In this document: piece after piece, positions 1 through 64,000 of the stretch | Layout of the letters: every line of letters begins with the position of its first letter | How positions within the stretch are numbered: the stretch's first letter is position 1 | Made by a program: the position numbers and the translations under genes | Assembly (NCBI RefSeq): GCF_000755245.1 | Contig: NZ_BBMP01000023.1 | Location: forward strand, 1 to 64,000 | From: Halococcus sediminicola | GTDB taxonomy: Archaea; Halobacteriota; Halobacteria; Halobacteriales; Halococcaceae | Reading direction: 5' to 3' | Length of the DNA stretch: 64,000 bases | Notes under the pieces: generated by a model | Told to the model about the DNA's origin: nothing | Database searches by the model: none | What the model saw: only the letters and a program-made list of their open reading frames with translations

Positions 1-263
1 CTGGGAAAAACAAATACGAAATGGGTGCGTTAGAAGTTGAGTAACTAGTTCATCCACAAGGATCGAGATCGATGGCTGTTGCGAACAACGCGCTCATCCG
101 AGCAAAAGGCTACACCCAGCGATGGATGTCCGAGACGTCCTATTCGACGGTCAAGCGAACGCAGGACTCCGCCCTGCGTTCGCGATTCTGGTATCGTCAA
201 TTTCGTGAAATCGTTCTCATGTTCGCGCTCAACAACATCAAGAAGCTCGCCGAGACGCTATGA
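1..263 (+). pseudogene. C-terminal remnant of an IS5-type transposase
   Basis: An open frame from position 72 to the stop at 261-263 encodes only the end of a DDE transposase. It has the WYRQFREIVL block and the conserved Glu in SETSYSTVKR that precedes it. The same block occurs in the intact transposase at 21782-22639 and, in closer form, in the remnant at 57875-58206 (minus). The N-terminal two thirds and the left end are absent or lie outside the window. The remnant abuts, tail to tail, the broken 3' end of the pgsB-like gene, so this element or a recombination at it probably destroyed that gene. Confidence 0.75.
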
Positions 264-1032
264 TCGTACTCCCGTACCGCATTTTCAATAAAGCATACGA
301 TTCGAGTTGTGAGCCGAACTCTCGGAGAACATTGATATTCTCGTAGAGGGTGGTGTAGTGGCCGGTCCGATCGATCGGGATCACATCGCCGTTGCGGATC
401 AGTACGGGGTGATTACCCGTGATCTTGGTCAGCGTGTCGTAACCTCGACGATTAAAGACGTCATCGAGACGGCGTACCGTCGAGGATTTGCCCCTGATCC
501 CCGAGACCACGATCTTGGTGTCGATGTTCCGAATGGACCGACGGTGAGCACGGCCACGTGAGAGAAGCGTCCCCAACGCCCCTCGAATGGCAGATGTCCC
601 GACTTCGAAAGGATCGTGCTCGTACTCGACTTCCGCCTCGGCTCCCGTAAGATAGACCGGAATCGCACCGGCAGCCAGTTCACAAAACCGCTCGATCGAC
701 TCGATTGCGTGCTCGCGGGTTGTGTACGTGACGAAGGGAACGGCCACGGATTCGCCATCGTACTCCAGCGACCACTCGAAGATATCCGACTCGGGATGAC
801 TCCGAACATCGGCCCACGCTTGGAGGGGAGCTGAGGATCCCTCGGTGTACTCGAACTCGTCATAGCCCTCGAAGACGGCGGCCGCGTCGCGTACGTGATC
901 CACCGCCTCCCGGGCGGCTCTCGCGGTCTCGTATCGGTGCGGTCCCACACCCAAGCACACCTCGGCATCGTAAAGCCGCCAGAACCACCCCTCGTCGGTG
1001 CGCACCACTTCGAAGGAGCCCTGCTCAATCAT
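238..1032 (-). pseudogene. pgsB: PgsB/CapB-like Mur-ligase-fold protein, 3'-truncated, with N-terminal YegP-like domains
   Basis: PgsB/CapB makes poly-gamma-glutamate as an ATP-dependent amide ligase with PgsC at the membrane. The ATG at 1032 overlaps the pgsC stop (ATGATTGA), which fixes the start. Residues about 1-50 and 85-130 look like two DUF1508/YegP-type modules (GSFEVVRTDEGWFWRLYDAE; the second begins near SDIFEWSLEYDG). Residues about 175-250 hold the Mur-ligase P-loop (GIRGKSST) and the following strand-helix (TLTKITGNHPVLI). The rest of the ligase, normally over 200 residues, is missing: the frame runs into transposase debris and stops at 238. The domain assignment comes from motifs; loss of function is inferred from the truncation. 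Confidence 0.65.
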
Positions 1033-2209
1033 CCCCGGAGCCTCCCGAGAGAATTGACGCCTCGAACACCCGTTCACGAGAGGGTTGATCGACGGTGTAG
1101 TACTCCACAACCCCGAGACAGACTGCCACCACGAGCGCGCCAAGACCGATCTGGAGAAGACCGAACTCCTGTGGAATCCCCCGTGGGAGGATCCGACCCG
1201 TCGAGCGCGCGAGCACGAGCAACAGAGTGAACGTACCGAACTGTATCGGCACGAACAGTTTGCGCTTTGAGTTTGGTGCAGTGTGCCAGTTGTAGGCGTT
1301 GATGCCGGCGAGGATCACTACGAAATACGCCGACAGGCCGCGCGTGATCGGTAAGAGGGCCACCAGAGGGAGCGCGACCAATAGCGTGAACGCGGTCGTG
1401 ATCGAGATGAGCACCCGACCGTACAGCAAAGTAACGTGATGGATTGTCCAGAGGAAAACAAAGCCAAGCGCCAGCGTCACCGCATAGAGCACGAGCAGCC
1501 ACTTGCTAGAGAGCGCATAGATCGCAAGCAATGCGACCGAGATCAGCCCGATCCGGAGCCCATATCGGTCGCGCACGCGTTCGGTGATCAGGAATCCAAC
1601 CAAGAAGAGCGCAACTGCCCGTGGTCGGGTGAGGATGATCGGTTCGAGTTCTGTGGGCACGGCAGCGTTCTTCCAGACGGCCACGTCGGCGGTTTCAGCG
1701 TAGAGCGCCGGCGGGGTGAGTGTACTGAGTGTGGAGGTAAATCGAGGATCGATCAGCAACCACCCAAGACCGAACAGGCCAGAAAATAGCAAAATCGCCG
1801 TAATCAGGTCCCACTTGCGGTACTCGGGTTTGAGCTGGTGGTAGTTGAACGCCGCCAGTCCAGGCAGAATACTTCCGATGAATAGCACGAATCGTAGCGG
1901 CCGGGGGAGATACTCACCTAGAACTACGAAAATTACCAGTGGAACACCGCTACCGATTCCCATCGCGACCAGGAGTTCATCGCGACCATAGATCAGCGTC
2001 CTGTGTTTGGCAAGATAGAGTCCGGCGTACGCGATGATTGTACTGACGATAAATATCGGGAGCATGAACACGTTTTTCAGGGTATAGACTGCGAGCATCG
2101 GAATCCCAATCGTTCCACCTAGCCGATAGCCGAATAATTGTGTGATAACTCCAACCAGAAGGAGTCCCAGCGCAGTCGTCATCGCCGCAACGATCATTGT
2201 TAATAACAC
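1025..2209 (-). CDS. pgsC: PgsC/CapC-like polytopic membrane protein
   Basis: The 394-residue protein is almost entirely hydrophobic segments. Residues 1-80 (FGYRLGGTIGIPMLAVYTLK) resemble the PgsC/CapC repeat, in which a short loop precedes a Gly-rich segment; a similar unit recurs in the second half. In poly-gamma-glutamate systems this protein forms the membrane part that works with PgsB. It is longer than bacterial PgsC (about 150 residues) and fits a duplicated archaeal form. It overlaps the pgsB-like start by 8 bp, so the two are translationally coupled. Because pgsB is truncated, the pathway is probably dead here unless another copy exists. Confidence 0.6.
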   Translation of the reverse strand: MLLTMIVAAMTTALGLLLVGVITQLFGYRLGGTIGIPMLAVYTLKNVFMLPIFIVSTIIAYAGLYLAKHRTLIYGRDELLVAMGIGSGVPLVIFVVLGEYLPRPLRFVLFIGSILPGLAAFNYHQLKPEYRKWDLITAILLFSGLFGLGWLLIDPRFTSTLSTLTPPALYAETADVAVWKNAAVPTELEPIILTRPRAVALFLVGFLITERVRDRYGLRIGLISVALLAIYALSSKWLLVLYAVTLALGFVFLWTIHHVTLLYGRVLISITTAFTLLVALPLVALLPITRGLSAYFVVILAGINAYNWHTAPNSKRKLFVPIQFGTFTLLLVLARSTGRILPRGIPQEFGLLQIGLGALVVAVCLGVVEYYTVDQPSRERVFEASILSGGSGDD

Positions 2210-2308
2210 GTACCAGTAGGGTTAGATACAAAAGCATCGGTTCGAGTAGCAAATATCGAATCCAACGTCCGATGGCTTTTGATCGCGTGATCATCCGATT
2301 GTGGGTCC

Positions 2309-2725
2309 TCAAATCCCGGCTCGGTCTGCGTCCTCGTAGACGGTCGTGAATGCGAAATTCTCGCGCACATCGGTGACTTCGACGGTCACCTCGTCGTCGG
2401 GACGCGCTCCGGGGACGATCAGTACGTAGCCACGCTCGATTTTCGCTATTCCATCGCCCTGATCGCCCAGCGTTTCGATGGTTACCTCACGGACGTCGCC
2501 CGTATTGACCGGTGGTGTCAGTGTCGACTCTGCGGACGGTTGCTTCTGCTGGCTTTGGCTCTCGCTAAGCTGAGAATTTCCGAGAATGACCGTTCGATAG
2601 GTCTCGCCGGCCGAAACCGTTCCCATATCGAGTGCGTCCTGTGGCACCTCGATATGGTATGAGTCGTCATCCTTTTCGATCGTGGCTGTGAATAGATATT
2701 CCAACCGATCTGGGATATCGACCAT
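2309..2725 (-). CDS. TRAM-domain protein
   Basis: The 138-residue acidic protein has a C-terminal TRAM domain at residues about 77-135 (REVTIETLGDQGDGIAKIER, then YVLIVPGARPDDEV), the beta-barrel RNA-binding fold of small archaeal TRAM proteins and of tRNA-modifying enzymes. The first 60 residues form a separate short domain followed by a Ser/Gln-rich linker. Free-standing TRAM proteins are proposed to act as RNA chaperones in archaea; this role is family knowledge and not visible here. It lies downstream of the PadR gene on the same strand, with a gap of about 90 bp. Confidence 0.8.
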   Translation of the reverse strand: MVDIPDRLEYLFTATIEKDDDSYHIEVPQDALDMGTVSAGETYRTVILGNSQLSESQSQQKQPSAESTLTPPVNTGDVREVTIETLGDQGDGIAKIERGYVLIVPGARPDDEVTVEVTDVRENFAFTTVYEDADRAGI

Positions 2726-2815
2726 TAGACGTCCTCTCCTCCTCTATCGCTAGTGTTCGGTGAGAGTGAGACAGCAAGGGCGTGTGTCCGACGGACCGAA
2801 ACACCATTCATAGTA

Positions 2816-3097
2816 TCAAGCCTCGGCAGCGACATATTGATCTTCCCACTCGCGGCGGGCCTCGATTTCTCGCTGGCCACGCTGAGTTACCTGATAGTAA
2901 TTCGTCCGCCGGTCGATCTGGCCTTTTTCGAGGAGACCTTTCTCGACGAGCGTATCGAGATTCGGGTAGAGCCGTCCGTGGTGGATCTCGCCCTCGTAGT
3001 ACTGTCCGAGTTCGTCTTTGAGTGCCAATCCATGCGGTTCGTCCTGTCCAGCAGCGACGTACAGCAGGTCGCGCTGGAAGCCAGTCAGATCGTACAT
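2816..3097 (-). CDS. PadR-family winged-helix regulator
   Basis: The 93-residue protein is essentially one winged helix. It starts YDLTGFQRDLLYVAAG, has the PadR signature GRLYPNLDTLVEKGLLEKG (residues about 40-60), and ends with the wing strand TNYYQVTQRG. Short haloarchaeal PadR proteins lack the C-terminal dimerisation helices of bacterial PadR. The ATG at 3097 is supported by a TATA-like element centred 30 bp upstream. No target is evident; neighbouring genes encode a TRAM protein and a DUF1931 protein. Confidence 0.85.
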   Translation of the reverse strand: MYDLTGFQRDLLYVAAGQDEPHGLALKDELGQYYEGEIHHGRLYPNLDTLVEKGLLEKGQIDRRTNYYQVTQRGQREIEARREWEDQYVAAEA

Positions 3098-3120
3098 ATC
3101 TCAGAAATGGTTATTCAAAG

Positions 3121-3135
3121 ACTAAAATATATCGA
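3121..3135 (-). promoter_or_regulatory. TATA-box promoter of the padR-like gene
   Basis: On the minus strand the sequence reads GATATATTTTAG. It is centred about 30 bp before the ATG at 3097, the spacing of a leaderless haloarchaeal transcript. Confidence 0.5.
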
Positions 3136-3165
3136 TACCGAACAAGGTCTGCTACTCGGCCCGAT

Positions 3166-3333
3166 TCAGAGATCGCGGGGCTGAACGGTCTTGCGGTCGT
3201 TGTCGTTTGCTCGTCGTGCAGCCTTTTCAAGCAAGTCCGCGACTTCGCTATCGAGTGCATCGTAGAAGTCCGCCGAGACGTTCTGGTCTGTAAGTTGGTC
3301 TTTGATTGCCGATTTAACGATCAGATCCGTCAT
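3166..3333 (-). CDS. Small DUF1931 (histone-fold) protein
   Basis: The 55-residue protein begins MTDLIVKSAIKDQL and ends RANDNDRKTVQPRDL. This matches the small haloarchaeal DUF1931 family: the pattern of two amphipathic helices followed by R-A-x-x-N-x-R-K-T-V-x-P-x-D-L is that of histone/NF-YB-like folds. The Arg-Thr-Val-x-x-Asp region is the usual histone-fold C-terminal element. A TATA-like AATAAGTA sits about 27 bp upstream of the ATG at 3333. The function is unknown; DNA binding is inferred from the fold. Confidence 0.8.
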   Translation of the reverse strand: MTDLIVKSAIKDQLTDQNVSADFYDALDSEVADLLEKAARRANDNDRKTVQPRDL

Positions 3334-3534
3334 ACAACCGTATTCTCATCGATTCGTACTTATTCCTTGTATATCTACCAGAATACAGTATGGGGTGTCT
3401 TCTTCAAACAGCGTCGGGGTTCCAACGACGGTCGAAACGAAGCCGTGAATAGAGAAAGGAGAAATGCGTAAGCTTCGCCGTAGGCCTGTCAACCACCGTT
3501 TGCTCGGTATCGAAGAGCCACTTGATCCCCTGGG

Positions 3535-4368
3535 TTAGGCCGGAGCTGCCGCAAGCATCTCCCGCACCACGCTCGGCACTTCCTCGATGTCCGCCTCACG
3601 CAGGCGCTCGTTAGTCAGTATCAGACGTAATCGTGGCCGTCCAACATCAATCGGCACTTTCTCGGTATCGAGAAGTCCCTGTTCTTCAAGGTGAGTTTTT
3701 CCTCGGGAGAACGTCGCCTTGCTCGCAACACCCGTATCTTCGCCCCACTTCGAGAGATCGTAGAGCAACTCCTTGTGTCTAGCCGCCACCAGCAAGCTCA
3801 CTCCCACTTCGTTTAGAACGCTCTCATCGCGTGTACTCCCGAGTGTGTCTAGTACGGTTCGGAAATCCGATTCTGCCGCCGAGCCGAACTCCTCACCAAG
3901 CGAGTCCAGCACACGCGAGCGAGCTGGCGTCCGCAGATTGAATTCCTCGCCACTGTCCCATGCACTCTGCCAGCGCTCGCCCGCGGCTTCGACGAACTCT
4001 TGGTCGTTGGTCACCAGTGCCGCGCTGTGCTCGTCATCCGGTGTGAGCAGCGAGACGACCATCTCCTTCGTTACCACCAGTGGGTTCTCCAAGTACTCAG
4101 TGGTTGCCCGTATTGCGAGCGTCTCGGCTTCGATTAACTCCGCCGCTGCGCTCGCCAGCACGAAATCGTCGCGCAGCCATTTCAGTACGTGTTCTCCCGC
4201 GAGCAAGCTGACGTACGGTGGATCATCTATCTCGAAGAGTAGCTCAACGAGTCCGTTGGTTGCCTTCTCATCAAGGTTGACCGCAAGTACTCCTCCAGCC
4301 GCTTCATCGAGAATCGGACGCAGATTTTCGACGACCGACGTGTCCACCCTGTGTGATGAAATAGTCAT
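3535..4368 (-). CDS. tbsP: Transcriptional regulator TbsP
   Basis: The 277-residue acidic protein matches the haloarchaeal TbsP family (formerly DUF5821). The N-terminal half is a sensor-like alpha/beta region. The C-terminal third is a winged helix (residues about 195-255, LYDLSKWGEDTGVASKATFS followed by RGKTHLEEQGLLDTE). TbsP was described in Haloferax as a protein bound at a glycolytic-gene promoter together with TrmB; that is family knowledge. A TATA-like GATATAGC lies 28 bp upstream of the ATG at 4368. No sugar gene is adjacent, so any role here would be in trans. Confidence 0.8.
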   Translation of the reverse strand: MTISSHRVDTSVVENLRPILDEAAGGVLAVNLDEKATNGLVELLFEIDDPPYVSLLAGEHVLKWLRDDFVLASAAAELIEAETLAIRATTEYLENPLVVTKEMVVSLLTPDDEHSAALVTNDQEFVEAAGERWQSAWDSGEEFNLRTPARSRVLDSLGEEFGSAAESDFRTVLDTLGSTRDESVLNEVGVSLLVAARHKELLYDLSKWGEDTGVASKATFSRGKTHLEEQGLLDTEKVPIDVGRPRLRLILTNERLREADIEEVPSVVREMLAAAPA

Positions 4369-4381
4369 ACACAGAGGGTAG

Positions 4382-4642
4382 ATGATGAAGCTATATCCCC
4401 ATTACGCCATTATCTTATTCTTTCTCCCCAGAATTAATATGATAGAGGAAAACATTCGCTGTGGCGCAGCCATGGAACGTGATGGTTCCGGCTTTAGCTG
4501 AATTGTAGGGCGCCAATCCCCCTTCCTCAGCGAGCGCCGAAGGCGCGTGCAGGGAGGAGATTCAACTAATCAGTTCTCAGTGATAGATATCGCCGCATTG
4601 ACGGTTGATCGATTTTCGATCGAATGTAATCCGGTGTATCGT
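4382..4642. other. Intergenic, possible IS200/IS605-type end
   Basis: No gene is visible. Near 4530-4565 a small perfect hairpin (GCGCCGAAGGCGC) is followed by GGGAGGAGATTCAA. This resembles the subterminal hairpin plus GGGAGGATGTCAA end of haloarchaeal IS200/IS605 elements, such as the one at 27540-27572. No other part of an element is present. Confidence 0.3.
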
Positions 4643-5896
4643 TCAGATCCGATACATACCGAGGAAGGCAACAGCGCCGCCGGCGCTGATGATTGCGACG
4701 AGCGGAAACGCTGCACCAAGGCCAAATTGTTCGGCGGCGACGCCGAACAGTAAGGGCCCGATCGCGCCGCCGAGCGATCCCGCTGTCAACATCACGCCGA
4801 AGAGACTCCCGCTGAACCCGCGTTCGGAATACTGAGACGTAATCGCGTTCATCGCGGGTAGGGCAGCCCACATCGCAACGCCGAGGAAGAAAAACCACAC
4901 AAACAGCACGATCGGGACCAGCGGAACGATGGCGATCGCAGCCAAAGCAACCGTCGAGATCGCGAGCGCACCGAACCCCAGAGCCCGCCGATCCATACTG
5001 TCGGCAAGGGAGCCAGCGGCGAGCGAGGAGATACCAGCGCCGACAAGTAGCACGAAGAAAATCGCATTGGCGACGCCGGCAGTTGTGCCCGCTTGCTCAA
5101 CAAGGAACGATGTCGCGAACGTCCGAACCGCGCCGAGTTCCGTAGCGATCGCGAGATTGGCGAGAAACAACACTGCGACCCACGGTTCGAGTGGCACCGA
5201 GATCAGACTGGTGAGACCGGCCAACCGTCCGCCGGATTCCTCGGTCGTCCGCGAAGTGGCTCTCTCGTCGGTCCCGCCATCAGGTTCGACCCGGGCGGTG
5301 CCATTCGAACGACTTTCAGGCCGGAAGACAGCCAGAAACACCATCGCGTAGACGACGCCGACGCCCGCGCTGACCGTGAGTGCAAGTCGCCAGTCGAACA
5401 GTGCTGCGAGACCACCGACGAGCGCGGGGGCGAGGGCGGTGCCGACGACCCCGCCGAGGCCGTGAATGCCCATTGCTTTCCCCTCGGTAGCACCGCTCTC
5501 CAGGTCACTGATGATCGACATCCCCGATGGGTGATAGGTGCTCCCACCGATGCCGGCGATTACCTCGGCAATAACAAGGGTCCAATACCCCTGTGCGCTC
5601 GCAGCGACGAGGATACCGGCCGCGAGGACGATCATGCCGCCCGCGAGAAGCCACCGCTGGCCGATCCGATCCGCAAGCACGCCCGCTGGTAGCTGGAAGA
5701 TCGAGTAGGTGGCAAAAAAGACGGTTAGCAGCGATCCAGCCTCCCCGTATGTGATTGCGAAATCGTTCACCAAGAGTGGTAAGATCGGCGGAAGCGCGAC
5801 GCTATAGAACTCGTTGACGGCGTGGGCCACCGTGATGAGCCACACCTCACGAGGATTTGATACCGAAAACAAACGCGAGGTGACTGATCGCGACAT
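4643..5896 (-). CDS. Major facilitator superfamily transporter
   Basis: The 417-residue protein has about 12 hydrophobic segments in two six-helix halves separated by a charged loop (residues about 190-225, RPESRSNGTARVEPDGGTDE). The first half carries the MFS loop motif GVLADRIGQRW after TM2 (residues about 77-87); the second half has the matching GSLADSMDRRALG. The N-terminal pattern (HAVNEFYSVALPPILPLLVN) is like fosmidomycin-resistance and other drug/metabolite exporters. The substrate cannot be deduced. The gene is alone on its strand, with no coupled neighbour. Confidence 0.85.
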   Translation of the reverse strand: MSRSVTSRLFSVSNPREVWLITVAHAVNEFYSVALPPILPLLVNDFAITYGEAGSLLTVFFATYSIFQLPAGVLADRIGQRWLLAGGMIVLAAGILVAASAQGYWTLVIAEVIAGIGGSTYHPSGMSIISDLESGATEGKAMGIHGLGGVVGTALAPALVGGLAALFDWRLALTVSAGVGVVYAMVFLAVFRPESRSNGTARVEPDGGTDERATSRTTEESGGRLAGLTSLISVPLEPWVAVLFLANLAIATELGAVRTFATSFLVEQAGTTAGVANAIFFVLLVGAGISSLAAGSLADSMDRRALGFGALAISTVALAAIAIVPLVPIVLFVWFFFLGVAMWAALPAMNAITSQYSERGFSGSLFGVMLTAGSLGGAIGPLLFGVAAEQFGLGAAFPLVAIISAGGAVAFLGMYRI

Positions 5897-6560
5897 ACGA
5901 TCGCTCCGCCATCATACCCAATGAGAGTTGCTTTCCGAATTGGTCGAGAGTTGCGAGCACACGGATATCGATAGCGGCGTGGCGCTCGCGATAGGTCTGT
6001 GCGGTCTGGTCGTGGAGGAACGTTTGGCGCAACCGGGCTTCGGCCGGCCCTTCGGGCTGGATTGGTCAGTGGTGTTGGCATAGTGGTTCAGTAGCACTCG
6101 CGTTGTACGATATTACGTTCGAGACAGCCAGCAGCCCGGAATATTCATAGGGCTTTGAACACCCACGATGATCGGATTCGCGATCTCTCTCAAACAGCAG
6201 CACTCAGAGAACGGCGTAGAGGGTACAGCTATTGTTGCTGTTGCTCTTTCAGAGAGAGCGGACAAACCAATTGTTCTGTACTGGCTCAATTTGATACGGT
6301 TCAAAATAATGTGTTCGCGTCAAGCTCGCTGTTTGCGGGAGCACTGACGTCGGTGAGCGGAGATCACCATGAGACGACCCACATTCGCCACATCTTATGG
6401 CCGCCATTCCTGATCGATTCATCATACTGAGTGCCGCGAGGTGTATCTTGGGGCGTAACTTCATTCACTCAGCCTCAATAGCCTAACGTATATATACGTA
6501 TTATTTCTTTCAGAATGATTTTTGTACCACCTTCTTCAATGAAAATTTGGATCAGTAACG
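5897..6560. other. Intergenic with an orphan open frame
   Basis: No intact gene is visible. On the minus strand an open frame without a credible start runs from about 6065 into the MFS start region (EARLRQTFLHDQTAQTYRER). It may be the tail of a lost gene; I do not recognise it. An AT-rich stretch at 6483-6500 (TATATATACG) is the only promoter-like sequence before the beta-galactosidase. Confidence 0.4.
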
Positions 6561-9500
6561 ATGGTAGAACGAGACCCCTCATCAAACACAGGTAGTATCA
6601 CACCTCATGCGATCACGCCATCTCGCCGGCAATTTCTACAAGCGATCGGTCTCGCCGGTCTCGCCGGGGCTGTCTCGTCGGGGACAGCCGTTGGCGCACC
6701 CAAAACATCTTCGAATGGGGGACCGGGAAGCGTCTCTAACCTCTCGGAATACATCGAAAATCCAGGGGTGTACGCCGAGAACCAAGAGCCTGCACATGCT
6801 CCGACGGCGGTTCCGTTCGATTCAGTGTCGGCTGCCCGGAGCGCGAACACCCATTTTGACGAACTGGAGACGCGCTTGGACGATTCACCGTACTACCGAC
6901 TTCTCAATGGAGAGTGGGATTTCGCGTTTTTCGAATCTCCCAATGACGTTCCCACGGAGTACTCTGGGACGTCTTTCGACACAATTGATGTCCCCCTGTC
7001 GTGGCACCTCGCGGGCTACGACGAGTACGTCTACGTCAACACGCCCCTAACCTGGACGGATATCGATGGGGCAAGTGCTGACCCGCCGAACGTACCAGAC
7101 AGCTACAACCCCGTCGGGGTATACCGACGCCAGTTCGACGTTCCTGATGACTGGGACAGTCGGAAGACATTCCTGAGCTTTGAGGGGGTCAAACAGGCGT
7201 ACTTCGTCTGGATCGACGGTCAGTACGTGGGCTACGACCAAGGGTCGATGACCACCGGTGAGTTCGATATCACCGACCACGTCACACCGGGCGAGTCCCA
7301 TCAGGTGACCGTCCAAGTGTATCGCTTCTCGGACGCCGAACCCTTGGAAACCCAGGATATGTTTCGGTACGCTGGGATCTTCCGCTCAGTATCGCTATAC
7401 TCGACGCCGACGGTCCGGCTCCGTGACTGGTTTGTCCGAACGGAGTTGGACGAAAACTACGAGAACGCCACGCTGACCGTGGACGCTGAGATTGCCAACT
7501 ATACGGAGTCAAGCCAGGGGAACCATACCATCCGTGGCCACCTATTCGATAGTGATGGCTCGAAAGTGACCACCCTCGAAACTTCAGACTCGATCGGCAG
7601 TTCCACGAGTACCGCACTCTCGATGGACACTACCGTCGCGGGACCGGACACGTGGACCGCCGAGGATCCGACCCTCTATACGCTCGTCTTCGAGCACGAG
7701 GTCGACGGCGCGACCACGGAGACGGTGTTCGAGCAGGTCGGCTTCCGGGAATACTCGATCAGCGACGCACAGTTCCGGGTTAACGGCCAGCCGGTCGACA
7801 TCCGAGGCGTGAACAAACACGAGACCGATCCCGATCACGGTCGGTACGTCCCACACGACCGAGTCCGGGAGGATTTCGAGTTGATGAAGCGCTCCAACAT
7901 CAATGCCTTCCGGTGTTCGCACTACCCAAACGACCCGTCGATCTACTACCTCGCCGACGAGTACGGTCTCTACGTTCAAGACGAGGTGAACGTCGAAACT
8001 CACTGGAATACGAACTACCTAGGAGAGAGCGACAACAGCGACGAACAGGCCGTCGAGCGCTTCGTACGGATGATCGGACGGGACAAGAACCGGCCATGTA
8101 TCTTCACGTGGTCGACGGGCAACGAAGCCGGTCTCCACGACGCCCACTACGACATGGCGGAGTTCAAGACTGGCGAGGACCAGGACGACGACGGAAGCGT
8201 ACTAGAAGAGTACCCCTTCGAGCCAACTATCGATCCGACCCGATTCCTCTATCACCAGGCAAACAACGGGGGCATCGCGCCGTTCGCTCCCATTGACGGC
8301 CCACGATACCCCTCGCCGGGGGCGATGCGGAGCAGAGCGATTGGCTCGTCCGTACCAATAATTATGGGCGAATACGCCCATGCGATGGGCAACAGCGGTG
8401 GTCTGTTCCACGACTTCTGGGACTACGCACAGCCCGACCACGAGACGGTCACAAAGACAGTCTTCGCGGACGAATCCGACGCCGGCAACACCGGCACGGT
8501 CATCGGCGACTCGCGTATCGTCGACGAGAATGACGGCGCGATCGTCTTCGAGAACGACGGCTATGTCGACGTTGGCACCGACTCCAGCCTCGACTTCACC
8601 GAACCCGGGTTCACGCTGTGGGCCCGCGTCAAGGACGAGGGCACCGATGACGACGATCCCTACATCACGCGCGGGGACAATCAGTACGCGTTGAAGATCG
8701 TCCCGGGCGATCCAACACCCAGTCTCCAATTTTTCATCTATGACGACGGGTATCAGGTCCTCAACGTGCCGGTGCCCGAGGGCTGGACGGAGGGTGAGGG
8801 TTATCACGACCTCGTCGGCGTCGCGACAGACTCGACGCTGAAACTGTTCGTCGACGGCGAACTCCTCGGGGAGACTCCGCACAATGCCTCGACCCTCGCG
8901 CCAACGGACTACAGTTACCCGGTCACGATCGGCTATAACGCCCAGGCGGACCGATACACCGACGCGTCGATTAGTCAGGTAAGAGTGTACGACCGAGCCT
9001 TATCGAATTCGGAGGTAGCGAGCGCGGCGAGCGACACCTCGCCGCCGAGCAGCGCTGTCCTCTGGATGGACTTCGCCCAACCCACGCGGAACACGGAACT
9101 CGAACGCTACGAGGAGTACGACCCCCTCCAGGGCGGGTTCGTCTGGGACTGGGTCGACCAGGCGGTCAACCGTGAACTGACCAGCAGTGACGCACCAGCG
9201 GCTTCATACCGATTCTACGACGGTAACCCGTTCTGTCTGAATGGCGTTATCTTCGAGGAGCGAACTCCCCAACCACAGTTCGAACAATTGAAAAAGAGCC
9301 ACCAGCCGGTCGGCGTGGTTGGCTCGGACCTCGTCGATGGCACCGTCAGAATCACCAACCATCTCGACTTCGCCAACTTGAGCACACTAAATACCACGTG
9401 GGAGCTACAGGCCGGCGAGGAGGTGGTCGAAAGTGGAACGCTCGCGCCGAACATCGCCCCCAGCGAGAGCACGGAAGTTACCGTACCATTCGAAAAACCA

Positions 9501-10724
9501 ACTCTCGAGCCGGGCGTCGAGTACTGGCTAACGCTTCGCTTCAAGACGACCGAGGACACGGTGTGGGCCGATGCCGGTCATCAGCTTGCATTCGACCAAC
9601 TACAGATTCCCTTCGAGGTTCCCGAGCCCTCGACAGTGGAAACCAGAGACATGTCTGCACTCTCGGTGAGCGAAGACGACGGGCAGTTCAGCGTCTCAGG
9701 CGATGGCTTCGAGTATATCTTCAGCAGAGAGCGGGGAACGCTTGTTTCGGCCATCTGTGACGGTACAGAGATCGTGGCTGACGGCCCTCAACTCGATTTC
9801 TTCCGGGCTCCAATTCAAAACGAGATCCAAGGATGGGGTGCGGCGGAATCCGATGAGTGGTATAACCTCGGACTGGACGACCTCCAGCACGAGGTAGCGT
9901 CGGTCGATCTCACCCGGACGGAAGATTCAGTGGTCCGAATCGCAGTCGAGACCTCCGTGTTGGGGTCAGGCACCAACGCCGGCTTTGACACCCAATACCG
10001 ATACAAGGTATTCGGAAGTGGCGACATTCTCTTAGGTGTTGACATCGAGCCTACCCAAGCGCTCGTCGACGGCATCAGTCACTGGCTGCCCCGAATCGGG
10101 GTGGCAATGGACATCCCTAACGATCTTGATCAGTTCGAGTGGTTCGGACGTGGCCCACACGAGACATATCCCGACCGAAAGTGGGGGGCCGAGATTGACG
10201 TCTACGAGGACAGCGTCGCCGACCAGTTCGTTGCCTACCAGCCCCCTTCAGACAACGGTAATAAGGCGGACACTCGATGGGCGGCACTCACGAATGACGA
10301 TGGGGTCGGGTTGGTCTCCTTTGCTCATCCGAAGATGCACGTCAACATCAATCGATATCAAAACCTCGCCGAGGCGGATCACGTCTACGAACTTGAGGAG
10401 AAAGAGGAGGTTACGACGATACATCTCGATCACGTTGTGACGGGTGTCGGTGGAACGCCAATACCGACGCTCCAGCAATATCAGGTGTCTCCGGAACCGA
10501 TGACGTTCCTTTTCGGATTTCGACCGCTTGAGAGCAAGCGTACCGGTCCACCCGAGCATGCGAACAACGATGGAAAGAAGCAGCGTGGTCCGCCGGGACA
10601 TGCGAATAACGACGGGGAGAAACGACGTGGACCACCAGACCACGCGAATGACGATGCAGAGTCACCGATGGAGTTGAGTAGACGACGGCTTCCCCGAAGT
10701 TGGGTGAATTTCCAACAGGGGTAG
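6561..10724 (+). CDS. Tat-exported GH2 beta-galactosidase with internal LamG-like domain
   Basis: This 1387-residue glycoside hydrolase family 2 enzyme should hydrolyse beta-galactosides outside the cell. The Tat signal is residues 22-48 (SRRQFLQAIGLAGLAGAV). The jelly-roll and Ig-like domains follow at about 100-410, and the TIM barrel begins near 410 (RGVNKHETDPDHGRYV). The acid/base is E522 in STGNEAG and the nucleophile is E604 in IMGEYAHAMGNS. The LQGGFVWDWVDQ block that follows the nucleophile within about 20 residues in LacZ is at 856 here. The gap (about 625-850) is filled by a concanavalin/LamG-like module (GFTLWARVKD, LKLFVDGELLG, ISQVRVYDRALS). The C-terminal beta-sandwich domain is at about 1040-1310, and three 14-residue GPPxHANND repeats close the protein. 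Without the insert it has LacZ length. Confidence 0.9.
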   Translation: MVERDPSSNTGSITPHAITPSRRQFLQAIGLAGLAGAVSSGTAVGAPKTSSNGGPGSVSNLSEYIENPGVYAENQEPAHAPTAVPFDSVSAARSANTHFDELETRLDDSPYYRLLNGEWDFAFFESPNDVPTEYSGTSFDTIDVPLSWHLAGYDEYVYVNTPLTWTDIDGASADPPNVPDSYNPVGVYRRQFDVPDDWDSRKTFLSFEGVKQAYFVWIDGQYVGYDQGSMTTGEFDITDHVTPGESHQVTVQVYRFSDAEPLETQDMFRYAGIFRSVSLYSTPTVRLRDWFVRTELDENYENATLTVDAEIANYTESSQGNHTIRGHLFDSDGSKVTTLETSDSIGSSTSTALSMDTTVAGPDTWTAEDPTLYTLVFEHEVDGATTETVFEQVGFREYSISDAQFRVNGQPVDIRGVNKHETDPDHGRYVPHDRVREDFELMKRSNINAFRCSHYPNDPSIYYLADEYGLYVQDEVNVETHWNTNYLGESDNSDEQAVERFVRMIGRDKNRPCIFTWSTGNEAGLHDAHYDMAEFKTGEDQDDDGSVLEEYPFEPTIDPTRFLYHQANNGGIAPFAPIDGPRYPSPGAMRSRAIGSSVPIIMGEYAHAMGNSGGLFHDFWDYAQPDHETVTKTVFADESDAGNTGTVIGDSRIVDENDGAIVFENDGYVDVGTDSSLDFTEPGFTLWARVKDEGTDDDDPYITRGDNQYALKIVPGDPTPSLQFFIYDDGYQVLNVPVPEGWTEGEGYHDLVGVATDSTLKLFVDGELLGETPHNASTLAPTDYSYPVTIGYNAQADRYTDASISQVRVYDRALSNSEVASAASDTSPPSSAVLWMDFAQPTRNTELERYEEYDPLQGGFVWDWVDQAVNRELTSSDAPAASYRFYDGNPFCLNGVIFEERTPQPQFEQLKKSHQPVGVVGSDLVDGTVRITNHLDFANLSTLNTTWELQAGEEVVESGTLAPNIAPSESTEVTVPFEKPTLEPGVEYWLTLRFKTTEDTVWADAGHQLAFDQLQIPFEVPEPSTVETRDMSALSVSEDDGQFSVSGDGFEYIFSRERGTLVSAICDGTEIVADGPQLDFFRAPIQNEIQGWGAAESDEWYNLGLDDLQHEVASVDLTRTEDSVVRIAVETSVLGSGTNAGFDTQYRYKVFGSGDILLGVDIEPTQALVDGISHWLPRIGVAMDIPNDLDQFEWFGRGPHETYPDRKWGAEIDVYEDSVADQFVAYQPPSDNGNKADTRWAALTNDDGVGLVSFAHPKMHVNINRYQNLAEADHVYELEEKEEVTTIHLDHVVTGVGGTPIPTLQQYQVSPEPMTFLFGFRPLESKRTGPPEHANNDGKKQRGPPGHANNDGEKRRGPPDHANDDAESPMELSRRRLPRSWVNFQQG
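10545..10670 (+). repeat. Three 42-bp coding repeats at the end of the beta-galactosidase
   Basis: These encode GPPEHANNDGKKQR, GPPGHANNDGEKRR and GPPDHANDDAES in tandem (residues 1329-1370). They form a polar Pro/Asn/Asp-rich tail. The repeats differ at several third positions, so the duplication is not very recent. Confidence 0.8.
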
Positions 10725-11046
10725 TTGTCGAACAGCTTCGTGGCGACTTACAACGGACTGGCACGGAATCGGCTCACGAGACCATCGGATCCGTCGGCGA
10801 TCGTGAGAATCGATGAGCGAAAGAGTTCTTGCACAACGTCTCGGTGAGAGTCTACAAGCATGTTGGGAAGCACAACCACGACCGTGGGGAAGGCTGTCAG
10901 TGACCAATAGCGCCTTCAGTACCTTCTGTATCGTCGGTGGGAGCGATGGAACAAGACGTTCTGTCGGGAGTTGTACGAGTTCGTGTTTGTAGTCGTGGCT
11001 TTTCGAAGCACCCATCTCGGAAGTGAGCCGCGTGAAAGAGCAGGCG
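10725..11046. other. Intergenic, no gene recognised
   Basis: Short open frames occur on both strands but none has a recognisable motif or a convincing start. It may be decayed DNA associated with the neighbouring ATPase pseudogene. Confidence 0.4.
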
Positions 11047-12179
11047 TTAGTTGCTCGTATCGGGAGACAACAACGACTCGATATCTACCGCACTGAACAG
11101 CGACCAATTTTCATCGAGATCATCCGCAAGACCGTCGACGAACCCACTTTTCGAGATGGGGGCGAATCGCTCGTCGCGCGTGTTTGGGCCCCACCGAACG
11201 TGTTCAGCATCCTCTCTGAGTGCATCTACGAGCGCGCATCCAACCGATTCAGCTGTCCACTTACACTCGGTGAAGAGTATTCGGTCGTCGTCCAGAGCGA
11301 GGCCGACGAGGTCGATTTCGTTTTCGTCGTACCACCATCGGCCGATTTCGGCATAGGGGTCAGCTCACCGCGACGAACTGCTTCCTAGACGGCTTCCTGA
11401 GAGATATCCTTGAGCGTTGTCGCGACGTGGTATCGCGATTGCTTCGAGAATACTCATATATCGGGCTGGATTTCGGAGTTCGGTGTGCAACAGAAACTCC
11501 GGTTCGTTATACAGAACGGCCGTCGGTGAGAGGACGTGCGTCTGGATGTTCTCACGAAGTAGTTTCGTGTAGTCAAGCAGCGTGAGATACATTGGTGCCC
11601 CACCAGTAATAGCGTACGATCGAGCTGCCTTTCAAAGGCGTACGGAATCGCTTCCCGAGCTTCCAGAAAGGAAAACGGCTGAAGATCGATCTGTCCCGTC
11701 CGGCGACCGTACAGCGGACTTTCGTGTCCGAGAACTTCGGACTCCATGGTACTCATACTGGACCCACACAACACGAGCATCGATTCGGTATCCTGCAGCC
11801 GCTCGTCGACGAACGACTGCACGTACGAGGAGAGGGAGGCGTTTTCGTTGACAAGATACGGAAACTCATTGATCACGACTACGAGCGTTTCCGTCGCGAG
11901 TTTCTCTCCGAGGTAGCCAAACGCCTCGTCCCACCGGTCGATTCGTGGCATGCGAACCCCGAAATGATCGGCAATCTGTTCAACGAACTTCTCACGCTGT
12001 CGCTGTTCTGCCTCCTGCGAAGCAAGGAACTAAACGTGAACTCGGTCAGCGCAAAATTGCTTGAGTAATTCGGCATTTCCAACCCGTCGCCGTCCATAGA
12101 CCACGTGCAAACCGTGACCGGGTGAGCCGTGGGCTCGTTCAAGCGCTTCGAGCTCGGCGTTCCTATCGTAGAAGGTCAT
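11047..12179 (-). pseudogene. Frameshifted archaeal ATPase (AAA_2 / DUF234 type)
   Basis: This family comprises P-loop ATPases with a C-terminal nuclease-like domain, common in archaeal accessory DNA. The frame starts at 12179 with the typical FYDRNAELEALERAH. The Walker A region reads GRRRVGNAELLKQF instead of the usual GKTEL, so the Lys and Thr are lost. Pieces continue in other frames: RWDEAFGYLGEKL with Walker B-like VVVINEFPYL, then LCGSSMSTMESEVLG, then YLTLLDYTKLLRENIQ, and last DPYAEIGRWWYDENEIDLVG ending SPDTSN at 11047. At least three frame changes plus the broken P-loop show that it is dead. Confidence 0.8.
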
Positions 12180-12311
12180 TCTCTGGATAATGATTATCGC
12201 GATAATTACTGAAGATAGTCGACTGCTGAAGAGGGGCCATCTTACTTTACAGTTTCTGTTTTTGCAGGGGTGGGAACAGCTATGCCCTTGGGGAAGATAT
12301 CCAGATATTGT

Positions 12312-13811
12312 ATGCCACACGAAGGTTTCACAATAGCAGAAGCAACTATCAGTCAGATTCATCGAGCTTTCGAATCAGGTGATCTGACTAGTGTCGATCT
12401 CGTCGAGAACTATATCCAGCGGATAGAAACGTATGATCGTAACGGTCCTCAAATCAACTCAATCAGAACGATCAACGACGCGGCAATTGACCGGGCCGAA
12501 GAGTGTGATCGGAAATTCGGAGAAACTGGTGAGTTCATCGGTCCACTGCATGGTATTCCTGTTCTCGTGAAGGATCATATCGAGACAACAGAGATGGTCA
12601 CCACGTTCGGCTCGTCTGCATTCGAAGGATACACCGCTGAAAACGATGCAGAAGTCGTTCGTCGGTTGCGAAATGCGGGAGGGATCATTCTGGCGAAAAC
12701 CAATATGCCGGATTGGGCCACGTCTTGGTTCGGCTTCTCATCAATAAGTGGTCGAACGAAAAACCCGTACGAACTAAGTCGTGATCCCGGGGGATCAAGC
12801 AGTGGGACTGGGGCGGCCATCGCTGCGAATCTCGGTACAGTCGGTATTGGAACAGATTGTGGAGGGTCGATTCGTCTTCCAGCTTCCTTCGACAACCTCG
12901 TCGGATTTCGTGTGACGCCGGGATTGATCAGCCGATCCGGCATCAGTCCATTAGTATCGCAACAGGATACTGCCGGGCCGATGACTCGAACAGTGCAGGA
13001 CACGGCCAAATTGCTAGATGTACTCGTGGGCTACGACGAACACGACGAGCTAAGTGGAAAAACAGAATTCAAGACGATCAATGATTCGTACACAAACCAT
13101 CTCTTAGTTGATGGGCTAAACGGGACCCGAATCGGGGTACTTCGAAGTAAATTCGGCGATGACGACGACTCCACTGCTGGGCCAGTCAATCGGGTAATCG
13201 AGACTGCGCTCACGACGATGCAGAATGCTGGAGCAAACCTCGTCGATCCGGTGGAAATTCCACAGTTGGATGAGTATCTCGACGATACTATGTTGTATAC
13301 GATCCAATCCAAGAGTGACATTAACGACTTTCTCGATGACCGTGATACTCCGGTCGATTCAGTAACTGAACTGTATGAGAATGGCCAATATCATGATGTA
13401 CTTGATCTGTTTATCGCCTTTGCTGAGGAGGGATCGGACGACATTTCCGACGACATAGAATATTGGCAGCGAGCTGCCGCCCAGCATGCATTTCAGATGG
13501 ATATTTTGCATGTGTATGCTAAGCATGACCTTGATGCGATCGTCTTCCCGGATGTCCAGGTTGTGCCACCGAAGGAGAGTGAAATTCGTGAAGGGAAATA
13601 TCAGACGATGACTTTCGCGACAAACACGATCATTGCCTCCCAGTCTCTGTGCAGTGCAATGTCCGTCCCAGCGGGGGTCACTGCTGATGGATTGCCAGTC
13701 GGGATGGAAATCCTCGGCAAACCGTTCGACGAACCGTCACTCCTCGAGATCGGCTACTCGTTCGAACAAGCCACGGATCATCGCCATCAGCCCAAAACAA
13801 CGACTGACTAG
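12312..13811 (+). CDS. Amidase (amidase-signature family)
   Basis: The 499-residue hydrolase (from the ATG at 12312) cleaves carboxamides or related C-N bonds. The Ser-cisSer-Lys triad is visible: K87 in PVLVKDH, the GGSSSGTGAA glycine/serine loop at about 160-168, and the nucleophile S186 in GTDCGGSIRLPAS. The length fits the family. It lacks GatA-specific context (no gatB or gatC nearby), so it is more likely a stand-alone amidase than a glutamyl-tRNA amidotransferase subunit. Two upstream ATGs (12270, 12282) are in frame, but the family usually begins near FTIAEATISQIHRAF, which favours 12312. Confidence 0.9.
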   Translation: MPHEGFTIAEATISQIHRAFESGDLTSVDLVENYIQRIETYDRNGPQINSIRTINDAAIDRAEECDRKFGETGEFIGPLHGIPVLVKDHIETTEMVTTFGSSAFEGYTAENDAEVVRRLRNAGGIILAKTNMPDWATSWFGFSSISGRTKNPYELSRDPGGSSSGTGAAIAANLGTVGIGTDCGGSIRLPASFDNLVGFRVTPGLISRSGISPLVSQQDTAGPMTRTVQDTAKLLDVLVGYDEHDELSGKTEFKTINDSYTNHLLVDGLNGTRIGVLRSKFGDDDDSTAGPVNRVIETALTTMQNAGANLVDPVEIPQLDEYLDDTMLYTIQSKSDINDFLDDRDTPVDSVTELYENGQYHDVLDLFIAFAEEGSDDISDDIEYWQRAAAQHAFQMDILHVYAKHDLDAIVFPDVQVVPPKESEIREGKYQTMTFATNTIIASQSLCSAMSVPAGVTADGLPVGMEILGKPFDEPSLLEIGYSFEQATDHRHQPKTTTD

Positions 13812-13965
13812 CGACTATTTGGTGACCTCCTCATCATCAAGGCACTCGTCGTGAATCGCGCAGATCCACGCTGATGCCGACGGCAATGACAACCGAAATC
13901 TGAACGACGAGTACGTCGTCTTCGAGAACACTCCCCAGAATCGGTGGTGAAGTAAGACGAGGTGT

Positions 13966-14310
13966 TCAGGCCCACGGGTCGAGTTCTTCGCGTCCCATGA
14001 ACTCGTCGCGTCTTGGATACGCGTCAACCATCGCAAGAAGGGCCGACGCAACGCGATATGCGGGCATCGTGTCGTCGTATAGAAGCACGATCCCAGCGTG
14101 AGTATCTACCTGTTGATCGCTGAAGTCTTTCACGTCGCTCGTCACAATGATGAGGTTGTGTTCTCGTGCGTACGGCAGGACATCATCCGCGTCGTCCGCA
14201 CCCTGCCAAAGGACATCGCGAACGTGTTCGGCGTGAAGCCCCTCCTTTCGTAGGTAGGTTGCGGTCTTCGGGTCGAGGTTCTCGTCGCAGAGAAATCGCC
14301 ACTCGCTCAT
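13966..14310 (-). CDS. DUF5615 PIN-like toxin
   Basis: The 114-residue PIN-like nuclease domain starts MSEWRFLCDENLDP; the Asp-Glu-Asn of the first strand is the hallmark of DUF5615. A second acidic cluster is in QGADDADDVLPYAREH and a third in VTSDVKDFSDQ, matching the acidic residues of PIN folds. The ATG at 14310 follows the stop of the DUF433 gene by 1 bp, so it is preferred over an in-frame ATG at 14349. It is expected to be the toxin (RNase) of a type II pair with the upstream DUF433 protein; activity is inferred from the family. Confidence 0.8.
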   Translation of the reverse strand: MSEWRFLCDENLDPKTATYLRKEGLHAEHVRDVLWQGADDADDVLPYAREHNLIIVTSDVKDFSDQQVDTHAGIVLLYDDTMPAYRVASALLAMVDAYPRRDEFMGREELDPWA

Positions 14311-14311
14311 C

Positions 14312-14605
14312 TCACGCCGTATCTGGATCGACGCCTTCCGGCCGGTCAATCGTCTTGCGGAACTCTCTCATGGCCACCTCCCGTTCGTCTTCCATCTCAC
14401 GCATCTCACGTGGGTGATCATGGTAGTATGCGAGTGCATGATAGACATCAGCCAGATCAAGGTCGAATCGGTCGGCAACCGATTCTGGGTCTTCGTCGCG
14501 TGTTTCGATGAGAGCGTACACTTGCCGGACGCTGATGCGCCGTCCATGGATATGTGGCTCTTCCATGATGTCACGAGCAATCCGCCGTGTGTCACGCTCG
14601 GCCAT
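14312..14605 (-). CDS. DUF433 antitoxin
   Basis: The 97-residue protein has the DUF433 helix-turn-helix (residues about 15-65: HIHGRRISVRQVYALIETRD, then ADRFDLDLADVYHALAYYHD), a known partner of DUF5615 toxins. The charged C-terminal tail (MREMEDEREVAMREFRKTID) is suited to wrapping the toxin. It precedes the toxin gene and its stop is 1 bp from the toxin ATG, so the two are translated together. Autoregulation is expected but no clear operator is visible. Confidence 0.8.
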   Translation of the reverse strand: MAERDTRRIARDIMEEPHIHGRRISVRQVYALIETRDEDPESVADRFDLDLADVYHALAYYHDHPREMREMEDEREVAMREFRKTIDRPEGVDPDTA

Positions 14606-14698
14606 GTATAGTGTATCTCTCTACAACCGCAAAAACGTACTGCCAACAGATACCCACCAGCACCGTCTCCCCAATTGCCGAGGATGGCGACTGAACCG

Positions 14699-14851
14699 CT
14701 AAGTTCGTGTGGTGAGGTCCAAAGTAACCGCAACCGGAGTTAGCGCGCACTCGTGCCGCCGACAGATCCCGCACGATCCACGTACGGTCGAGTAGATGCA
14801 AGCCGGGGCGTCGTATTCAGTGCCGTCCGTCCCGCAAATCGTGCATTGCAT
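14699..14851 (-). CDS. Possible small zinc-finger protein
   Basis: This 50-residue frame has MQCTICGTDGTEYDAP at its start and RGSCGICRRHEC later: two CxxC knuckles with an extra HxxC, a likely single zinc site. Small CxxC-CxxC proteins of this size are abundant in haloarchaea. The frame is open for a further 40 codons upstream without a start (TTECYPRHDESGTDWRRWTE), so this may be the end of a longer decayed gene. Confidence 0.4.
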   Translation of the reverse strand: MQCTICGTDGTEYDAPACIYSTVRGSCGICRRHECALTPVAVTLDLTTRT

Positions 14852-15323
14852 CGGCGTAATCGTCGGGTCGGCACTGCATTCGGTCCACCGTCGCCAGTCT
14901 GTTCCGCTCTCGTCGTGCCTTGGGTAACATTCCGTTGTTTCTGGAAAGCCAGCTGTTACACAAGGTGAGAAAAACGACTAGTCATTTGCGTTGCCCAACC
15001 ACGATCTCCATACCCTCGTCACCGCTGATCCGGACGATTGCCGAGTGCTACTGACGCCCGACCACACTGTCGAGATTGAATCACCACCGACAAGACGAGA
15101 GCACGAACAAGCGTCTCTCGGCTGTCTACCCCGTTGGGGGAGTTAGCTGAAGTGCATGGGCGTAGACACCCAGCGTCCGTTGGAGGTGAGTTTTCAGGTC
15201 CGTTTCGTATTTAGGCGTACTCAGCACCCCTCTCCCCCTAAGTGGGAGTCAATTGTTATCGAATTTTAGACCAGTTTGCAACACGGCCAAAAAATCAATG
15301 TATATGAAGGAAGTTGGTATGGT
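14852..15323. other. Intergenic, nothing recognised
   Basis: I see no supported gene or clear repeat. The AT-rich part at 15253-15310 could hold the promoter of the following gene, but no TATA element has standard spacing to 15324. Confidence 0.4.
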
Positions 15324-16250
15324 ATGCCATCGAAAGGCACTAAACAGCAGAAGCAGTTTTCGCGACGTACTGCTCTCAAAGCTGCAGGTGCAATTGTCGG
15401 AACTTCAGCATTGAGTACTACTGCAGCAGCGCAGGATTCTAGAAACAAGGAGGCAAATTCTGATCAAGGCGAGGATTATAGTCCTCGTATAACTGCACAT
15501 CGTGGATACAGAGATCTCTTTCCGCAGAATACGTTAGCAGCTATGGAAGGCTCGTCGCAAATCGGGGCTGACCGAATTGAGATCGATATTATGCCATGTC
15601 GTGAAGGAGAAATTGTCGTATTTCATGATAATTCACTGGATAGCCTTACAGATAAAGAAGGAATAGTAGGCGACACTTCTTGCGAAACGGTACTAGATGC
15701 TGAAGTTCTAGAGACAGGTGAGACAGTACCAACACTAACTGAAGTTCTTGACACAGTCGAGCCAAGTATTACGATGAATATTGAATTCAAGAGTTCATTC
15801 AATTACTCTTGGGAGTATGTTGCCAAACGTACATTGGACATTGCTTCAGGATATTCTGGTGATTTTTATGTTTCTTCGTTCAGCAGAGATGCACTCGAAG
15901 CAGTTCGAAAGATTGATCCGGATGTTGATGTAGCAAAATTGTTTGGAAATAACAAGAAAAGGAATTTGGAATTTGCCAGAAAAATCGATGCTGAAGCACT
16001 CAATCCTTCATTAGGGGTACTTGATCGAGATTTGGTTGAAACCGCTCACGAGGAAGGACGCGAAGTGAATGTCTATACGGTCGATGATTGGAGAGAGGCC
16101 CGTCAACCTATTGAACTGGATGTTGACAGTCTTATTGCGGATACGCCAACTGTTCTTGAATATTTTAGTTTGATGGCTGACAATGATGGCGAACACGACG
16201 ATGATGAGCGCGACGACGATGACGAGCACGATGACGAACACGAGGATTGA
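15324..16250 (+). CDS. Tat-exported glycerophosphodiester phosphodiesterase
   Basis: This 308-residue GDPD releases an alcohol from glycerophosphodiesters to give glycerol 3-phosphate. A Tat signal covers residues about 13-40 (FSRRTALKAAGAIVGTSALS). The TIM-barrel catalytic signature is ITAHRGYRDLFPQNTL, followed by the metal-binding ADRIEIDI and the catalytic His in VVFHDNSLDSL. The last 25 residues are nearly all Asp, Glu and His (DDDERDDDDEHDDEHED), possibly metal binding. Base composition is clearly more AT-rich than flanking genes, hinting at horizontal origin. The ATG at 15324 places the twin arginines at the usual distance; an upstream ATG at 15276 would give a long leader. Confidence 0.88.
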   Translation: MPSKGTKQQKQFSRRTALKAAGAIVGTSALSTTAAAQDSRNKEANSDQGEDYSPRITAHRGYRDLFPQNTLAAMEGSSQIGADRIEIDIMPCREGEIVVFHDNSLDSLTDKEGIVGDTSCETVLDAEVLETGETVPTLTEVLDTVEPSITMNIEFKSSFNYSWEYVAKRTLDIASGYSGDFYVSSFSRDALEAVRKIDPDVDVAKLFGNNKKRNLEFARKIDAEALNPSLGVLDRDLVETAHEEGREVNVYTVDDWREARQPIELDVDSLIADTPTVLEYFSLMADNDGEHDDDERDDDDEHDDEHED

Positions 16251-16935
16251 GAACAAAACTCACCTCTGCACGTTCATAGACTCCCTTTTGGGTAAAAGAA
16301 GAGATGGTCGATCCCTTCCATTAGCCCATCCAGATTGCGATCTAGCTGATCGCATACTCACAAAGCATCTTTCCGCAGGGAGATAACCCCGTCCTGAAGC
16401 CCGAGGGGCTGAAGGGTGGGGCGGAATCGGGTAAACTTCTTAGCTCCGCGGCCCGTCTGGACGGTAGGGCTTATCAGAACTTTTCGATGGTTGATTTCGC
16501 TTAGTCTGGCAGTATTCTTTGATCGTCGCCTGCTCGTCGATCCTGAACGTCAAAAGGTTACGCTAGGCCCTATAGTCCACGACGGGCCGAAGACAGCCCC
16601 GCAAGGGGTGCCGGACGCTTCGACCACTGTTCGGTTTCTCGTCATGGACGGGCTGCAGTCACCCAACCTCGGAGTGGGGAACGACGACGACTGAACATCT
16701 TCCCGGATTGCGGTGCGGACGGAAAGGATGAAGGTCCGAGAACACCCGCAACTAAATTGCCGCTGGTGGTGTGGTCCGCCATCAAACGAGGTCGGATTAG
16801 GCGCGCAACGACGCCCCCACCGACCGCCACGCAAGCCCCGCCGTTTACCGCGGGGTCGGTGACAGTGACGTGGATTCCAAAACAAAAAGAGCTAATAGAC
16901 GATATCTGAGAACCGTTTTTGTTGGTGTGACAAAT
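16251..16935. other. Intergenic, GC-rich structured DNA, possible IS200/IS605 debris
   Basis: There is no supported gene. Inverted repeats are visible near 16385-16425 (CCTGAAGCCCGAGG / GGGGCTGAAGG) and 16835-16860 (CCCCGCCG / CGCGGGG). Their style resembles IS200/IS605 ends, but no tnpA or tnpB piece can be read. Confidence 0.35.
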
Positions 16936-17949
16936 TCAGAAGGCATCTAGCGAGGTTTGATTTTTCTTGAGCGACCGTGCTTCAATATCGAGTTCAGCTT
17001 CGAGATGAGTAGCGAATGCGTCGGCGAACCCGTGCTGAGTGTATACCTGGTTCGGATTGAGTGCTTCAACAGTTGCAACAAGCTCAGCGAAATCGCTGTG
17101 GTCGGAAAGCACGAACGTCTCGTCATAGTCGCCGCGATACTTGAACGAGTCCTCGGTGGCCCACCCCGAGAAGCCGGCCTTGACCGCGCCCGTGTTTTCG
17201 ACGATGTGGTCAACGAACGAGAGCTTGTTCGTCTGCGCAGGAAGTACCAGCGCGTCCCCAGCTCCTATTGTCACATCTCGCCTGTAGCGATCAGCGCCGA
17301 AGTCAATACCATGAGCTTTGCCAATAACGTCGTTTATTCGCTCGGTAGCCTCTGTCACGAATAGTCGCTCGCGCTCGGAACGATTGACGAGCAATTCGAG
17401 TTCCTGGGCGCGCCCGAGCGTGTAGCCGAAGAGGATGACCGGCGTCTCGTGAGTGTCATTCAGCCAGTTGACGATACGAGTCTCTAGTACATCCTGCTCT
17501 TCGAAAACGTACTCTGGCGTTCCATAGGTGGTTTCGGTGATGAGCACGTCGATGTTGTGGTCAGTGGCGACTGCTTTTGCGTCGAATCCGTCGAGAGTGA
17601 ATCGATCCCGCGTCGAGAAGTCACCCGTGTAGAGGTAGGTGGTTCCGTCGTCATCATCAATGATCGTAGCGCGTGACCCCGGAACGTGTCCCGCTGACAC
17701 CTGTTTGACTGCTCGATGCGACTTGCGTGAAAGCGACCCTTCGTCTTCTCGGCGCGCAGCAGCGAGTCGAGCGGTGAGGCCCGAACAGATCACGCCAGCA
17801 GGTGCACGTGTATACAGATGATCGCCGTGGGCGTGACTCAGTGCGATGATATCTCCACTAGGTTTGGTTGCGTCCGCGACAAATGTCTCGCCGGTCGTGA
17901 GGTCGATCTGCACGCCGTCGCGGAGGCTGACCGTCCCGGCACCCGTCAT
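16936..17949 (-). CDS. Metallo-beta-lactamase-fold nuclease (SNM1/CPSF-like), ligase partner
   Basis: The 337-residue MBL-fold protein has the zinc motif SHAHGDHLY (H39, H41, D43, H44), then HVPGSRATII, YTGDFSTRDRF and a C-terminal VLSDHSDF, as in the exonuclease/mRNA-3'-processing branch. It lies 61 bp downstream of the ATP-dependent DNA ligase on the same strand. The same pairing of an MBL exonuclease with an ATP-dependent ligase is known in bacterial repair operons. A role in trimming DNA ends before ligation is therefore likely, though an RNA substrate is not excluded. Confidence 0.8.
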   Translation of the reverse strand: MTGAGTVSLRDGVQIDLTTGETFVADATKPSGDIIALSHAHGDHLYTRAPAGVICSGLTARLAAARREDEGSLSRKSHRAVKQVSAGHVPGSRATIIDDDDGTTYLYTGDFSTRDRFTLDGFDAKAVATDHNIDVLITETTYGTPEYVFEEQDVLETRIVNWLNDTHETPVILFGYTLGRAQELELLVNRSERERLFVTEATERINDVIGKAHGIDFGADRYRRDVTIGAGDALVLPAQTNKLSFVDHIVENTGAVKAGFSGWATEDSFKYRGDYDETFVLSDHSDFAELVATVEALNPNQVYTQHGFADAFATHLEAELDIEARSLKKNQTSLDAF

Positions 17950-18010
17950 CGATGACTACCGCCATGTTGTGTTCTTTTCGACAACCTAGTTATTGCAGGG
18001 TAGCTCATCG

Positions 18011-19681
18011 CTACTGCTCCTCGTAGAGGCGTTCGACGCGCTCTAACCGGTCGGCATTCTCGGGTCCGAGGTCATCGCGGAATCCACCAAACCGTGGGAA
18101 TCGGAGCGCGTACCCGGAATCGTAGGTGGTCGATTCTTGGATCTCTTCGTACTCGACTTGGATGACGACCTCCGGGCGAAGGTTCGCCGTTCGGTCATCA
18201 ATCGACTGGATCAGAGGTTCGAGCTTGGCTGTGATCTCGCGGAGTTCGGCATCGGTCATCCCGGAGAACATCCGCCCGACCTCGCGGAGTTCCTCCTGTT
18301 CAGCGTCCCAGCAGGCGAGACGCAGGCGACCCAGCCAGTCACTTTTGCGGCCCTCACTCCACTTCGCCTGCACGACAACGAGGTCGAGCGGCTCCATCAT
18401 TGGCTTGACTTTCAACATATATCCGACACGTGACCCGGGCTGGTAGGAGGCGTTCGCATTCTTCACGATTAGGCCTTCCTGACCGGCCTCCAGCGCGTCA
18501 GCGTAGAACGACTCCGCCCCCTCGGCCGATGCTGACTGGAGGTTCGCTGCCCGCTGGACGGTTTCTCCACCGTGCTCGATGATCCCTTCAAGATGCTTGA
18601 CGCGCTCGGCCAGTGGTGCATCGACGAGCGATTGGCCATCGTGGTAGAGGAGGTCAAAGACGTGGACGGTTGCAGGATACTCTGTGGCCATCTTCTCGAT
18701 ATCGTTTTTCCGCTTGATACGTTTGGAAAATTCCTGAAAGGGAATCGGCTTACCCGTCTCGGAATCGTATGATACTACCTCGGCCTCGATAATGGCGCTC
18801 TCGACAGTGATTTCGTCGCGGACGGCAGCGACAATGTCCGGGAACTGTGTCGTGACGTCTTCGAGTTGTCGGGTGAACACGCGAATCTCGTCGCTGCTCA
18901 CATGGATTTTCGTCCGCATTCCGTCGTACTTGTACTCGACGAGGGGCTGTTCGGTTGCGTCGAGTGCGTCAGCAACGTCTTCGGCTTTCTGGGCGAGCAT
19001 GGCCTTCACGGGCCGGAACAGCTCGACTTCAAGGGCATCGAGTCCATCGCGTCCCTGCTCGCGGGCGGTCTCGCCTACGGTCCGAAAGTCGTTCGTGACT
19101 TCGTAGGCCCGTTCGACCGCTTGGATCGCTTCGTCGGAACCATCGAAAAACGCCATAGCGAGGGCGTCGCGAATGGTTCCTTCACCAACTCCCAGCCGCA
19201 TTGCACCGACGATAGTCCGTACGATATAGCGTGCTTCGTCCGGTTCGGCGTCCGCGAGCAGGTCCGCAATATCGTTGATGCGTCGCTCCTGACTGCCTGG
19301 CCCCTCGTATTCGGAGAGACCGCGGAGAGTGTCGTAGACAGTGCGGACGTCGAGCGTCTCCGAGACGAGAGTAGTCTGAGCACGATTCTCGACGGCGTTT
19401 GCGGCGGCGTTCCCGAGGTCACCAGTTTCACGCCACCATGACTGGATCTGCTCGTCATCGATGCCGGTCGCATCGACAATAGCTTGCGCCGTGAGCGACG
19501 ATGAGACACCAAGGTCGTCGCTCTCCCATGCGGCGAATAGGCGACCGCGAGCGAGTTGGGTAAGCTCCGGTAGCAACTCTCCGGCGTCGCCGAAAGCATT
19601 AGCTAGGATATCGGTTTTTTCGAGTGTCGAAGATGTTGCGTCGAGACGGTCGTAAATCTCGACAAGACGGCGATATTCCAT
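18011..19681 (-). CDS. ligA: ATP-dependent DNA ligase
   Basis: The 556-residue enzyme seals nicks using ATP. Residues about 1-210 form the DNA-binding domain. The adenylation motif is at K251 (VEYKYDGMRTKIH), followed by SAIIEAEVV (motif III), HVFDLLYHDG, GLIVKNANASYQPG (motif IV) and YMLKVKP (motif V). The C-terminal OB fold ends at RVERLYEEQ. The usual archaeal start is MEYRRLVEIYDRL, giving the ATG at 19681; the frame is open for 66 codons further upstream but that stretch is not ligase-like. It is grouped with the MBL nuclease downstream and nucS about 0.7 kb away. Confidence 0.93.
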   Translation of the reverse strand: MEYRRLVEIYDRLDATSSTLEKTDILANAFGDAGELLPELTQLARGRLFAAWESDDLGVSSSLTAQAIVDATGIDDEQIQSWWRETGDLGNAAANAVENRAQTTLVSETLDVRTVYDTLRGLSEYEGPGSQERRINDIADLLADAEPDEARYIVRTIVGAMRLGVGEGTIRDALAMAFFDGSDEAIQAVERAYEVTNDFRTVGETAREQGRDGLDALEVELFRPVKAMLAQKAEDVADALDATEQPLVEYKYDGMRTKIHVSSDEIRVFTRQLEDVTTQFPDIVAAVRDEITVESAIIEAEVVSYDSETGKPIPFQEFSKRIKRKNDIEKMATEYPATVHVFDLLYHDGQSLVDAPLAERVKHLEGIIEHGGETVQRAANLQSASAEGAESFYADALEAGQEGLIVKNANASYQPGSRVGYMLKVKPMMEPLDLVVVQAKWSEGRKSDWLGRLRLACWDAEQEELREVGRMFSGMTDAELREITAKLEPLIQSIDDRTANLRPEVVIQVEYEEIQESTTYDSGYALRFPRFGGFRDDLGPENADRLERVERLYEEQ

Positions 19682-19910
19682 TGCTAAAACTAAGGGTAGG
19701 AACCCGCAAAAGGGTGCGGATTGCAGTTTCCGGCCACAAAGAGAGCGGCCACTCAGGGCAACGAATTGGGATCCGACTATCTTCAAACAGGGAGAGAATC
19801 CAGCCATTCCACAGCGGGCGTGAATCGCGTAAACTTTCCCGTGGATTCTCACAACCGCCAGCAACGAGACGGTAGCCATTCTGGATATTCAACATTCACT
19901 CCCCTCTGGA

Positions 19911-20219
19911 GGCACTGCTAGATTGAGGTTGAACTGAGCGGAGTTCCTCGTCGACGGCATGGGCTACCTGACGGCGCTGGCGAAGACCGACCTCCTCGAC
20001 GACCTCAACTACACTGACCGGAACGTCGTTGGGAAGCTGTCCAGACCTATACCATGCGTGTCGGCCGATTTCACGAGACTTGGAATGACAGTCAGCCAAG
20101 CGCCCAACGGTGGCTGACTGCCTACACCGCCTACTACAACCACCTCAGAAGTCACCAAGCGCTGGAGAATCAAACGCCGATCGAAGCACTCGAACTGGAG
20201 AGCTCAATCTAGCAGTGCC
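19911..20219 (+). mobile_element. Internally deleted IS, IS6-like, with 17-bp terminal inverted repeats
   Basis: The element is bounded by perfect inverted repeats GGCACTGCTAGATTGAG at 19911 and its complement ending at 20219. The 309-bp interior keeps only the 3' end of a transposase gene. Flanking octamers (CCTCTGGA and GTAGTCGG) differ, so no target duplication is visible. Confidence 0.75.
20041..20212 (+). pseudogene. Transposase C-terminal fragment
   Basis: The frame encodes GRFHETWNDSQPSAQRWLTA then YTAYYNHLRSHQALENQTP, ending at the TAG inside the right inverted repeat. The YYNHLRxHQALxxxTP block is typical of the end of DDE transposases of the IS6/IS3-like integrase-core group. The 5' part is deleted. 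Confidence 0.65.
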
Positions 20220-20351
20220 GTAGTCGGTGAAAAATCAGTATCACGACAACGGGGCGGTCAATGCTGCTTCCTGACCGCGCAAATTTCGTCACAGACAGAC
20301 ACCACGTACACCACCGAATCCACTACCTTGTTGTAGACCTAAACAGCTGCT

Positions 20352-21113
20352 ATGCCCGTCTCGTCGCTCGCTGACCCAGCGTCCGAAGATGCGCTCGAAC
20401 TGCTCAGCACGGGCTTTGAGCGCGGCGGAATGCTCACACTCGTCGGAGAGTGTGAAGTCGACTACGACGGACGCGCATCGAGTCATCTCCCGCCTGGTGA
20501 GCGCTTGGTAATTCTCAAGCCCGATGGCACGCTGTTGGTTCACCAAGACAGCCAGCGCAAACCGGTCAACTGGCAGCCACCCGGTTCGACGCACAACGCT
20601 CGTCTCGACGGCGACAGCCTCATCGTCGAGAGTGTCCGCACCTCACCTCACGAAGAGCTTGAGATTACCTTCGAGGCGGTTGCACAGGCTTCACTACTGG
20701 AGTTGGATGACACCTCGGGTCTCGCACTCGAAGGCAGTGAAGAGGACCTTCGCCAACGAATTCTTGCCAATCCTGACGTCCTCGAAACTGGATTCACGGC
20801 AATGGCGACCGAACGCGAGACTGTCGCTGGGGCAATCGATATCTACGGTCAGGACGCCGATGGCACTCCCACTGCGGTCGAGCTCAAACGCCGCCGAGTA
20901 GGTCCGGATGCGGTCGGACAATTGCACCGGTACGTCGAAGCTCTCGAACGCGAGTTGTACGGTAAATCCGTCAGGGGAATCTTGGTTGCTCCGTCGGTAA
21001 CCGATCGCGCCGAGCGATTGCTTGCGAGCGAAGATTTGGAATTCGTCTCGCTATCCCCCGAACAGACGGACACGTCTCGACCGACGGATCTCTCCGAATA
21101 CGCCGAGAAATAG
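20352..21113 (+). CDS. nucS: Endonuclease NucS
   Basis: The 253-residue NucS/EndoMS cuts mismatched or flapped DNA together with PCNA. The N-terminal half (residues 1-120) is the beta-sandwich dimer/DNA-binding domain. The C-terminal half has the restriction-endonuclease-like core: D163 in GAIDIYGQD, then E177 and K179 in AVELKRRRVG. It is of the usual family length. It stands alone but lies near the ligase and MBL nuclease, making this a repair-rich segment. The extreme C-terminus (RPTDLSEYAEK) lacks an obvious canonical PIP box, so PCNA interaction cannot be read from sequence. Confidence 0.92.
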   Translation: MPVSSLADPASEDALELLSTGFERGGMLTLVGECEVDYDGRASSHLPPGERLVILKPDGTLLVHQDSQRKPVNWQPPGSTHNARLDGDSLIVESVRTSPHEELEITFEAVAQASLLELDDTSGLALEGSEEDLRQRILANPDVLETGFTAMATERETVAGAIDIYGQDADGTPTAVELKRRRVGPDAVGQLHRYVEALERELYGKSVRGILVAPSVTDRAERLLASEDLEFVSLSPEQTDTSRPTDLSEYAEK

Positions 21114-21734
21114 CCCACGGAGGCGTTCCAGTGTATGCATCATCAAACCCTCTTTCGTCTCCGTCATCGGGAGAACTCATGGCTGAAACATACTCGATCG
21201 AACACTGGCTGAGTATTATATCCAGGGTACCGTGGGCTACACAGTGGCTCGGAACGCGAGACAGAATCCATGATGGTGTTCGCGTTCGAGCTACCTGCAA
21301 TGATCTTTAACACGGAGGATGGCGACAGCATCCGTATTGAAACGGTAGCAGCAAGCGATTGCGATGAGCCTCGAGAACATCTCGTTTTCGAGGTTGGTAT
21401 GGCTATTTCAGTCACACCGAGAAGAACAGGAGCAGTTGGGTCTATTTACTCCTACCAAGATGTGGGTTCAAAGCTCCTTGACTCAGAGGACCAGTTCATC
21501 ATACTGGCAGAGAGCGGAACAGAGGACGAGACGGTGCAATGTACCGGGTGTATAATGCACAACAGCACGGAGTTCGAAGCATCGACTATTCATTGAAACG
21601 GTTGTTTGCTGCTGGTTCTAGATGAGTAGGCGAGTTCCCGCTACTACTGGGATATCGCTCCGAGAGATATCAACGCAAGCGAGCAACGTACGATCTGAGT
21701 GGCGGACAACACCTCCCCGCTATCGATTATATTC
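21114..21734. other. Intergenic; one weak open frame
   Basis: A plus-strand frame at 21270-21596 (108 codons) has no motif I recognise. A 40-codon frame starts at 21180 (MAETYSIEHWLSIISRV). Neither is supported well enough to call. The segment ends at the left end of the IS5-type element. Confidence 0.35.
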
Positions 21735-22671
21735 GGCTCTATTGAATCCGCCGACAGCGTCGGGATGAGTCGTCAGAACGATTGAGACGAAGCGGAAGAG
21801 GAGTCTTTGTGCAGAAGATTCTCTTCCGCTTCGTCAAACAGGCTGTCTCGATTGCACGAAAACTTACTGATGCAGCGCTGATGCAGATCAGCCATCCTGC
21901 CGGCAACAGAGTTGCCGGCTGGAAGCACGCTGTCTTGCACTTTCTCCGTGAGCATATGGACGCGACACTCACCGAAGTCCTCGACTGGGCCGAAGAAATG
22001 GAACGCATACGAGCCGCGCTCGTCCTCGAGCGCGGTGAGTTCCTTGGTCCGTCCGCGCTGTGTAGGTCCCTTGATCGAGCTCCGATGGCCGTCTGGCGAG
22101 AGCTGCTCCGACTCTCGTCGGAGCTGCTCGACCAGTCCGGTCACGCCGCCATCGATGCCACCTACTTCGACCGCAGAGAAGCATCGAGCCACTATCTCAA
22201 GCGCTGTGATCGAGACGTACAGACCGTGCAAGCGACATTTCTCGTCGATACCGCGCAGGGCGCGGTTATCGACGTTCATTGTAGTGCGAAGTGGCCCAAC
22301 GGGACGAACGTTGGCCCGCAGGTCGCCCTGCGAAACGCAGGCGACCTGCTCAGCCTCGCCGCCGACAAGGGCTACGACGCCATGAGTTTCCGCGAGGAGT
22401 TACGTGCTGAAGGCGTGCGTCCGCTGATCAAACACCGTGTCTTCGCACCGTACGATCACGCGCACAACGCGCGAATCCAGGACGAACTCTACAACCAGCG
22501 CTCGATCTGTGAGACCGTAAACTCGGTAATCAAGCGCTCGTACGGCTCCGCCGTCCGAGCGCGGTCATGGTATCGACAGTTCCGCGAGATCACGCTCACC
22601 GCTGCGGTCTACAACCTCGAATTGCCCCTCAAACCGTGAATCCCGCTGCCCTCTGCGGATTCAATAGAGCC
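21735..22671 (+). mobile_element. Intact-looking IS5-type insertion sequence (937 bp)
   Basis: Terminal inverted repeats start GGCTCTATTGAATCCGC at 21735 and end with the exact complement at 22671; further inside they pair imperfectly. One transposase gene fills the element. It inserted inside an arsenite-permease-like gene: the right flank continues directly as codons of that gene. A target-site duplication is not obvious. Confidence 0.85.
21782..22639 (+). CDS. IS5-type DDE transposase
   Basis: The 285-residue transposase catalyses cut-and-paste movement of its element. Catalytic residues are the Asp in AAIDATYFD (about residue 124), the second Asp in LAADKGYDAM and the Glu in RSICETVNSVIKRSYG. 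A WYRQFREI block closes the protein. The start is a TTG at 21782 or the GTG at 21809; no ATG lies near the 5' end. The frame is uninterrupted, so it may be active. The remnants at 1-263 and 57875-58206 share its C-terminal architecture but belong to a different, more similar pair. Confidence 0.85.
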   Translation: MRRSGRGVFVQKILFRFVKQAVSIARKLTDAALMQISHPAGNRVAGWKHAVLHFLREHMDATLTEVLDWAEEMERIRAALVLERGEFLGPSALCRSLDRAPMAVWRELLRLSSELLDQSGHAAIDATYFDRREASSHYLKRCDRDVQTVQATFLVDTAQGAVIDVHCSAKWPNGTNVGPQVALRNAGDLLSLAADKGYDAMSFREELRAEGVRPLIKHRVFAPYDHAHNARIQDELYNQRSICETVNSVIKRSYGSAVRARSWYRQFREITLTAAVYNLELPLKP

Positions 22672-22675
22672 GTAC

Positions 22676-23521
22676 GTGACATTCCTTGAAATCCCGTTCG
22701 TCAAACTTCGACGAGCGTTCACAAACGGCCGGTTTATGCTGGCTGCGCTTGGAATGAACTTCCTCGTAGTCCCGGTTGTCGTCTTCATTCTCACTCGATT
22801 TCTCCCCCAGAATCCGGTCATTCTCGTCGGGGCATTCATGGTATTACTCACGCCGTGCATCGACTACGTGATTTCGTTCACGGAGCTTGCGAACGGTGAT
22901 TCAGAACAGATCACTGCTGCGACGCCAGTGCTGCTACTCATTCAGTTGCTGCTCCTTCCGGGGTATCTATGGGTGTTCATGGGAGAACGGGTAGCAGAGT
23001 TCATCCAGGCAGGACCCTTCATTAAAGCGTTTGTCCTCATCATCGCGCTTCCGCTGACGTTCGCATGGCTCACTGAAATTGGTGCAGAGCGTTCTGAGAC
23101 CGGAAAGCGGTGGGAAGATGCAATGGGGTGGTTGCCAGCCCCAATGATGAGTGCGACGCTGTTCGTGGTTATTGCGTCCCAACTCCTGCGTGTTGAAAGT
23201 TCGATTGGGCAGATCGCGGTGGTTGTTCCTGTCTACATAGCGTTTCTCGTTGTGATGCCACTGCTCGGACGGTTGGCAGCCAGCCTCTTCCAGATGGATG
23301 TAGGCGAAAGCCGTGCTCTGGTATTCACATCCGTTACTCGAAACTCGCTGGTTATTTTGCCGTTGGCACTTGCATTGCCATCTGGATACGAGCTCGCTCC
23401 AGCGGTCGTCGTAACGCAGACACTCGTGGAATTAGTTGGAATGGTTCTCCTTACCCGAGTTGTTCCGTCATGGCTCATACCAGCATCTGAACCAACAACG
23501 AGCACGCAAACAACACCGTAA
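22676..23521 (+). pseudogene. ACR3-like arsenite/bile-acid-type permease, 5'-truncated by IS
   Basis: The frame encodes about 8 membrane helices of the bile acid:sodium symporter/ACR3 superfamily. The GAFMVLLTPCIDYVISFTEL block carries the Cys typical of arsenite permeases (ACR3 has a conserved Cys in this helix). The reading frame is open from the IS right end (YVTFLEIPFVKLRRAF), where full-length homologues already have one or two helices and a cytoplasmic start, so roughly the first 40-60 residues are missing. The upstream flank of the IS does not encode them. A GTG at 22676 could initiate a shortened product, but function is doubtful. Confidence 0.7.
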
Positions 23522-23677
23522 CGTACGGGTTGCGCGTCAAGAATAGCGCCATTATAATTTTGCATATCGGACCATCCTATTGGTTCGGTAAATTTCTCTT
23601 TGCCGACAATTTGACAATGGTTGAGAATACTAGTTTAAGCTATTGCCCGTCATATGGTTGCTGAGTGATAAGCAATC

Positions 23678-24274
23678 ATGAGTTCTGAAACCAATGCTGC
23701 AGTCGAAGAGACACCACTATCAACTAGCTGGCGGCCGCTTGCTCTCGTTGGCGCCTTGACCGCGATTTTCGGGGTATTAGCTGTTGTGTTTCCGTTCATC
23801 ACCGGAGTGTCGATTTCAGTCTTGCTTGGAATGTTGCTCCTTGCCAGTGGGTTCGTGCACGTTGCTCATTCTTTCTCGGCAGGGAACTGGAAGGGAGCGA
23901 TTTGGCAAGTTATCTTGGCTACGCTGTACGCTATCGCAGGTATTGCCTTAGTAGTAAATCCCCTGTTTACGTTAGCGACGTTGACGGTGATTCTAGCAGC
24001 GTTCTTTATTTTCAACGGAATCCTTGAGGTTGCCATGGGAGTGGGACTTCGAGGCGAGCAGGGACGGGGATGGATGGTGGCTAGCGGTGTTCTCGGCATC
24101 GTTGTCGGTGCCCTAATTTGGATCGGATGGCCGAGTACCGCTATCTGGGCCATTGGTATTTTGTTTGGTGTAAACCTCCTCAGCACAGGGCTGTCGTTGA
24201 TTATGCTTGCGATGAGTGGCCGTAGGTCCAATGAGGAAAGCGCCTCCTTGGGAACGAAGCCACGAGGTGCCTGA
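23678..24274 (+). CDS. HdeD-family (DUF308) membrane protein
   Basis: The 198-residue protein has six hydrophobic segments, in the paired-helix pattern of HdeD/DUF308 proteins (PLALVGALTAIFGVLAVVFP at residues about 24-43, IFNGILEVAMGV in the middle). Bacterial HdeD is linked to acid resistance, but the haloarchaeal function is unknown. The ATG follows a GTTTAAG TATA-like element about 42 bp upstream. The N-terminal 20 and C-terminal 20 residues are polar and cytoplasmic. No operon partner. Confidence 0.85.
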   Translation: MSSETNAAVEETPLSTSWRPLALVGALTAIFGVLAVVFPFITGVSISVLLGMLLLASGFVHVAHSFSAGNWKGAIWQVILATLYAIAGIALVVNPLFTLATLTVILAAFFIFNGILEVAMGVGLRGEQGRGWMVASGVLGIVVGALIWIGWPSTAIWAIGILFGVNLLSTGLSLIMLAMSGRRSNEESASLGTKPRGA

Positions 24275-24340
24275 ACCACCACCGGTTAGATATTTTCGGT
24301 TGGAACTCTAACGACAGTCACAGCAAGAAGATACAAAGTG

Positions 24341-24540
24341 ATGGCTCCCACGAGTAAACTCGTGGGCTTCCTGCTTCGGCGACAGGACTTATACCCGAAG
24401 GCACAGCGGTCCCAGTCTCCACAGACGTTAGGGTTCGGCTCCACCCGTTCCTACCGTATCGAAAGAAACGGGCGAGAGAAACAAGTAGCTTACGCGATTC
24501 ATCCCACCTGTAAACAGTGGGCTTTCTCCCTGTCTTTGGT
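24341..24540. mobile_element. IS200/IS605-derived mini-element
   Basis: About 200 bp are bounded by two imperfectly matching hairpins: CCCACGAGTAAACTCGTGGG on the left and CCCACCTGTAAACAGTGGG on the right. The right one has the GATTCATCC(C) and GGGCTTTCTCC contexts that mark haloarchaeal IS200/IS605 ends. No transposase is encoded, so movement would need one in trans. Confidence 0.6.
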
Positions 24541-24706
24541 GTAAACCACCCATCTCTAATTCAACTCAGGAACCTTCTATATCAAGATCTAGTACGAAGC
24601 GTATCGCGTCTCTGGATATGTACCCTCACTATATAACACAAAGATCGCATTGAAACCTCTAGATGCTACCGCCGACTATATATCAATCTCATCGGCAATT
24701 CAGCGA

Positions 24707-24718
24707 TACTTATAAGAT
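24707..24718 (+). promoter_or_regulatory. TATA-box promoter of the AI-2E-family gene
   Basis: ACTTATAAGATA is centred about 28 bp before the ATG at 24741 and is a near-consensus archaeal TATA box. The spacing implies a leaderless mRNA. Confidence 0.65.
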
Positions 24719-24740
24719 ATCTTATATCCACTAGCACTGC

Positions 24741-25913
24741 ATGGCTACAAGTGGAGAAGGCCCGGGAGTAACGCGGGTCCGCGTCGCTCGACCGGATGTG
24801 AAATGGGGCATCGTGGGTTTGGTGGTGTTTGGAATCATCGCTTTCGTTGGATACACCTTTCTTCCGTGGGTAGTCTTAGGGCTCTTCATCTACTATGTTG
24901 CTCGTCCCATCAACCGACGCATCGGCCACCAAATCGGGAAAGGAAACCTTTCAGCGGCACTCACACTGCTTCTGATTATCGTACCCATTTTGCTATTACT
25001 AGGGGTGTTTCTTTCAGTAGCGCTCGGACAATTCGCCGCCTTTGTGACATCTGAAACTTCAGAACAACTCCTCGAACAATCACCGATTGGCATAGGGGCG
25101 ATACCGGACGACCCCAATCAGTTAATAGATACAGCGACTGCGACGCTATCAGACCCGTCGGTACAATCGACACTCACCGAAGCGCAAGCCTTCGTGGGTG
25201 CCACCGCTTCTGGTCTCTTCATGATGTTCCTTTCGCTGTTGTTGGGGTTCTTTCTCCTTGTGGAAGACCAGCGTCTCAGTCAGTGGGGCAAAAAACAGAT
25301 TCTCGGGAGCGACGCAGTGTCTATCGATTATCTCGAGGCAGTCGATAGAGGATTGAACTCGGTGTTCTTCGGGTACACGTTGACTATCTTTGTCATCATG
25401 ATTCTTACAGCGGTCATTTACAACGTGTTCAATTTCTTCGCCCCGGGAAATCTCCTCATTCCAGCAACGATCCTGTTAGCGGTCGTTACCGGTCTTTTCA
25501 CTCTCGTCCCTCTAGTTGGTCGGTCCATCATCTATCTTGGTATCGCTGCAGTTCTCGCGTTGGGCGCTATCCAGCTCAACCCAACGCTCGTCTGGTACCC
25601 ACTCCTGTTTTTCGTGTTCATGGCGCTGGCGTTCGATAACGTCGTCCGAACGTACATCCGGCCGTACCTCTCGGGAAAGATGTTCCATCTCTCGCTCGTC
25701 ATGTTCGCCTATCTCCTCGGGCCGGCTCTGTTCGGGTGGTATGGTATCTTCCTTGGCCCACTCTTGATGGTCATCGTCGTCCAGTTCCTCCAGGTGGTCG
25801 TCCCACAACTCCGTGACGAAGAACCATCTCTCCCTCTCGATGTCGGTCAGACGACGTTCCAGGATACGGATGAGGATCTTGACGATCCGTTGAAGGGAGG
25901 GGAGGCGACCTAA
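24741..25913 (+). CDS. AI-2E family transporter
   Basis: The 390-residue polytopic protein has the family layout: two N-terminal helices (GIVGLVVFGIIAFVGYTFLP and the following FIYYVARPINRRIGH), a long extracytoplasmic segment (about 105-150), then six more helices with the signature LFTLVPLVGRSIIYLGIA and PYLSGKMFHLSLVMFAYLLG. Members export autoinducer-2 or act as Na+/H+ antiporters; the haloarchaeal substrate is unknown. The C-terminal 30 residues are acidic and cytoplasmic. A strong TATA box makes it a separate transcription unit. Confidence 0.88.
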   Translation: MATSGEGPGVTRVRVARPDVKWGIVGLVVFGIIAFVGYTFLPWVVLGLFIYYVARPINRRIGHQIGKGNLSAALTLLLIIVPILLLLGVFLSVALGQFAAFVTSETSEQLLEQSPIGIGAIPDDPNQLIDTATATLSDPSVQSTLTEAQAFVGATASGLFMMFLSLLLGFFLLVEDQRLSQWGKKQILGSDAVSIDYLEAVDRGLNSVFFGYTLTIFVIMILTAVIYNVFNFFAPGNLLIPATILLAVVTGLFTLVPLVGRSIIYLGIAAVLALGAIQLNPTLVWYPLLFFVFMALAFDNVVRTYIRPYLSGKMFHLSLVMFAYLLGPALFGWYGIFLGPLLMVIVVQFLQVVVPQLRDEEPSLPLDVGQTTFQDTDEDLDDPLKGGEAT

Positions 25914-26048
25914 TGAGACCCACCATCGACCAAGGGAGCGGAAAGCACACAGACGACGTGACGACTAACAGAAATTCAAAATGAAGAACAGGTTTCACAT
26001 AAGCTATGAAGATAATAGTGAAAAAGCGGAGTACAGGACGGTTGAGCG

Positions 26049-26669
26049 ATGAGTTTTCTCACCCTCCTCCCGTTAGCAATTGTGATGATTGCGGGCCCGC
26101 AACTTCTCAGTGCCATCTTCCTCGCTACGAGTGAGGACTGGCGGCGAAACTCTGCCTTGTTCGTATTCGGAGCAACTCTCTCGATCACGCTTATCGTCAC
26201 AGTCGCATATCTCCTCGGCAACAGTGTTTCTGGTGGAGGGGAGAGTTCTCACACGGGTTTGCAGATAATTGTACTCCTTCTCTTGCTCTCTGCTATGGTC
26301 TCGGTATACCTCGGTAGAGAGGAGGCAGAACCGCCAAAGTGGATGGGGAAACTACAATCCGCGAATCCCCGGTTCTCGTTCAAGCTTGGCTTCTTGTTAT
26401 TAGGTGTGTTTCCGACCGATATTCTCACCTCTGCGGCCGTCGGTTCGTATCTCTCGAGCAACGACCTGCCGTGGAGGGATTCCATCGGTTTTATCTTACT
26501 TACTGTCCTCCTTCTGGCACTCCCGTCGATTGCTGTGCTTGCGCTCGGCAAGCGGGCAGAAGCGTTTCTTCCAAAGGTTCGTGACTGGATGAACGCCAAC
26601 TCGTGGATCGTCAATGAGGCCGTTATTCTGCTCTTCATCCTCCTAACTCTCAACAATCTCCTCGGATAA
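26049..26669 (+). CDS. GAP-family membrane protein
   Basis: The 206-residue protein has six hydrophobic segments. It resembles the GAP/Sap family of LysE-like exporters, named for a mycobacterial surface glycolipid transport protein: N-terminal LPLAIVMIAGPQLLSAIFLA, a mid-protein FKLGFLLLGVFPTDILTSAA, and a C-terminal AVILLFILLTLNN. The substrate is unknown; lipid or small-molecule export is possible. It follows the AI-2E gene by 135 bp on the same strand and might share a transcript. Confidence 0.75.
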   Translation: MSFLTLLPLAIVMIAGPQLLSAIFLATSEDWRRNSALFVFGATLSITLIVTVAYLLGNSVSGGGESSHTGLQIIVLLLLLSAMVSVYLGREEAEPPKWMGKLQSANPRFSFKLGFLLLGVFPTDILTSAAVGSYLSSNDLPWRDSIGFILLTVLLLALPSIAVLALGKRAEAFLPKVRDWMNANSWIVNEAVILLFILLTLNNLLG

Positions 26670-26802
26670 TCGGCTTCAGAGCAGTAAGAGCGAGAATAGT
26701 CATGTCACGCTACTGGTTATCAGCTGAAATTCGGTCGCTTTCCCGTCCTTGTTTCGCCTTGTTGTGAGACGTTCATCCATCACTCCACTGCGTATAGAGA
26801 CT

Positions 26803-27125
26803 TTGACATCCTCCCCGCCGTAAACGGCGAGGCTTTGCACCTATCTTTCACGTAAGATAGTGCCGTTACAGAAATTTTAATCTTGACCGAAAGCAATGTT
26901 GTGTGTCGTGCTGCGAGCAGTCAGCGCCGAGGAGATTGAGGATCGCCACGGTCTCGCGGAGCGAAAGCCTCCGCAGAATGGAGACGGACAGTGAACGCCC
27001 TTGACAGGCGTTGCCATCCGCTCTCGCTCCCAACAGTCACTATCTACCGCCTCTAACGTCTCACCGAGCAGGTCGCTGAGTGGCATGAACAACCAGTTCT
27101 TCGACCTGATCACTCTTACACGCTA
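26803..27125 (-). mobile_element. IS debris: IS200/IS605 end plus N-terminal piece of an IS6-like transposase
   Basis: On the minus strand 26803-26845 reads as a hairpin followed by GGGAGGATGTCAAA, the right-end style of haloarchaeal IS200/IS605 elements. Inside it, 27113-26880 (minus) encodes MPLSDLLGETLEAVDSDCWE then, after a frameshift, LRRLSLRETVAILNLLGADC. This resembles the N-terminal domain of haloarchaeal IS6-type transposases. Neither piece is functional. Confidence 0.45.
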
Positions 27126-27130
27126 TTGTT

Positions 27131-27572
27131 TTGGCAGGCGCTAATGCCCACGACTTTAGTCGTGGGATACAGCGCCGTAAGCAACGGTCACAAGCCGCCG
27201 AAATCGCAAGGCTTAGGCTCTCTGAGTGCCTATCCTGCGGTATCGAACGCGGCACGTCCGCGCCCATGCCGGGACAATCGGACAATCTTCGACAACCCAT
27301 AACGCTCAGCGAACGACCTTCGCCGGAGGTTGTGGGGGCGGTGCGACAGAAGTACCTCCGAGTCGAGTCGGGGAGAATGACGACCGCACGGACGCCCCAC
27401 CGAAAGGCAGGGCGTCCGCGTATGGTGTCCCGAACGATAGGAGTACCGGGGGCTTGGCACTCCCAGTGGACGAAAAGCGTCCGTCCACGAACCTGAAACT
27501 CCCAACGAACCCACGTGCGGTGCAGGGCGGTGGGAATCCCACGGCTGAAGCCGTGGGAGGATGTCAATTGGA
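27131..27572 (+). mobile_element. Non-autonomous IS200/IS605-derived element
   Basis: It starts with the hairpin GCCCACGACTTTAGTCGTGGG minus its last base and ends with CCCACGGCTGAAGCCGTGGG followed by AGGATGTCAATT. Both are classic haloarchaeal IS200/IS605 (IS1341-type) ends. The 440-bp interior is GC-rich with open frames on several strands, but none shows TnpA or TnpB motifs. Confidence 0.6.
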
Positions 27573-27666
27573 TAGCACCGACTGAAGACTTGTGAATGGT
27601 ACTTTAGATTTGCTCGCACATCCAGCAAATCGTGAAAGTTAACACCATGAAAAGTGTCTTTAAAAC

Positions 27667-27951
27667 ATGGTATCGGCGGAAACGGTCTTTTTAGCCGCGA
27701 CAACATTCCAGATTGTTTTCACTCTCCCCACACTCTTCGACAGAGGGTCTACTGTCCCTCGTGAAACAAGCATCCCCACTGCAATCGTTTGGCTCGTCTA
27801 TGGGGTGACGTATTTCACGATCTCCTATCCACTTGCGGGAATCGCAAGCATTGTGGGTGGGACTCTATGGGGACTTGTGGCCCTCTTTCGAGCTCGGTCA
27901 TCAGAGCAGGAGATTGACTACAACCCGAGCAATATTATTCCCGGTGACTGA
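27667..27951 (+). CDS. Small membrane protein, tandem paralogue 1
   Basis: The 94-residue protein has three hydrophobic segments (about 5-25, 38-60, 62-78) and a short acidic tail. I do not recognise the family. It is paralogous to 28120-28404: the blocks VPRETSIPT, YPLAGIASI and GGTLWGLVAL are shared and about two thirds of positions match. The repeated Pro-Leu-Ala-Gly and Gly-Gly-Thr-Leu-Trp-Gly motifs suggest packed helices, as in small transport or PQ-loop-like proteins, but this is a guess. The region is AT-rich. Confidence 0.6.
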   Translation: MVSAETVFLAATTFQIVFTLPTLFDRGSTVPRETSIPTAIVWLVYGVTYFTISYPLAGIASIVGGTLWGLVALFRARSSEQEIDYNPSNIIPGD

Positions 27952-28119
27952 TCTATTTCTCGCCGCTCCGGTTCGTTACTGCTGGATCCCATCGCCTGTG
28001 AGTCCTTCCCTTCACAAAAGCCTGAATAGAGATTCGCTGTCCGATCATGGCTTCAAATTCGCTCAGAGCGCAAAGTATCATAATACGGGATCGTTATTGA
28101 GGAAACCGTCTTCCACAAT

Positions 28120-28404
28120 ATGGTGACGGCAGAGGTTGTATTCTTGAGCGGCGCATTCATAAAGATATCAGTAATTCTTCTTATGCTCCTCGATAAGAAT
28201 TCCACTATTCCACGCGAGACAAGTATCCCGACTACAATTATTTGGTATGTCTACGGGGTAACATACTTCTCTATCTCCTATCCACTTGCGGGAATCGCAA
28301 GTATCCTTGGTGGGACTCTGTGGGGACTTGTAGCACTCTATCGAGCACGGTCGTCAGAACAGGACCCTGACTATAGCTTGGACGATATTATTTCCAGAGA
28401 CTGA
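28120..28404 (+). CDS. Small membrane protein, tandem paralogue 2
   Basis: The 94-residue copy has the same three hydrophobic segments as its neighbour. The first helix has diverged most (FLSGAFIKISVILLMLLD against FLAATTFQIVFTLPTLFD), while the second half (TSIP, YPLAGIASILGGTLWGLVAL) is almost unchanged. The 3' flanks also match (CTGATTCACTTCTCATCGCT against CTGATCTATTTCTCGCCGCT), so the duplication included downstream DNA. Function unknown. Confidence 0.6.
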   Translation: MVTAEVVFLSGAFIKISVILLMLLDKNSTIPRETSIPTTIIWYVYGVTYFSISYPLAGIASILGGTLWGLVALYRARSSEQDPDYSLDDIISRD

Positions 28405-28471
28405 TTCACTTCTCATCGCTCCGATTCATTGCTATAGGGATTAGCACTGATCCTCGGTTTTCACATTACAT

Positions 28472-28675
28472 ATCCCCGATTTGTTGGAAACCGATGTACG
28501 AGATACAGAGGTTATATCTGGCTTCTATCTGCAAGCCATCGCTGCCTCTCTACTTGGATGAATTCTTTTCAGAGAGGATATCACACTTACTGTGGTTGTG
28601 GGGTTGGCTGTCATCGTCTGTGGGTTCACTCTCACTGAGCGCCATCTTGTCCGGAAAATCTTGAGGACGAAGTGA
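28472..28675 (+). pseudogene. EamA/DMT transporter remnant (3' end, stop-interrupted)
   Basis: The frame reads IPDLLETDVRDTEVISGFYL and QAIAASLLG, then an in-frame TGA at 28558-28560, then ILFREDITLTVVVGLAVIV and CGFTLTERH before the stop. The last-helix pattern of the drug/metabolite transporter superfamily (ASLLGxxLFxExxT followed by a Gly-rich helix) is clear. The first eight or more helices are missing. Confidence 0.65.
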
Positions 28676-28704
28676 CTTTGCGGAGCGATACGAGACACTT
28701 ATCG

Positions 28705-29130
28705 ATGGAATTCGCAGAGATGGATTCGACCGTTTTGTTCGGCTTGACTACAATGGTGACGTGGGGGATCTGGATCATTCTGGGCAACGCTGCGGCGGAG
28801 TCTATCGACCCTAGAACTGCAGCCGCCATCTCGTATTTGACGGCGGGACTCCTTGCACTCGGATTTGTCGTCGTTTCTGACGCATCAGTCGCCGTCACTA
28901 TGCGAGGAGGGCTACTTGCTGGCGTGGCTGGCTTGTTTACCGGAATCGGCCTTATTTCGATGTACATGGGGTTCGCTCAAGGGTCAACGACAGTCGTCTC
29001 GACTCTCGGTGCCATGTACTTCGTCGTTGCAGCCATCATCAGTATGGGCGTGCTCGGAGATGAGATTACGATAACCAGATTCGTCGGCATCGCATTCGCA
29101 GTTGTTGGCGTTGTCTTGGTTGCTCGATAG
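28705..29130 (+). CDS. Half-size EamA/DMT-type transporter
   Basis: The 141-residue protein (from the ATG at 28705; a GTG at 28672 overlaps the upstream pseudogene stop) has one EamA domain with five helices, beginning DSTVLFGLTTMVTWGIWIIL and ending FVGIAFAVVGVVLVAR. Small five-helix DMT proteins assemble as dimers and transport drugs, lipid precursors or metabolites. The substrate is not evident. It follows a broken EamA gene on the same strand, suggesting an original array of paralogues. Confidence 0.75.
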   Translation: MEFAEMDSTVLFGLTTMVTWGIWIILGNAAAESIDPRTAAAISYLTAGLLALGFVVVSDASVAVTMRGGLLAGVAGLFTGIGLISMYMGFAQGSTTVVSTLGAMYFVVAAIISMGVLGDEITITRFVGIAFAVVGVVLVAR

Positions 29131-29567
29131 ACCACATCTACCGATTGGAGTGATTGGACGAGGATGCGAGTGACAGGTGACAGCGGGTTCTCGCTCGAAA
29201 TTTCGACCAGTGCTGTAAATAGACGAATGTACTATACTTGAGGTCGAAGGTCGGGTTGAAGCGAATTCACTCGCTCGAGCAGAATCTCTTTGGCGAATCG
29301 ATATGCAAGATACGCGCGCTCTATTCAGCAGAGGTTGTACGAACTGCCGAGTTTCTGGCAGGAGCGGCGTGCTGGATAGAGAGGATATAGACAGCAAACA
29401 GGACTAATTAATTTGATAGGGCTTTAGGAAGGCGTTCAGTATAGAGTTGCCTGTTCTATAGCCTCTAAATATGAAGACATCTGTTTACAAGTGTATATGA
29501 TGAGAGAGTATTCTCCCACAACCTGGAGGTATTCAGACAAAATTAAGTAGGATTACTGTAAACACCC
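29131..29567. other. Intergenic with interspersed repeat
   Basis: There is no gene. It contains repeat copy 1 (29276-29400); the remainder upstream of 29568 is AT-rich. Confidence 0.5.
29276..29400 (+). repeat. Interspersed repeat, copy 1
   Basis: The core starts TGCAAGATACGCGC at 29304, followed by CTCTATTCAGCA, GTACGAACTGCCGAGTTTC and the partly complementary GCTGGATAGAGAGG. The preceding CGAGCAGAATCTCTTTGGCG also matches the upstream flank of the copy at 49992. Confidence 0.7.
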
Positions 29568-29837
29568 TTGTCAACAATGGAATATAGCCCGAGAAAAATT
29601 TTTAAACTGCTTATTTATATCGGGGCTGTTGGTGGTCTGAGTGCTTGGGCGCTGTTTGTAGTCCCTTCTGGATTGAGAGGAACTATCTTTTCAGGGCCTC
29701 TTGCATTAGCGGCTATAGGGTATAGTATACTACTCTTCCAAAAAACTGTAGTGAAGATAGATCAGGCCATCCGCTTCGTACGATTGCATCATGACACTAC
29801 GGTTTACGGGTATCTCAGAGATATAGTTGCAAGATGA
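29568..29837 (+). CDS. Hypothetical two-helix membrane protein
   Basis: The 89-residue protein has two hydrophobic helices at residues about 10-32 (IFKLLIYIGAVGGLSAWALF) and 37-57 (IFSGPLALAAIGYSILLF), then an amphipathic basic tail (AIRFVRLHHDTTVYGYLRD). No family is recognised. The DNA is AT-rich relative to the window. The start could be the ATG at 29568 or at 29577. Confidence 0.45.
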   Translation: MSTMEYSPRKIFKLLIYIGAVGGLSAWALFVVPSGLRGTIFSGPLALAAIGYSILLFQKTVVKIDQAIRFVRLHHDTTVYGYLRDIVAR

Positions 29838-30121
29838 TATAAATACCACAACGGATTTTTAGTTGATATACTTCGTCGATTATAGAGGTTCTCAGAGTAA
29901 CCCATAGTTTTGCGCGAATCCTTCTCAGTAATTGGGAGATATAGCGTGAGAGATACAAAGACTGTATTCAGCAAAAGAATCATTTGATAGGACCTGAGAG
30001 AAAGCGACACAGTCGTTTAGTGGGTGAATAGACCAGCACGCAGTCTAACAGAAAGACCGCTTCTCCTCAAGACCACTACGCTGCGCCATACTTTTCCGGT
30101 GTATCTTCCTAGCGGAGACGT
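29838..30121. other. Intergenic, nothing recognised
   Basis: AT-rich sequence without a supported gene. AGCGGAGACGT just upstream of 30122 may be a ribosome-binding site for the kinase-like gene. Confidence 0.4.
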
Positions 30122-31231
30122 ATGTCCAGTGCCGGGGCAGAGCAATCGTCCACCGAGATCTCCGACGAGATGCTGGCCGAGATGGTCTGTCATCTACGGT
30201 CCTCTTGGACTCCAGTAAACATCGAACATATCGTGGAGGGCGTCAATTCCACGGTCGCCATCGATATCGATACGCCGACAGGAGAACAGAGAATCGTCCT
30301 CAAGGCTAGCACTAGCACTCACCCACTAGCTGAGGATCGATCTAGAGCCGAGCCGCGGGTCCTCTCGCTCCTCCAGCGAAAGACTGCTGTTCCGGTTCCA
30401 GCTGTGTTCGACACCTGCGACGACCACGAAACTTACCCGACCCCGTACTTCCTGATGGAGTACGTTGACGGGGAGACGATCAACCACGCTGACGCACCGA
30501 ATCTCCCGGTCGACGTCCGCGAGACGATCTTCCGTGAGGCTGGGCAGAATCTGGCGGAACTCCACACGCTTGGTCCCTTGGACGAAGTGGGTGACCTAGT
30601 GGGGAAGGACAACGAGGTATCGGTACTCGACACCCCAGATTCGCCGAGTTACGATGTCTTCCACGAGTGGCTACTCGACTCGTACGAGGAGACCCTCAAT
30701 CAACTTCTGGGGGAGGGTGGGTATTTTCCCGAACTCACGAAGGACCCGAACCGATTCGACGACCTCGTCCCTGAGATCCGAAACTACCTCAGAGAGACGG
30801 TTCCAAACCTCCTCCCACCAGAGCCAGCGACCTACTGCCACAAGGACTACCGATACGGAAATTTGGTGGTCGTCCCGGAAACCGGAGCGACACGTGCAGT
30901 CCTCGACTGGGCGAACCTCATGTCTGCTCCGCCGGGGTTCAATCTTGCAATCGCGGAATCGAAGCTACTGAAACCGGATTTGAACACGGATGCCGACGCA
31001 TCGGCAGGCCGCGCTGGCGAGTTGCGCCGGGCGCTCTGGGAGGGGTATGAATCGGTGCGCGATGGGTGGGCTTTCGATACGGCGACGCGCGATCGGATTC
31101 GTGTGTATCGACTCGCGTTTCGTCTGGACCAGATGGCCTGTCTTCCGCTATTCTCCCGTATCGACCCCACGCTGGATGACCGCGATGCTCGGGCCGCCGA
31201 ACATCGGGCATTCGCCGAACAGTATCTCTGA
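30122..31231 (+). CDS. APH/ChoK-type phosphotransferase
   Basis: The 369-residue protein has a protein-kinase-like fold that phosphorylates a small hydroxylated substrate. The N-lobe Gly loop is at about 38-48 (VEGVNSTVAIDID), the ATP-binding Lys is in RIVLKAS, the catalytic loop is CHKDYRYGNLVV (H240, D242, N247) and the metal-binding Asp is D263 in AVLDWAN. The region between lobes (PYFLMEYVDGETI) is the usual hinge. Relatives annotated as aminoglycoside phosphotransferases act on many substrates, including choline, homoserine and macrolides; the substrate here is unknown. Confidence 0.85.
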   Translation: MSSAGAEQSSTEISDEMLAEMVCHLRSSWTPVNIEHIVEGVNSTVAIDIDTPTGEQRIVLKASTSTHPLAEDRSRAEPRVLSLLQRKTAVPVPAVFDTCDDHETYPTPYFLMEYVDGETINHADAPNLPVDVRETIFREAGQNLAELHTLGPLDEVGDLVGKDNEVSVLDTPDSPSYDVFHEWLLDSYEETLNQLLGEGGYFPELTKDPNRFDDLVPEIRNYLRETVPNLLPPEPATYCHKDYRYGNLVVVPETGATRAVLDWANLMSAPPGFNLAIAESKLLKPDLNTDADASAGRAGELRRALWEGYESVRDGWAFDTATRDRIRVYRLAFRLDQMACLPLFSRIDPTLDDRDARAAEHRAFAEQYL

Positions 31232-31292
31232 GCGGAACACCAAACTCAGTACCTCACAAAGCTCGTTAGGTGAACGGCTGCTTGGTGGATTG

Positions 31293-31710
31293 ATGGAGGC
31301 CAACCAAGCAGCCAGTGAACTCACAGAGGACCAAGTCCTTAACTTTCTCGTCAATACCCTCGACGAGGAGATCGATATCGGACTCGGCGAGAACGCCAAT
31401 ATTGACTCCGAGGACATCTGGGACGTCCTCGTCGGCGCGACTGCCGACGAGGACTCAGTTACTCACCTTTGCGAGATTTCAGAGGAATCACCCCACGGCA
31501 ACACGATTCTTCACCACCTCCGAGCTCGAACGAATCGGCAAGACTCTCATCCAGCAAGACATCCTCGAAATTCTTCCAAATCGGCCGGTGGTGGTCGTCG
31601 CCGACCTCCACCTCCGTCCGTACTACGGCGAGGAGTACGACTCAAAGAACGAGCTCTACCAGTCCCTCGCCAAAGCTGGAACGACCACGTTCCACGGGTA
31701 CGCCAAAGCC
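31293..31710 (+). pseudogene. ISH3-family transposase remnant
   Basis: The 5' part begins MEANQAASELTEDQVLNFLV and continues ESPHGNTILHHLR. After a frameshift it goes on ELERIGKTLIQQDILEILP and VVVVADLHLRPYYGEEYDS to FHGYA. The first catalytic Asp (VADLHLRPYYG) and the characteristic NTILHHLR are diagnostic of ISH3/IS1595-like haloarchaeal transposases. The remaining two thirds are missing; the break lies next to the downstream DUF6788-like gene. Confidence 0.75.
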
Positions 31711-31711
31711 G

Positions 31712-32017
31712 ATGGCGAGCGTGAAAAATCGTCTTGCCAAGCAGAATGTCGCGGCGCTTTCGGACGCCCGCGAGTATCTCGACGAGCTAATCGAGTGGAA
31801 GCAGCGGCCGGTCGAGAACGACGATCTGCCGCAGGCGGCGGAGCCGGTTGGCGACGAGAACGATGGGAGAGAGGGAACGGTGGTCATGGAGAAAGTGACC
31901 TGTGGTGACGAAACGTGCAAATGCATGTCCGAGGGGGAGAAACACGGCCCGTACAAGTATCGCTACTATCGCATGAGCGACGGCACGCTCACCTCCAAGT
32001 ACATCGACAACGAGTGA
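31712..32017 (+). CDS. DUF6788-like Cys-rich protein
   Basis: The 101-residue protein begins MASVKNRLAKQNVAALSDAR with a helical N-terminal half. Its C-terminal domain is VTCGDETCKCMSEGEKHGPY followed by KYRYYRMSDGTLTSKYI. The CGxxxCxC plus HGPYxYRYYR pattern is that of DUF6788, short domains often associated with mobile DNA; the three Cys and the His probably bind a metal. The start overlaps the end of the ISH3 remnant, so the original 5' end may have been lost. Confidence 0.6.
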   Translation: MASVKNRLAKQNVAALSDAREYLDELIEWKQRPVENDDLPQAAEPVGDENDGREGTVVMEKVTCGDETCKCMSEGEKHGPYKYRYYRMSDGTLTSKYIDNE

Positions 32018-32449
32018 TACTGTTCATATTTTCTCTCGCTTCTCGTCCGACCTTGTGCAACAATCGTGGGTCGGAATATGCGAATTTGTTACATAAGGTA
32101 GCCGAAAGCCTCTGGAAGTGGTGGTTCTATCGGGACACTCCATAGCTACACGCGAACCTTCTTGCTAGTTGAGAAATACAGCATCGAGATAGAGAGGCTA
32201 TATCTTGCACATGGCCTCTATCGCGATCTCTCGCCTCAAAGTTCTCTAGCTGCTCCTGTAAGCAGTGGAGTGGCTGTGGACAGGGGAAAGTGGACTGAGC
32301 GGTGTAATTCCAAAAATGTGGTGCTAGGAAGAATTATATCAGTGCCCACACCCTGTAAGCAAGGATTGGAGGGGCTAAAAAGGACTCTGCGACCGGGTGG
32401 AAATGAACAGTATCGATAAACGCGCCTACTGATAGTCGGGTAGTTCTCT
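32018..32449. other. Intergenic, mostly interspersed repeat module C
   Basis: There is no gene. Most of the segment is the repeat at 32180-32350. Confidence 0.5.
32180..32350 (+). repeat. Interspersed repeat, module C copy
   Basis: It closely matches 45020-45185: shared blocks include GCCTCAAAGTTCTCT, GCAGTGGAGTGGCTG, GACTGAGCGGTGTAATTCC, ATGTGGTGCTAGGAAG and AATTATATCAGT. It begins with the right arm of the core inverted repeat (AGAGAGGCTATATCTTGCAC). Confidence 0.8.
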
Positions 32450-33166
32450 CTAATCATTGTAGTAATCAAACATCATGTTGAGTCCGCTGTTGATCTCTAG
32501 TATGAGAAGCCTCCACAGATTGGGGCGGTCGGTTGCTGTCTCCGAGAGCAGTTGGTGAATAGGTGCAAGATCGGCTTGGTGGGCTAGTGTTGCGGTCCGC
32601 TCGGGCAATTCATAGTGGATCCTTTTGAAGATCAACCTCCGTTTCTTGATGGTTTCAACGACCCCGCGCTCAGCCAGTCCCGACGTGACTAACTGTGAGG
32701 GGAGCCCAACCGGGCTATTGACCCGTCCACCGGTTTTCCGAAGCAAGTGGTATACCAAGTCCTCAATCTGGACACGCCCCTGGTCGTCTTGGAGTTTCTC
32801 ATGGAGGGATAGTATATGCGCTTCAAGTGAATGTTCTGGCCACGCTACTGTCGTGTTGGCTTTCTCTGCGCAAAGCACTGTATATGTACGTCGCCTCAGC
32901 AATCCCTTCTTTTCGCCCGGCACAAGTCGAATCGTTCCTTCCTGTTCATTAGCTAAGAAGGCCACTGCCAATAGTGCTCGACCAAGAACACTCCCCCGCG
33001 CTTTCGAATCGCTATGCAGGAGTCGTATATTTGTTTCTGGGCCTATTGATTTCGTATAATTCCCAATTCCTTTTGGATTTGCCGCCTTCAAATCAGACGA
33101 TAGCTCTTCGGTGTCGAACTGCTCTCCATTGAGAAATACTTGTTCGCTAAATGTCAATTCTGTCAT
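32450..33166 (-). CDS. Hypothetical protein, weakly GPP34-like
   Basis: The 238-residue protein starts MTELTFSEQVFLNGEQF (ATG at 33166; an ATG at 33190 is also possible). The arrangement of helices, LGRALLAVAFLANEQEGTIR then a Lys-rich turn, LVYHLLRKTGGRVNSPVGLP and later VETIKKRRLIFKRIHYELPE, recalls the Golgi phosphoprotein 3 (GPP34) fold found in archaea and actinobacteria, but the match is distant. No catalytic motif is visible. It is convergent with the repeat-rich DNA downstream. Treat it as unknown. Confidence 0.45.
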   Translation of the reverse strand: MTELTFSEQVFLNGEQFDTEELSSDLKAANPKGIGNYTKSIGPETNIRLLHSDSKARGSVLGRALLAVAFLANEQEGTIRLVPGEKKGLLRRRTYTVLCAEKANTTVAWPEHSLEAHILSLHEKLQDDQGRVQIEDLVYHLLRKTGGRVNSPVGLPSQLVTSGLAERGVVETIKKRRLIFKRIHYELPERTATLAHQADLAPIHQLLSETATDRPNLWRLLILEINSGLNMMFDYYND

Positions 33167-33190
33167 GGTATGATCTACTACAGCAGACAA

Positions 33191-33897
33191 TATAGCTGTT
33201 GCGAGACTGTCTAATCACCGATTTAGTATTTCCTCAACCGAGATATGGTTATCAAGCGCTTGATTAGGGCGCTGGAAATTGTCGTAGTGGACTTCGATTA
33301 ATTTAGTGCCGTCAAGGACCACACCCTGCGGCGGATCGAAGACGCCAGCGAGCTGTTGAATAGTGAAGGAGAGACATGACGGGCCCCATGCTCTGGACTG
33401 TGGTTGGGAGGGAATGGACTCCTCAACGCCAGAATTAGGTTGGTCACCGGGTTGTGAAGACTAAGCGCAGCACGTAACTGGCACACAGATGAGTTGAGAA
33501 AGGCGCTAAGCTTCGAACGGGGGTCTATCCTCCAATGGACACTAATCCGTGCATAATTAGTTGCTAAACTGACTAATTCGAGTGATCTAATTTGTCCGTC
33601 TCTCTGCGAGATACGCGCCCTGTATTCAGCAGCGTTTGTACGAACTGCCGAATTTCTGGCAGGAGCGGCGTGCTGAATAGAGAGGCTGTATTCAGTAAGA
33701 AATCACTGGCAGACAGCGGTCAGAGATTCCTCTCTTCTCAACACTCGGTATCTGTCGCCGCTTCTATTTCATCAAACAGGCTGTCGAGTGAAAACGGGTC
33801 ATCAGCTCTTCAGCCGACTACCCTCAGATACACAACACCACATCGTCAATCGTCTCCACCAGTTCTCCTTTTTGCTACTGACCGCCTATCGAAGTAC
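33191..33897. other. Intergenic with interspersed repeat
   Basis: It contains repeat copy 2 (33595-33720). An open frame from 33592 runs through the repeat into the gene at 33898, but the translated repeat (RDTRPVFSSVCTNCRISG) is not protein-like and is excluded. Confidence 0.5.
33595..33720 (+). repeat. Interspersed repeat, copy 2 (most complete core)
   Basis: The core starts at 33605 (TGCGAGATACGCGCCCTG). The left arm TATTCAGCA is matched by TGCTGAATA on the right, enclosing GTACGAACTGCCGAATTTC and TGGCAGGAGCGGCG; CTGCC and GGCAG can pair inside. After the right arm AGAGAGGCTG a second TATTCAG follows. Confidence 0.75.
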
Positions 33898-34941
33898 ATG
33901 GACGATGACACACAAGACGAAACAATGCACGGGCGGATGGACGAAAGCCGGCTGCGGTACTGGTTTTTGCTGGACGGCGACCGATGGCTGATTTCAGCCG
34001 GGCTGACTGTCGGTTTCTTTCTCGCCCTCCTCGTTGTCGGAGCGGTTGATCCCTCGACGTTTCGCGCAGTGTTTCGGAGCACAAATCAAGTTGGAATCAC
34101 CTTTCAAGCACTGATCGCCTCACTCATCACCGGAGTGACGCTCGTCGTGACGATTGGGCAGTTAGTGCTTTCACAGGAGTTCGGCTCGTTGGAGACACAG
34201 CGGGAACGGATGTCCGGTGCCGTCGAATTCCGCCACGATGCCGAGGAGGTGTTCGGCTCTGCGGGTCCGCCGGATCCAGGGACGTTTCTGCGCAAGCTCA
34301 TCGAATCGAGCATGACTCGGGCTGAAAACCTTGAGGACGCCATTGCTACGAATGACGACGATGAGTTACATGAACAGGTCGAGCGGTTCGTCGAGGACCT
34401 CACGGAGAACGCCAAAGAGGTCATCGACCAACTGGAAGACGTACAGTTCGGGGAATTCGAGCTGTTCCGAGCGGCGATGAACTACAACTACTCGTGGAAG
34501 ATTTTCGGCATACAGTGGCTCAGATCGGAGTACGAAGGGAGTCTGAGCGCTAGCGACGACGAGCTATTCGAGGAGTTGCTGGACGTACTCACGCTCTTTG
34601 GCATCACGCGAGGCCACTTCAAATCGATATACTATCAATGGGAACTCGTGCGTCTCCTCCGCTCAATCCTGGTTACAGCAATCCCTGCGCTGGTAGTCGC
34701 AACGGCGACACTACTCTTCTTGGAGCCGAATTCGTTTCAAGGGACCCTTCTCACGGTACCCACCATCATCTGGGTCGTCGGTGGGGCCTCGGCATTGTCT
34801 ACCACACCGTTTTTCGTTCTCACGTCGATAGTCCTCCGGGTTGCCACGATTGCAAAGCGGACGGGCGCAATTGGACCGTTCGTTCTTCACGAATCAGACA
34901 GAGGAGACGACATCGATCTTTATGACTCGGCGGCTCAATGA
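33898..34941 (+). CDS. Hypothetical four-helix membrane protein
   Basis: The 347-residue haloarchaeal protein has two N-terminal helices (WLISAGLTVGFFLALLVVGA and FQALIASLITGVTLVVTIGQ), a 160-residue acidic helical cytoplasmic region (SLETQRERMSGAVEFRHDAE onward), and two C-terminal helices (LLRSILVTAIPALVVATATL and TLLTVPTIIWVVGGASALST). No enzyme motif is seen. The ATG at 33898 is chosen because the upstream open frame is repeat DNA. The function is unknown. Confidence 0.65.
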   Translation: MDDDTQDETMHGRMDESRLRYWFLLDGDRWLISAGLTVGFFLALLVVGAVDPSTFRAVFRSTNQVGITFQALIASLITGVTLVVTIGQLVLSQEFGSLETQRERMSGAVEFRHDAEEVFGSAGPPDPGTFLRKLIESSMTRAENLEDAIATNDDDELHEQVERFVEDLTENAKEVIDQLEDVQFGEFELFRAAMNYNYSWKIFGIQWLRSEYEGSLSASDDELFEELLDVLTLFGITRGHFKSIYYQWELVRLLRSILVTAIPALVVATATLLFLEPNSFQGTLLTVPTIIWVVGGASALSTTPFFVLTSIVLRVATIAKRTGAIGPFVLHESDRGDDIDLYDSAAQ

Positions 34942-34964
34942 GGATGGGTTCGCACTTCTGGCTC

Positions 34965-35030
34965 TGCAAGATACGCGCCCTCTATTCAGCAGGAAGGCCA
35001 GTTGCTACCGTCGTGCTGAGAGGAAGGTAC
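34965..35030 (+). repeat. Interspersed repeat, copy 3 (short)
   Basis: TGCAAGATACGCGCCCTCTA then TTCAGCA, with a degenerate right arm (CGTGCTGAGAGGAAGG). It lies between the membrane protein and the recombinase gene. Confidence 0.65.
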
Positions 35031-35058
35031 ATTCTTTATGCGCGCACGTCAGTACGAG

Positions 35059-35763
35059 ATGGCTCATCATCCAAAATCCAGAAACGAGTGGGCGGAACGG
35101 CACCGAAAGGCACTGACCACCCGTCACACCCACGAGGACGTACTAAACGACCGCGAGTTCGAACTTCTGCTGGAAGCGTGTACAGCACTTCCAGATCCAC
35201 GGGGGTTCGAAGCGCGATTCGTCTGTCTGGTCGGTGGTCGACTCGGCCTCCGTGCCGGAGAGATAGCCCATTTCCAGACCTCGTGGATTGACTGGAATCG
35301 CCAGCTCATCAGGATTCCACGACATGAACCCTGTAGCTGTGGCTACTGTCGACGCCAAGCGGGACAAGAGGCAGAGCACAACGATCAACTCACCACAGCC
35401 GGCGCTCTCGCGTCACGCTGGCATCCGAAGACTATCGCCTCCGCCCGGTCGATCCCATTTGATCTGTCGCTCCGCATCGAGTTGTGCATCGAGCGATTTG
35501 CAAACCGCTACGACGGCTTTCCACGGTCACGGGCGACCGTCAACCGGCGGGTTCAGGAGGCCGCCGAAGAGGCCGATCTCACCGGACGAATCTATCCCCA
35601 CTGTCTGCGGGCGACGGCGGCCAGCTACCACGCGTACAAAGGCGTGGCCTCGGTCCCCTTACAGGCACTCATGGGATGGAGTGATCTCGCGACGGCCCAG
35701 AAATATATCCGGATATCTGGAACCGCCACCGCCGACGCACTCCGACAGGTGCACCACCGATAG
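35059..35763 (+). CDS. Tyrosine recombinase (XerC/D or phage-integrase type)
   Basis: The 234-residue catalytic-domain recombinase breaks and joins DNA through a Tyr-DNA intermediate. The first Arg is in LVGGRLGLRAGEIAH, the H-x-x-R is in YPHCLRATAASYHAY, the late His/Trp position is GWSDLATAQKY and the nucleophile Tyr is in the same block (QKYIRIS). A CSCGYC knuckle sits in the insertion that haloarchaeal relatives often carry. The N-terminal core-binding domain is short or absent. No phage genes or att repeats are recognisable nearby, so it may be a solitary genomic-island integrase. Confidence 0.85.
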   Translation: MAHHPKSRNEWAERHRKALTTRHTHEDVLNDREFELLLEACTALPDPRGFEARFVCLVGGRLGLRAGEIAHFQTSWIDWNRQLIRIPRHEPCSCGYCRRQAGQEAEHNDQLTTAGALASRWHPKTIASARSIPFDLSLRIELCIERFANRYDGFPRSRATVNRRVQEAAEEADLTGRIYPHCLRATAASYHAYKGVASVPLQALMGWSDLATAQKYIRISGTATADALRQVHHR

Positions 35764-36050
35764 CTGATCTCCCTTTTCTGGCAGTACATCCAGTACTGCA
35801 TAGAGAGTATGTCAGCATGACCGCGGAGGCTCTCATCAGACATCATTCCCAACCAAAGATACGATCATGCAGTAAAAGAAACGGCAGTGGAAGCTTATTC
35901 TGTGAAGAGACGTACTGATAGTATAGAATTGAACAGCGAACCCCCTCCCAGCATGGATACTCGACCTTGCAGAGGGCGATGCGTACTGGTCTCTCGGATC
36001 GCTCACCGTCCTAAGCGGGTCAAAACGGCTGACAGTAGTACACTACTCAA

Positions 36051-36554
36051 CTACGGACGCCACGACGTATTGAGTCCGACAGGGCGTCCCTGCTCCCACT
36101 CGACGGCGAAGACTGAATCTGGAAGCGAGTTGAGTCGTTGTTCCACGACATCAAGTGGGTGCGAGTCGATGAACTGTGCCCGTTGGTGATCGACAGCCGT
36201 TGCCCCATCGTTCACTTGCAGGTGAACCGGCCCGAGGTCATCGTGTGTGTCATCCTGATGCCACCCGACGAGCAGACTGCGCTCAGGCTCGATCCAGTTG
36301 AACCAGTAGTACTCGTACGGGTCGCTGGTCCGTAGTTGAAATCCGATCTCGACCCGCGCATCAGTCACCGGGTACTCGTCATCTTGAAGGAACTGCCGCG
36401 GGTTCACATTGGCGACGACCCGGTACGGGCCCGCCTCGCGCGGTTCAGCCCGTCGTCTTCGAACGTTCTCGAGCGCGCCGCTGAGTCGATTCTGGATGCG
36501 GTCGTGGAGCCGCTTGTTTTGCAAGTTCGCCCGATTAGCGAGGAAGACAACCAT
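36051..36554 (-). CDS. TumE-like toxin (DUF6516-type)
   Basis: The 167-residue protein has an N-terminal helical segment (ANLQNKRLHDRIQNRLSGAL) and a central beta-rich domain (DARVEIGFQLRTSDPYEYYW, FNWIEPERSLLVGWHQDDTH, LGPVHLQVND). This order of strands, an own-chain signal for a YxYxW strand, a Trp/His-Asp-Asp turn and a downstream His, is that of the TumE/DUF6516 toxin family. It starts at 36554 in a TAATG overlap with the HTH gene upstream, as in TumE-TumA pairs (though the order of partners varies). The family match is moderate; RNase activity is an assumption. Confidence 0.55.
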   Translation of the reverse strand: MVVFLANRANLQNKRLHDRIQNRLSGALENVRRRRAEPREAGPYRVVANVNPRQFLQDDEYPVTDARVEIGFQLRTSDPYEYYWFNWIEPERSLLVGWHQDDTHDDLGPVHLQVNDGATAVDHQRAQFIDSHPLDVVEQRLNSLPDSVFAVEWEQGRPVGLNTSWRP

Positions 36555-37093
36555 TAGGCGAGCGTCGAGGGAGTGTCTGTGCGCGGTGACGAGAGTTCCA
36601 CGATGTCATCATACAGTTGGAGGGCGTGCTTCACAAGCCCGAGTTCCGTATTGATCGCCTCCCAAGTAGCGATCACGTTGCGACGTTCACGAAGCTCCTC
36701 AGCCGAGAGGTCCTCGTCAGCGAGCTGCTCCCGGAACTCATCAAGTGAATTGACCTCGTACTCCGTCGCCAGCTCTTCCTGTTCCTCCTTCAGCTCTGTG
36801 AGTTGGCTCTCCAGTTCGTCACGCGAGTGGGCCGTAATCAGGTCCGTCATCTCATCGAAGAGCATCCGCACGGGGTTCAGGTCGTAGGCTTTCGTCCCGT
36901 CGACGGTCGTTTCAGTGACCCAGTCGTCACTCTGCAGTCGCTGGAGTTCATCGTCAGCTGTCGCGCGTGAGACGTCTGCCCAGTCCGCGATCTCCTGCAC
37001 TGGCGTTGGTTCGTCCAGCAGCTCCACGACGTGCCGGACGCGCTCACGCCCACTTGTACTCTCCGTCCATAACCCCGGATTCGGTTCAGCCAT
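36554..37093 (-). CDS. DUF7342-type winged-helix regulator, putative antitoxin
   Basis: The 179-residue protein has an N-terminal winged helix (residues about 15-62: RERVRHVVELLDEPTPVQEI, ADWADVSRATADDELQRLQS) and a long charged coiled-coil region (ESQLTELKEEQEELATEYEV). It matches the haloarchaeal DUF7342 pattern. Translation is coupled to the TumE-like gene by TAATG at 36554. It probably represses its own operon and may neutralise the toxin. A TATA-like AAATTATTTG is 31 bp upstream of the ATG at 37093. Confidence 0.7.
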   Translation of the reverse strand: MAEPNPGLWTESTSGRERVRHVVELLDEPTPVQEIADWADVSRATADDELQRLQSDDWVTETTVDGTKAYDLNPVRMLFDEMTDLITAHSRDELESQLTELKEEQEELATEYEVNSLDEFREQLADEDLSAEELRERRNVIATWEAINTELGLVKHALQLYDDIVELSSPRTDTPSTLA

Positions 37094-37425
37094 CGTACTG
37101 GCTCTTACACCCCGTGGTGCAAATAATTTGCCTTCGTTCAAATATTCAAATCGAGGTTGCCGTTTTCTGAGGTAGTGTCCTTGCGAGCGGGTGTTATTCG
37201 GAGCAGAGTCTGCACCCGGTACACGCCACGGACTTCCCTTCCAGCAGCGTTTGGACGAACTGCCGTAACCCTGCCAGCTTTCGCCTGACCGATCCAGAGG
37301 CTGTATCTCGCATCTAACCGCTGTCGCTATCTCTCAGGCTGACCGTGCAAGCAGAGGAGTGACTGCTGACAAGGATGAAGTAAACCGACGAGATTTTCAT
37401 GCCATCACCAATTAGACCGTGCTCT
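37094..37425. other. Intergenic with repeat remnant
   Basis: It holds the shared promoter region of the TumE-like operon and the repeat remnant at 37240-37390. Confidence 0.45.
37240..37390 (+). repeat. Interspersed repeat remnant (core right part plus module C)
   Basis: GGACGAACTGCCGTAAC, AGAGGCTGTATCTCGCATC, GTCGCTATCTCTC and GAGTGACTGCTGACA match other copies; the left TGCAAGATACGCGC end is missing. Confidence 0.6.
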
Positions 37426-38196
37426 ATGCCAAAATCATCCACAGTCAAATCAACAGATGGGACGGAGATTGCTTACAGACAGGGTGGAAATGGCCCACCG
37501 CTCATCCTCATTCACGGGGGAGGTCTCAGTGGCCAAACACTCTGGGATACTATGCAACCTCAGTTTATCTCAGACACCACACTTCTCGTTCCGGACCGAC
37601 GTGGACACGGGGATAGCGGTGACACCAGCGACTACAACCTCGAACAGGAAGTAGCCGACATCCATTCGATTATTGAATCAGTCGGCAGTAATCCGACATT
37701 GTTCGGTCATTCATACGGTGGACTCTGCGCACTGGAGGCAGCACGAGAGGCGACAGTCAAGCGACTGATTCTGTATGAACCAGCGATTCTAACAGGGGAA
37801 CACAAAGACGATGCGAACCTCTCCGACGAGATGGAAAAACTTCTCGACGCGGGTGAACGACGTCAGGCCGTCAAACAGTACCTTCGAGAAAGTGCAGGAC
37901 TTGAAAATATCGAACGCCTCCCGATCTGGCCCGAAATCGTGAATCACGCTAAAATTATTGTTCGGCAGAACCGTGCTATCGAACAATATCGCCTTGAGGA
38001 CCTCGATATATCTGTACCGACACTCTTGCTGAGGAGCGAAGAAGGCCCAGAACACCTTCGAGACGGCGTAGGGAGGCTCCATGAGACGCTCCCCAACAGT
38101 CAACTTGTCGAACTGAAGGACATGGGTCATAACGGCGTCTACTCAAATTCCGAGCAAGTTGCGAACGAGATTTGGGCTTTTATGCAAGAAACGTAG
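37426..38196 (+). CDS. Alpha/beta-hydrolase
   Basis: The 256-residue alpha/beta-hydrolase has oxyanion-hole motif LIHGGGLSGQTLW (residues about 27-39), nucleophile elbow FGHSYGGLCALE (Ser about 98), a late Asp in LRSEEGPEHLRD and catalytic His in KDMGHNGVYS. It probably cleaves an ester or related bond; the substrate is unknown. The start at 37426 (MPKSSTVKSTDGTEI) is standard for the family; an in-frame ATG at 37399 is less likely. It stands alone between repeat copies. Confidence 0.85.
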   Translation: MPKSSTVKSTDGTEIAYRQGGNGPPLILIHGGGLSGQTLWDTMQPQFISDTTLLVPDRRGHGDSGDTSDYNLEQEVADIHSIIESVGSNPTLFGHSYGGLCALEAAREATVKRLILYEPAILTGEHKDDANLSDEMEKLLDAGERRQAVKQYLRESAGLENIERLPIWPEIVNHAKIIVRQNRAIEQYRLEDLDISVPTLLLRSEEGPEHLRDGVGRLHETLPNSQLVELKDMGHNGVYSNSEQVANEIWAFMQET

Positions 38197-38491
38197 GGAA
38201 GACTACGACCAGAGAGGCGTTCGGCAAGGTTCTCATCCTGACCGAACTGCCTACCGAACGCTGTCGCGTGACCGACATCTCGGGCGCTCGCTTCGCCGTC
38301 GCAACCCCTCCCCCGCCGCGGGGCTGGCGGGATAAGGATGAGCGTGGAACGTGCAAGATACGCGCTTTCTATTCAGCAGTCGGTGGGAGACATGACTGCA
38401 CGCGATCACCGCGGGCGTGCTGACTACAGAGGCTGTATTCAGCAACCGAGATCGAACATGGAGCTTCGCCTCATCAACTAGGCGTCCGTTC
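38197..38491. other. Intergenic with interspersed repeat
   Basis: There is no gene. It contains repeat copy 4 (38345-38450). Confidence 0.5.
38345..38450 (+). repeat. Interspersed repeat, copy 4
   Basis: The core starts TGCAAGATACGCGCTTTCTA at 38352, then TTCAGCA; the right side reads CGTGCTGACTACAGAGGCTG followed by TATTCAGCA. The middle is more GC-rich than in other copies. Confidence 0.7.
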
Positions 38492-38720
38492 TCAGTGGAT
38501 GATCGAGGGAGCACCGAGACACTCTGCGAGTTCGACGAAATCATCGACCACGATATCATAGGCCGACTCATCGGGCTTCTCGGCGCTTTCGACCGCGTCG
38601 GAACCCCACTCAGTGGATCGGTGGACGTACGCAGTGTGGAGTCCCACGTCGCGGCTCGCATCGAGATCTGGTTCGTGTGCCGCGACCATCATTACGCCGT
38701 CGGTCCAGCTTCGACGATCT
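38492..38720 (-). pseudogene. Haloacid dehalogenase type II remnant (C-terminal)
   Basis: The frame reads TDGVMMVAAHEPDLDASRDV then GLHTAYVHRSTEWGSDAVES and YDIVVDDFVELAECLGAP. The MVAAHxxDLxAAxxxGLxTAxVxRP block and D-D-F-x-x-L-A-x-x-L-G end are those of HAD type II dehalogenases. The N-terminal two thirds, including the nucleophile Asp, are missing. Confidence 0.7.
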
Positions 38721-38811
38721 CGGAGCGACTTGCACCGAGATCAGCGCACTCATCAACCAGTTCGTCCATCTCATGAGCGATTGAATTCTCGATTAAAACA
38801 CCAAGCTTCAT
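38692..38811 (-). pseudogene. Ribbon-helix-helix antitoxin fragment
   Basis: The 39-codon frame MKLGVLIENSIAHEMDELVD then ECADLGASRSEIVEAGPTA has the RHH pattern (strand, helix, turn with SRSEIVEA). It stops inside HAD-derived DNA, so the C-terminal part is lost. It could still be a minimal RHH protein. Confidence 0.4.
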
Positions 38812-39035
38812 TTCGTCATCTCTTAAACAGTCTCAAATTTCCGTGTACTCAGTGCACATTGTTCTTGTTGCGTTATTTCTGTTTCACACGAGAACTGGAA
38901 ATCTCTGAGCTTAAGCGATAACGAGTGGTCTCAACCATAGTTGGTCGTTCTCTGTAACACACTGCCTTCAAACCGACCGTCAGTTGCAACAGAGAGACGG
39001 ACGTGCCGGATGAACCGCGACACTAAGCAGGAGGT

Positions 39036-39566
39036 TCACTGCTGGTCATCGGTGAGTGACATTGACCGTCCGATTCCCCGCAACTGATACAGGTTCCGAA
39101 ATCCCCGGGCTCTTTGAGAAAGCACATACCCACCAATGAGGACGAACAGACCACTCAAAATCCAGTTCACTATCGAAAGCGAAGCATCAGCCGAAAGCAC
39201 CACCTGTGCATTCGTGACAATAGTGTAAACGATGATACTTGCGATGAGCACGTTGACGAGAGCCGATGTCAACAGGTTCTTTACTGTCGTTTGGGTCGCA
39301 GCGAGCTTTTCACGAGAAAATCCGGGTTCATAGCGCTCGTCAACTTCGACGCGGACAGCGTTTTCAGCTGATCCAACGTCGTTGCGGGTCTCGTGGGTGA
39401 GAACCATCCCACCGTCAAAATATTCGTAGTAATAACTGTCCGGGGCTGGCGGTTCGTTATAGAACCGTATCTTCTCAAAACCCGACTGTCTGCTGTCGGA
39501 CTGGCTTGACCCGTCTCCATTTTCTTGATTCACTACTAGTCGTCCTTCGGGTCGGGAACATTCCAC
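39036..39566 (-). CDS. Hypothetical two-helix membrane protein
   Basis: The 176-residue protein has a polar N-terminal half (QSDSRQSGFEKIRFYNEPPA, then YYYEYFDGGMVLTHETRND) and two helices (LLTSALVNVLIASIIVYTIV and IVNWILSGLFVLIGGYVLSQ), ending with a basic tail (RARGFRNLYQLRGIG). No family is recognised. The ORF start at 39566 is the first available; MVLTHETRND would be an alternative, much shorter start. Confidence 0.5.
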   Translation of the reverse strand: MECSRPEGRLVVNQENGDGSSQSDSRQSGFEKIRFYNEPPAPDSYYYEYFDGGMVLTHETRNDVGSAENAVRVEVDERYEPGFSREKLAATQTTVKNLLTSALVNVLIASIIVYTIVTNAQVVLSADASLSIVNWILSGLFVLIGGYVLSQRARGFRNLYQLRGIGRSMSLTDDQQ

Positions 39567-40223
39567 TCGTTAGTCATCAGTCTCAGTTCTCCCATGCTCG
39601 AAAGTCGATATAATCGAGACCGTCCACGCACTCGTAGAGCTCATCTGCGTCCATATCATCGCTACACCGATATGCGCCTTCTGCCTTGAGTGATCTGCGA
39701 AAGAATTGAACCCTTCGAAAATACGCTCGAGAGGCACTACTAAATCGTTAGACGCCGCTCGAGTGAGTAGTAACGTGTTTCATTCGACTCAAGGGATCAA
39801 AAGTTACGCAGACCATTCCTGGCAGAAGTTGGCTAGCTCGATTCGTCATGCATAGCCAACACCGAAATTCATACTGCCGATGTCGGTTTCGAGATCAGTC
39901 GTGCATGAAGACAGTGTCTAGTCAAAGTATGAGCAGTTCTCGGAGCGTCATCATACTCGAACCAAGAACTGCTCATACTTTGACTAGACAGTACCGATTG
40001 AACGGAGCATGGAGGCACCCGAACAGTTTCGGCAGCAATCTCAAGCTCTGTACTGGTCTCTATTCATCTTGCACAGGAAACGAGGTGACAAAATGAGAGA
40101 TGAAATACCACGAAAGAATCCAAGATAGCTCATCTCAGACGTTCATACGACCACTTTCACTCCGCGCGTGGCTCAGGTATATCGTCTAGAGAGTCCTATG
40201 GAAAGCGAGGAAGTTCCAGAGCG
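39567..40223. other. Intergenic with a long perfect hairpin
   Basis: There is no intact gene. On the minus strand an open tail without a start (AYRCSDDMDADELYECVDGL) ends near 39595. The hairpin at 39915-39990 is the main structure. Confidence 0.5.
39915..39990. repeat. 26-bp perfect inverted repeat with 24-bp loop
   Basis: The left arm begins TGTCTAGTCAAAGTATGAGC (39915-39940) and the right arm is its exact complement, ending GCTCATACTTTGACTAGACA (39965-39990). No coding frame runs through it. It could be an IS end pair, a transcript hairpin or a recombination site. Confidence 0.9.
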
Positions 40224-40367
40224 ATGAGTATCAATAAGCATACCAACAGTCCGCTGACCGCAATCCTCATTCAGGGCGTCAGCACCACCCATCCAGACAG
40301 AACCGAGGCAGCACGTCGCTTCGTAAACGAGCGACCACGACTTGTAAACGGGGAAGTGAGCGCATGA
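40224..40367 (+). CDS. Small ORF coupled to the ABC exporter genes
   Basis: The 47-codon frame ([20 protein letters not shown] ... [11 protein letters not shown]) ends in ATGA overlapping the start of the ABC ATPase gene at 40364. It has no recognised domain. It may be the tail of a lost regulator or a true leader ORF that couples translation. Confidence 0.35.
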
Positions 40368-41476
40368 ACGAACGTCAGTCACCGCGACATCCTGCCGAAA
40401 TCACGGAAGCATCGGACTCGATAGAGACAGCTGCGGTGGAGACGGATCGCGTCAGTCAACCGCCATCAGTGACCGACAATGGCAACCTGCCTCTCGGGAG
40501 AACCGACGACGAATCGACTTTCGCAATCGAAACCAGTGGTCTCGAGAAGTTATTTGGAGATACGCGCGCCGTGGACGGCGTCAATCTTCGGATTCCTCGG
40601 GGCTCCGTATACGGGCTCTTGGGTCCAAACGGTGCCGGCAAGACCACGATAATCCGCATACTCACGACGCTACTCCGCCCGACCGGCGGCAGCGCGACCG
40701 TTCTCGGACACGACGTCGCCCAGGATGCAGCCGAAGTCCGCGCGAAGGTAAGCCTCACGGGTCAGTACGCTTCAGTCGATGAGGACCTCACCGGCCGCGA
40801 GAATCTCGTCCTCGTGGGACGCCTACTCGGGTTTTCCTGGCGCGGTGCAAGAAAGCGAGCTGACGAACTGCTCACGGCCTTCGGTCTCGACGATGCGGCC
40901 ACCCGCCAGGTGCGAACGTACTCCGGCGGGATGCGACGCCGACTCGACATCGCCGCAAGCCTCGTCATCACGCCCGAGGTGTTGTTCCTCGATGAGCCAA
41001 CGACGGGCCTTGACCCGCGCAGTCGAAATCAGGTCTGGGCCATCATCCGCGCCATCGCCGCCGAGGGAACCACCGTGCTCCTCACCACGCAGTACCTCGA
41101 CGAGGCCGATCGCCTCGCCGACCGTCTCGCCGTCATCGACGACGGTCGTGTCATTGCCGAGGGCACGAGCCGCGAACTCAAAGCTGCCGTGGATGCCAGC
41201 ACCCTTCAGTTGCAGCTCCACGATCCGGGACACCGAGAGGAGGCCGAAGCCATCCTGCGAGAATACCTCGGTGGGGCTGTCCACAACGGAACTGACCGAG
41301 ATACCCTCTCCGCGAGCGTCCCACACGACGAGGAGCCAGCAGCGGTGTTGACGGCACTCTCGGATGCCGGCGTGAACGTCGCCGAGTTCTCGCTCGGACA
41401 GGCGAGCCTCGACGAGGTTTTCCTCGCACTCACCGGTCAACCCGCTGAGGACACGACGGAGGAGGTGGCCGCATGA
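40364..41476 (+). CDS. DrrA-type ABC transporter ATP-binding protein
   Basis: The 370-residue ATPase drives export with the permease downstream. Walker A is GPNGAGKTT (about residue 87), the signature [12 protein letters not shown], Walker [16 protein letters not shown] and the switch His region is replaced by [13 protein letters not shown], as in the DrrA/NodI class. The C-terminal domain (from about 280) is the DrrA extra domain. The first 55 residues are an unusual acidic, Ser/Thr-rich extension before [17 protein letters not shown]. It overlaps the permease gene by 4 bp (ATGA). Likely substrates are drugs or lipids; no self-resistance context is seen. Confidence 0.9.
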
Positions 41477-42312
41477 GCAGCGAGACCGCTCCATCGAATA
41501 CTGTCGTCGAGGAGGATCTCGACGATGTCCTCTCGCGGATCGAGCGGCCGTCTCGCCCCGGACCCGTCTCCGCCTCGCTCACCCTCGGGTGGCGAGCGCT
41601 CCTGAAGATTAAGCACGTGCCGTTTCAGCTTCTCGACGTTACGGCGTTCCCGCTCATGTTCACCCTGCTGTTCACGTTCCTGTTCGGGGGTGCTCTCGCC
41701 GGATCACCACAGCAGTACATCCAGTTCCTGCTCCCGGGCATCCTCGTCCAGTCTATCGTCTTCATCACCGTCTACACGGGCGTCGGCCTCAACACGGACA
41801 TCGATAAGGGCCTGTTCGACCGCTTTCAGTCGCTCCCGATCTGGCAGCCTGCGCCGCTGGTGGGAGCCCTCCTCGGCGACGTGTTGCGCTACTCGATGGC
41901 GGCGCTCATGGTCATCGGGCTCGGTGTTATCATAGGGTTCCGTCCCGGGGCCGGGATCGTGGGCGTGCTCCTCGCGCTCGCGTTGGTGCTCGTCTTCGCG
42001 TTCAGTCTCTCGTGGATTTGGGTTCTCGCGGGGTTGCTCGTCGACACTCCCGAGTCCGTCATGACGGCGAGCTTTCTGCTGCTCTTCCCACTGACGTTCG
42101 TGAGCAACATCTTCGTCGACCCGGCGACCATGCCGGCGTGGCTCCAGACCGTGGTCAGCGTGAATCCCGTCACCCATCTCACTGACGCCTCTCGGGGCCT
42201 CATGCATGGGAACGTCGCTTTGATGGATGTGACGTGGGTGCTCATCGCCTCCGCGTTAATCATCGTCGTGTTCGCGCCGCTATCGCTCCGCATGTATCAC
42301 AAAGAGCGGTAA
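41473..42312 (+). CDS. DrrB-type ABC transporter permease
   Basis: The 279-residue ABC-2 type permease has six hydrophobic helices ([20 protein letters not shown] onward) and the ABC-2 signature region [20 protein letters not shown]-like (here [20 protein letters not shown]) before [15 protein letters not shown] and [16 protein letters not shown]. It starts by ATGA overlap with the ATPase gene. The N-terminal 35 residues are cytoplasmic and acidic. Together the two genes make a drug- or lipid-export half-transporter pair. Confidence 0.9.
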
Positions 42313-42750
42313 GCGCGGCCTTGTTGAACCCCTCGATCAGAGATAGGTTTCAACAGTCGTGCTGAATAGAGTCCGAACATCTTGCGCGCGTCAAACAGCG
42401 GACTCGGCGGTATCTACACCTACGTAGTGTACAGGTGTCAATCATTCCAATCAATACCAACACATGATTCTAACGCCCGTTCTGGCTACAGAAACTACAT
42501 TCAGCAGGCCGTACCTAGTAACACCCTGCTATTCCTTACTACTATCTCGAAAGAGAGAATTGATTCAATGTCGGGAACGGTGCTTCTGACGACGAGTTCG
42601 TGCAACTGAGTCGATAAATGAGAAATCTGGCTACACGCCCCAGAGTGGTCCCAGAAGAAGGAAAGAACAGATAATACTGTTCACTTTCACCATACCTAGC
42701 GCGAGTATATTACATTGGCAGACCTACCTATACTACGGAGAAGATGTGGT
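42313..42750. other. Intergenic with decayed repeat pieces
   Basis: There is no gene. CAGTCGTGCTGAATAGAGTC near 42355 and ACTACATTCAGCAGG near 42495 resemble arms of the interspersed repeat. Confidence 0.4.
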
Positions 42751-43698
42751 ATGAGTTCAAGAAATGGGACCAAGAGTGTGGTCGAGTCCAGGCAGAAAAT
42801 CACCCCGAACCTGTGGTTCGACGACCAGGCCGAAGAAGCAGCAGAATTCTACGTATCAATCTTCGATAATACGAAACTCGGTACGATCAGCCGATACGAT
42901 GCGACGACAGCGGAAGCCGCTGGGCAGCCGGAAGGTAGTGTCCTGACCGTTGACTTCGAACTTGACGGGCAGGAATTCGTCGCGCTTAACGGCGGCCCAG
43001 CATTCACCCTCAATCCAGCCATATCGTTCATCGTCAACTGCTCCACTGAAGGCGAGGTCGACGGACTCTGGGAACGGCTATCTGACAGCGGCGAGGTACT
43101 GATGCCGCTCGATTCCTACCCGTTCAGCGACCGATATGGCTGGATACAGGACAGATACGGGGTATCTTGGCAGTTGATCTTGGCCGATCCTGAAGGTGAG
43201 TGGCGGCCCAAATTTATGCCGTCGATGCTGTTCGTCGGCGATAACTGTGGGAACGCGGAAGCCGCGATGGACTTCTACACCACCATATTCGCCGACACGA
43301 CGAAGGGACAGATTGCACGATATAGCCCAGATCAAGACCTGGACGAGGAAGGCACGATCATGTACGCTGATTTCACACTCGGCGACCACTGGTTCGCAGC
43401 GGCGGACAGCGCACAGGACCACGACTTCGGCTTCAACGAGGCGATCTCATTCATCGTCCACTGTGAGACACAGGAAGACGTCGATTATTACTGGAAGAAA
43501 CTCACGGCCGACGGTGGGGCGGAAGGTGAATGCGGCTGGTTGAAGGACAAATACGACGTCTCCTGGCAGATCGTCCCCACCAAATTGTACGAATTGCTCC
43601 AGAGCGAGGACGCCGATAAAGCAAAACGGGCCACGGAGGCGCTGCTCCAGATGCAGAAACTCGATATTGCGGTGTTGGAGCAGGCTGTGGGGGAGTAA
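42751..43698 (+). CDS. VOC-fold (PhnB-like) protein with two tandem domains
   Basis: The 315-residue protein has two PhnB/3-demethylubiquinone-methyltransferase-type VOC domains: first QKITPNLWFDDQAEEAAEFY to YGVSWQLIL (about 12-150), second KFMPSMLFVGDNCGNAEAAM to YDVSWQIVP (about 155-290). Each has the SVLTVDFELDGQEFVALNGG or similar strand and the ISFIVxC core. The family holds metal-dependent enzymes and resistance proteins of mostly unknown substrate. It precedes the YdeI-like gene by 2 bp, implying an operon. ATG 42751 is preferred; 42715 is also in frame. Confidence 0.85.
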   Translation: MSSRNGTKSVVESRQKITPNLWFDDQAEEAAEFYVSIFDNTKLGTISRYDATTAEAAGQPEGSVLTVDFELDGQEFVALNGGPAFTLNPAISFIVNCSTEGEVDGLWERLSDSGEVLMPLDSYPFSDRYGWIQDRYGVSWQLILADPEGEWRPKFMPSMLFVGDNCGNAEAAMDFYTTIFADTTKGQIARYSPDQDLDEEGTIMYADFTLGDHWFAAADSAQDHDFGFNEAISFIVHCETQEDVDYYWKKLTADGGAEGECGWLKDKYDVSWQIVPTKLYELLQSEDADKAKRATEALLQMQKLDIAVLEQAVGE

Positions 43699-43700
43699 TC

Positions 43701-43964
43701 ATGAGCGATATGAGAAAGATCGAAGAACTCTCCGATGGTGTGGTGCACGACCTACCTGCGGACCTACGAGAGACCCTTACCTCTAATCCAGAATCGCGGG
43801 ACGCATGGGAGGATATTACGCCACTCGCGCGCAATGAGTTTATCTGCTGGGTTGAAGACGCGAAAAAACCGGAGACGAGAAATCGCCGGATCAGGCGGAC
43901 AAAAGAGGAGTTGATAGACGGAAAGCGCCGGCCGTGTTGTTGGCCCGGTTGCCCTCATCGGTGA
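43701..43964 (+). CDS. YdeI/OmpD-associated domain protein
   Basis: The 87-residue protein matches the YdeI/OmdA (bacteriocin-protection-like) domain: GVVHDLPADLRETL, PLARNEFICWVEDAKKPET and RNRRIRRTKEELIDGKRR. The L-A-R-x-E-x-x-x-W-V-x-x-A-K-x-x-E-T-R-x-R-R core is diagnostic. Bacterial full-length relatives are about 190 residues, so this is the C-terminal domain alone. Its start lies 2 bp after the VOC gene stop. The C-terminal Cys pair (PCCWPGC) is unusual. Confidence 0.75.
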   Translation: MSDMRKIEELSDGVVHDLPADLRETLTSNPESRDAWEDITPLARNEFICWVEDAKKPETRNRRIRRTKEELIDGKRRPCCWPGCPHR

Positions 43965-43967
43965 ACT

Positions 43968-44040
43968 AAGAGCATGTACGAACAGCCGAGTTCCTAGAAT
44001 GAGCTGTTTACTGAATACAGAGGATGTATTCAGCAGAGCG
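43968..44040 (+). repeat. Interspersed repeat remnant
   Basis: GTACGAACAGCCGAGTTCC, then TACTGAATACAGAGGATG and TATTCAGCAGAGC match the core middle and right arm. The left TGCAAGATACGCGC end is absent. Confidence 0.6.
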
Positions 44041-44132
44041 CTAACCGTAGACGGAGTGGATATCATCAACTGAGTGAACGCCCGCTCTCGTCTCACTGAT
44101 GGCATTTCGCTGGTAGCTGTCGACCTCTACAG

Positions 44133-44900
44133 TCACCTGGTTTGACTCGACTTCTTAGCCTTGAGAAGGTTATCTCGGAGGTATTCCAACTCGTCGAATC
44201 CATACCTTCTCAGAAGTTCCTCAAGCTCCTGCTTACTACTTCCAAGACGTTCTAATGGCTGGTCGTGAATTACGATGTACGCCACCCGCATTGTCGGCGA
44301 CGAGAGGGTCCTCGACCCGCCACGAAGCATGTTGGTCTCCTCGCCGACGATATCCGACATAATCACCGTCGGCGATGGTACATCACCGTCCGCGACGACC
44401 CCATCGAGCGTTCGAGCGGGCGTTTTCATTTTTCCTTCGGTATGCCGAACTTCGCCCATCCCCTCGGGTGTATCACTACGATCGTCGAACGCTATCGTCC
44501 CATCCGAATTCGAGATGGCGCAATCCATCACCGTGGCATCGATCCCATTCAACTGGAGGTTCCTCGTTAGGATCTCCCGTGTATGGGGGTGAGGTTCGAA
44601 ACAGACGATGCCAATCCCAGGAGACTTTTGCCCGATCACACAGCTGAACATACCAATGTAAGCGCCGATCTCGAAGAAGACATCGTCATCGTGAATTTCG
44701 GTGAACATGTCCTCGAATATCTCAGCTGCTGATCCTTCGGCCATGTCGGAAATGGATCGGTCGTCCCTGGCTGATGCCATACGGAACTGCACGTCGACAT
44801 CATAGATCGTAGTACGGATGGATCCTTCAGGCGAATGCTCTTCGTCCATGATCGTAATGAGAGAATCGAGGGTGCGCGATATCATAGGTCCCGCCACCAT
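44133..44900 (-). CDS. FkbM-family methyltransferase
   Basis: The 255-residue SAM-dependent methyltransferase has motif I VFFEIGAYIGMFSCVIG (about 72-88), the acidic residue of motif II in VCFEPHPHTREILTRNLQLN and the FkbM pattern PARTLDGVVADG then SDIVGEETNMLRGG (the usual KIDVEGAE is altered to SDIVGEET). FkbM enzymes methylate sugar or lipid hydroxyls, often in cell-surface glycan pathways. The altered motif leaves activity in question. The start could be at 44900 or at the later ATGs (MISRTL, MDEEHSP). Confidence 0.75.
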   Translation of the reverse strand: MVAGPMISRTLDSLITIMDEEHSPEGSIRTTIYDVDVQFRMASARDDRSISDMAEGSAAEIFEDMFTEIHDDDVFFEIGAYIGMFSCVIGQKSPGIGIVCFEPHPHTREILTRNLQLNGIDATVMDCAISNSDGTIAFDDRSDTPEGMGEVRHTEGKMKTPARTLDGVVADGDVPSPTVIMSDIVGEETNMLRGGSRTLSSPTMRVAYIVIHDQPLERLGSSKQELEELLRRYGFDELEYLRDNLLKAKKSSQTR

Positions 44901-44952
44901 CTACGTGATCACTATACCAGTGTCGCTAACAGCAAATTCACTCGGTTGTGCT

Positions 44953-45185
44953 TGCAAGATACGCGCGTTGTAATCAGCACCGCCGTTCAGAACTGCTGTA
45001 TCCTTGTCATCTCTCGCCTGACCGACTCAGAGGCTATATCTCACATCAGGCCTCTATTGTTATCTCTCGCCTCAAAGTTCTCTGGCTGCTCCTGTATGCA
45101 GTGGAGTGGCTGCTGACAGGGGAAGGTGGACTGAGCGGTGTAATTCCAGAAATGTGGTGCTAGGAAGAATTATATCAGTACCCAC
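44953..45185 (+). repeat. Interspersed repeat, copy 5 (core plus module C)
   Basis: The core starts TGCAAGATACGCGCG at 44953; ACTCAGAGGCTATATCTCAC marks the right arm. Module C follows from about 45055 to 45185 and matches 32220-32350 almost base for base. Confidence 0.8.
45166..45177 (+). promoter_or_regulatory. TATA box supplied by the repeat, upstream of the glycine-zipper gene
   Basis: GAATTATATCAG is centred about 26 bp before the ATG at 45198. The same sequence ends the module C copy at 32350, so the promoter belongs to the repeat. Confidence 0.5.
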
Positions 45186-45197
45186 CCACCGATAGGC

Positions 45198-45374
45198 ATG
45201 GCTGAATCAGCCACATCCGTAGAGAGAGGCCCAAACATGGGAGTATGGACGGCAATCGGGGTCGGTGTCGGGGCCGCTATTGGCGTAGCAACAGGTGCTC
45301 TCGCTGTCGGGACTGCTGTTGGTGCTGCCGCTGGAGTCGCTCTGGGGGCTGTCCAGCGTCGAAGAGCCGATTGA
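45198..45374 (+). CDS. Small glycine-zipper membrane protein
   Basis: The 58-residue protein starts MAESATSVERGPNMGVWTAI and continues as an Ala/Gly/Val-rich helix stretch (GVGVGAAIGVATGALAVGTA), ending with a basic QRRRAD anchor. The repeated Gly-x-x-x-Gly spacing (GVGVGAAIG, GTAVGAAAG) is that of glycine-zipper proteins, which form tight helix bundles or pores. Positive charges at the C-terminus suggest an inside C-terminus. The TATA box 26 bp upstream belongs to the repeat. Function is unknown; a membrane-active small toxin or an envelope stress protein are both possible. Confidence 0.6.
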   Translation: MAESATSVERGPNMGVWTAIGVGVGAAIGVATGALAVGTAVGAAAGVALGAVQRRRAD

Positions 45375-45706
45375 TCAAGTACCCATCGACAGTTCACAAT
45401 CCTCCGATAAGTTACTAGCTCGTCATACACGCTCCCACTGTCGATAGGATCGTGGTTGCTAATAGGGTGGGTCTTATGATGAATATATTCTCGAATTCTG
45501 TTAGAACGGTCGTGCTGCATAGAGAGTATATGTCTCTCAGTAGGCCTCTGTCGCTATCTCTTGCCTTTTGCCAACGAGCAGAGAGGTTGTTCATTCAAGT
45601 TTGGCTATGAACGTCAAGCCAACTCTGAGCACAAGTTTTGTACAAGAATTATTGCATGATATAAGCAGAAAACTTATTATAACGCACCAGGGTATTTTCA
45701 TTAGAG
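45375..45706. other. Intergenic with repeat remnant and promoter
   Basis: It contains the repeat remnant at 45495-45600 and a TATA-like CTTATTATAACG centred 32 bp before 45707. Confidence 0.5.
45495..45600 (+). repeat. Interspersed repeat remnant
   Basis: TTCTGTTAGAACGGTCGTGC, then TGCATAGAGAGTATATGTCTC and GTCGCTATCTCTTGCC align with the copy at 47050; the left core end is lost. Confidence 0.6.
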
Positions 45707-46912
45707 ATGAAAATCATCGATTCCTACCACGAGACGCAGAGTTCACAGTCGAACAAGCGTGATTCATCACAGATCGCCAACGTTTCACGCCGTCGATTTC
45801 TTACCACCTCCGGAAAAGTCGGTCTCGCTACTGCGGCCTCGATAGCTGGTATCGGACAAGCAGCAGGTGCCGACACCAAAGAACGTGATCTGCTCATTCA
45901 GGGCCTCGGTGAGCGCGCGACCTACTCGTTTGCTGTCAGCGGGAACCTCGAAAAGGATTCGTATTCTGGTGCGGACATCGACGATACCGATACCATCACG
46001 AACAACGGAGCGAGTGGAAGGGTTGAAAACGGTGGTGACGCTTACACCTTTACTGGCGATCTCCTTGCGTTCGATCTCAACGGCGAGGCGCAGGTATCCC
46101 TCGGTGCCCATGGAGCACGCGTCGGTAACCGACCGGACTATCTGCTCGAAATCGAGGGATTCGGTATGCACACGCCCTATTCGTTTAGTGTAGAAGATAA
46201 CCTCCAGAAAAGTGCAGCTGGCGACGCGACCATCAGCAGTAGTGACGATATCGTCGAACAGAGCGCCCATGGCGCGGTCGGGAGTGGAACAGACGCTTAC
46301 ACGTTCGATGGGTCGCTCCATGCCTTTGATTTCGATTCGTCTGGTGAAGTCAACGTCACACTCAATGGCAAGCCGGCGCGTATTGGTCAACGATCCGACC
46401 ATCTGCTCGTCATAGAAGGATTTGGAACGAATACTCGCTACTCCTTCATGACCAGCAACTATCCATTCAAGAGTGATGCTCAGGGGGCAACTATCGACCC
46501 ACAGGATGAGAACCCGACAAATGGTGCTTTCGGTGTAGTCGGTGGAGGAAAAGATGCATATACATATGATGGTCATTTGCGAGCGTTCGATTTCGACCGT
46601 TCGGGAGAGCTTCGGATCACCATTGATGGCAAACCTGCCCACGTGGGCGATCGCCCTGACCGAGTGCTCCGTATCTTTGCTGACGGAGAGTACAGCCCCT
46701 ATGAGTTCTCGGTCAGTGGATCTATTCGTGAAAAAAAGGGCGTTGAAAGCCAACAGGATACCATCAACGGTAAGTCGGTGTCCGGTGCCGTCAGCGGTCA
46801 AGGGAACGACCAGTACACTTTCGATGGTGAGCTAACGTCGCTGAGCTTCCCCGGTGAGAACTCGCCTCTGGTTCATAGTAACGGCGAACGAGTATCTCCG
46901 AACGACGTCTAA
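45707..46912 (+). CDS. Tat-exported protein with four tandem beta-repeats
   Basis: The 401-residue secreted protein has a Tat signal (SRRRFLTTSGKVGLATAASI, residues about 28-50) and then four repeats of about 84 residues starting LLIQGLGERATYSFAVSGN, LLEIEGFGMHTPYSFSVED, LLVIEGFGTNTRYSFMTSN and VLRIFADGEYSPYEFSVSG. Each repeat contains GxGxDAYTFxGxLxAFDF and a final xGxPARxGxRxD. Similar single modules occur at the C-termini of haloarchaeal secreted polysaccharide-active proteins. No enzymatic domain is present, so a binding or cell-surface structural role is inferred. Repeats 2 and 3 are closest to each other. Confidence 0.75.
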   Translation: MKIIDSYHETQSSQSNKRDSSQIANVSRRRFLTTSGKVGLATAASIAGIGQAAGADTKERDLLIQGLGERATYSFAVSGNLEKDSYSGADIDDTDTITNNGASGRVENGGDAYTFTGDLLAFDLNGEAQVSLGAHGARVGNRPDYLLEIEGFGMHTPYSFSVEDNLQKSAAGDATISSSDDIVEQSAHGAVGSGTDAYTFDGSLHAFDFDSSGEVNVTLNGKPARIGQRSDHLLVIEGFGTNTRYSFMTSNYPFKSDAQGATIDPQDENPTNGAFGVVGGGKDAYTYDGHLRAFDFDRSGELRITIDGKPAHVGDRPDRVLRIFADGEYSPYEFSVSGSIREKKGVESQQDTINGKSVSGAVSGQGNDQYTFDGELTSLSFPGENSPLVHSNGERVSPNDV

Positions 46913-47304
46913 ACAGGGTTCTTCTCTGTCTACGCAGAATAGTGCCAGAGGAGAAGAAAAATGGGTTGTACTCCGATAGTTGGTCGCGCAGCGAGAAATG
47001 CGCTATCCTGATTCTGCGCATCAGATCTCACCAGTGAGTGTGAGCAACGTGCAAGATACGCGCTCTGTATCTCGTATCGCTTCAGCGATGTTCCCAAGTT
47101 CTGTTAGAAAGCTTGTGCTGCATAGAGAGGATGTATCTCGCATCTAGCTTCTGTCGTTATCTCTCACCTCATAGAGTGGAATAGGGACCTCCCCGTATGC
47201 CGCTCCTGATTATGGCTTAGACTCATTCTGCTTGACCTCACTCCTACGAGGGGTGTGGGGATGCTCGCGGCAAAGTTATTATACAATGTCACGTAATAGT
47301 AAAT
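46913..47304. other. Intergenic with repeat copy and promoter
   Basis: It contains repeat copy 6 and a TATA-like GTTATTATACAA centred about 26 bp before 47305. Confidence 0.5.
46955..47180 (+). repeat. Interspersed repeat, copy 6
   Basis: The core TGCAAGATACGCGCTCTG starts at 47050. The upstream flank (GAGAAATGCGCTATCCTGAT) matches the flank of copy 7 near 47820. The right arm is TGCTGCATAGAGAGGATG then TATCTCGCATC, followed by GTCGTTATCTCTCACCTC. Confidence 0.75.
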
Positions 47305-47739
47305 ATGGAGTTCAAGGATCGTACCCGCAGTGCGCTCAAGATCGCTGTTCTCGTCTGGGGAGGGAGTCTGGCCGCACTCACAGTTGCCGGGCTGGTGACC
47401 GATGTCTGGCGTCTCTCAGACCTATGGGGTCAAGCTGGTGCTGTCTTCTTAAGCGAGTTCGGGATACTAGTGGTCGTGGGTACATTCCTTCTCATTGGAG
47501 GTCCCATATTTCTCCGGGAACGGTACGAATTGATTGCACCGATCATCGGTCTCGCCTGCTACGTTGCCTATTGGTCGTTTCTGGGAGTTACGACAGGCGC
47601 CGGTGTTTCCGCGCTGTATGTCGCTATCATGTACGGATTGTATGCACCCATTGGAATCGCAATACTCGCGGTTCTTGAGTGGTCGCTACGGTCGGTTCGT
47701 CAACAACGACCGAAATCAATCGGTGAGAATTCTACGTGA
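47305..47739 (+). CDS. Hypothetical four-helix membrane protein
   Basis: The 144-residue protein has four hydrophobic segments: IAVLVWGGSLAALTVAGLVT, FGILVVVGTFLLIGGPIFL, LIAPIIGLACYVAYWSFLGV and GLYAPIGIAILAVLEW. The N-terminus is charged (MEFKDRTRSALK) and the C-terminus is basic and polar. No conserved motif is recognised. A TATA-like element with leaderless spacing supports the start at 47305. Confidence 0.6.
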   Translation: MEFKDRTRSALKIAVLVWGGSLAALTVAGLVTDVWRLSDLWGQAGAVFLSEFGILVVVGTFLLIGGPIFLRERYELIAPIIGLACYVAYWSFLGVTTGAGVSALYVAIMYGLYAPIGIAILAVLEWSLRSVRQQRPKSIGENST

Positions 47740-48045
47740 TTTGAAATCTCTCATGGTTAGAGAGCAACTCTAGTGAAGGTGAGTCCGGTTTCGGAGCGAA
47801 CTGTACCCGGTTGCACATCGAGAAAAAGGCTATCCTGATTTCACACACCAGACCACGCCACTGAGTCCGGGCAATGTGCAAGATACGCGCTGTATTCAGC
47901 AAACAAAAGCGGATCTGTTCGTTGTACTTAGAGCGCAATAACTGGCGAATTGCTCATACAGAGATGACAGAGGCTGAGGGGTAAAAGTACCGCTCACGAA
48001 TACAAGGAACCTCTTGAGGATTCGACCATGTGTAGCTCAAATCTA
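47740..48045. other. Intergenic with repeat copy
   Basis: It contains repeat copy 7 and no gene. Confidence 0.5.
47810..47905 (+). repeat. Interspersed repeat, copy 7 (left half)
   Basis: The upstream module CGAGAAAAAGGCTATCCTG leads to the core TGCAAGATACGCGC at 47877 and TGTATTCAGCA, after which the similarity stops. Confidence 0.7.
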
Positions 48046-48738
48046 CTACTCCTTCATTGCAGTATACGTCGCGCGCATCTGTTTCAGACCGTTCGTTAGT
48101 AGTGCTCTGGGAAACCGTCTACGTGCTCCTCTCAGTGCGTCTGTGAGGGCTGCTGATGCATCGGTAAGAATTCCAGCTCCGTGTCCAACGAGAATGCGGT
48201 CAGGAACGAAGTCGTTCAGATCTTTAGGCGGTGAGATCCGACCGAGCAAAAACAATCCAATTCGCTCGTCACCAACAGTGTAGAAGGATACCGTCCCCAA
48301 TAGATCAGGGACGTAGAGCGTCCGATCCGAGTCGCGATACGCGATTGTATCATATTCAAATCGATGAATACGGAATCCAGAATCACCCAGTGTTTCTGAA
48401 CATCGCTCAATCGGTGCCTCAACTCGCTCTGCGATACCATCCATCTCCTCTGGGACGAACACAGGGACACCGTATCGATCCGCGAGAATTCCCGCATCTC
48501 GTATGTGTAGTTCTGATAGAATTGCAATACCAACGACTTCCTCTCCTACCTCGTCAAGCAATACATCAAGGTCTGGTGTGTCGAGGGGATCAATAAGCCA
48601 CACTCCGCCATTATCACCAACGACTGCATGGCTTGCGCGGCGTGAGTCTTCGTCTGGATGAGCAATCCATCCTATACCTCCATCCCATCGGTCGATCACC
48701 TGATGATTTTTTGATTCGGTCCGATCGAAAATCGGCAT
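48046..48738 (-). CDS. Metallo-beta-lactamase-like protein without the zinc motif
   Basis: The 230-residue haloarchaeal protein has the first strands of an MBL fold (HAVVGDNGGVWLIDPLDTP) and the late strands (LYVPDLLGTVSFYTVGDERI, VPDRILVGHGAGIL). However, the zinc-binding HxHxDH is replaced by SELHIRDAGILADR, leaving one His and one Asp. It is probably catalytically altered or non-enzymatic. Its promoter (ATTTAAATA) is 32 bp upstream of the ATG at 48738. It diverges from repeat copy 8. Confidence 0.7.
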   Translation of the reverse strand: MPIFDRTESKNHQVIDRWDGGIGWIAHPDEDSRRASHAVVGDNGGVWLIDPLDTPDLDVLLDEVGEEVVGIAILSELHIRDAGILADRYGVPVFVPEEMDGIAERVEAPIERCSETLGDSGFRIHRFEYDTIAYRDSDRTLYVPDLLGTVSFYTVGDERIGLFLLGRISPPKDLNDFVPDRILVGHGAGILTDASAALTDALRGARRRFPRALLTNGLKQMRATYTAMKE

Positions 48739-48919
48739 TGTTTGCGCTAAAATGATCGGCTAGGTATTTAAATGAGTACTCGACTGGCCATGACCGATAC
48801 GCGCCCTTTCAGCAGGGTTTGTACGAACTGCCAAGTTTCTGTCAGGAGCGGTGTGCTGGAGAGAGGCTATATCGCACGCATCTCTGTCGCTATCTCTTGT
48901 CTCTTATCGATCCATACAG
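48739..48919. other. Intergenic with repeat copy
   Basis: It contains repeat copy 8 between the MBL-like promoter and the end of the HTH_10 gene. Confidence 0.5.
48779..48905 (+). repeat. Interspersed repeat, copy 8
   Basis: The core left end is altered to TGACCGATACGCGCCC (48791). The middle GTACGAACTGCCAAGTTTC and the right TGCTGGAGAGAGGCTATATC agree with other copies, followed by GTCGCTATCTCTTGTCTC. Confidence 0.7.
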
Positions 48920-49579
48920 TCAATCTTCTTCGTCTTCGTCGACGAGGAGCGAATTCTTGACGAGGTTCTTGGTTGCGCGTCGGAACCGTTCGGAGAGTGC
49001 CTGATGGGAGATGTCGAGTTCGTTAGCGAGTTCCTTGGCATTCGTTCCGCGTGGAATGTCGTAGTAGCCTCGCTCGACGGCCGTGGTGAGAGTGTCATAC
49101 TGTTGTTTGGTGAGATTGTGCTGGGCCTCTTCGAGGTCTCCCAGCCCATAGATAGCGGTTACGTCGAGCGTGAATCCGTTCTCGCGTGCGTAGTCGTTCG
49201 TTGCCGAAAGCCCACGCCGCTCAGGGAAGAACACCCGCAAGTGCCACTCGTCATCGCTCGCGATCGCCTCGTGGACGGTCGCGCCCTGCTCGGCGACCAT
49301 ATAGCCGATGATTTCTGCACGATTGATCCACACCATCCGATAGTAGGACTCTCCCTCAACGTTGGCGAGCAGTTCGACTTCCTCGACGCTCGTATCGGCT
49401 TCGAGTATCTCGGTCAGTTCTCCGAAATCGCCCTGTGTTGCTCTCACGAACGGTACTACGTGGGTCGTATCATGGGCCACCACGCGGTCGACTTCGAACA
49501 CCATGTCCGGCTGGCGTTCGAGCGTCTCCGAAAGCGCAAATTCCGCGATTGGGATGCTAAACTCGGCTATCGTCGACAC
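48920..49579 (-). CDS. HTH_10 (bacterio-opsin activator-like) regulator
   Basis: The 219-residue regulator has an N-terminal sensor region (FALSETLERQPDMVFEVDRV) and a C-terminal HTH_10 domain: LTKQQYDTLTTAVERGYYDI, PRGTNAKELANELDISHQAL and SERFRRATKNLV. The GYYDIPRxxxxxELAxxLxISxxALSERxRR block is diagnostic of the haloarchaeal Bat family. The sensor half resembles BAT-type domains rather than PAS or GAF. The acidic tail ends DEDEED. No obvious target lies adjacent; it is flanked by repeats. Confidence 0.88.
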   Translation of the reverse strand: MSTIAEFSIPIAEFALSETLERQPDMVFEVDRVVAHDTTHVVPFVRATQGDFGELTEILEADTSVEEVELLANVEGESYYRMVWINRAEIIGYMVAEQGATVHEAIASDDEWHLRVFFPERRGLSATNDYARENGFTLDVTAIYGLGDLEEAQHNLTKQQYDTLTTAVERGYYDIPRGTNAKELANELDISHQALSERFRRATKNLVKNSLLVDEDEED

Positions 49580-49651
49580 GAAGGATAGGTGAACGAAGCC
49601 TGTACATGAAAGTGTCGTTTGGGTACTCGTGCTCGGATGCGGTATGAAAGA

Positions 49652-49691
49652 GGGATGAGCGGCTTGGTGGTTGGAAAAGCTCGCTCATCCC
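49652..49691. repeat. Short inverted repeat
   Basis: GGGATGAGCG is complemented by CGCTCATCCC with further pairing of the inner GCTT/AAGC. The loop is about 10 bp. It could form a hairpin in RNA. Confidence 0.7.
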
Positions 49692-49789
49692 CTAGTAAGG
49701 AGGGACGCGAGATGGATAATACCCAGACAATTTCACAAAGTGGGTGAACTGTGAGGGAGGACCCTAGTCGTGAACTCTGCGAACTGCCC

Positions 49790-50110
49790 AAAGATATGCG
49801 GTTGCGTGTCGAGAAAATCGCAATCCCCATCTTGCGCACCAATAGCTGTGCCCCAATCTTTTCGATGTGCAAATTGAGCGAGTTACTCGTTGATTTCGTC
49901 CGAAAATACGACCATTGGGAGCGAAATAGGAAACTGAATTCGGTAAGCGAGCAGTGAATTGCCCGAGCAGAACACCTCTGGCGAACCGATATGCAAGATA
50001 CGCGCCCTTAGTCAACACCGTCATTCAGAACTCCTGTCCTTCTGATAGCTCCCGTCTGACCGATTCAGAGCGTGTATCTTGCAAATTTGACTTCTATGTG
50101 TCTGGAGATT
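49790..50110 (+). repeat. Interspersed repeat, copy 9
   Basis: The core TGCAAGATACGCGCCC starts at 49992. The preceding CGAGCAGAACACCTCTGGCG matches copy 1, and CGAGAAAATCGCAATCCCC near 49810 matches the upstream module of copies 6 and 7. The right arm is CAGAGCGTGTATCTTGCA. Confidence 0.7.
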
Positions 50111-50163
50111 CACCTATATGCCATCTCCATCATTCAATCCTGAGGCACAATAACCGGGCGAAT

Positions 50164-50270
50164 ATGACCGAGCAATTTGATGATGGTGTCCGTGTGTGGC
50201 TGGTCGAACGAACCTACTTTGACGACGAGCAGAATCTGATTATCCTCACCTACGCAACTCCCGATGTTCG
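50164..50270 (+). pseudogene. 5' remnant of a small haloarchaeal gene
   Basis: MTEQFDDGVRVWLVERTYFD then DEQNLIILTYATPD is the conserved start of a small haloarchaeal family. After the ATPD the frame enters DNA that is the 3' end of the minus-strand beta-propeller gene, where family resemblance ends. The junction lies near 50258-50270. Confidence 0.6.
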
Positions 50271-51517
50271 TACGAAAGCGCGACAACGCGACCATCGCCG
50301 TAGATCGCATACAGTTCCTCGGCGGGGTCGTCGTCTGTATTCGCAATTGTCGGATGGACATAGATCGGCACGTTTCGCTCGTACGAAGCACGGATGTCCC
50401 CCGAATCCGGATCAACGACTGAGACGATGCCGTTGTTCGTCACCGCCACCAGTTCCGGTTCGCCATCGCCGTCGATATCACCCATGCTCGGCGGCGGCGT
50501 CATCGGTACGTCCTCGGCGGTGAGTTGGGTCGACCACTCAACCGTGCCGTCGCTCGCGTTGAGACTCCTGAGTTTGCCGTCCTTGGCGGCTACATAGACT
50601 TCGGCTGTCCCATCACCATCGCCATCCTCGAAGGCGTGAACCGCCGCGAGATCGTCGAAGTTCTTTCGCCACTGCACCGCCCCGCGCTCACCATCAAGCG
50701 CGACGACCCGCCCACCGACCGTTGCAGCAATGATCTCGACCGCCTCATCGTCATCAGCCTTCCCAGTCGTCATCCACGTAATTGACGACCCGAACGGCTT
50801 CGTTTGATTCCAGGTGACCGTTCCGTTCTGGTCTAACAGAACGGCTTTCTGACCCGCTCCGACGGCGATTTCGCTCTCGTTGTCACCAGTGAAATCGGCG
50901 ACCGCGGGTTGGGCCTCCGTCTTCGCGTCGAGCTTCCGGGTCCAGACCGCGCTGCCGTTAGGCCGAACGACGAACGCCGTTCCGCGGAAGTCGACGACAA
51001 CGATTTCTTTGGTGCTGTTGCCGGTCACGTCCGCGACGAGGGGTTGGGTGTAACCGTAGTCGGTGAGGTTGTGTTCGAACTCTTGGGTGCCGGTTTGTGG
51101 GTCGAGAGCGGTGACGAGGTCTTCGGTCGTGGTTGCGACGACCTCTTTCGTCCCATCGTCGTCGAAATCGGCGAGTATCGGGTCGGCGACCGAGTGAATC
51201 GTGCAGTTGGCCGGCGGGACCTGATAGCGCCACTGTGGTGTTGCGTTGTCGGCGGCCAGCGCCACGAGCCGACAACTGCTAGTGTTCCCGCTCCCGCTGA
51301 TCGGCGCGAACACCATTCCCTTGCCGTTGATTTTCCCGGCAGCAGGGGCGTGGTGATTCCCGACGATATCCGTCGAGGTGTTACTCACCCATCGTTCGTC
51401 GAGCGTGCCGCCCGAGCTACTGAGACTACTGAACCCGAGAACCGCCGTTCCAGCTAGTACCGAGAGAATGAGCACTGCGGCCACCACAGTTCGCGCCTGC
51501 ACACCTCCGCATTCCAT
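50246..51517 (-). CDS. Secreted PQQ/FG-GAP-type beta-propeller protein
   Basis: The 423-residue protein has an N-terminal membrane anchor or signal (VVAAVLILSVLAGTAVLGFS, residues about 10-30) and then about seven propeller blades with calcium-type loops: DFDDDGTKEVVATT, DVTGNSTKEIVVVD, DFTGDNESEIAVGA, DGDGDGTAEVYVAA and DIDGDGEPELVAVT, alternating with PQQ-like Trp motifs (ERGAVQWRKNF, SDGTVEWSTQL). It is probably extracytoplasmic. The last residues (SYEHRELRR) overlap a broken plus-strand gene, so the C-terminus may be altered by recombination. It is divergent from the polytopic membrane protein at 51618. Confidence 0.75.
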   Translation of the reverse strand: MECGGVQARTVVAAVLILSVLAGTAVLGFSSLSSSGGTLDERWVSNTSTDIVGNHHAPAAGKINGKGMVFAPISGSGNTSSCRLVALAADNATPQWRYQVPPANCTIHSVADPILADFDDDGTKEVVATTTEDLVTALDPQTGTQEFEHNLTDYGYTQPLVADVTGNSTKEIVVVDFRGTAFVVRPNGSAVWTRKLDAKTEAQPAVADFTGDNESEIAVGAGQKAVLLDQNGTVTWNQTKPFGSSITWMTTGKADDDEAVEIIAATVGGRVVALDGERGAVQWRKNFDDLAAVHAFEDGDGDGTAEVYVAAKDGKLRSLNASDGTVEWSTQLTAEDVPMTPPPSMGDIDGDGEPELVAVTNNGIVSVVDPDSGDIRASYERNVPIYVHPTIANTDDDPAEELYAIYGDGRVVALSYEHRELRR

Positions 51518-51617
51518 CCAGCCGGGAATAAAGCTCGTGTTGGCCTAATGGATTCGAGAATCGTACCAATGGAGGTGATATCAACGGCTTCTTTGCTACT
51601 ATTCAGTAAGTAAGGGA

Positions 51618-52994
51618 ATGGACAAGCGCCGGAGCGTGCTCATTCTTCTGATCGCACTTACGACGTTCGTCGACGTCGTGGGTGCCCATCAGATTCAGAA
51701 TTCACGCTTCACCGCACCGATTCCGCTCTCCCTATTGTTTGGCGGTGCGGGGGTCACGGTTGCTGCCACAGCGGCATGGCTCGCTGTGACGGGCGAGCGC
51801 TCCGCGACGGCACGAACGTGGGATGGGGTCGTGATTCCGACGAATATCGCAAAATTCGTGCGGTATGGGGCGCGAGCGATCTTTTTCAGTGGCTTTCTCG
51901 TCACCATCGCTCGTGGTCTCTTCGGCCCGCAGATCGCCGCCGAGAACTTCGCCACAGTGTTCGTCTGGGCTGTGTGGTTCAAGGGCGTCGGCCTGCTCTC
52001 GATTCTCATCGGAAACCCGTGGCGAGTGCTGTCGCCGTGGCGGACGCTCTACGATGGACTGGCGCGGATCGAGGGTAGCGACATCGCGTTGGTCGACGAA
52101 TATCCGTCGTGGCTCGGCTACTGGCCCGCACTCGGCGGATTCATCGTCGGCATCGGCATCTTGGAAAATCTCACGGTCGTGCCACGCTCGCCAGTAGCGA
52201 CGGCCATCGTCATCGCTGGCTATGCCACAATGATGGTCCTCGGTGCGGTTGTCTTCGGTCGGGAATGGTTTCGCTATGCTGACGCGCTGTCAGTGCTCTA
52301 TCAACTGTTTGGACGGGTTGCTCCAGTGGATTACCGCTCGGTGGATGACGGCTACCGCGTCGTCGTTCATCCGCCATGGACCAACTGTACGCATCCCGTC
52401 GAGCGCTTCGGTCTCGTCGCGTTCGTCGTTGCCACAGTTTATACAGTGAGTTTCGACGGCTTCACGAACACGCCGGAGTTCCAGAGCCTTCTGTTCAGCC
52501 TTCGTGATTTGCTTACGACCGGCCCCGAGACGAGCGTGCTCGTGTACGTGCTTGGATTAGGTGGATTCATCGCGGCGTTCGTTATCGTCAGTATGGCAAT
52601 GCAAATCGCTGGTGCGGGTGGTGGGTGGAGAAATACTGCTATTGCGTTTGCACCGACGGTACTGCCGATTGCCGCGGCCTACGAGGTTGCCCACAACTAC
52701 CCGTTCGTCGTCGAGCGGCTCGGACGGCTCATGGCTATCGCGTGGTCGCTTGTTCTCTCGCCGGTAGGACCACCTAATCTGCTCGGGTGGCTCTCGCTGC
52801 CCGTGTTTTGGGGCTCCCAGGTACTGTTGATCGTCGCTGGACACGTCATCGCTGTTGTGGCTGCTCATACTGTGGCAGTCGAGCGCTACGAAACGCTCGC
52901 CCGGGCTAGACGAGCACACCTTCCCCTTGTGATGCTGATGGTTGGCTACACGGTGATTTCGTTGTGGGTCATCTCGCGGCCAGTCGTTTCATGA
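51618..52994 (+). CDS. Polytopic membrane protein of the family often misnamed fenitrothion hydrolase
   Basis: The 458-residue protein has about 11-12 hydrophobic helices. The pattern NPWRVLSPWRTLYDGLARIE, then YPSWLGYWPALGGFIVGIGI, FGRVAPVDYRSVD and VYTVSFDGFTNTPEFQSLLF matches a family found in actinobacteria and haloarchaea that is frequently labelled fenitrothion hydrolase without experimental support. The function is unknown. Its position among a Tpd/P19-like lipoprotein and a DyP-type peroxidase suggests transport of a metal or heme-related substrate, by inference only. It starts at the ATG at 51618 after an AT-rich leader. Confidence 0.65.
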   Translation: MDKRRSVLILLIALTTFVDVVGAHQIQNSRFTAPIPLSLLFGGAGVTVAATAAWLAVTGERSATARTWDGVVIPTNIAKFVRYGARAIFFSGFLVTIARGLFGPQIAAENFATVFVWAVWFKGVGLLSILIGNPWRVLSPWRTLYDGLARIEGSDIALVDEYPSWLGYWPALGGFIVGIGILENLTVVPRSPVATAIVIAGYATMMVLGAVVFGREWFRYADALSVLYQLFGRVAPVDYRSVDDGYRVVVHPPWTNCTHPVERFGLVAFVVATVYTVSFDGFTNTPEFQSLLFSLRDLLTTGPETSVLVYVLGLGGFIAAFVIVSMAMQIAGAGGGWRNTAIAFAPTVLPIAAAYEVAHNYPFVVERLGRLMAIAWSLVLSPVGPPNLLGWLSLPVFWGSQVLLIVAGHVIAVVAAHTVAVERYETLARARRAHLPLVMLMVGYTVISLWVISRPVVS

Positions 52995-53148
52995 GAGAAA
53001 TGATTCGACTCCTGTACCAGAATCATTATTCGGATGATTGCCCTATCACCACTAATGGAACAACGAAGTCGTCCCTGCAGGAACAATCCTCGTTATCGGC
53101 CCCGACATGACGATGCTCTCACACGGGATAGGAAGGTAACAGCGTGAA

Positions 53149-53514
53149 ATGGAGCTACCAATTTCCGTTCTGCATATAGGAATGAGCCAAGGATCGACAC
53201 TGATCGGCGATATCGCGCTGCCAACCGTCCTCGCCATTACGGGCATCGTCTCACTGATTGTCCTCGGACTTGCCGTCGTTGCGTTGACACAGCGACGCTC
53301 GCGCTCGTATCTGCTGATCACAATGGCGCTCGGGACATTGGCAGGGCGCACGCTGGTCGGCGGGTTGGCGATGGAGGGAATGGTTACGGTAGTCTTCCAC
53401 CATCTTCTCGAACACGCGCTTGATGGCGTCATGGCTATCCTACTGCTCGCCGCGGTATACTACGCTCGCACGACTGAACGTCCGAACCCGACCATCAATG
53501 AACAAGACTCGTAA
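53149..53514 (+). CDS. Small DUF7471-like membrane protein
   Basis: The 121-residue protein has three hydrophobic helices (IALPTVLAITGIVSLIVLGL, SYLLITMALGTLAGRTLVGG, HHLLEHALDGVMAILLLAAV). The last contains His and Asp residues (VFHHLLEHALDGV) that could bind a metal. It overlaps the winged-helix regulator gene by 17 bp, as in many haloarchaeal operons where such a protein sits beside an HTH protein, so it may sense or signal at the membrane. Function otherwise unknown. Confidence 0.65.
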   Translation: MELPISVLHIGMSQGSTLIGDIALPTVLAITGIVSLIVLGLAVVALTQRRSRSYLLITMALGTLAGRTLVGGLAMEGMVTVVFHHLLEHALDGVMAILLLAAVYYARTTERPNPTINEQDS

Positions 53515-54022
53515 GCGCGTCGCGCGGCGCATCCACACGGCTCCCGGCATTCATTTCAACGGACTCGTGCGCACGCTCGACCTCGCGCCCGGACAGGTCC
53601 AATACCATCTGAAACGGCTGTGTTCATCGGGAGCGGTAACCGACGAGCAGCGATACGGTCGGACCCACTACTACCCGCCCGAGTGTAACGAGTGGCGACG
53701 CGGCGCGCTCTCGCTGTTGCGCCGCGAGACCGCCGGTGATATCGTCGCGGTGCTCTGTGAGCACGGGCCAACACGGCCCCAACCACTCGCCGACGAACTC
53801 GATGTCGCCCGCAGCACACTTGAGTGGCACCTTGATCACCTCGTTGAACAGGATGTCATCGTGAAGAAGCGCGACGAACGCAATCATGTCACGCTCGTGC
53901 TCGTTCGCCCAACCGAGACGACGCGGCTGCTGCGGGAAGTCAGCCCCTCGTCGCCGACGCGCATGGTCGATCGGTTCGTTCGCCTGACCGATCGGTTGCT
54001 GGAGGATGTGGCAGAGGAATAG
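53498..54022 (+). CDS. Double winged-helix regulator
   Basis: The 174-residue protein has two winged-helix domains: residues about 5-60 (RRIHTAPGIHFNGLVRTLDL then APGQVQYHLKRLCSSGAVTD) and about 75-125 (DIVAVLCEHGPTRPQPLADE then LDVARSTLEWHLDHLVEQDV). The sequence is typical of haloarchaeal regulators that accompany a small membrane protein. The start ATG at 53498 lies inside the preceding gene (17-bp overlap), which couples the two. It probably regulates the adjacent membrane protein and metal/peroxidase genes. Confidence 0.8.
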   Translation: MNKTRKRVARRIHTAPGIHFNGLVRTLDLAPGQVQYHLKRLCSSGAVTDEQRYGRTHYYPPECNEWRRGALSLLRRETAGDIVAVLCEHGPTRPQPLADELDVARSTLEWHLDHLVEQDVIVKKRDERNHVTLVLVRPTETTRLLREVSPSSPTRMVDRFVRLTDRLLEDVAEE

Positions 54023-54096
54023 CCGGCCGTCGCCGTCGTCGTTTCATAGCTCATGTCGAGGCCACGTGACGCCGGTAGAAATGATCCAGCGAATCA

Positions 54097-55254
54097 CTAC
54101 CCGGACGATTTGCCGCCGACGGTGAGCGTTCGCGACGGCATATCGAGAAAGGCGGTTTCATAGCCCTCGTGACGGGCGACCTGCGGTGGCGCATCAACCG
54201 TGATCTCGATCTCGTCGTCGGACTGGATACTCTCGACACCGACTCCGTAGTGGTAGTTCAACTCCGGGTCGATCGTCGCCTGGAGCGGCCCATCGAAGAC
54301 CGTCTCGTCGCCCCGCATCACTGTCGCCGACAGCGACATCGCCGGTAGGATGTATCGGTTGTACGGCGTCCGTGCCGAGACGGCAAGATACTTTTTCCCA
54401 TCCGTATCGAACCGGGATGCCTCGTCGAGCGCTCGCACGACGAACACAGCGTTGCCGGTCCGGATCGTCCCGAGCGGTCGGCCGGGAAGCGCCTCCTTCT
54501 TCGGCGCGAGTGTGAGCGGCATTTTCTTCATGTTCATTGGCTTGACCGCCCCGCGTGTGCCCGCTTTCTCACCGAGCCGCTTGAACATGATGTCGCTCAT
54601 TTTCTCGGGGTCAAAGGTGAGCGTGAACTCAAACGACTGCCGGCCACCGAACCGGTTCGCGAATGCACCCGTCCGCTGTGCGGACGTCGGCGGGATGTTG
54701 ACCCTGACGGTGTAATCACCGGCACCGGGCAGCGAGACGTTGTCGCCGGTATGAAAACCCATGTTCTGGGAGAGCATCGTCCACGGGGAGAGTGTCGTCA
54801 CCGATTCGCCGTCTTGCGAGACTGATACCGTCGGGTTCGTATCTAACGGCGAAATCCCGGTTGCCGGATCCCAGACGTTCACCATGAGGTGGAGCGAATC
54901 GTCCTCCACGGACACCTTCTTCGTCCGCTCGCCGGTGACGGTCCAGAACCGGTGGGGATAGCTATACGAGAGTGCACACCGATAGCCCGTAGCCGTTCCC
55001 GAACTGTCCCGTGAGCCGTTCGAGCGGTTTGTTGCATTTGTTCCGTTTCCGGCGGCCGTCTCGCTCACACCGACCATTTTCATGCCTTCGACGTGCGAGG
55101 GAAAATAAACGGCAGCGGGACGGTTCTCGGGCAGTGGTGGCATCCGCCCTGGAGGTCCTGTCTGGACAGAGAAAAGCCCCGAACAGCCGGCGAGGAGGCC
55201 AGCGCCGACCGTGCTCGCGGCCGTGCCGGCTCGGAGAAACGATCGTCGATCCAT
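54097..55254 (-). CDS. Tpd/P19-like lipoprotein (DUF7350-type)
   Basis: The 385-residue protein begins MDRRSFLRAGTAASTVGAGL with a twin-arginine signal and a lipobox ending LLAGC (Cys about 24). A P19/Tpd-type domain is at about residues 90-210: CALSYSYPHRFWTVTGE, MVNVWDPATGISPLDTNP, MGFHTGDNVSLPGAGDYTVR. His and Met residues in FPSHVEGMKMVG and MGFHTGDN are candidate metal ligands. A C-terminal beta domain (NAVFVVRALDEASRFDTDGK) follows. Tpd/P19 proteins bind iron or copper outside the cell and feed permeases. The DyP-type peroxidase gene lies 103 bp upstream on the same strand, so they are probably co-transcribed. Confidence 0.7.
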   Translation of the reverse strand: MDRRSFLRAGTAASTVGAGLLAGCSGLFSVQTGPPGRMPPLPENRPAAVYFPSHVEGMKMVGVSETAAGNGTNATNRSNGSRDSSGTATGYRCALSYSYPHRFWTVTGERTKKVSVEDDSLHLMVNVWDPATGISPLDTNPTVSVSQDGESVTTLSPWTMLSQNMGFHTGDNVSLPGAGDYTVRVNIPPTSAQRTGAFANRFGGRQSFEFTLTFDPEKMSDIMFKRLGEKAGTRGAVKPMNMKKMPLTLAPKKEALPGRPLGTIRTGNAVFVVRALDEASRFDTDGKKYLAVSARTPYNRYILPAMSLSATVMRGDETVFDGPLQATIDPELNYHYGVGVESIQSDDEIEITVDAPPQVARHEGYETAFLDMPSRTLTVGGKSSG

Positions 55255-55357
55255 TACCTACCCTATGACTGCTTGCTTCGAGTGCGTTCTGGTTCAGTGC
55301 TCGAAAACGGGTTCGGTAGGTTGCGTAGCGACGATTCCGTATTTGTCGACATTCAGT

Positions 55358-56638
55358 TCACTGCCGCGGCACGGCGGCAGGAAGCGCCCGTAGCCCGCGC
55401 GGTGGGAGGAGGTAGTTGCCGCGGCGCGTCACAGACATATACTGGAGAATGCCGTTGTTGTTCTTTCGACCGAGTGCGGATTCCTCGGCGAGGTCGGTGC
55501 CGGTCATTGACTCGCGAGTCTTCGTGAAATCGGTCGTGTCCTGCTGGAGTGAGAGGAAATGCAGTGTGGCTTCGTCGCCATCGGTCGAATCGAAATCGCG
55601 CCGGAGGATCACCGGTCGGTCGTTCTCGCGCGCACGGGCGGCCTTCTGCGAGTGGCCGACCAGCCCCGACTCGCGGGCGGATTTCTCGGCGGGCGGACAG
55701 TCGTCCATTCGGCTCGAATTGCCCAGATTGTCGCCGTCACCCTCGACAATACCCGACTCGGCGTGGGCTGGGCAAAACATCTTGCCGACGCGCTGATAGC
55801 GGCTGTCCTGCTCGTACCACTGATCGAGGTGGAGCTTGATTGTCGAGATCTGCTGGGTCGTTCCGCCCGTGAACGGTCCTGAGTTAATAGTCACGTCGTC
55901 CTCGGTCGCCTGGTTTTTGTCGAAGCCGGATTTGAAACCCATGTACAACGGCGAGTCGTCGGGTACGGGCTCTGAATCGGGAATCCCTTGGACGTCCTGA
56001 TTATCAGCGGGTAATCCGTCGCCAACGAACCCTGTCCGCCGGTCAATCCGCTCGAAAACCTTCTTGAGCGAGACGTCGATGTCGACACCGTTCAGATTTT
56101 TCCGGTCTCCTACGAGAGCCTCCTCCGCACCCAAGACGACCTGTCCGTGGTCGCTGGCGAGGTGTACGACTGCATCCGGCCGATCGAGTTCCGGGGCCTC
56201 GAATGGTGTGAGCGCCTTCGGCTTCTGGAGATCGACCGACTGCGGGAGCGACTCGTTGAAGCGTTCGAAATACGCCGGCGAGTAGCTCACGGTGAACAAC
56301 AGGCCGTCGTGGGAGTGGGGATACGCCCGTTCAAGCGTTCGCAGTGCTCGTTCCATTTGCTCCCCGTCTTTTCGCGTTGGCGTCCCCTCTTTCCGGTAAC
56401 GGAGGTATAGCAGCACGCGGTGGCGCGGACCAAGGTGGTTGTCGTTGTCGCCGAGCGCGAGGAACTCGTTCCATGCGTGTTGGCGCGTCGGCAACGTCGA
56501 GAGGTCGTTCGGTCCTTGCGGGAGGTCAGGAGCGTTCTCGCGGGCTACGCAGGCTGACAGCGCTGCCGGCCCGCCGATTGCGACGGCAGCTTTCACGAAC
56601 GTGCGTCGGGAGAGACCCCTCTCCGTGCCTGCTGGCAT
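55358..56638 (-). CDS. Tat-exported DyP-type peroxidase-like protein
   Basis: The 426-residue protein has a Tat signal (SRRTFVKAAVAIGGPAALSA; a Cys at about 30 in LSACVA could be a lipobox). The sequence then runs through motifs of haloarchaeal DyP-like proteins: NHLGPRHRVLLYLRYRKEGT, FTVSYSPAYFERFNESLP, VVHLASDHGQVVLGAEEAL and late HSQKAARARENDRPVILRRD, HFLSLQQDTTDFTKTRESM. In EfeB-like enzymes this fold binds heme and can release iron from it or use peroxide. A canonical GxxDG motif is not clear (DGLPADNQ), so activity is uncertain. The gene order with the Tpd-like lipoprotein echoes bacterial EfeUOB-type iron uptake. Confidence 0.7.
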   Translation of the reverse strand: MPAGTERGLSRRTFVKAAVAIGGPAALSACVARENAPDLPQGPNDLSTLPTRQHAWNEFLALGDNDNHLGPRHRVLLYLRYRKEGTPTRKDGEQMERALRTLERAYPHSHDGLLFTVSYSPAYFERFNESLPQSVDLQKPKALTPFEAPELDRPDAVVHLASDHGQVVLGAEEALVGDRKNLNGVDIDVSLKKVFERIDRRTGFVGDGLPADNQDVQGIPDSEPVPDDSPLYMGFKSGFDKNQATEDDVTINSGPFTGGTTQQISTIKLHLDQWYEQDSRYQRVGKMFCPAHAESGIVEGDGDNLGNSSRMDDCPPAEKSARESGLVGHSQKAARARENDRPVILRRDFDSTDGDEATLHFLSLQQDTTDFTKTRESMTGTDLAEESALGRKNNNGILQYMSVTRRGNYLLPPRGLRALPAAVPRQ

Positions 56639-56949
56639 ACTTAGCCGTACACGCCGTAGCGAAAAGCCGGTTCTGGTCCATGCCTCGAAAGTCCTTCTGA
56701 GAACGACGGCTACTTCGTCAGCCGTCTCAAGCGAAATACGAAGCCAGGGATCGTCGCAGAACTGCGTGAATGGTCCGGATACGCCATTTCACTGGGGGGA
56801 AAGAATCTTCGAGATCACAAAGAACCGTCATCCCGACGACAACGCTCACGATGATGAAGCACTCGGCAATCATAATCGTGCACAAAGCGACTTTTCGACG
56901 GTTGAACCAGAATAATCAACTCACCTCCGATCTCCCTTATATTGTCGAA

Positions 56950-57558
56950 ATGGTAGACACAGACCACTCCTCAACACCGGACAAGAGTACGACTCGACAT
57001 ATTGGACGGCGACGTTTCCTTGGAGGTGCCGTTGGCGCTGCTAGCGCAGCAATCGCTCTCCCTGCGATAACTGGAGTCGCGGCAGCCCATTTCCCAGCCG
57101 AACTTGATATTGATGTTCAACCAGATAATGAAGATAATTATGTTGATTTCAACAAACACGACCATGTCTCGGTCGCAGTCCTTCCCTCGACGTTTCTCAA
57201 TAGCGAGGGGAAGCGCGAAACATTTGATCCGACCGAACAAGATGTAAGATATAGATTTGGTTCACGGAGTGCTCTTGACGACGGAGAAGGTGCTCGTCCT
57301 GCTGGGAATGGTAAAGTCACTAAAATACATTCTGGTCATGGAAATGATGCAGAGTCGGTCAATGCGGTAGCTCTACAATTCCCGATTAATAGTACGGGTC
57401 TTGATAATGAAAACGACGTTGCATGGCTTTACTGGGAGCGAGATGAGTCTGGTGAACATGGATACGCTGGATTTGATACAGTTACTGTTGTTGGAAACCC
57501 TGTAGCCCAAGACTTACTCGCTTTCTTCAGGAATCTACTACAGAATTTTTCTAGGTGA
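56950..57558 (+). CDS. Tat-exported secreted protein with IDVKP-like domain
   Basis: The 202-residue secreted protein has a Tat signal RRRFLGGAVGAASAAIALPA (about 21-45, cleaved after AAH). One domain is seen: ELDIDVQPDNEDNYVDFNKH, VSVAVLPSTFLNSEGKRETF, VRYRFGSRSALDDGEGARPA and VNAVALQFPINSTGLDNEND. It resembles the IDVKPxSxPNSIN-type domain of secreted haloarchaeal and bacterial proteins (VPVAILGS, L-R-F-G, LxLxFxxxxTGL). Binding role unknown. ATG 56950 is preferred; 60 more codons are open upstream but lack a signal. Confidence 0.7.
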   Translation: MVDTDHSSTPDKSTTRHIGRRRFLGGAVGAASAAIALPAITGVAAAHFPAELDIDVQPDNEDNYVDFNKHDHVSVAVLPSTFLNSEGKRETFDPTEQDVRYRFGSRSALDDGEGARPAGNGKVTKIHSGHGNDAESVNAVALQFPINSTGLDNENDVAWLYWERDESGEHGYAGFDTVTVVGNPVAQDLLAFFRNLLQNFSR

Positions 57559-57874
57559 GGATCACCGCGTAACGTCGGAATTGTGCTTGAATCCGTGCTT
57601 CTCAGCGAGAATACTGATATCAGCATTGGCGGTGTAATAATATACTCCTCGTTCTGGGGTGCGTTCCTCACCAATAGAGCAAGATAGCCACCGAGCGAGA
57701 GTCTTCGGTCAAGAGAGTTCATCAGTCCCGATATGTGCTGACCGATACGCGCCCTATATCGCACGCCGATTTCAACAGGTAGCTATTCCGTGACATTAGA
57801 AAGTACAAAGACTTCGGCTAATCCCTATAGAAGTGCTCTGTAGTGCTGTGTTGAATAGGCACAGGGCACGGTGA
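57559..57874. other. Intergenic with repeat copy
   Basis: It contains repeat copy 10 and no gene. Confidence 0.5.
57735..57870 (+). repeat. Interspersed repeat, copy 10 (diverged)
   Basis: CTGACCGATACGCGCCC (57739) starts the core; a degenerate right arm GTGTTGAATAGGCACAGGGC lies near 57850. The middle is not conserved. Confidence 0.5.
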
Positions 57875-58206
57875 TCAGAGTGGTTCACGAAGCTGTTCGA
57901 TGTTCGAGACGGCGAACCTCAGAACGATCTCACGGAACTCCCGATACCAGTGGTGCGCTCGCTCGGCTCCCCGTGCGAGCGCTTGACCGACGAGTACGAC
58001 GTTTCGGCCATTCACCGCTGCGAGTATCCGGCATCCCGGATCAACGCGTTGTGACCGACTGTTTCGGGCCTCGATCCCTGTCTGAGGACGAGCGGATCGA
58101 AATCGAGCTTGAGAATCTCACGAAGTTCGGCGAAACACCGGAGTCGATTCTCGGTTTCGCGGTAGCTGTGGCCGGTCGCCCGTAGCAGGCCCGTAGGATG
58201 CACCAA
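57875..58206 (-). pseudogene. IS5-type transposase remnant
   Basis: The minus-strand pieces read LDFDPLVLRQGSRPETVGHN then ALIRDAGYSQR, an in-frame stop, MAETSYSSVKRS, and after a frame change AHHWYREFREIVLRFAVSN and IEQLREPL ending at 57875. The order ALIRxxGYxQR/xETSYSxVKR/WYRxFREIVL is the same as in the remnant at 1-263. So both come from the same transposase subfamily, here in opposite orientation and more decayed. Confidence 0.75.
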
Positions 58207-58284
58207 GTGAAAAAATGAACTCGTACCGTCCCCATCGAAAAATCGACCGATCGAATGGGGCTCGGTCCCTTATCACCGCCTGAA

Positions 58285-58857
58285 TCAGGCAGTTTTCGTA
58301 CCGTCGCGAGGGGAGACAGACTCCTCTTCGACCATGGGAGTGTCTTCACTCGGGAGGGCCGTGAGTTCGGTGTAGGCGGCGGCGAGCACGGCCGTCGAGA
58401 AGACGGTCACGATAGCACTACCAGCCTGTGCAACCACGAGTCCGACGGTCACACCCGCGATGGCCCCGAGCCCGAAGACCGCGTCGACGACGATCCCAAT
58501 GAGTATCACAGCGATACCCAATAACAGGAGGCTGAAGCGGTGGCCCTTGGTGAATCCCCAGCTGCTGCTGAAGCCACTGAGGAAGTTTTCGTCCTCAACG
58601 GCGACGAAGACGGACCAAAATGCCAACGTCACCAGGAGGAAGATTTCCGGGATAATCAACGCGACAAACCCGAGAGCGACGATGATCCCGAAGGCGATGG
58701 CGCCGACGAAGACGTTCAGTGCCGCCCAACCCATCCGGCGGGTAAAGTGTTCACGTGACAGTTCCTCGGTCTCCTCGCTAACGAACACGCGGATCGCAGC
58801 GATGGATACCACGAGGGTGGCGATACCGATGAATCGCTCGATCTGGTCGTTGTCCAT
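58285..58857 (-). pseudogene. DUF7847-like membrane protein, probably 5'-truncated
   Basis: 190 residues from the ATG at 58857 (MDNDQIERFIGIATLVVSIA) hold about five helices with the haloarchaeal DUF7847 pattern: MGWAALNVFVGAIAFGIIVA, IIPEIFLLVTLAFWSVFVAV and EDENFLSGFSSSWGFTKGHR. Homologues begin with a longer N-terminal membrane region; here the frame upstream is pRiA4b-like debris, suggesting the 5' end was replaced. It may still be expressed from the ATG. Confidence 0.5.
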
Positions 58858-59110
58858 CGGTACCCAACTCGAACCCGCCATCGTAGAGCTGAGGATGGAC
58901 GTAGCTCCGGGTGGAAATGCCGTCCTCGTCGCGGGTGAGGAACTCGTAGATATGGGCCTCCCAGCGGTCGAAGGCCTCGAATATCGCCTCGCGAAACTCG
59001 TCCAACGTCTGTAAACCATCTACCTGTATGTCACGCTAGATTTCCTCGTTGGGTTCGAATTCCAGCGGCGGGTGCGGCAACAGCCATACGCGAAACACGT
59101 AGCTGGTCAT
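58858..59110 (-). pseudogene. pRiA4b ORF-3-like protein, stop-interrupted
   Basis: From 59110: MTSYVFRVWLLPHPPLEFEP, NEEI, an in-frame TAG at about 59036-59038 where homologues have Trp, then RDIQVDGLQTLDEFREAIFE and AFDRWEAHIYEFLTRDEDG before the frame breaks into the next gene. The YxFRVxL...IWRDIxVxxxxTLxxLHxAIxxAFxxxxxHxYxF pattern is that of plasmid pRiA4b ORF-3/TnpR-like proteins. Confidence 0.65.
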
Positions 59111-59690
59111 AAGGGGTGCTTTGAACAGGAAGACTGTTAGTGTTGTCCCGACAACAAGCCGGAATTTTGTGCTCTGTTGAAAACGGCACACGGCGTCGGG
59201 ATTGTTCGGTATTCTTGTAGACTATGAGTATGACGGTTATCCCATCTTACTCAGAGCCTCCCTGCGGTCCTCAATTGGGCCGTAGCTCCCAACTGAGCAA
59301 CCCTGCCGGCTCTCATGAGGCATTGCTCTTCTTCCCCCGCTTTGCCCTTCAGCGGCCTGTGAGTATCCTCAGAGAGTATGAGGTGATTTGCTGTTCAGAC
59401 GAAATGTTTTTGTCGTTGTCCCTCAATAACCAATTGTCGAGTGTGGTCGGTAATCATTGTATCATGACATCTGTCCAGATGTCCACACTCGGCCTTGAGA
59501 CAGAGGGTTTGGCCGGCCCTTACACCGGCTTTCCATAGTTGTTCTCTCCCTCCCTACAGAGTTGCCCGTTAGTAGTGGTTCAAGGGTATGTGAGAGTAGC
59601 TGAAGGAAACTGAATCCAATGTAGGATCTTACCCTTATCCCTCCGAAAATCGTTTAGAGAGATTCTAAGTGAAATAAGTAGATGATTGTG
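59111..59690. other. Intergenic, AT-richer, possible IS end
   Basis: I see no supported gene; a plus-strand frame at 59224-59538 has no motif. GTGCTCTGTTGAAAACGG at 59167 resembles the left-end style of the mini-element at 60001 and of IS5-type ends, but no partner repeat is visible. Confidence 0.4.
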
Positions 59691-59846
59691 CTAACTACTC
59701 AGACAATGGTAGCAGAATCTGTCCCCAATATAGGGATCCGTCATTCGTTTTCCACACTTCTCACAGGCTCGTACTCGGTCTACTGTGTTAGATTTGTCAG
59801 TCCGCTGCATGGCATCACCCGTTGCTCCTCCCTCTTCCTTTTTCAT
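59691..59846 (-). CDS. Small zinc-finger protein
   Basis: The 51-residue protein starts MKKEEGGATGDAMQRTDKSN and ends CEKCGKRMTDPYIGDRFCYH before CLSS. The CxxC...CxxC pattern (C28, C31, C45, C48) forms one zinc knuckle after a polar N-terminal half. Haloarchaea encode many such small zinc-finger proteins with regulatory roles. A TATA-like TTTATGATAG is about 25 bp upstream of the ATG at 59846. An internal ATG at residue 13 is also possible. Confidence 0.6.
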   Translation of the reverse strand: MKKEEGGATGDAMQRTDKSNTVDRVRACEKCGKRMTDPYIGDRFCYHCLSS

Positions 59847-60000
59847 AGATACTTTTGAAGAAATCTATCATAAAGATTTTGCAACCCGGTTCGAGGATAG
59901 AACAAGAAAAGGCGGACTGAAAAGAGAGAGAGATGTTCTCAAGAGATGCTAGTGAATTTGCAAAAATTATGGCTTGTTGTCCTTAGAGAGTAGGAGACTC

Positions 60001-60223
60001 CTGCTCTATTGAAAATGCGGTACGGCAGCGGGGTGAGTAGATTTTGAGCCGAGAAATCGCGCACTTCGACCGAGAAGTAGAGTGGTCTCTCACCTGTACT
60101 GGCGGTGACGATCATCGCTATCTCATCTCGATCAATTTCGGTGAGAGATGTGCTGAATTTTATCTACCAACAACCAGCGGAACGCCCCAATCCCTACGCT
60201 GTCTTCCATTTTCAATAGAGCAG
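60001..60223. mobile_element. 223-bp MITE with 17-bp perfect terminal inverted repeats
   Basis: CTGCTCTATTGAAAATG at 60001-60017 is complemented exactly by CATTTTCAATAGAGCAG at 60207-60223. The ends share GCTCTATTGAA with the IS at 21735, so it is probably a non-autonomous relative of IS5-type elements. The interior has no transposase piece I can read. Flanks do not show a clear target duplication. Confidence 0.7.
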
Positions 60224-60285
60224 AATTTTGTCGGTCAGGTCGTCAGGGTAGAGCCACGGATTCAAGATGAACCTCCACCAAACGA

Positions 60286-60457
60286 GACGTATGACCGACA
60301 ATTCCGATAGCTCGCCCAAATTTCTTTCGTCGCTTCCGAGCCAGCCGGTCACCGACAACATCGTCAAGCAAATCGGCGAGAGCGACAACCCGAAGATCCG
60401 TGGCGCGATGGGGTTTCCTAGTTCGACACCCGGGGTGATTGAGGCGTTCTACTGGAT
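60286..60457 (+). other. Partial coding frame upstream of the zinc-ribbon operon
   Basis: MTDNSDSSPKFLSSLPSQPV then TDNIVKQIGESDNPKIRGAM and GFPSSTPGVIEAFYWIWK reads like a real protein start. The frame then overlaps the start of the next gene and turns non-protein-like, suggesting a truncated first gene of an operon. The family is not recognised. Confidence 0.35.
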
Positions 60458-60649
60458 ATGGAAACGAAGACTCACGTGCTCGTGTTCGATCCGACCGCGG
60501 AGCAGTGGTGCGTCTACGAGTCTTTCGAAACTGAGGAAATGGATCACGAGGAAATGGTCGATCGTGCCAGCGAACTCGCCAACGAGTTGCTCGCCGACAG
60601 TCTCTCTACTCGCATCGCGGCCATAGATGAGACCGACTCGGACAGATGA
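60458..60649 (+). CDS. Small acidic protein of the zinc-ribbon operon
   Basis: The 63-residue acidic protein starts METKTHVLVFDPTAEQWCVY and continues with a helix (EMDHEEMVDRASELANELLA). No family is recognised. Its stop overlaps the ATG of the next gene (ATGA at 60646), so the two are translationally coupled. Strand-then-helix topology with many Glu and Asp would fit a small partner protein. Confidence 0.55.
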   Translation: METKTHVLVFDPTAEQWCVYESFETEEMDHEEMVDRASELANELLADSLSTRIAAIDETDSDR

Positions 60650-61140
60650 AGATACGCTACTACGCAGATGCGGACATCCGGGAATGGTACGAGCACACGC
60701 TCGGCCTGCTGGGGACGCTGCACGACGAGCATGGTATCACCGTCGAGATCGATCGCATTGACGAACAGCATGGACCGATCACGGACTTCCCTGGCGAAGT
60801 GCGATATCCCTCACCCGAGGAAGTCTACGAACGCGATCTCAAACGGAATCGAGATCTGAATCAGACCATTGACCCGACGCCGTCGGACGGATTCAAGCGG
60901 TACGGGACACTCGATATTGCCGGCAACATCGCGGTCGTCGATGACGAGGGAACCGTTCAGTGGGCCTCGACACTCCCTGGGTATGCTCGCGGCTACGGGC
61001 CAGGTGTCGAATCGCGGACAGCGATGGACTTTCTGGAGGACATCGCCACTTCTCCGAGCAACCGGATCTGTGTCGAGTGTCTGCATCTGCTGGACGGGAA
61101 CGAGTCGTTCTGTCCGAACTGTGGCCACGAACTGTCGTAG
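60646..61140 (+). CDS. Protein with C-terminal zinc ribbon
   Basis: The 164-residue protein has a C-terminal zinc ribbon (NRICVECLHLLDGNESFCPN then CGHELS; CxxC and CxxC about 15 residues apart). The N-terminal part (MKIRYYADADIREWYEHTLG, LLGTLHDEHGITVEIDRIDE) has a thioredoxin-like beginning without the CxxC, and a mid-region YGTLDIAGNIAVVDDEGTVQ. It is coupled to the small acidic protein upstream. Role unknown; a redox-like or protein-interaction fold is inferred. Confidence 0.6.
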   Translation: MKIRYYADADIREWYEHTLGLLGTLHDEHGITVEIDRIDEQHGPITDFPGEVRYPSPEEVYERDLKRNRDLNQTIDPTPSDGFKRYGTLDIAGNIAVVDDEGTVQWASTLPGYARGYGPGVESRTAMDFLEDIATSPSNRICVECLHLLDGNESFCPNCGHELS

Positions 61141-61141
61141 C

Positions 61142-61436
61142 CCAGTACGTTGGATCGGCAACTGTCGGCGTTGCGGTCCCTGACGATCACGTCGTCGCGT
61201 CGCACCCGGTTCCTCTTGTGGCTGACTGCAGAAACGAGGTTCACGCCGATTATCACGTCGCGAAGAACGTCGGCTTCAAACACGCCCGGTCGGAGCAAAA
61301 GTCTCCGTCCGGACGGGCAAACCGTCAACTTGCCCTCAAGCAGGGAACACTGAGCGCGAATGGTGAGTTTTCACCTGCCTCCGGCGAGAGCCGCGACGGC
61401 CAGAGTGGGAGTTTACCTGCAAGCTCCGCCCTTTAG
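61142..61436 (+). pseudogene. TnpB (IS200/IS605) C-terminal remnant and right end
   Basis: The frame reads DCRNEVHADYHVAKNVGFKH then ARSEQKSPSGRANRQLALKQ and GTLSANGEFSPA. The HADYxxAKNxG with following QxSPxGRxxxQLALKxGTLxxNG is the end of TnpB after the RuvC III Asp and zinc finger of IS1341-type elements. GCCCTTTAGGGC at 61428-61440 is the terminal hairpin. The 5' part, including most of the catalytic residues, is gone. Confidence 0.75.
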
Positions 61437-61585
61437 GGCAGAGAAGCTGACTTTCGAAGCTATCGAATGCTGGCGCTGGCCGATGATATGCTAGAACTGC
61501 CTGATTACACCGACCGACTATAGCAATACAACACTGAGTCTACCAACACCTCACTCGCGACTGCAGCCGGAACGAATGCTCTCCG

Positions 61586-62644
61586 TCAGAACTCGGTGAC
61601 GACCTCGATCCCATGTGTTTCGTACTCTGTCATCGCGGCGAGCCGATTTGATACGTCCGACAGTGCCACACGGTTGGTGACGAGCGCTCCCGGATCAACT
61701 CGCCCGGACTGCACTAGCCGAAGCAGCTCATCGTATCGCGAGGGCGGCATCCCCCGGGACCCGAGGAACGAGACGTCCCAGCGGGTCACCTGGTCGATCG
61801 GGAGCGCAAACTCGCCACGCTCAGCGTCCGTCGTCAATCCAAGCTGGACATGCGTTCCGCGGGCCCGGAGACTGGCTAGGCTGTTGCGACACGTCTCTGC
61901 CCGTCCGAGAGCATCGATCGAGACGTGAGCGCCGCCATTGGTCACGTCGTCGATTGCGTCGGGGACAGACTCCTCGTCAGCACGAACCGTGGCATCTGCA
62001 CCGACGTCGCCTGCCATCGACAGCGGAGCGTCACGAACGTCGACGGCGACCACCCCTGCGCCGAGCGCGGACGCTATCTGGACGGCCGCGAGACCGAGTC
62101 CACCACAGCCGTGCACCGCAACCCATTCGCCGCCAGTGAGCGATACCCGATGGGCGAGCGCGTGAAACGCCGTTACGTACCGACAGCCGAGAGCTGCCGC
62201 CGCATCCATGGTAACCTCGTCGGGGAGCCGAGTGAGATTGAACGCGGCGTGTGGTACGTGAATCTGTTCGGCGAACGCCCCCGGGACAGTCTCCTCGAAA
62301 CCGAGAGCGTAGCCGTCTATACAGACGTTACCATGCCCGTTCCGGCACTGGTGGCACGTCCCGTCGCCAAGATTGAATGGGACCGCAACTCGATCACCAA
62401 CGTCGAGTGCAGTCACATCGGCTCCGACGTCGACGATGTGACCGGCCGGCTCGTGCCCGAGAATCTGACCCAGCGGAACCTGATCATTGGCCCACTCGCC
62501 GTGGCCTTGCCACGCGTGCCAGTCGCTCCGACAGATACCACACGCTTCGACGTCAACGACGACACCATGGTCGGCGACGTTGGGTTCAGAAATTTTCTGG
62601 AGTTCGAGCGGTTCACCATAGGACTTGAGTACCGCGACTCGCAT
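61586..62644 (-). CDS. Zinc-dependent alcohol dehydrogenase
   Basis: This 352-residue medium-chain dehydrogenase oxidises an alcohol with NAD(P). The catalytic zinc ligands are C35-region ACGICRSDWHAW, then GHEPAGHIV, and the structural site GTCHQCRNGHGNVC has three Cys and a His in place of the usual fourth Cys. The Rossmann motif is VHGCGGLGLAAVQIASALGA. The start MRVAVLKSYG (ATG at 62644) is standard; 62653 is an in-frame alternative. Similar haloarchaeal enzymes have been called alcohol dehydrogenases without defined substrates. It stands alone and convergent with the TnpB remnant. Confidence 0.9.
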   Translation of the reverse strand: MRVAVLKSYGEPLELQKISEPNVADHGVVVDVEACGICRSDWHAWQGHGEWANDQVPLGQILGHEPAGHIVDVGADVTALDVGDRVAVPFNLGDGTCHQCRNGHGNVCIDGYALGFEETVPGAFAEQIHVPHAAFNLTRLPDEVTMDAAAALGCRYVTAFHALAHRVSLTGGEWVAVHGCGGLGLAAVQIASALGAGVVAVDVRDAPLSMAGDVGADATVRADEESVPDAIDDVTNGGAHVSIDALGRAETCRNSLASLRARGTHVQLGLTTDAERGEFALPIDQVTRWDVSFLGSRGMPPSRYDELLRLVQSGRVDPGALVTNRVALSDVSNRLAAMTEYETHGIEVVTEF

Positions 62645-62734
62645 ATCGGCCATGCGAGGTGAATGTGGTCAGCTAACTTATAAGGCGCTAAAGGGTGGAG
62701 CTTGCAGGTGAACGAAGACCTCCGGAACGTTCGA

Positions 62735-62799
62735 TGTGCAAGGTTTGCACATAGACGCTAACGTTTATGAGTCCGTGTGCAGAATATGTGCATAGACTC
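62735..62799 (+). promoter_or_regulatory. Operator-like repeats and promoter of the RHH/PIN operon
   Basis: TGTGCAAGGTTTGCACA (62735-62751) is a perfect 7-bp inverted repeat around GGT. Two more TGTGCA sites are at 62776 and 62787; TGCATAGAC recurs as GCACATAGAC upstream. The TATA-like GTTTATGAG (about 62764) lies between them, 33 bp from the ATG at 62800. This is a good layout for autoregulation by the RHH antitoxin. Confidence 0.65.
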
Positions 62800-63177
62800 A
62801 TGAGCACTGATCGAGACACCCAACGCGTTCATTTTCACTCGCCGGAACACCTCATCAAGCGAGTCGACGCTATCGCAACCATCTTCGACAAAGACCGAAC
62901 AGACGTCCTCAACGAGGCGCTTCGCGAGTACGTCGATGAGACCGCCAGCGACGACTCATTTCAGGGCATCGTCGCCAACGAGTACTACGAAGACCGATTG
63001 GACTTCGAGACGACCAAGCAGCTCGTCGGAGCCGATGTTGCCCAACGATTCCGGCTATTGAAGCGTGATATCGACCGTGAACCACTTGACCTGCCTTCTC
63101 CGAGCGACACCGATATCTACGATGGTGACCGCCAAACCGCCGATCCGGCTGAATCCGACACCAACACGCGAGACTAA
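62800..63177 (+). CDS. Ribbon-helix-helix antitoxin
   Basis: The 125-residue protein begins MSTDRDTQRVHFHSPEHLIK with the RHH strand, then helix RVDAIATIFDKDRTDVLNEA and LREYVDE, the usual CopG/MetJ-type DNA-binding fold. The rest (FQGIVANEYYEDRLDFETTK, QLVGADVAQRFRLLKRDIDR) is long enough to wrap a toxin. It precedes the PIN-domain toxin gene by 27 bp. The start at 62800 puts the strand at the N-terminus; an upstream in-frame ATG at 62767 is less likely because it overlaps the operator repeats. Confidence 0.8.
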   Translation: MSTDRDTQRVHFHSPEHLIKRVDAIATIFDKDRTDVLNEALREYVDETASDDSFQGIVANEYYEDRLDFETTKQLVGADVAQRFRLLKRDIDREPLDLPSPSDTDIYDGDRQTADPAESDTNTRD

Positions 63178-63204
63178 CCGCGCTCTCCACTCCAAGTCCC
63201 TCCA

Positions 63205-63756
63205 ATGCAGACCACCGTTGCCGATACGAGCGCACTCATCAGTCTGGCCGTGCCAGCAGCCGACGCAACGTACGATACGACGACCGATCCAGACCCATTA
63301 CAGCTCTTTCTCACCTCCTGTACTGTCCACGTGCCGACACAGGTCGAGACTGAGCTACGAACCACCGCGCAGTACACCGACATCCATGCGGCTGCCGCGA
63401 CGAACGTTCTTGCCGCGAGCGCTCACTATCACGTTGAGGATCCGCTCCAGCGGTCAGATACCCAGAGTTCGCTCCCCACGTACGGGCTCGATGAGGGCGA
63501 AACCGCTGGAATTATCCTCGCGAACGCACGCGATGTCGATGGGTTCCTCACCGACGAGTTCGCGGGGACGAACTTCGCACTCATCCATGCTGCACTTACT
63601 GGATCGCGGATTGTTCCCGCCCCATGTCTGGTCTGTGACTACGCGCGCAACGAGCACATAACCGCGGCGGAGGCACGACAACTGCTCTCAGTCATGGGGC
63701 GCCATCGAAGCTGGGGGAACAATCCATACATTCAGCAACTCTTGAAAGCGCTTTGA
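63205..63756 (+). CDS. PIN-domain toxin (VapC-like)
   Basis: The 183-residue PIN-domain ribonuclease has first Asp in MQTTVADTSALISLAV, an acidic residue in VPTQVETELRTT, the third cluster LDEGETAGIILANARDVD and the fourth Asp-Glu in GFLTDEFAGTNFAL. These four acidic positions are the metal-binding centre. It is longer than typical VapC (about 130), with a C-terminal helical extension (ITAAEARQLLSVMGRHRSWG). It is the expected toxin partner of the RHH protein upstream; RNase targets such as tRNA are unknown. Confidence 0.8.
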   Translation: MQTTVADTSALISLAVPAADATYDTTTDPDPLQLFLTSCTVHVPTQVETELRTTAQYTDIHAAAATNVLAASAHYHVEDPLQRSDTQSSLPTYGLDEGETAGIILANARDVDGFLTDEFAGTNFALIHAALTGSRIVPAPCLVCDYARNEHITAAEARQLLSVMGRHRSWGNNPYIQQLLKAL

Positions 63757-63763
63757 ATTTCTG

Positions 63764-63913
63764 CTATCGTTCGATCGTCATCATCGGGCCATCGTAACTA
63801 ATCCACTTATATTCGTGTTCAATTCTTGACTTGTTCTGAAGCACTGTGTATTTGTTATTATCCTCGAACATCGGAACCTCTTCGATGTCGCCGGTCCCCT
63901 GTTCTGAAGCCAT
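63764..63913 (-). CDS. Small haloarchaeal protein (DUF7331-like)
   Basis: The 49-residue protein starts MASEQGTGDIEEVPMFEDNN then KYTVLQNKSRIEHEYKWISY and ends DGPMMTIER. It resembles the short haloarchaeal DUF7331 family (VPxFE, a Tyr/Trp-rich strand, then a final short strand). No catalytic motif. It is convergent with the PIN toxin gene, with the stop codons 8 bp apart. Confidence 0.5.
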   Translation of the reverse strand: MASEQGTGDIEEVPMFEDNNKYTVLQNKSRIEHEYKWISYDGPMMTIER

Positions 63914-64000
63914 CGTTCGGGTTTTGCGGTAATATAAACCGGATTCCTGTGACGTGAAACTCCGAGGATCGGTGCTAATCCCTATAGGTGCATCATTGAG

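What the first reader, a model, noticed from the sequence alone, without database searches (positions are those of the whole stretch)
50246..56638. Candidate uncharacterised surface metal-acquisition locus
Six adjacent genes encode a secreted beta-propeller, a polytopic membrane protein of a family wrongly called fenitrothion hydrolase, a His/Asp-bearing small membrane protein overlapping a double winged-helix regulator, a Tat-exported Tpd/P19-like lipoprotein and a Tat-exported DyP-like peroxidase. Bacterial EfeUOB and P19-FTR1 systems pair a periplasmic metal-binding protein, a permease and a DyP peroxidase. Here no classical permease is present, so the polytopic protein is the candidate. 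The system is not known to me as described.
Basis: inference. Interest (0 to 1): 0.75.

Follow-up and report, generated by a model that had tools for sequence, protein, structure and literature searches.

The report
Haloarchaeal surface metal-handling gene cluster
A conserved set of salt-loving archaea genes, never described as a system, appears to capture a metal (copper is the better bet than iron) outside the cell with a lipid-anchored binding protein, a heme enzyme lacking its usual catalytic residue, and an uncharacterised membrane protein with three invariant histidines.

Summary
In detail: all six genes are present, and the cluster is conserved (nine TPD-centred regions, the window included, hold all six). 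In 145 haloarchaeal genomes the distributions are nested: POLY (99 genomes) only where TPD (124) occurs, TPD only where DYP (128) occurs. Of 150 listed TPD genes, 79 lie within 4 kb of DYP; 0.45 are expected by chance. (1) TPD belongs to the FtrA/P19/FetP/Tp34 fold, but the acidic residue of the HLE motif is Met in 70/70 copies and one His is gone. (2) DYP has the EfeB/DyP fold with axial His and distal Arg, but lacks the catalytic Asp in 46/46, so it should not be called a peroxidase without an assay. It is also a predicted lipoprotein. (3) FTR1 is absent from the whole genome. (4) POLY matches no family or solved fold, but three histidines (YxxAH...GHxxAVxxAH) and Asp/Glu are kept from haloarchaea to bacteria. 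(5) Neighbours point mostly to copper: SCO near 19 TPD genes (0.3 expected); CopC, PCu(A)C and a PmoCAB-type monooxygenase near bacterial POLY. Haloferax instead has a Zn/Cd/Pb-type ATPase. Best reading: a copper-leaning EfeUOB/FetMP analogue; metal and direction are unproven.

The parts
50246..51517 (-). PROP: exported, N-terminally anchored PQQ/FG-GAP-type beta-propeller, divergent from POLY (100 bp between them); candidate surface scaffold
   Evidence: PF13360 5e-20, FG-GAP 2e-13; near TPD in 18 of 81 regions
51618..52994 (+). POLY: about 10-TM membrane protein of unnamed family; invariant H359, H409, near-invariant H417 (YxxAH...GHxxAVxxAH), D/E222; candidate membrane metal partner
   Evidence: alignments; AF2 pLDDT 88, pTM 0.87; no family, no confident PDB fold
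53149..53514 (+). SMALL: DUF7471, 3-4 TM protein with invariant H9 and HHxxEHxxD motif (H84, H85, E88, H89, D92); candidate membrane metal sensor
   Evidence: PF24283 3.5e-27; alignment A4
53498..54022 (+). REG: double winged-helix transcription regulator (HTH_HVO_0163_N + ArsR/MarR-like wHTH), start overlaps SMALL by 17 nt
   Evidence: PF24266 6e-35, HTH_20, ArsR-type matches
54097..55254 (-). TPD: Tat lipoprotein; P19/FtrA/Tp34-like domain with invariant H101, H122, M124, M160, M165, H168, plus C-terminal DUF7350 with invariant H335, H362
   Evidence: PF10634 and PF24041 above cut-offs; FtrA 2.7e-6 in PDB; hhalign 95%; columns
55358..56638 (-). DYP: Tat lipoprotein of DUF7405 with EfeB/DyP fold; axial H329 and distal R346 kept, catalytic Asp of GXXDG replaced by S237 (S/A/T in 46/46); upstream of TPD in the same direction (103 bp gap)
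   Evidence: PF24152 8e-161; VIA-align Z 27 to EfeB 6jbn; EfeB alignment
56950..57558 (+). P7: Tat-exported protein without a family, near TPD in a minority of loci; possible accessory gene
   Evidence: 6 of 81 regions

Best explanation
The cluster encodes an envelope metal-handling module of haloarchaea, most likely centred on copper. Two Tat-exported lipoproteins sit on the outer face of the membrane. TPD binds the metal with the His/Met core of a P19-type site plus further invariant His/Met. DYP holds a heme and, lacking the DyP proton-transfer Asp, works as a redox partner or protective heme protein and not as an ordinary peroxidase. POLY offers a three-His plus Asp/Glu site at or in the membrane that takes the metal (or electrons) onward. 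SMALL senses metal with its H...HHxxEHxxD set and signals to REG, which controls the locus. PROP is a surface scaffold. Shown: gene content, conservation, co-occurrence, linkage, folds of DYP and TPD, residue changes, absence of FTR1, statistical link to SCO. Inferred: metal identity, direction of movement, heme binding, role of POLY, sensing by SMALL/REG, scaffold role of PROP.
For: Nested distribution in 145 genomes: POLY 99, TPD 124, DYP 128, no TPD without DYP and no POLY without TPD (Fisher 1e-18, 7e-13). TPD within 4 kb of DYP 79/150, expected 0.45. TPD within 4 kb of the copper chaperone SCO 19/150 in 19 genomes, expected 0.32; SCO with TlpA and CcdA beside TPD in Haloferax and beside POLY/TPD in Natrialbaceae. 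TPD aligns to FtrA with H122, M160, H168 matching and Glu replaced by Met124 in 70/70; Met for carboxylate favours Cu(I) (general coordination chemistry). Bacterial POLY lies beside PCu(A)C, a PmoCAB-type monooxygenase, and CopC, a heme-copper oxidase subunit and a metal-sensitive regulator. POLY's three His kept in bacteria. DYP fold Z 27 to EfeB.
Against: Haloferax and Haloarcula copies sit beside a P1B ATPase whose ACPC and DAG motifs read as the Zn/Cd/Pb type. The window's own genome has no SCO at E 1e-10, so the SCO link comes from relatives. P19 itself binds copper yet serves iron uptake (PMC8267372, PMC6083913), so a copper-like site does not settle the metal. Some bacterial POLY homologues sit in catabolic clusters without copper genes. 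POLY is linked to TPD/DYP in only 30 of 99 genomes. The 145 genomes are related by descent, so the Fisher values overstate independence. No expression or binding data exist here.
Confidence: 0.42

Rival explanations
1. Iron uptake system working like EfeUOB/FetMP: TPD captures iron, DYP oxidises or strips it, POLY is the permease.
For: P19/FetP/FtrA relatives serve iron uptake (PMC6083913); DYP's best structural matches include the iron-import EfeB proteins; PGAP names TPD 'iron transporter'.
Against: No FTR1 in the genome; Glu to Met in the P19 site and loss of a His; DYP lacks the catalytic Asp; neighbours are SCO and heavy-metal ATPases; none of the neighbourhoods examined showed a recognised iron permease or siderophore gene.
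Confidence: 0.2
2. Cuproenzyme maturation: TPD, DYP and POLY deliver copper (and redox) outside the membrane to CuA oxidase, halocyanins or copper nitrite reductase, with SCO/TlpA/CcdA.
For: SCO-TlpA-CcdA beside TPD and POLY; POLY beside PmoCAB and heme-copper oxidase genes in mycobacteria; a TPD paralogue in this genome lies beside DUF2243.
Against: Many loci have no cuproenzyme or SCO gene nearby; genomes with SCO but no TPD exist (for example G008, G011, G015).
Confidence: 0.18
3. Heavy-metal detoxification (Zn/Cd/Cu): TPD binds excess metal outside while export pumps remove it.
For: P1B ATPase in 12 loci and a CDF transporter beside TPD/POLY.
Against: The window and most other loci carry no exporter; near-universal presence (124 of 145 genomes) suggests housekeeping; lipoprotein-DyP pairing resembles uptake systems.
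Confidence: 0.12
4. Heme or oxidative-stress module in which metal binding is secondary: DYP is a heme carrier or sensor, POLY a membrane cytochrome with bis-His heme.
For: POLY's conserved His pairs in transmembrane helices also suit heme ligation; DYP keeps the heme-site His and Arg; some bacterial POLY lie with Mo-hydroxylases that need electron acceptors.
Against: SCO, ATPase and P19 links point to metal ions; no heme biosynthesis genes were recognised in the neighbourhoods examined.
Confidence: 0.08

Closest known systems
EfeUOB (EfeUOB/M) ferrous iron transporter
   Same: Tat-exported DyP-fold protein next to an exported metal-binding protein and a membrane protein; EfeB is among the best structural matches
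   Different: No EfeU/FTR1 permease in the genome, no EfeO/M75 match in any cluster protein, DyP Asp replaced by Ser/Ala, regulator pair and propeller added
FetMP / P19-FTR1 / FtrABCD iron systems
   Same: TPD contains the P19/FetP/FtrA domain
   Different: No FTR1; carboxylate ligand is Met, one His lost, extra DUF7350 domain, lipoprotein; DyP partner instead of cupredoxin or thioredoxins
Tp34 (Tpd) lipoprotein of Treponema
   Same: Lipoprotein with the same domain, matched in PDB at E 0.013
   Different: Tp34 has no DUF7350 domain, to my knowledge; no DyP partner known to me
SCO/PCu(A)C/CopC copper delivery systems
   Same: Genomic neighbours of TPD or POLY in several lineages
   Different: None of the six proteins in the window belongs to these families by Pfam

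Membership tests
P19/FetP/Tp34 family (PF10634) | Domain match above the curated cut-off | tested here: met
   28.1 bits vs 21; all three genome copies over the cut-off; FtrA in PDB 2.7e-6
P19/FetP/Tp34 family (PF10634) | Site residues His, Glu (HLE motif), Met, His and a further His | tested here: not met
   His122, Met160, His168 kept; Glu is Met124 in 70/70; the further His region is RTGAF, no His
P19-FTR1 / FetMP / EfeUOB transport system | FTR1-family permease with REXXE motifs | tested here: not met
   No FTR1 in the genome, four control genomes found; RE..E in only 4 of 34 POLY
EfeUOB | EfeO/M75 domain protein | tested here: not met
   No such match in any cluster protein; rest of genome not searched for it
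DyP-type peroxidase | DyP dimeric ferredoxin-like fold | tested here: met
   Foldseek 2e-16, VIA-align Z about 27, rmsd about 3.3 A over about 300 residues, on a model of pLDDT 84
DyP-type peroxidase | Axial His and distal Arg | tested here: met
   H329 and R346 align with EfeB H329 and R347, invariant in 46/46
DyP-type peroxidase | GXXDG motif with catalytic Asp | tested here: not met
   EfeB D235 aligns with S237; S 29, A 16, T 1, no Asp in 46
DyP-type peroxidase | H2O2-dependent peroxidase activity with heme | not testable with these tools
   Needs purified protein
CopD or other known copper transporter (for POLY) | Pfam match | tested here: inconclusive
   No Pfam match for the window protein; only insignificant matches among 34 relatives
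DUF7405, DUF7350, DUF7471 families | Pfam match above cut-off | tested here: met
   535, 189 and 95 bits

The most novel reading that the evidence does not exclude
POLY is the founding member of a new class of membrane copper (or heme/copper) protein, conserved from haloarchaea to mycobacteria and rhizobia, with a three-His plus Asp/Glu site, working in haloarchaea with a Met-rich P19 variant and a DyP-fold heme protein that has abandoned peroxidase chemistry: a metal-uptake or delivery system distinct from EfeUOB and FetMP.
Probability: 0.3. Interest if true: 0.75.

Novelty: new variant of a known kind. Interest (0 to 1): 0.52.

Why it matters
If true, nearly all haloarchaea carry an undescribed envelope metal system. 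Copper import in this group is unresolved: a genome survey of Haloferax mediterranei could name only a CopD-domain gene and non-specific importers as candidates (PMC9240420), although these cells depend on halocyanins and copper oxidases. POLY gives a concrete gene to test across archaea and bacteria, and DUF7405 offers a natural set of DyP-fold proteins without the catalytic Asp.

Tried and rejected
POLY fold search: no Foldseek match at E<0.001; best VIA-align Z 8.5, below the level that means anything for helical bundles. POLY vs PDB profiles: nothing. Direct hhalign of DYP vs EfeB: only a weak local match, replaced by a multiple alignment. The small gene overlapping the start of bacterial POLY: only insignificant matches, one cupredoxin-like at E 0.03. 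Literature: no paper found on the locus; 'FedB' swamped by unrelated words; HVO_0163 gave no paper. Rejected: chance clustering; plain EfeUOB or FetMP membership (FTR1 absent). Not attempted: promoter or regulator-site footprinting, and a third structure model (cap reached).

Full report
What is there. The six ORFs are real. They form three apparent units: PROP (-); POLY, SMALL, REG (+), with 100 bp between the divergent PROP and POLY starts; and DYP-TPD (-), with a 103 bp gap. By Pfam, PROP is a PQQ/FG-GAP propeller, SMALL is DUF7471, REG is a HVO_0163-type double winged helix, TPD is Iron_transport plus DUF7350, DYP is DUF7405, and POLY has no family. DYP, like TPD, has a Tat signal followed by an invariant lipobox Cys (Cys30 in DYP; Cys24 of TPD in 68 of 70), so both are predicted surface lipoproteins. 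REG starts at 53498 and overlaps SMALL by 17 nt (own count).

Is it a unit. A genome-collection scan with TPD returned 80 haloarchaeal loci. Of 81 TPD regions, the window included, DYP lies near in 46, POLY in 38, SMALL/REG in 32, PROP in 18, and all six in nine. In a separate even draw of 145 haloarchaeal genomes DYP occurs in 128, TPD in 124 and POLY in 99. No genome has TPD without DYP, or POLY without TPD (compared by hand). Of 150 listed TPD places 79 lie within 4 kb of DYP against 0.45 expected, and 35 of 148 POLY places lie within 4 kb of TPD or DYP against 0.9 expected. The lists are capped at about 150 places, and the genomes share ancestry, so these are descriptions and not exact probabilities. 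The own genome holds two further TPD genes: one with its own DYP (C6) and one beside a DUF2243 membrane gene (C27).

TPD. The profile of 70 TPD sequences finds FtrA, FetP, P19 and Tp34 structures. hhalign to an Azospirillum FtrA (a gene followed by cupredoxin, FTR1 and 4Fe-4S genes) gives 95% probability and places H122, M160 and H168 on the FtrA His, Met and His. The FtrA Glu of HLE is Met124 in all 70 haloarchaeal sequences, and the FtrA His-rich stretch (QHVHF) is replaced. Other invariant residues are H101, M165, H335 and H362; E56 and M58 are nearly so. A carboxylate exchanged for a thioether favours soft copper (general coordination chemistry; inference here).

DYP. The model (pLDDT 84) matches DyP proteins; the best by VIA-align are EfeB and A-type DyPs at Z about 27. 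Aligned with E. coli EfeB, H329 and R346 take the places of the axial His and distal Arg, but D235 of the GXXDG motif is S237. Over 46 sequences that column is S 29, A 16, T 1. In KpDyP the distal Asp deprotonates H2O2 (PMC6153280). So DYP is a member of the fold, while the defining motif fails; ordinary peroxidase chemistry is doubtful but untested.

POLY. AF2 gives a confident model (pLDDT 88, pTM 0.87) of about ten transmembrane helices, yet neither sequence nor fold searches name it. H359 and H409 are invariant and H417 nearly so (32 of 34), within YxxAH and GHxxAVxxAH, with D222. Ten bacterial homologues from plasmids keep the same three His, but for one gap at the third, and have Asp or Glu at 222. 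Because the model's coordinates are not released, I could not check whether these residues meet in space.

Neighbours as clues to the metal. SCO (copper chaperone) genes lie within 4 kb of 19 of 150 TPD places, each in a different genome, against 0.32 expected. In Haloferax, TPD, SCO, CcdA, TlpA and DYP sit together; in Natrononativus and Haloterrigena SCO-TlpA-CcdA is beside POLY, with TPD next in Haloterrigena. Bacterial POLY lies beside PCu(A)C, a PmoCAB-type monooxygenase, and CopC, a heme-copper oxidase subunit and a metal-sensitive regulator. In other bacteria the neighbours are nicotinate or other catabolic genes. In Haloferax and on Haloarcula plasmid pNG600 a P1B ATPase and, in the latter, a CDF transporter are present; the ATPase motifs read as Zn/Cd/Pb type (my reading of ACPC and DAG; not tested). 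So copper leads, iron is possible, and more than one metal across the family is possible.

Mechanism. I commit to an envelope copper-handling module: TPD captures, DYP supplies heme-based redox or protection, POLY relays across or within the membrane, SMALL/REG sense and control. Steps shown: content, conservation, folds, residue changes, linkage. Steps inferred: metal, direction, heme binding by DYP, POLY's function, sensing, PROP as scaffold. I put this at 0.42, with iron uptake at 0.20, cuproenzyme maturation at 0.18, detoxification at 0.12 and a heme/oxidative module at 0.08.

Novelty. No paper on this locus was found in the open PMC library, which misses most subscription journals. The domains are catalogued (DUFs, 'iron transporter', 'Dyp-type peroxidase domain'), so the parts are known as families but not as a system. 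I rate it a new variant of a known kind, with POLY the part most likely to be truly new.

Noticed in passing
G000 C6 (L109, TPD+DYP about 9895-12668) and C27 (L110, TPD 8946-10178): Two more TPD genes in the same genome; C6 with its own DYP (79% TPD identity, 88% DYP) and an MBL-like neighbour, C27 divergent from a DUF2243 membrane gene.
   Followed up: partly
L090 (Haloarcula marismortui pNG600, 3023-15490): A metal island: CDF transporter, P1B ATPase, POLY, two TPD, DYP, small protein and winged-helix regulator; similar TPD/POLY arrangements recur on plasmids of Halobaculum, Salarchaeum and Halorussus.
   Followed up: partly
L096 (Mycobacterium dioxanotrophicus plasmid, 5354-11422): A POLY homologue, with a small gene overlapping its start, lies just upstream of a PmoCAB-type copper monooxygenase operon.
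   Followed up: no
L094, L095 (Neorhizobium, Fuscovulum plasmids): POLY homologues embedded in nicotinate-hydroxylase and branched-chain-type ABC transporter clusters without copper genes.
   Followed up: no
window 56950-57558: Tat-exported protein P7 without a known family, near TPD in a few genera.
   Followed up: partly
window 45707-46912: Tat-signal protein built of about four repeats of roughly 90 residues.
   Followed up: no
L089 (Haladaptatus salinisoli plasmid, 8944-11596): POLY directly followed by a DyP-type gene with no TPD within the 19 kb shown.
   Followed up: no
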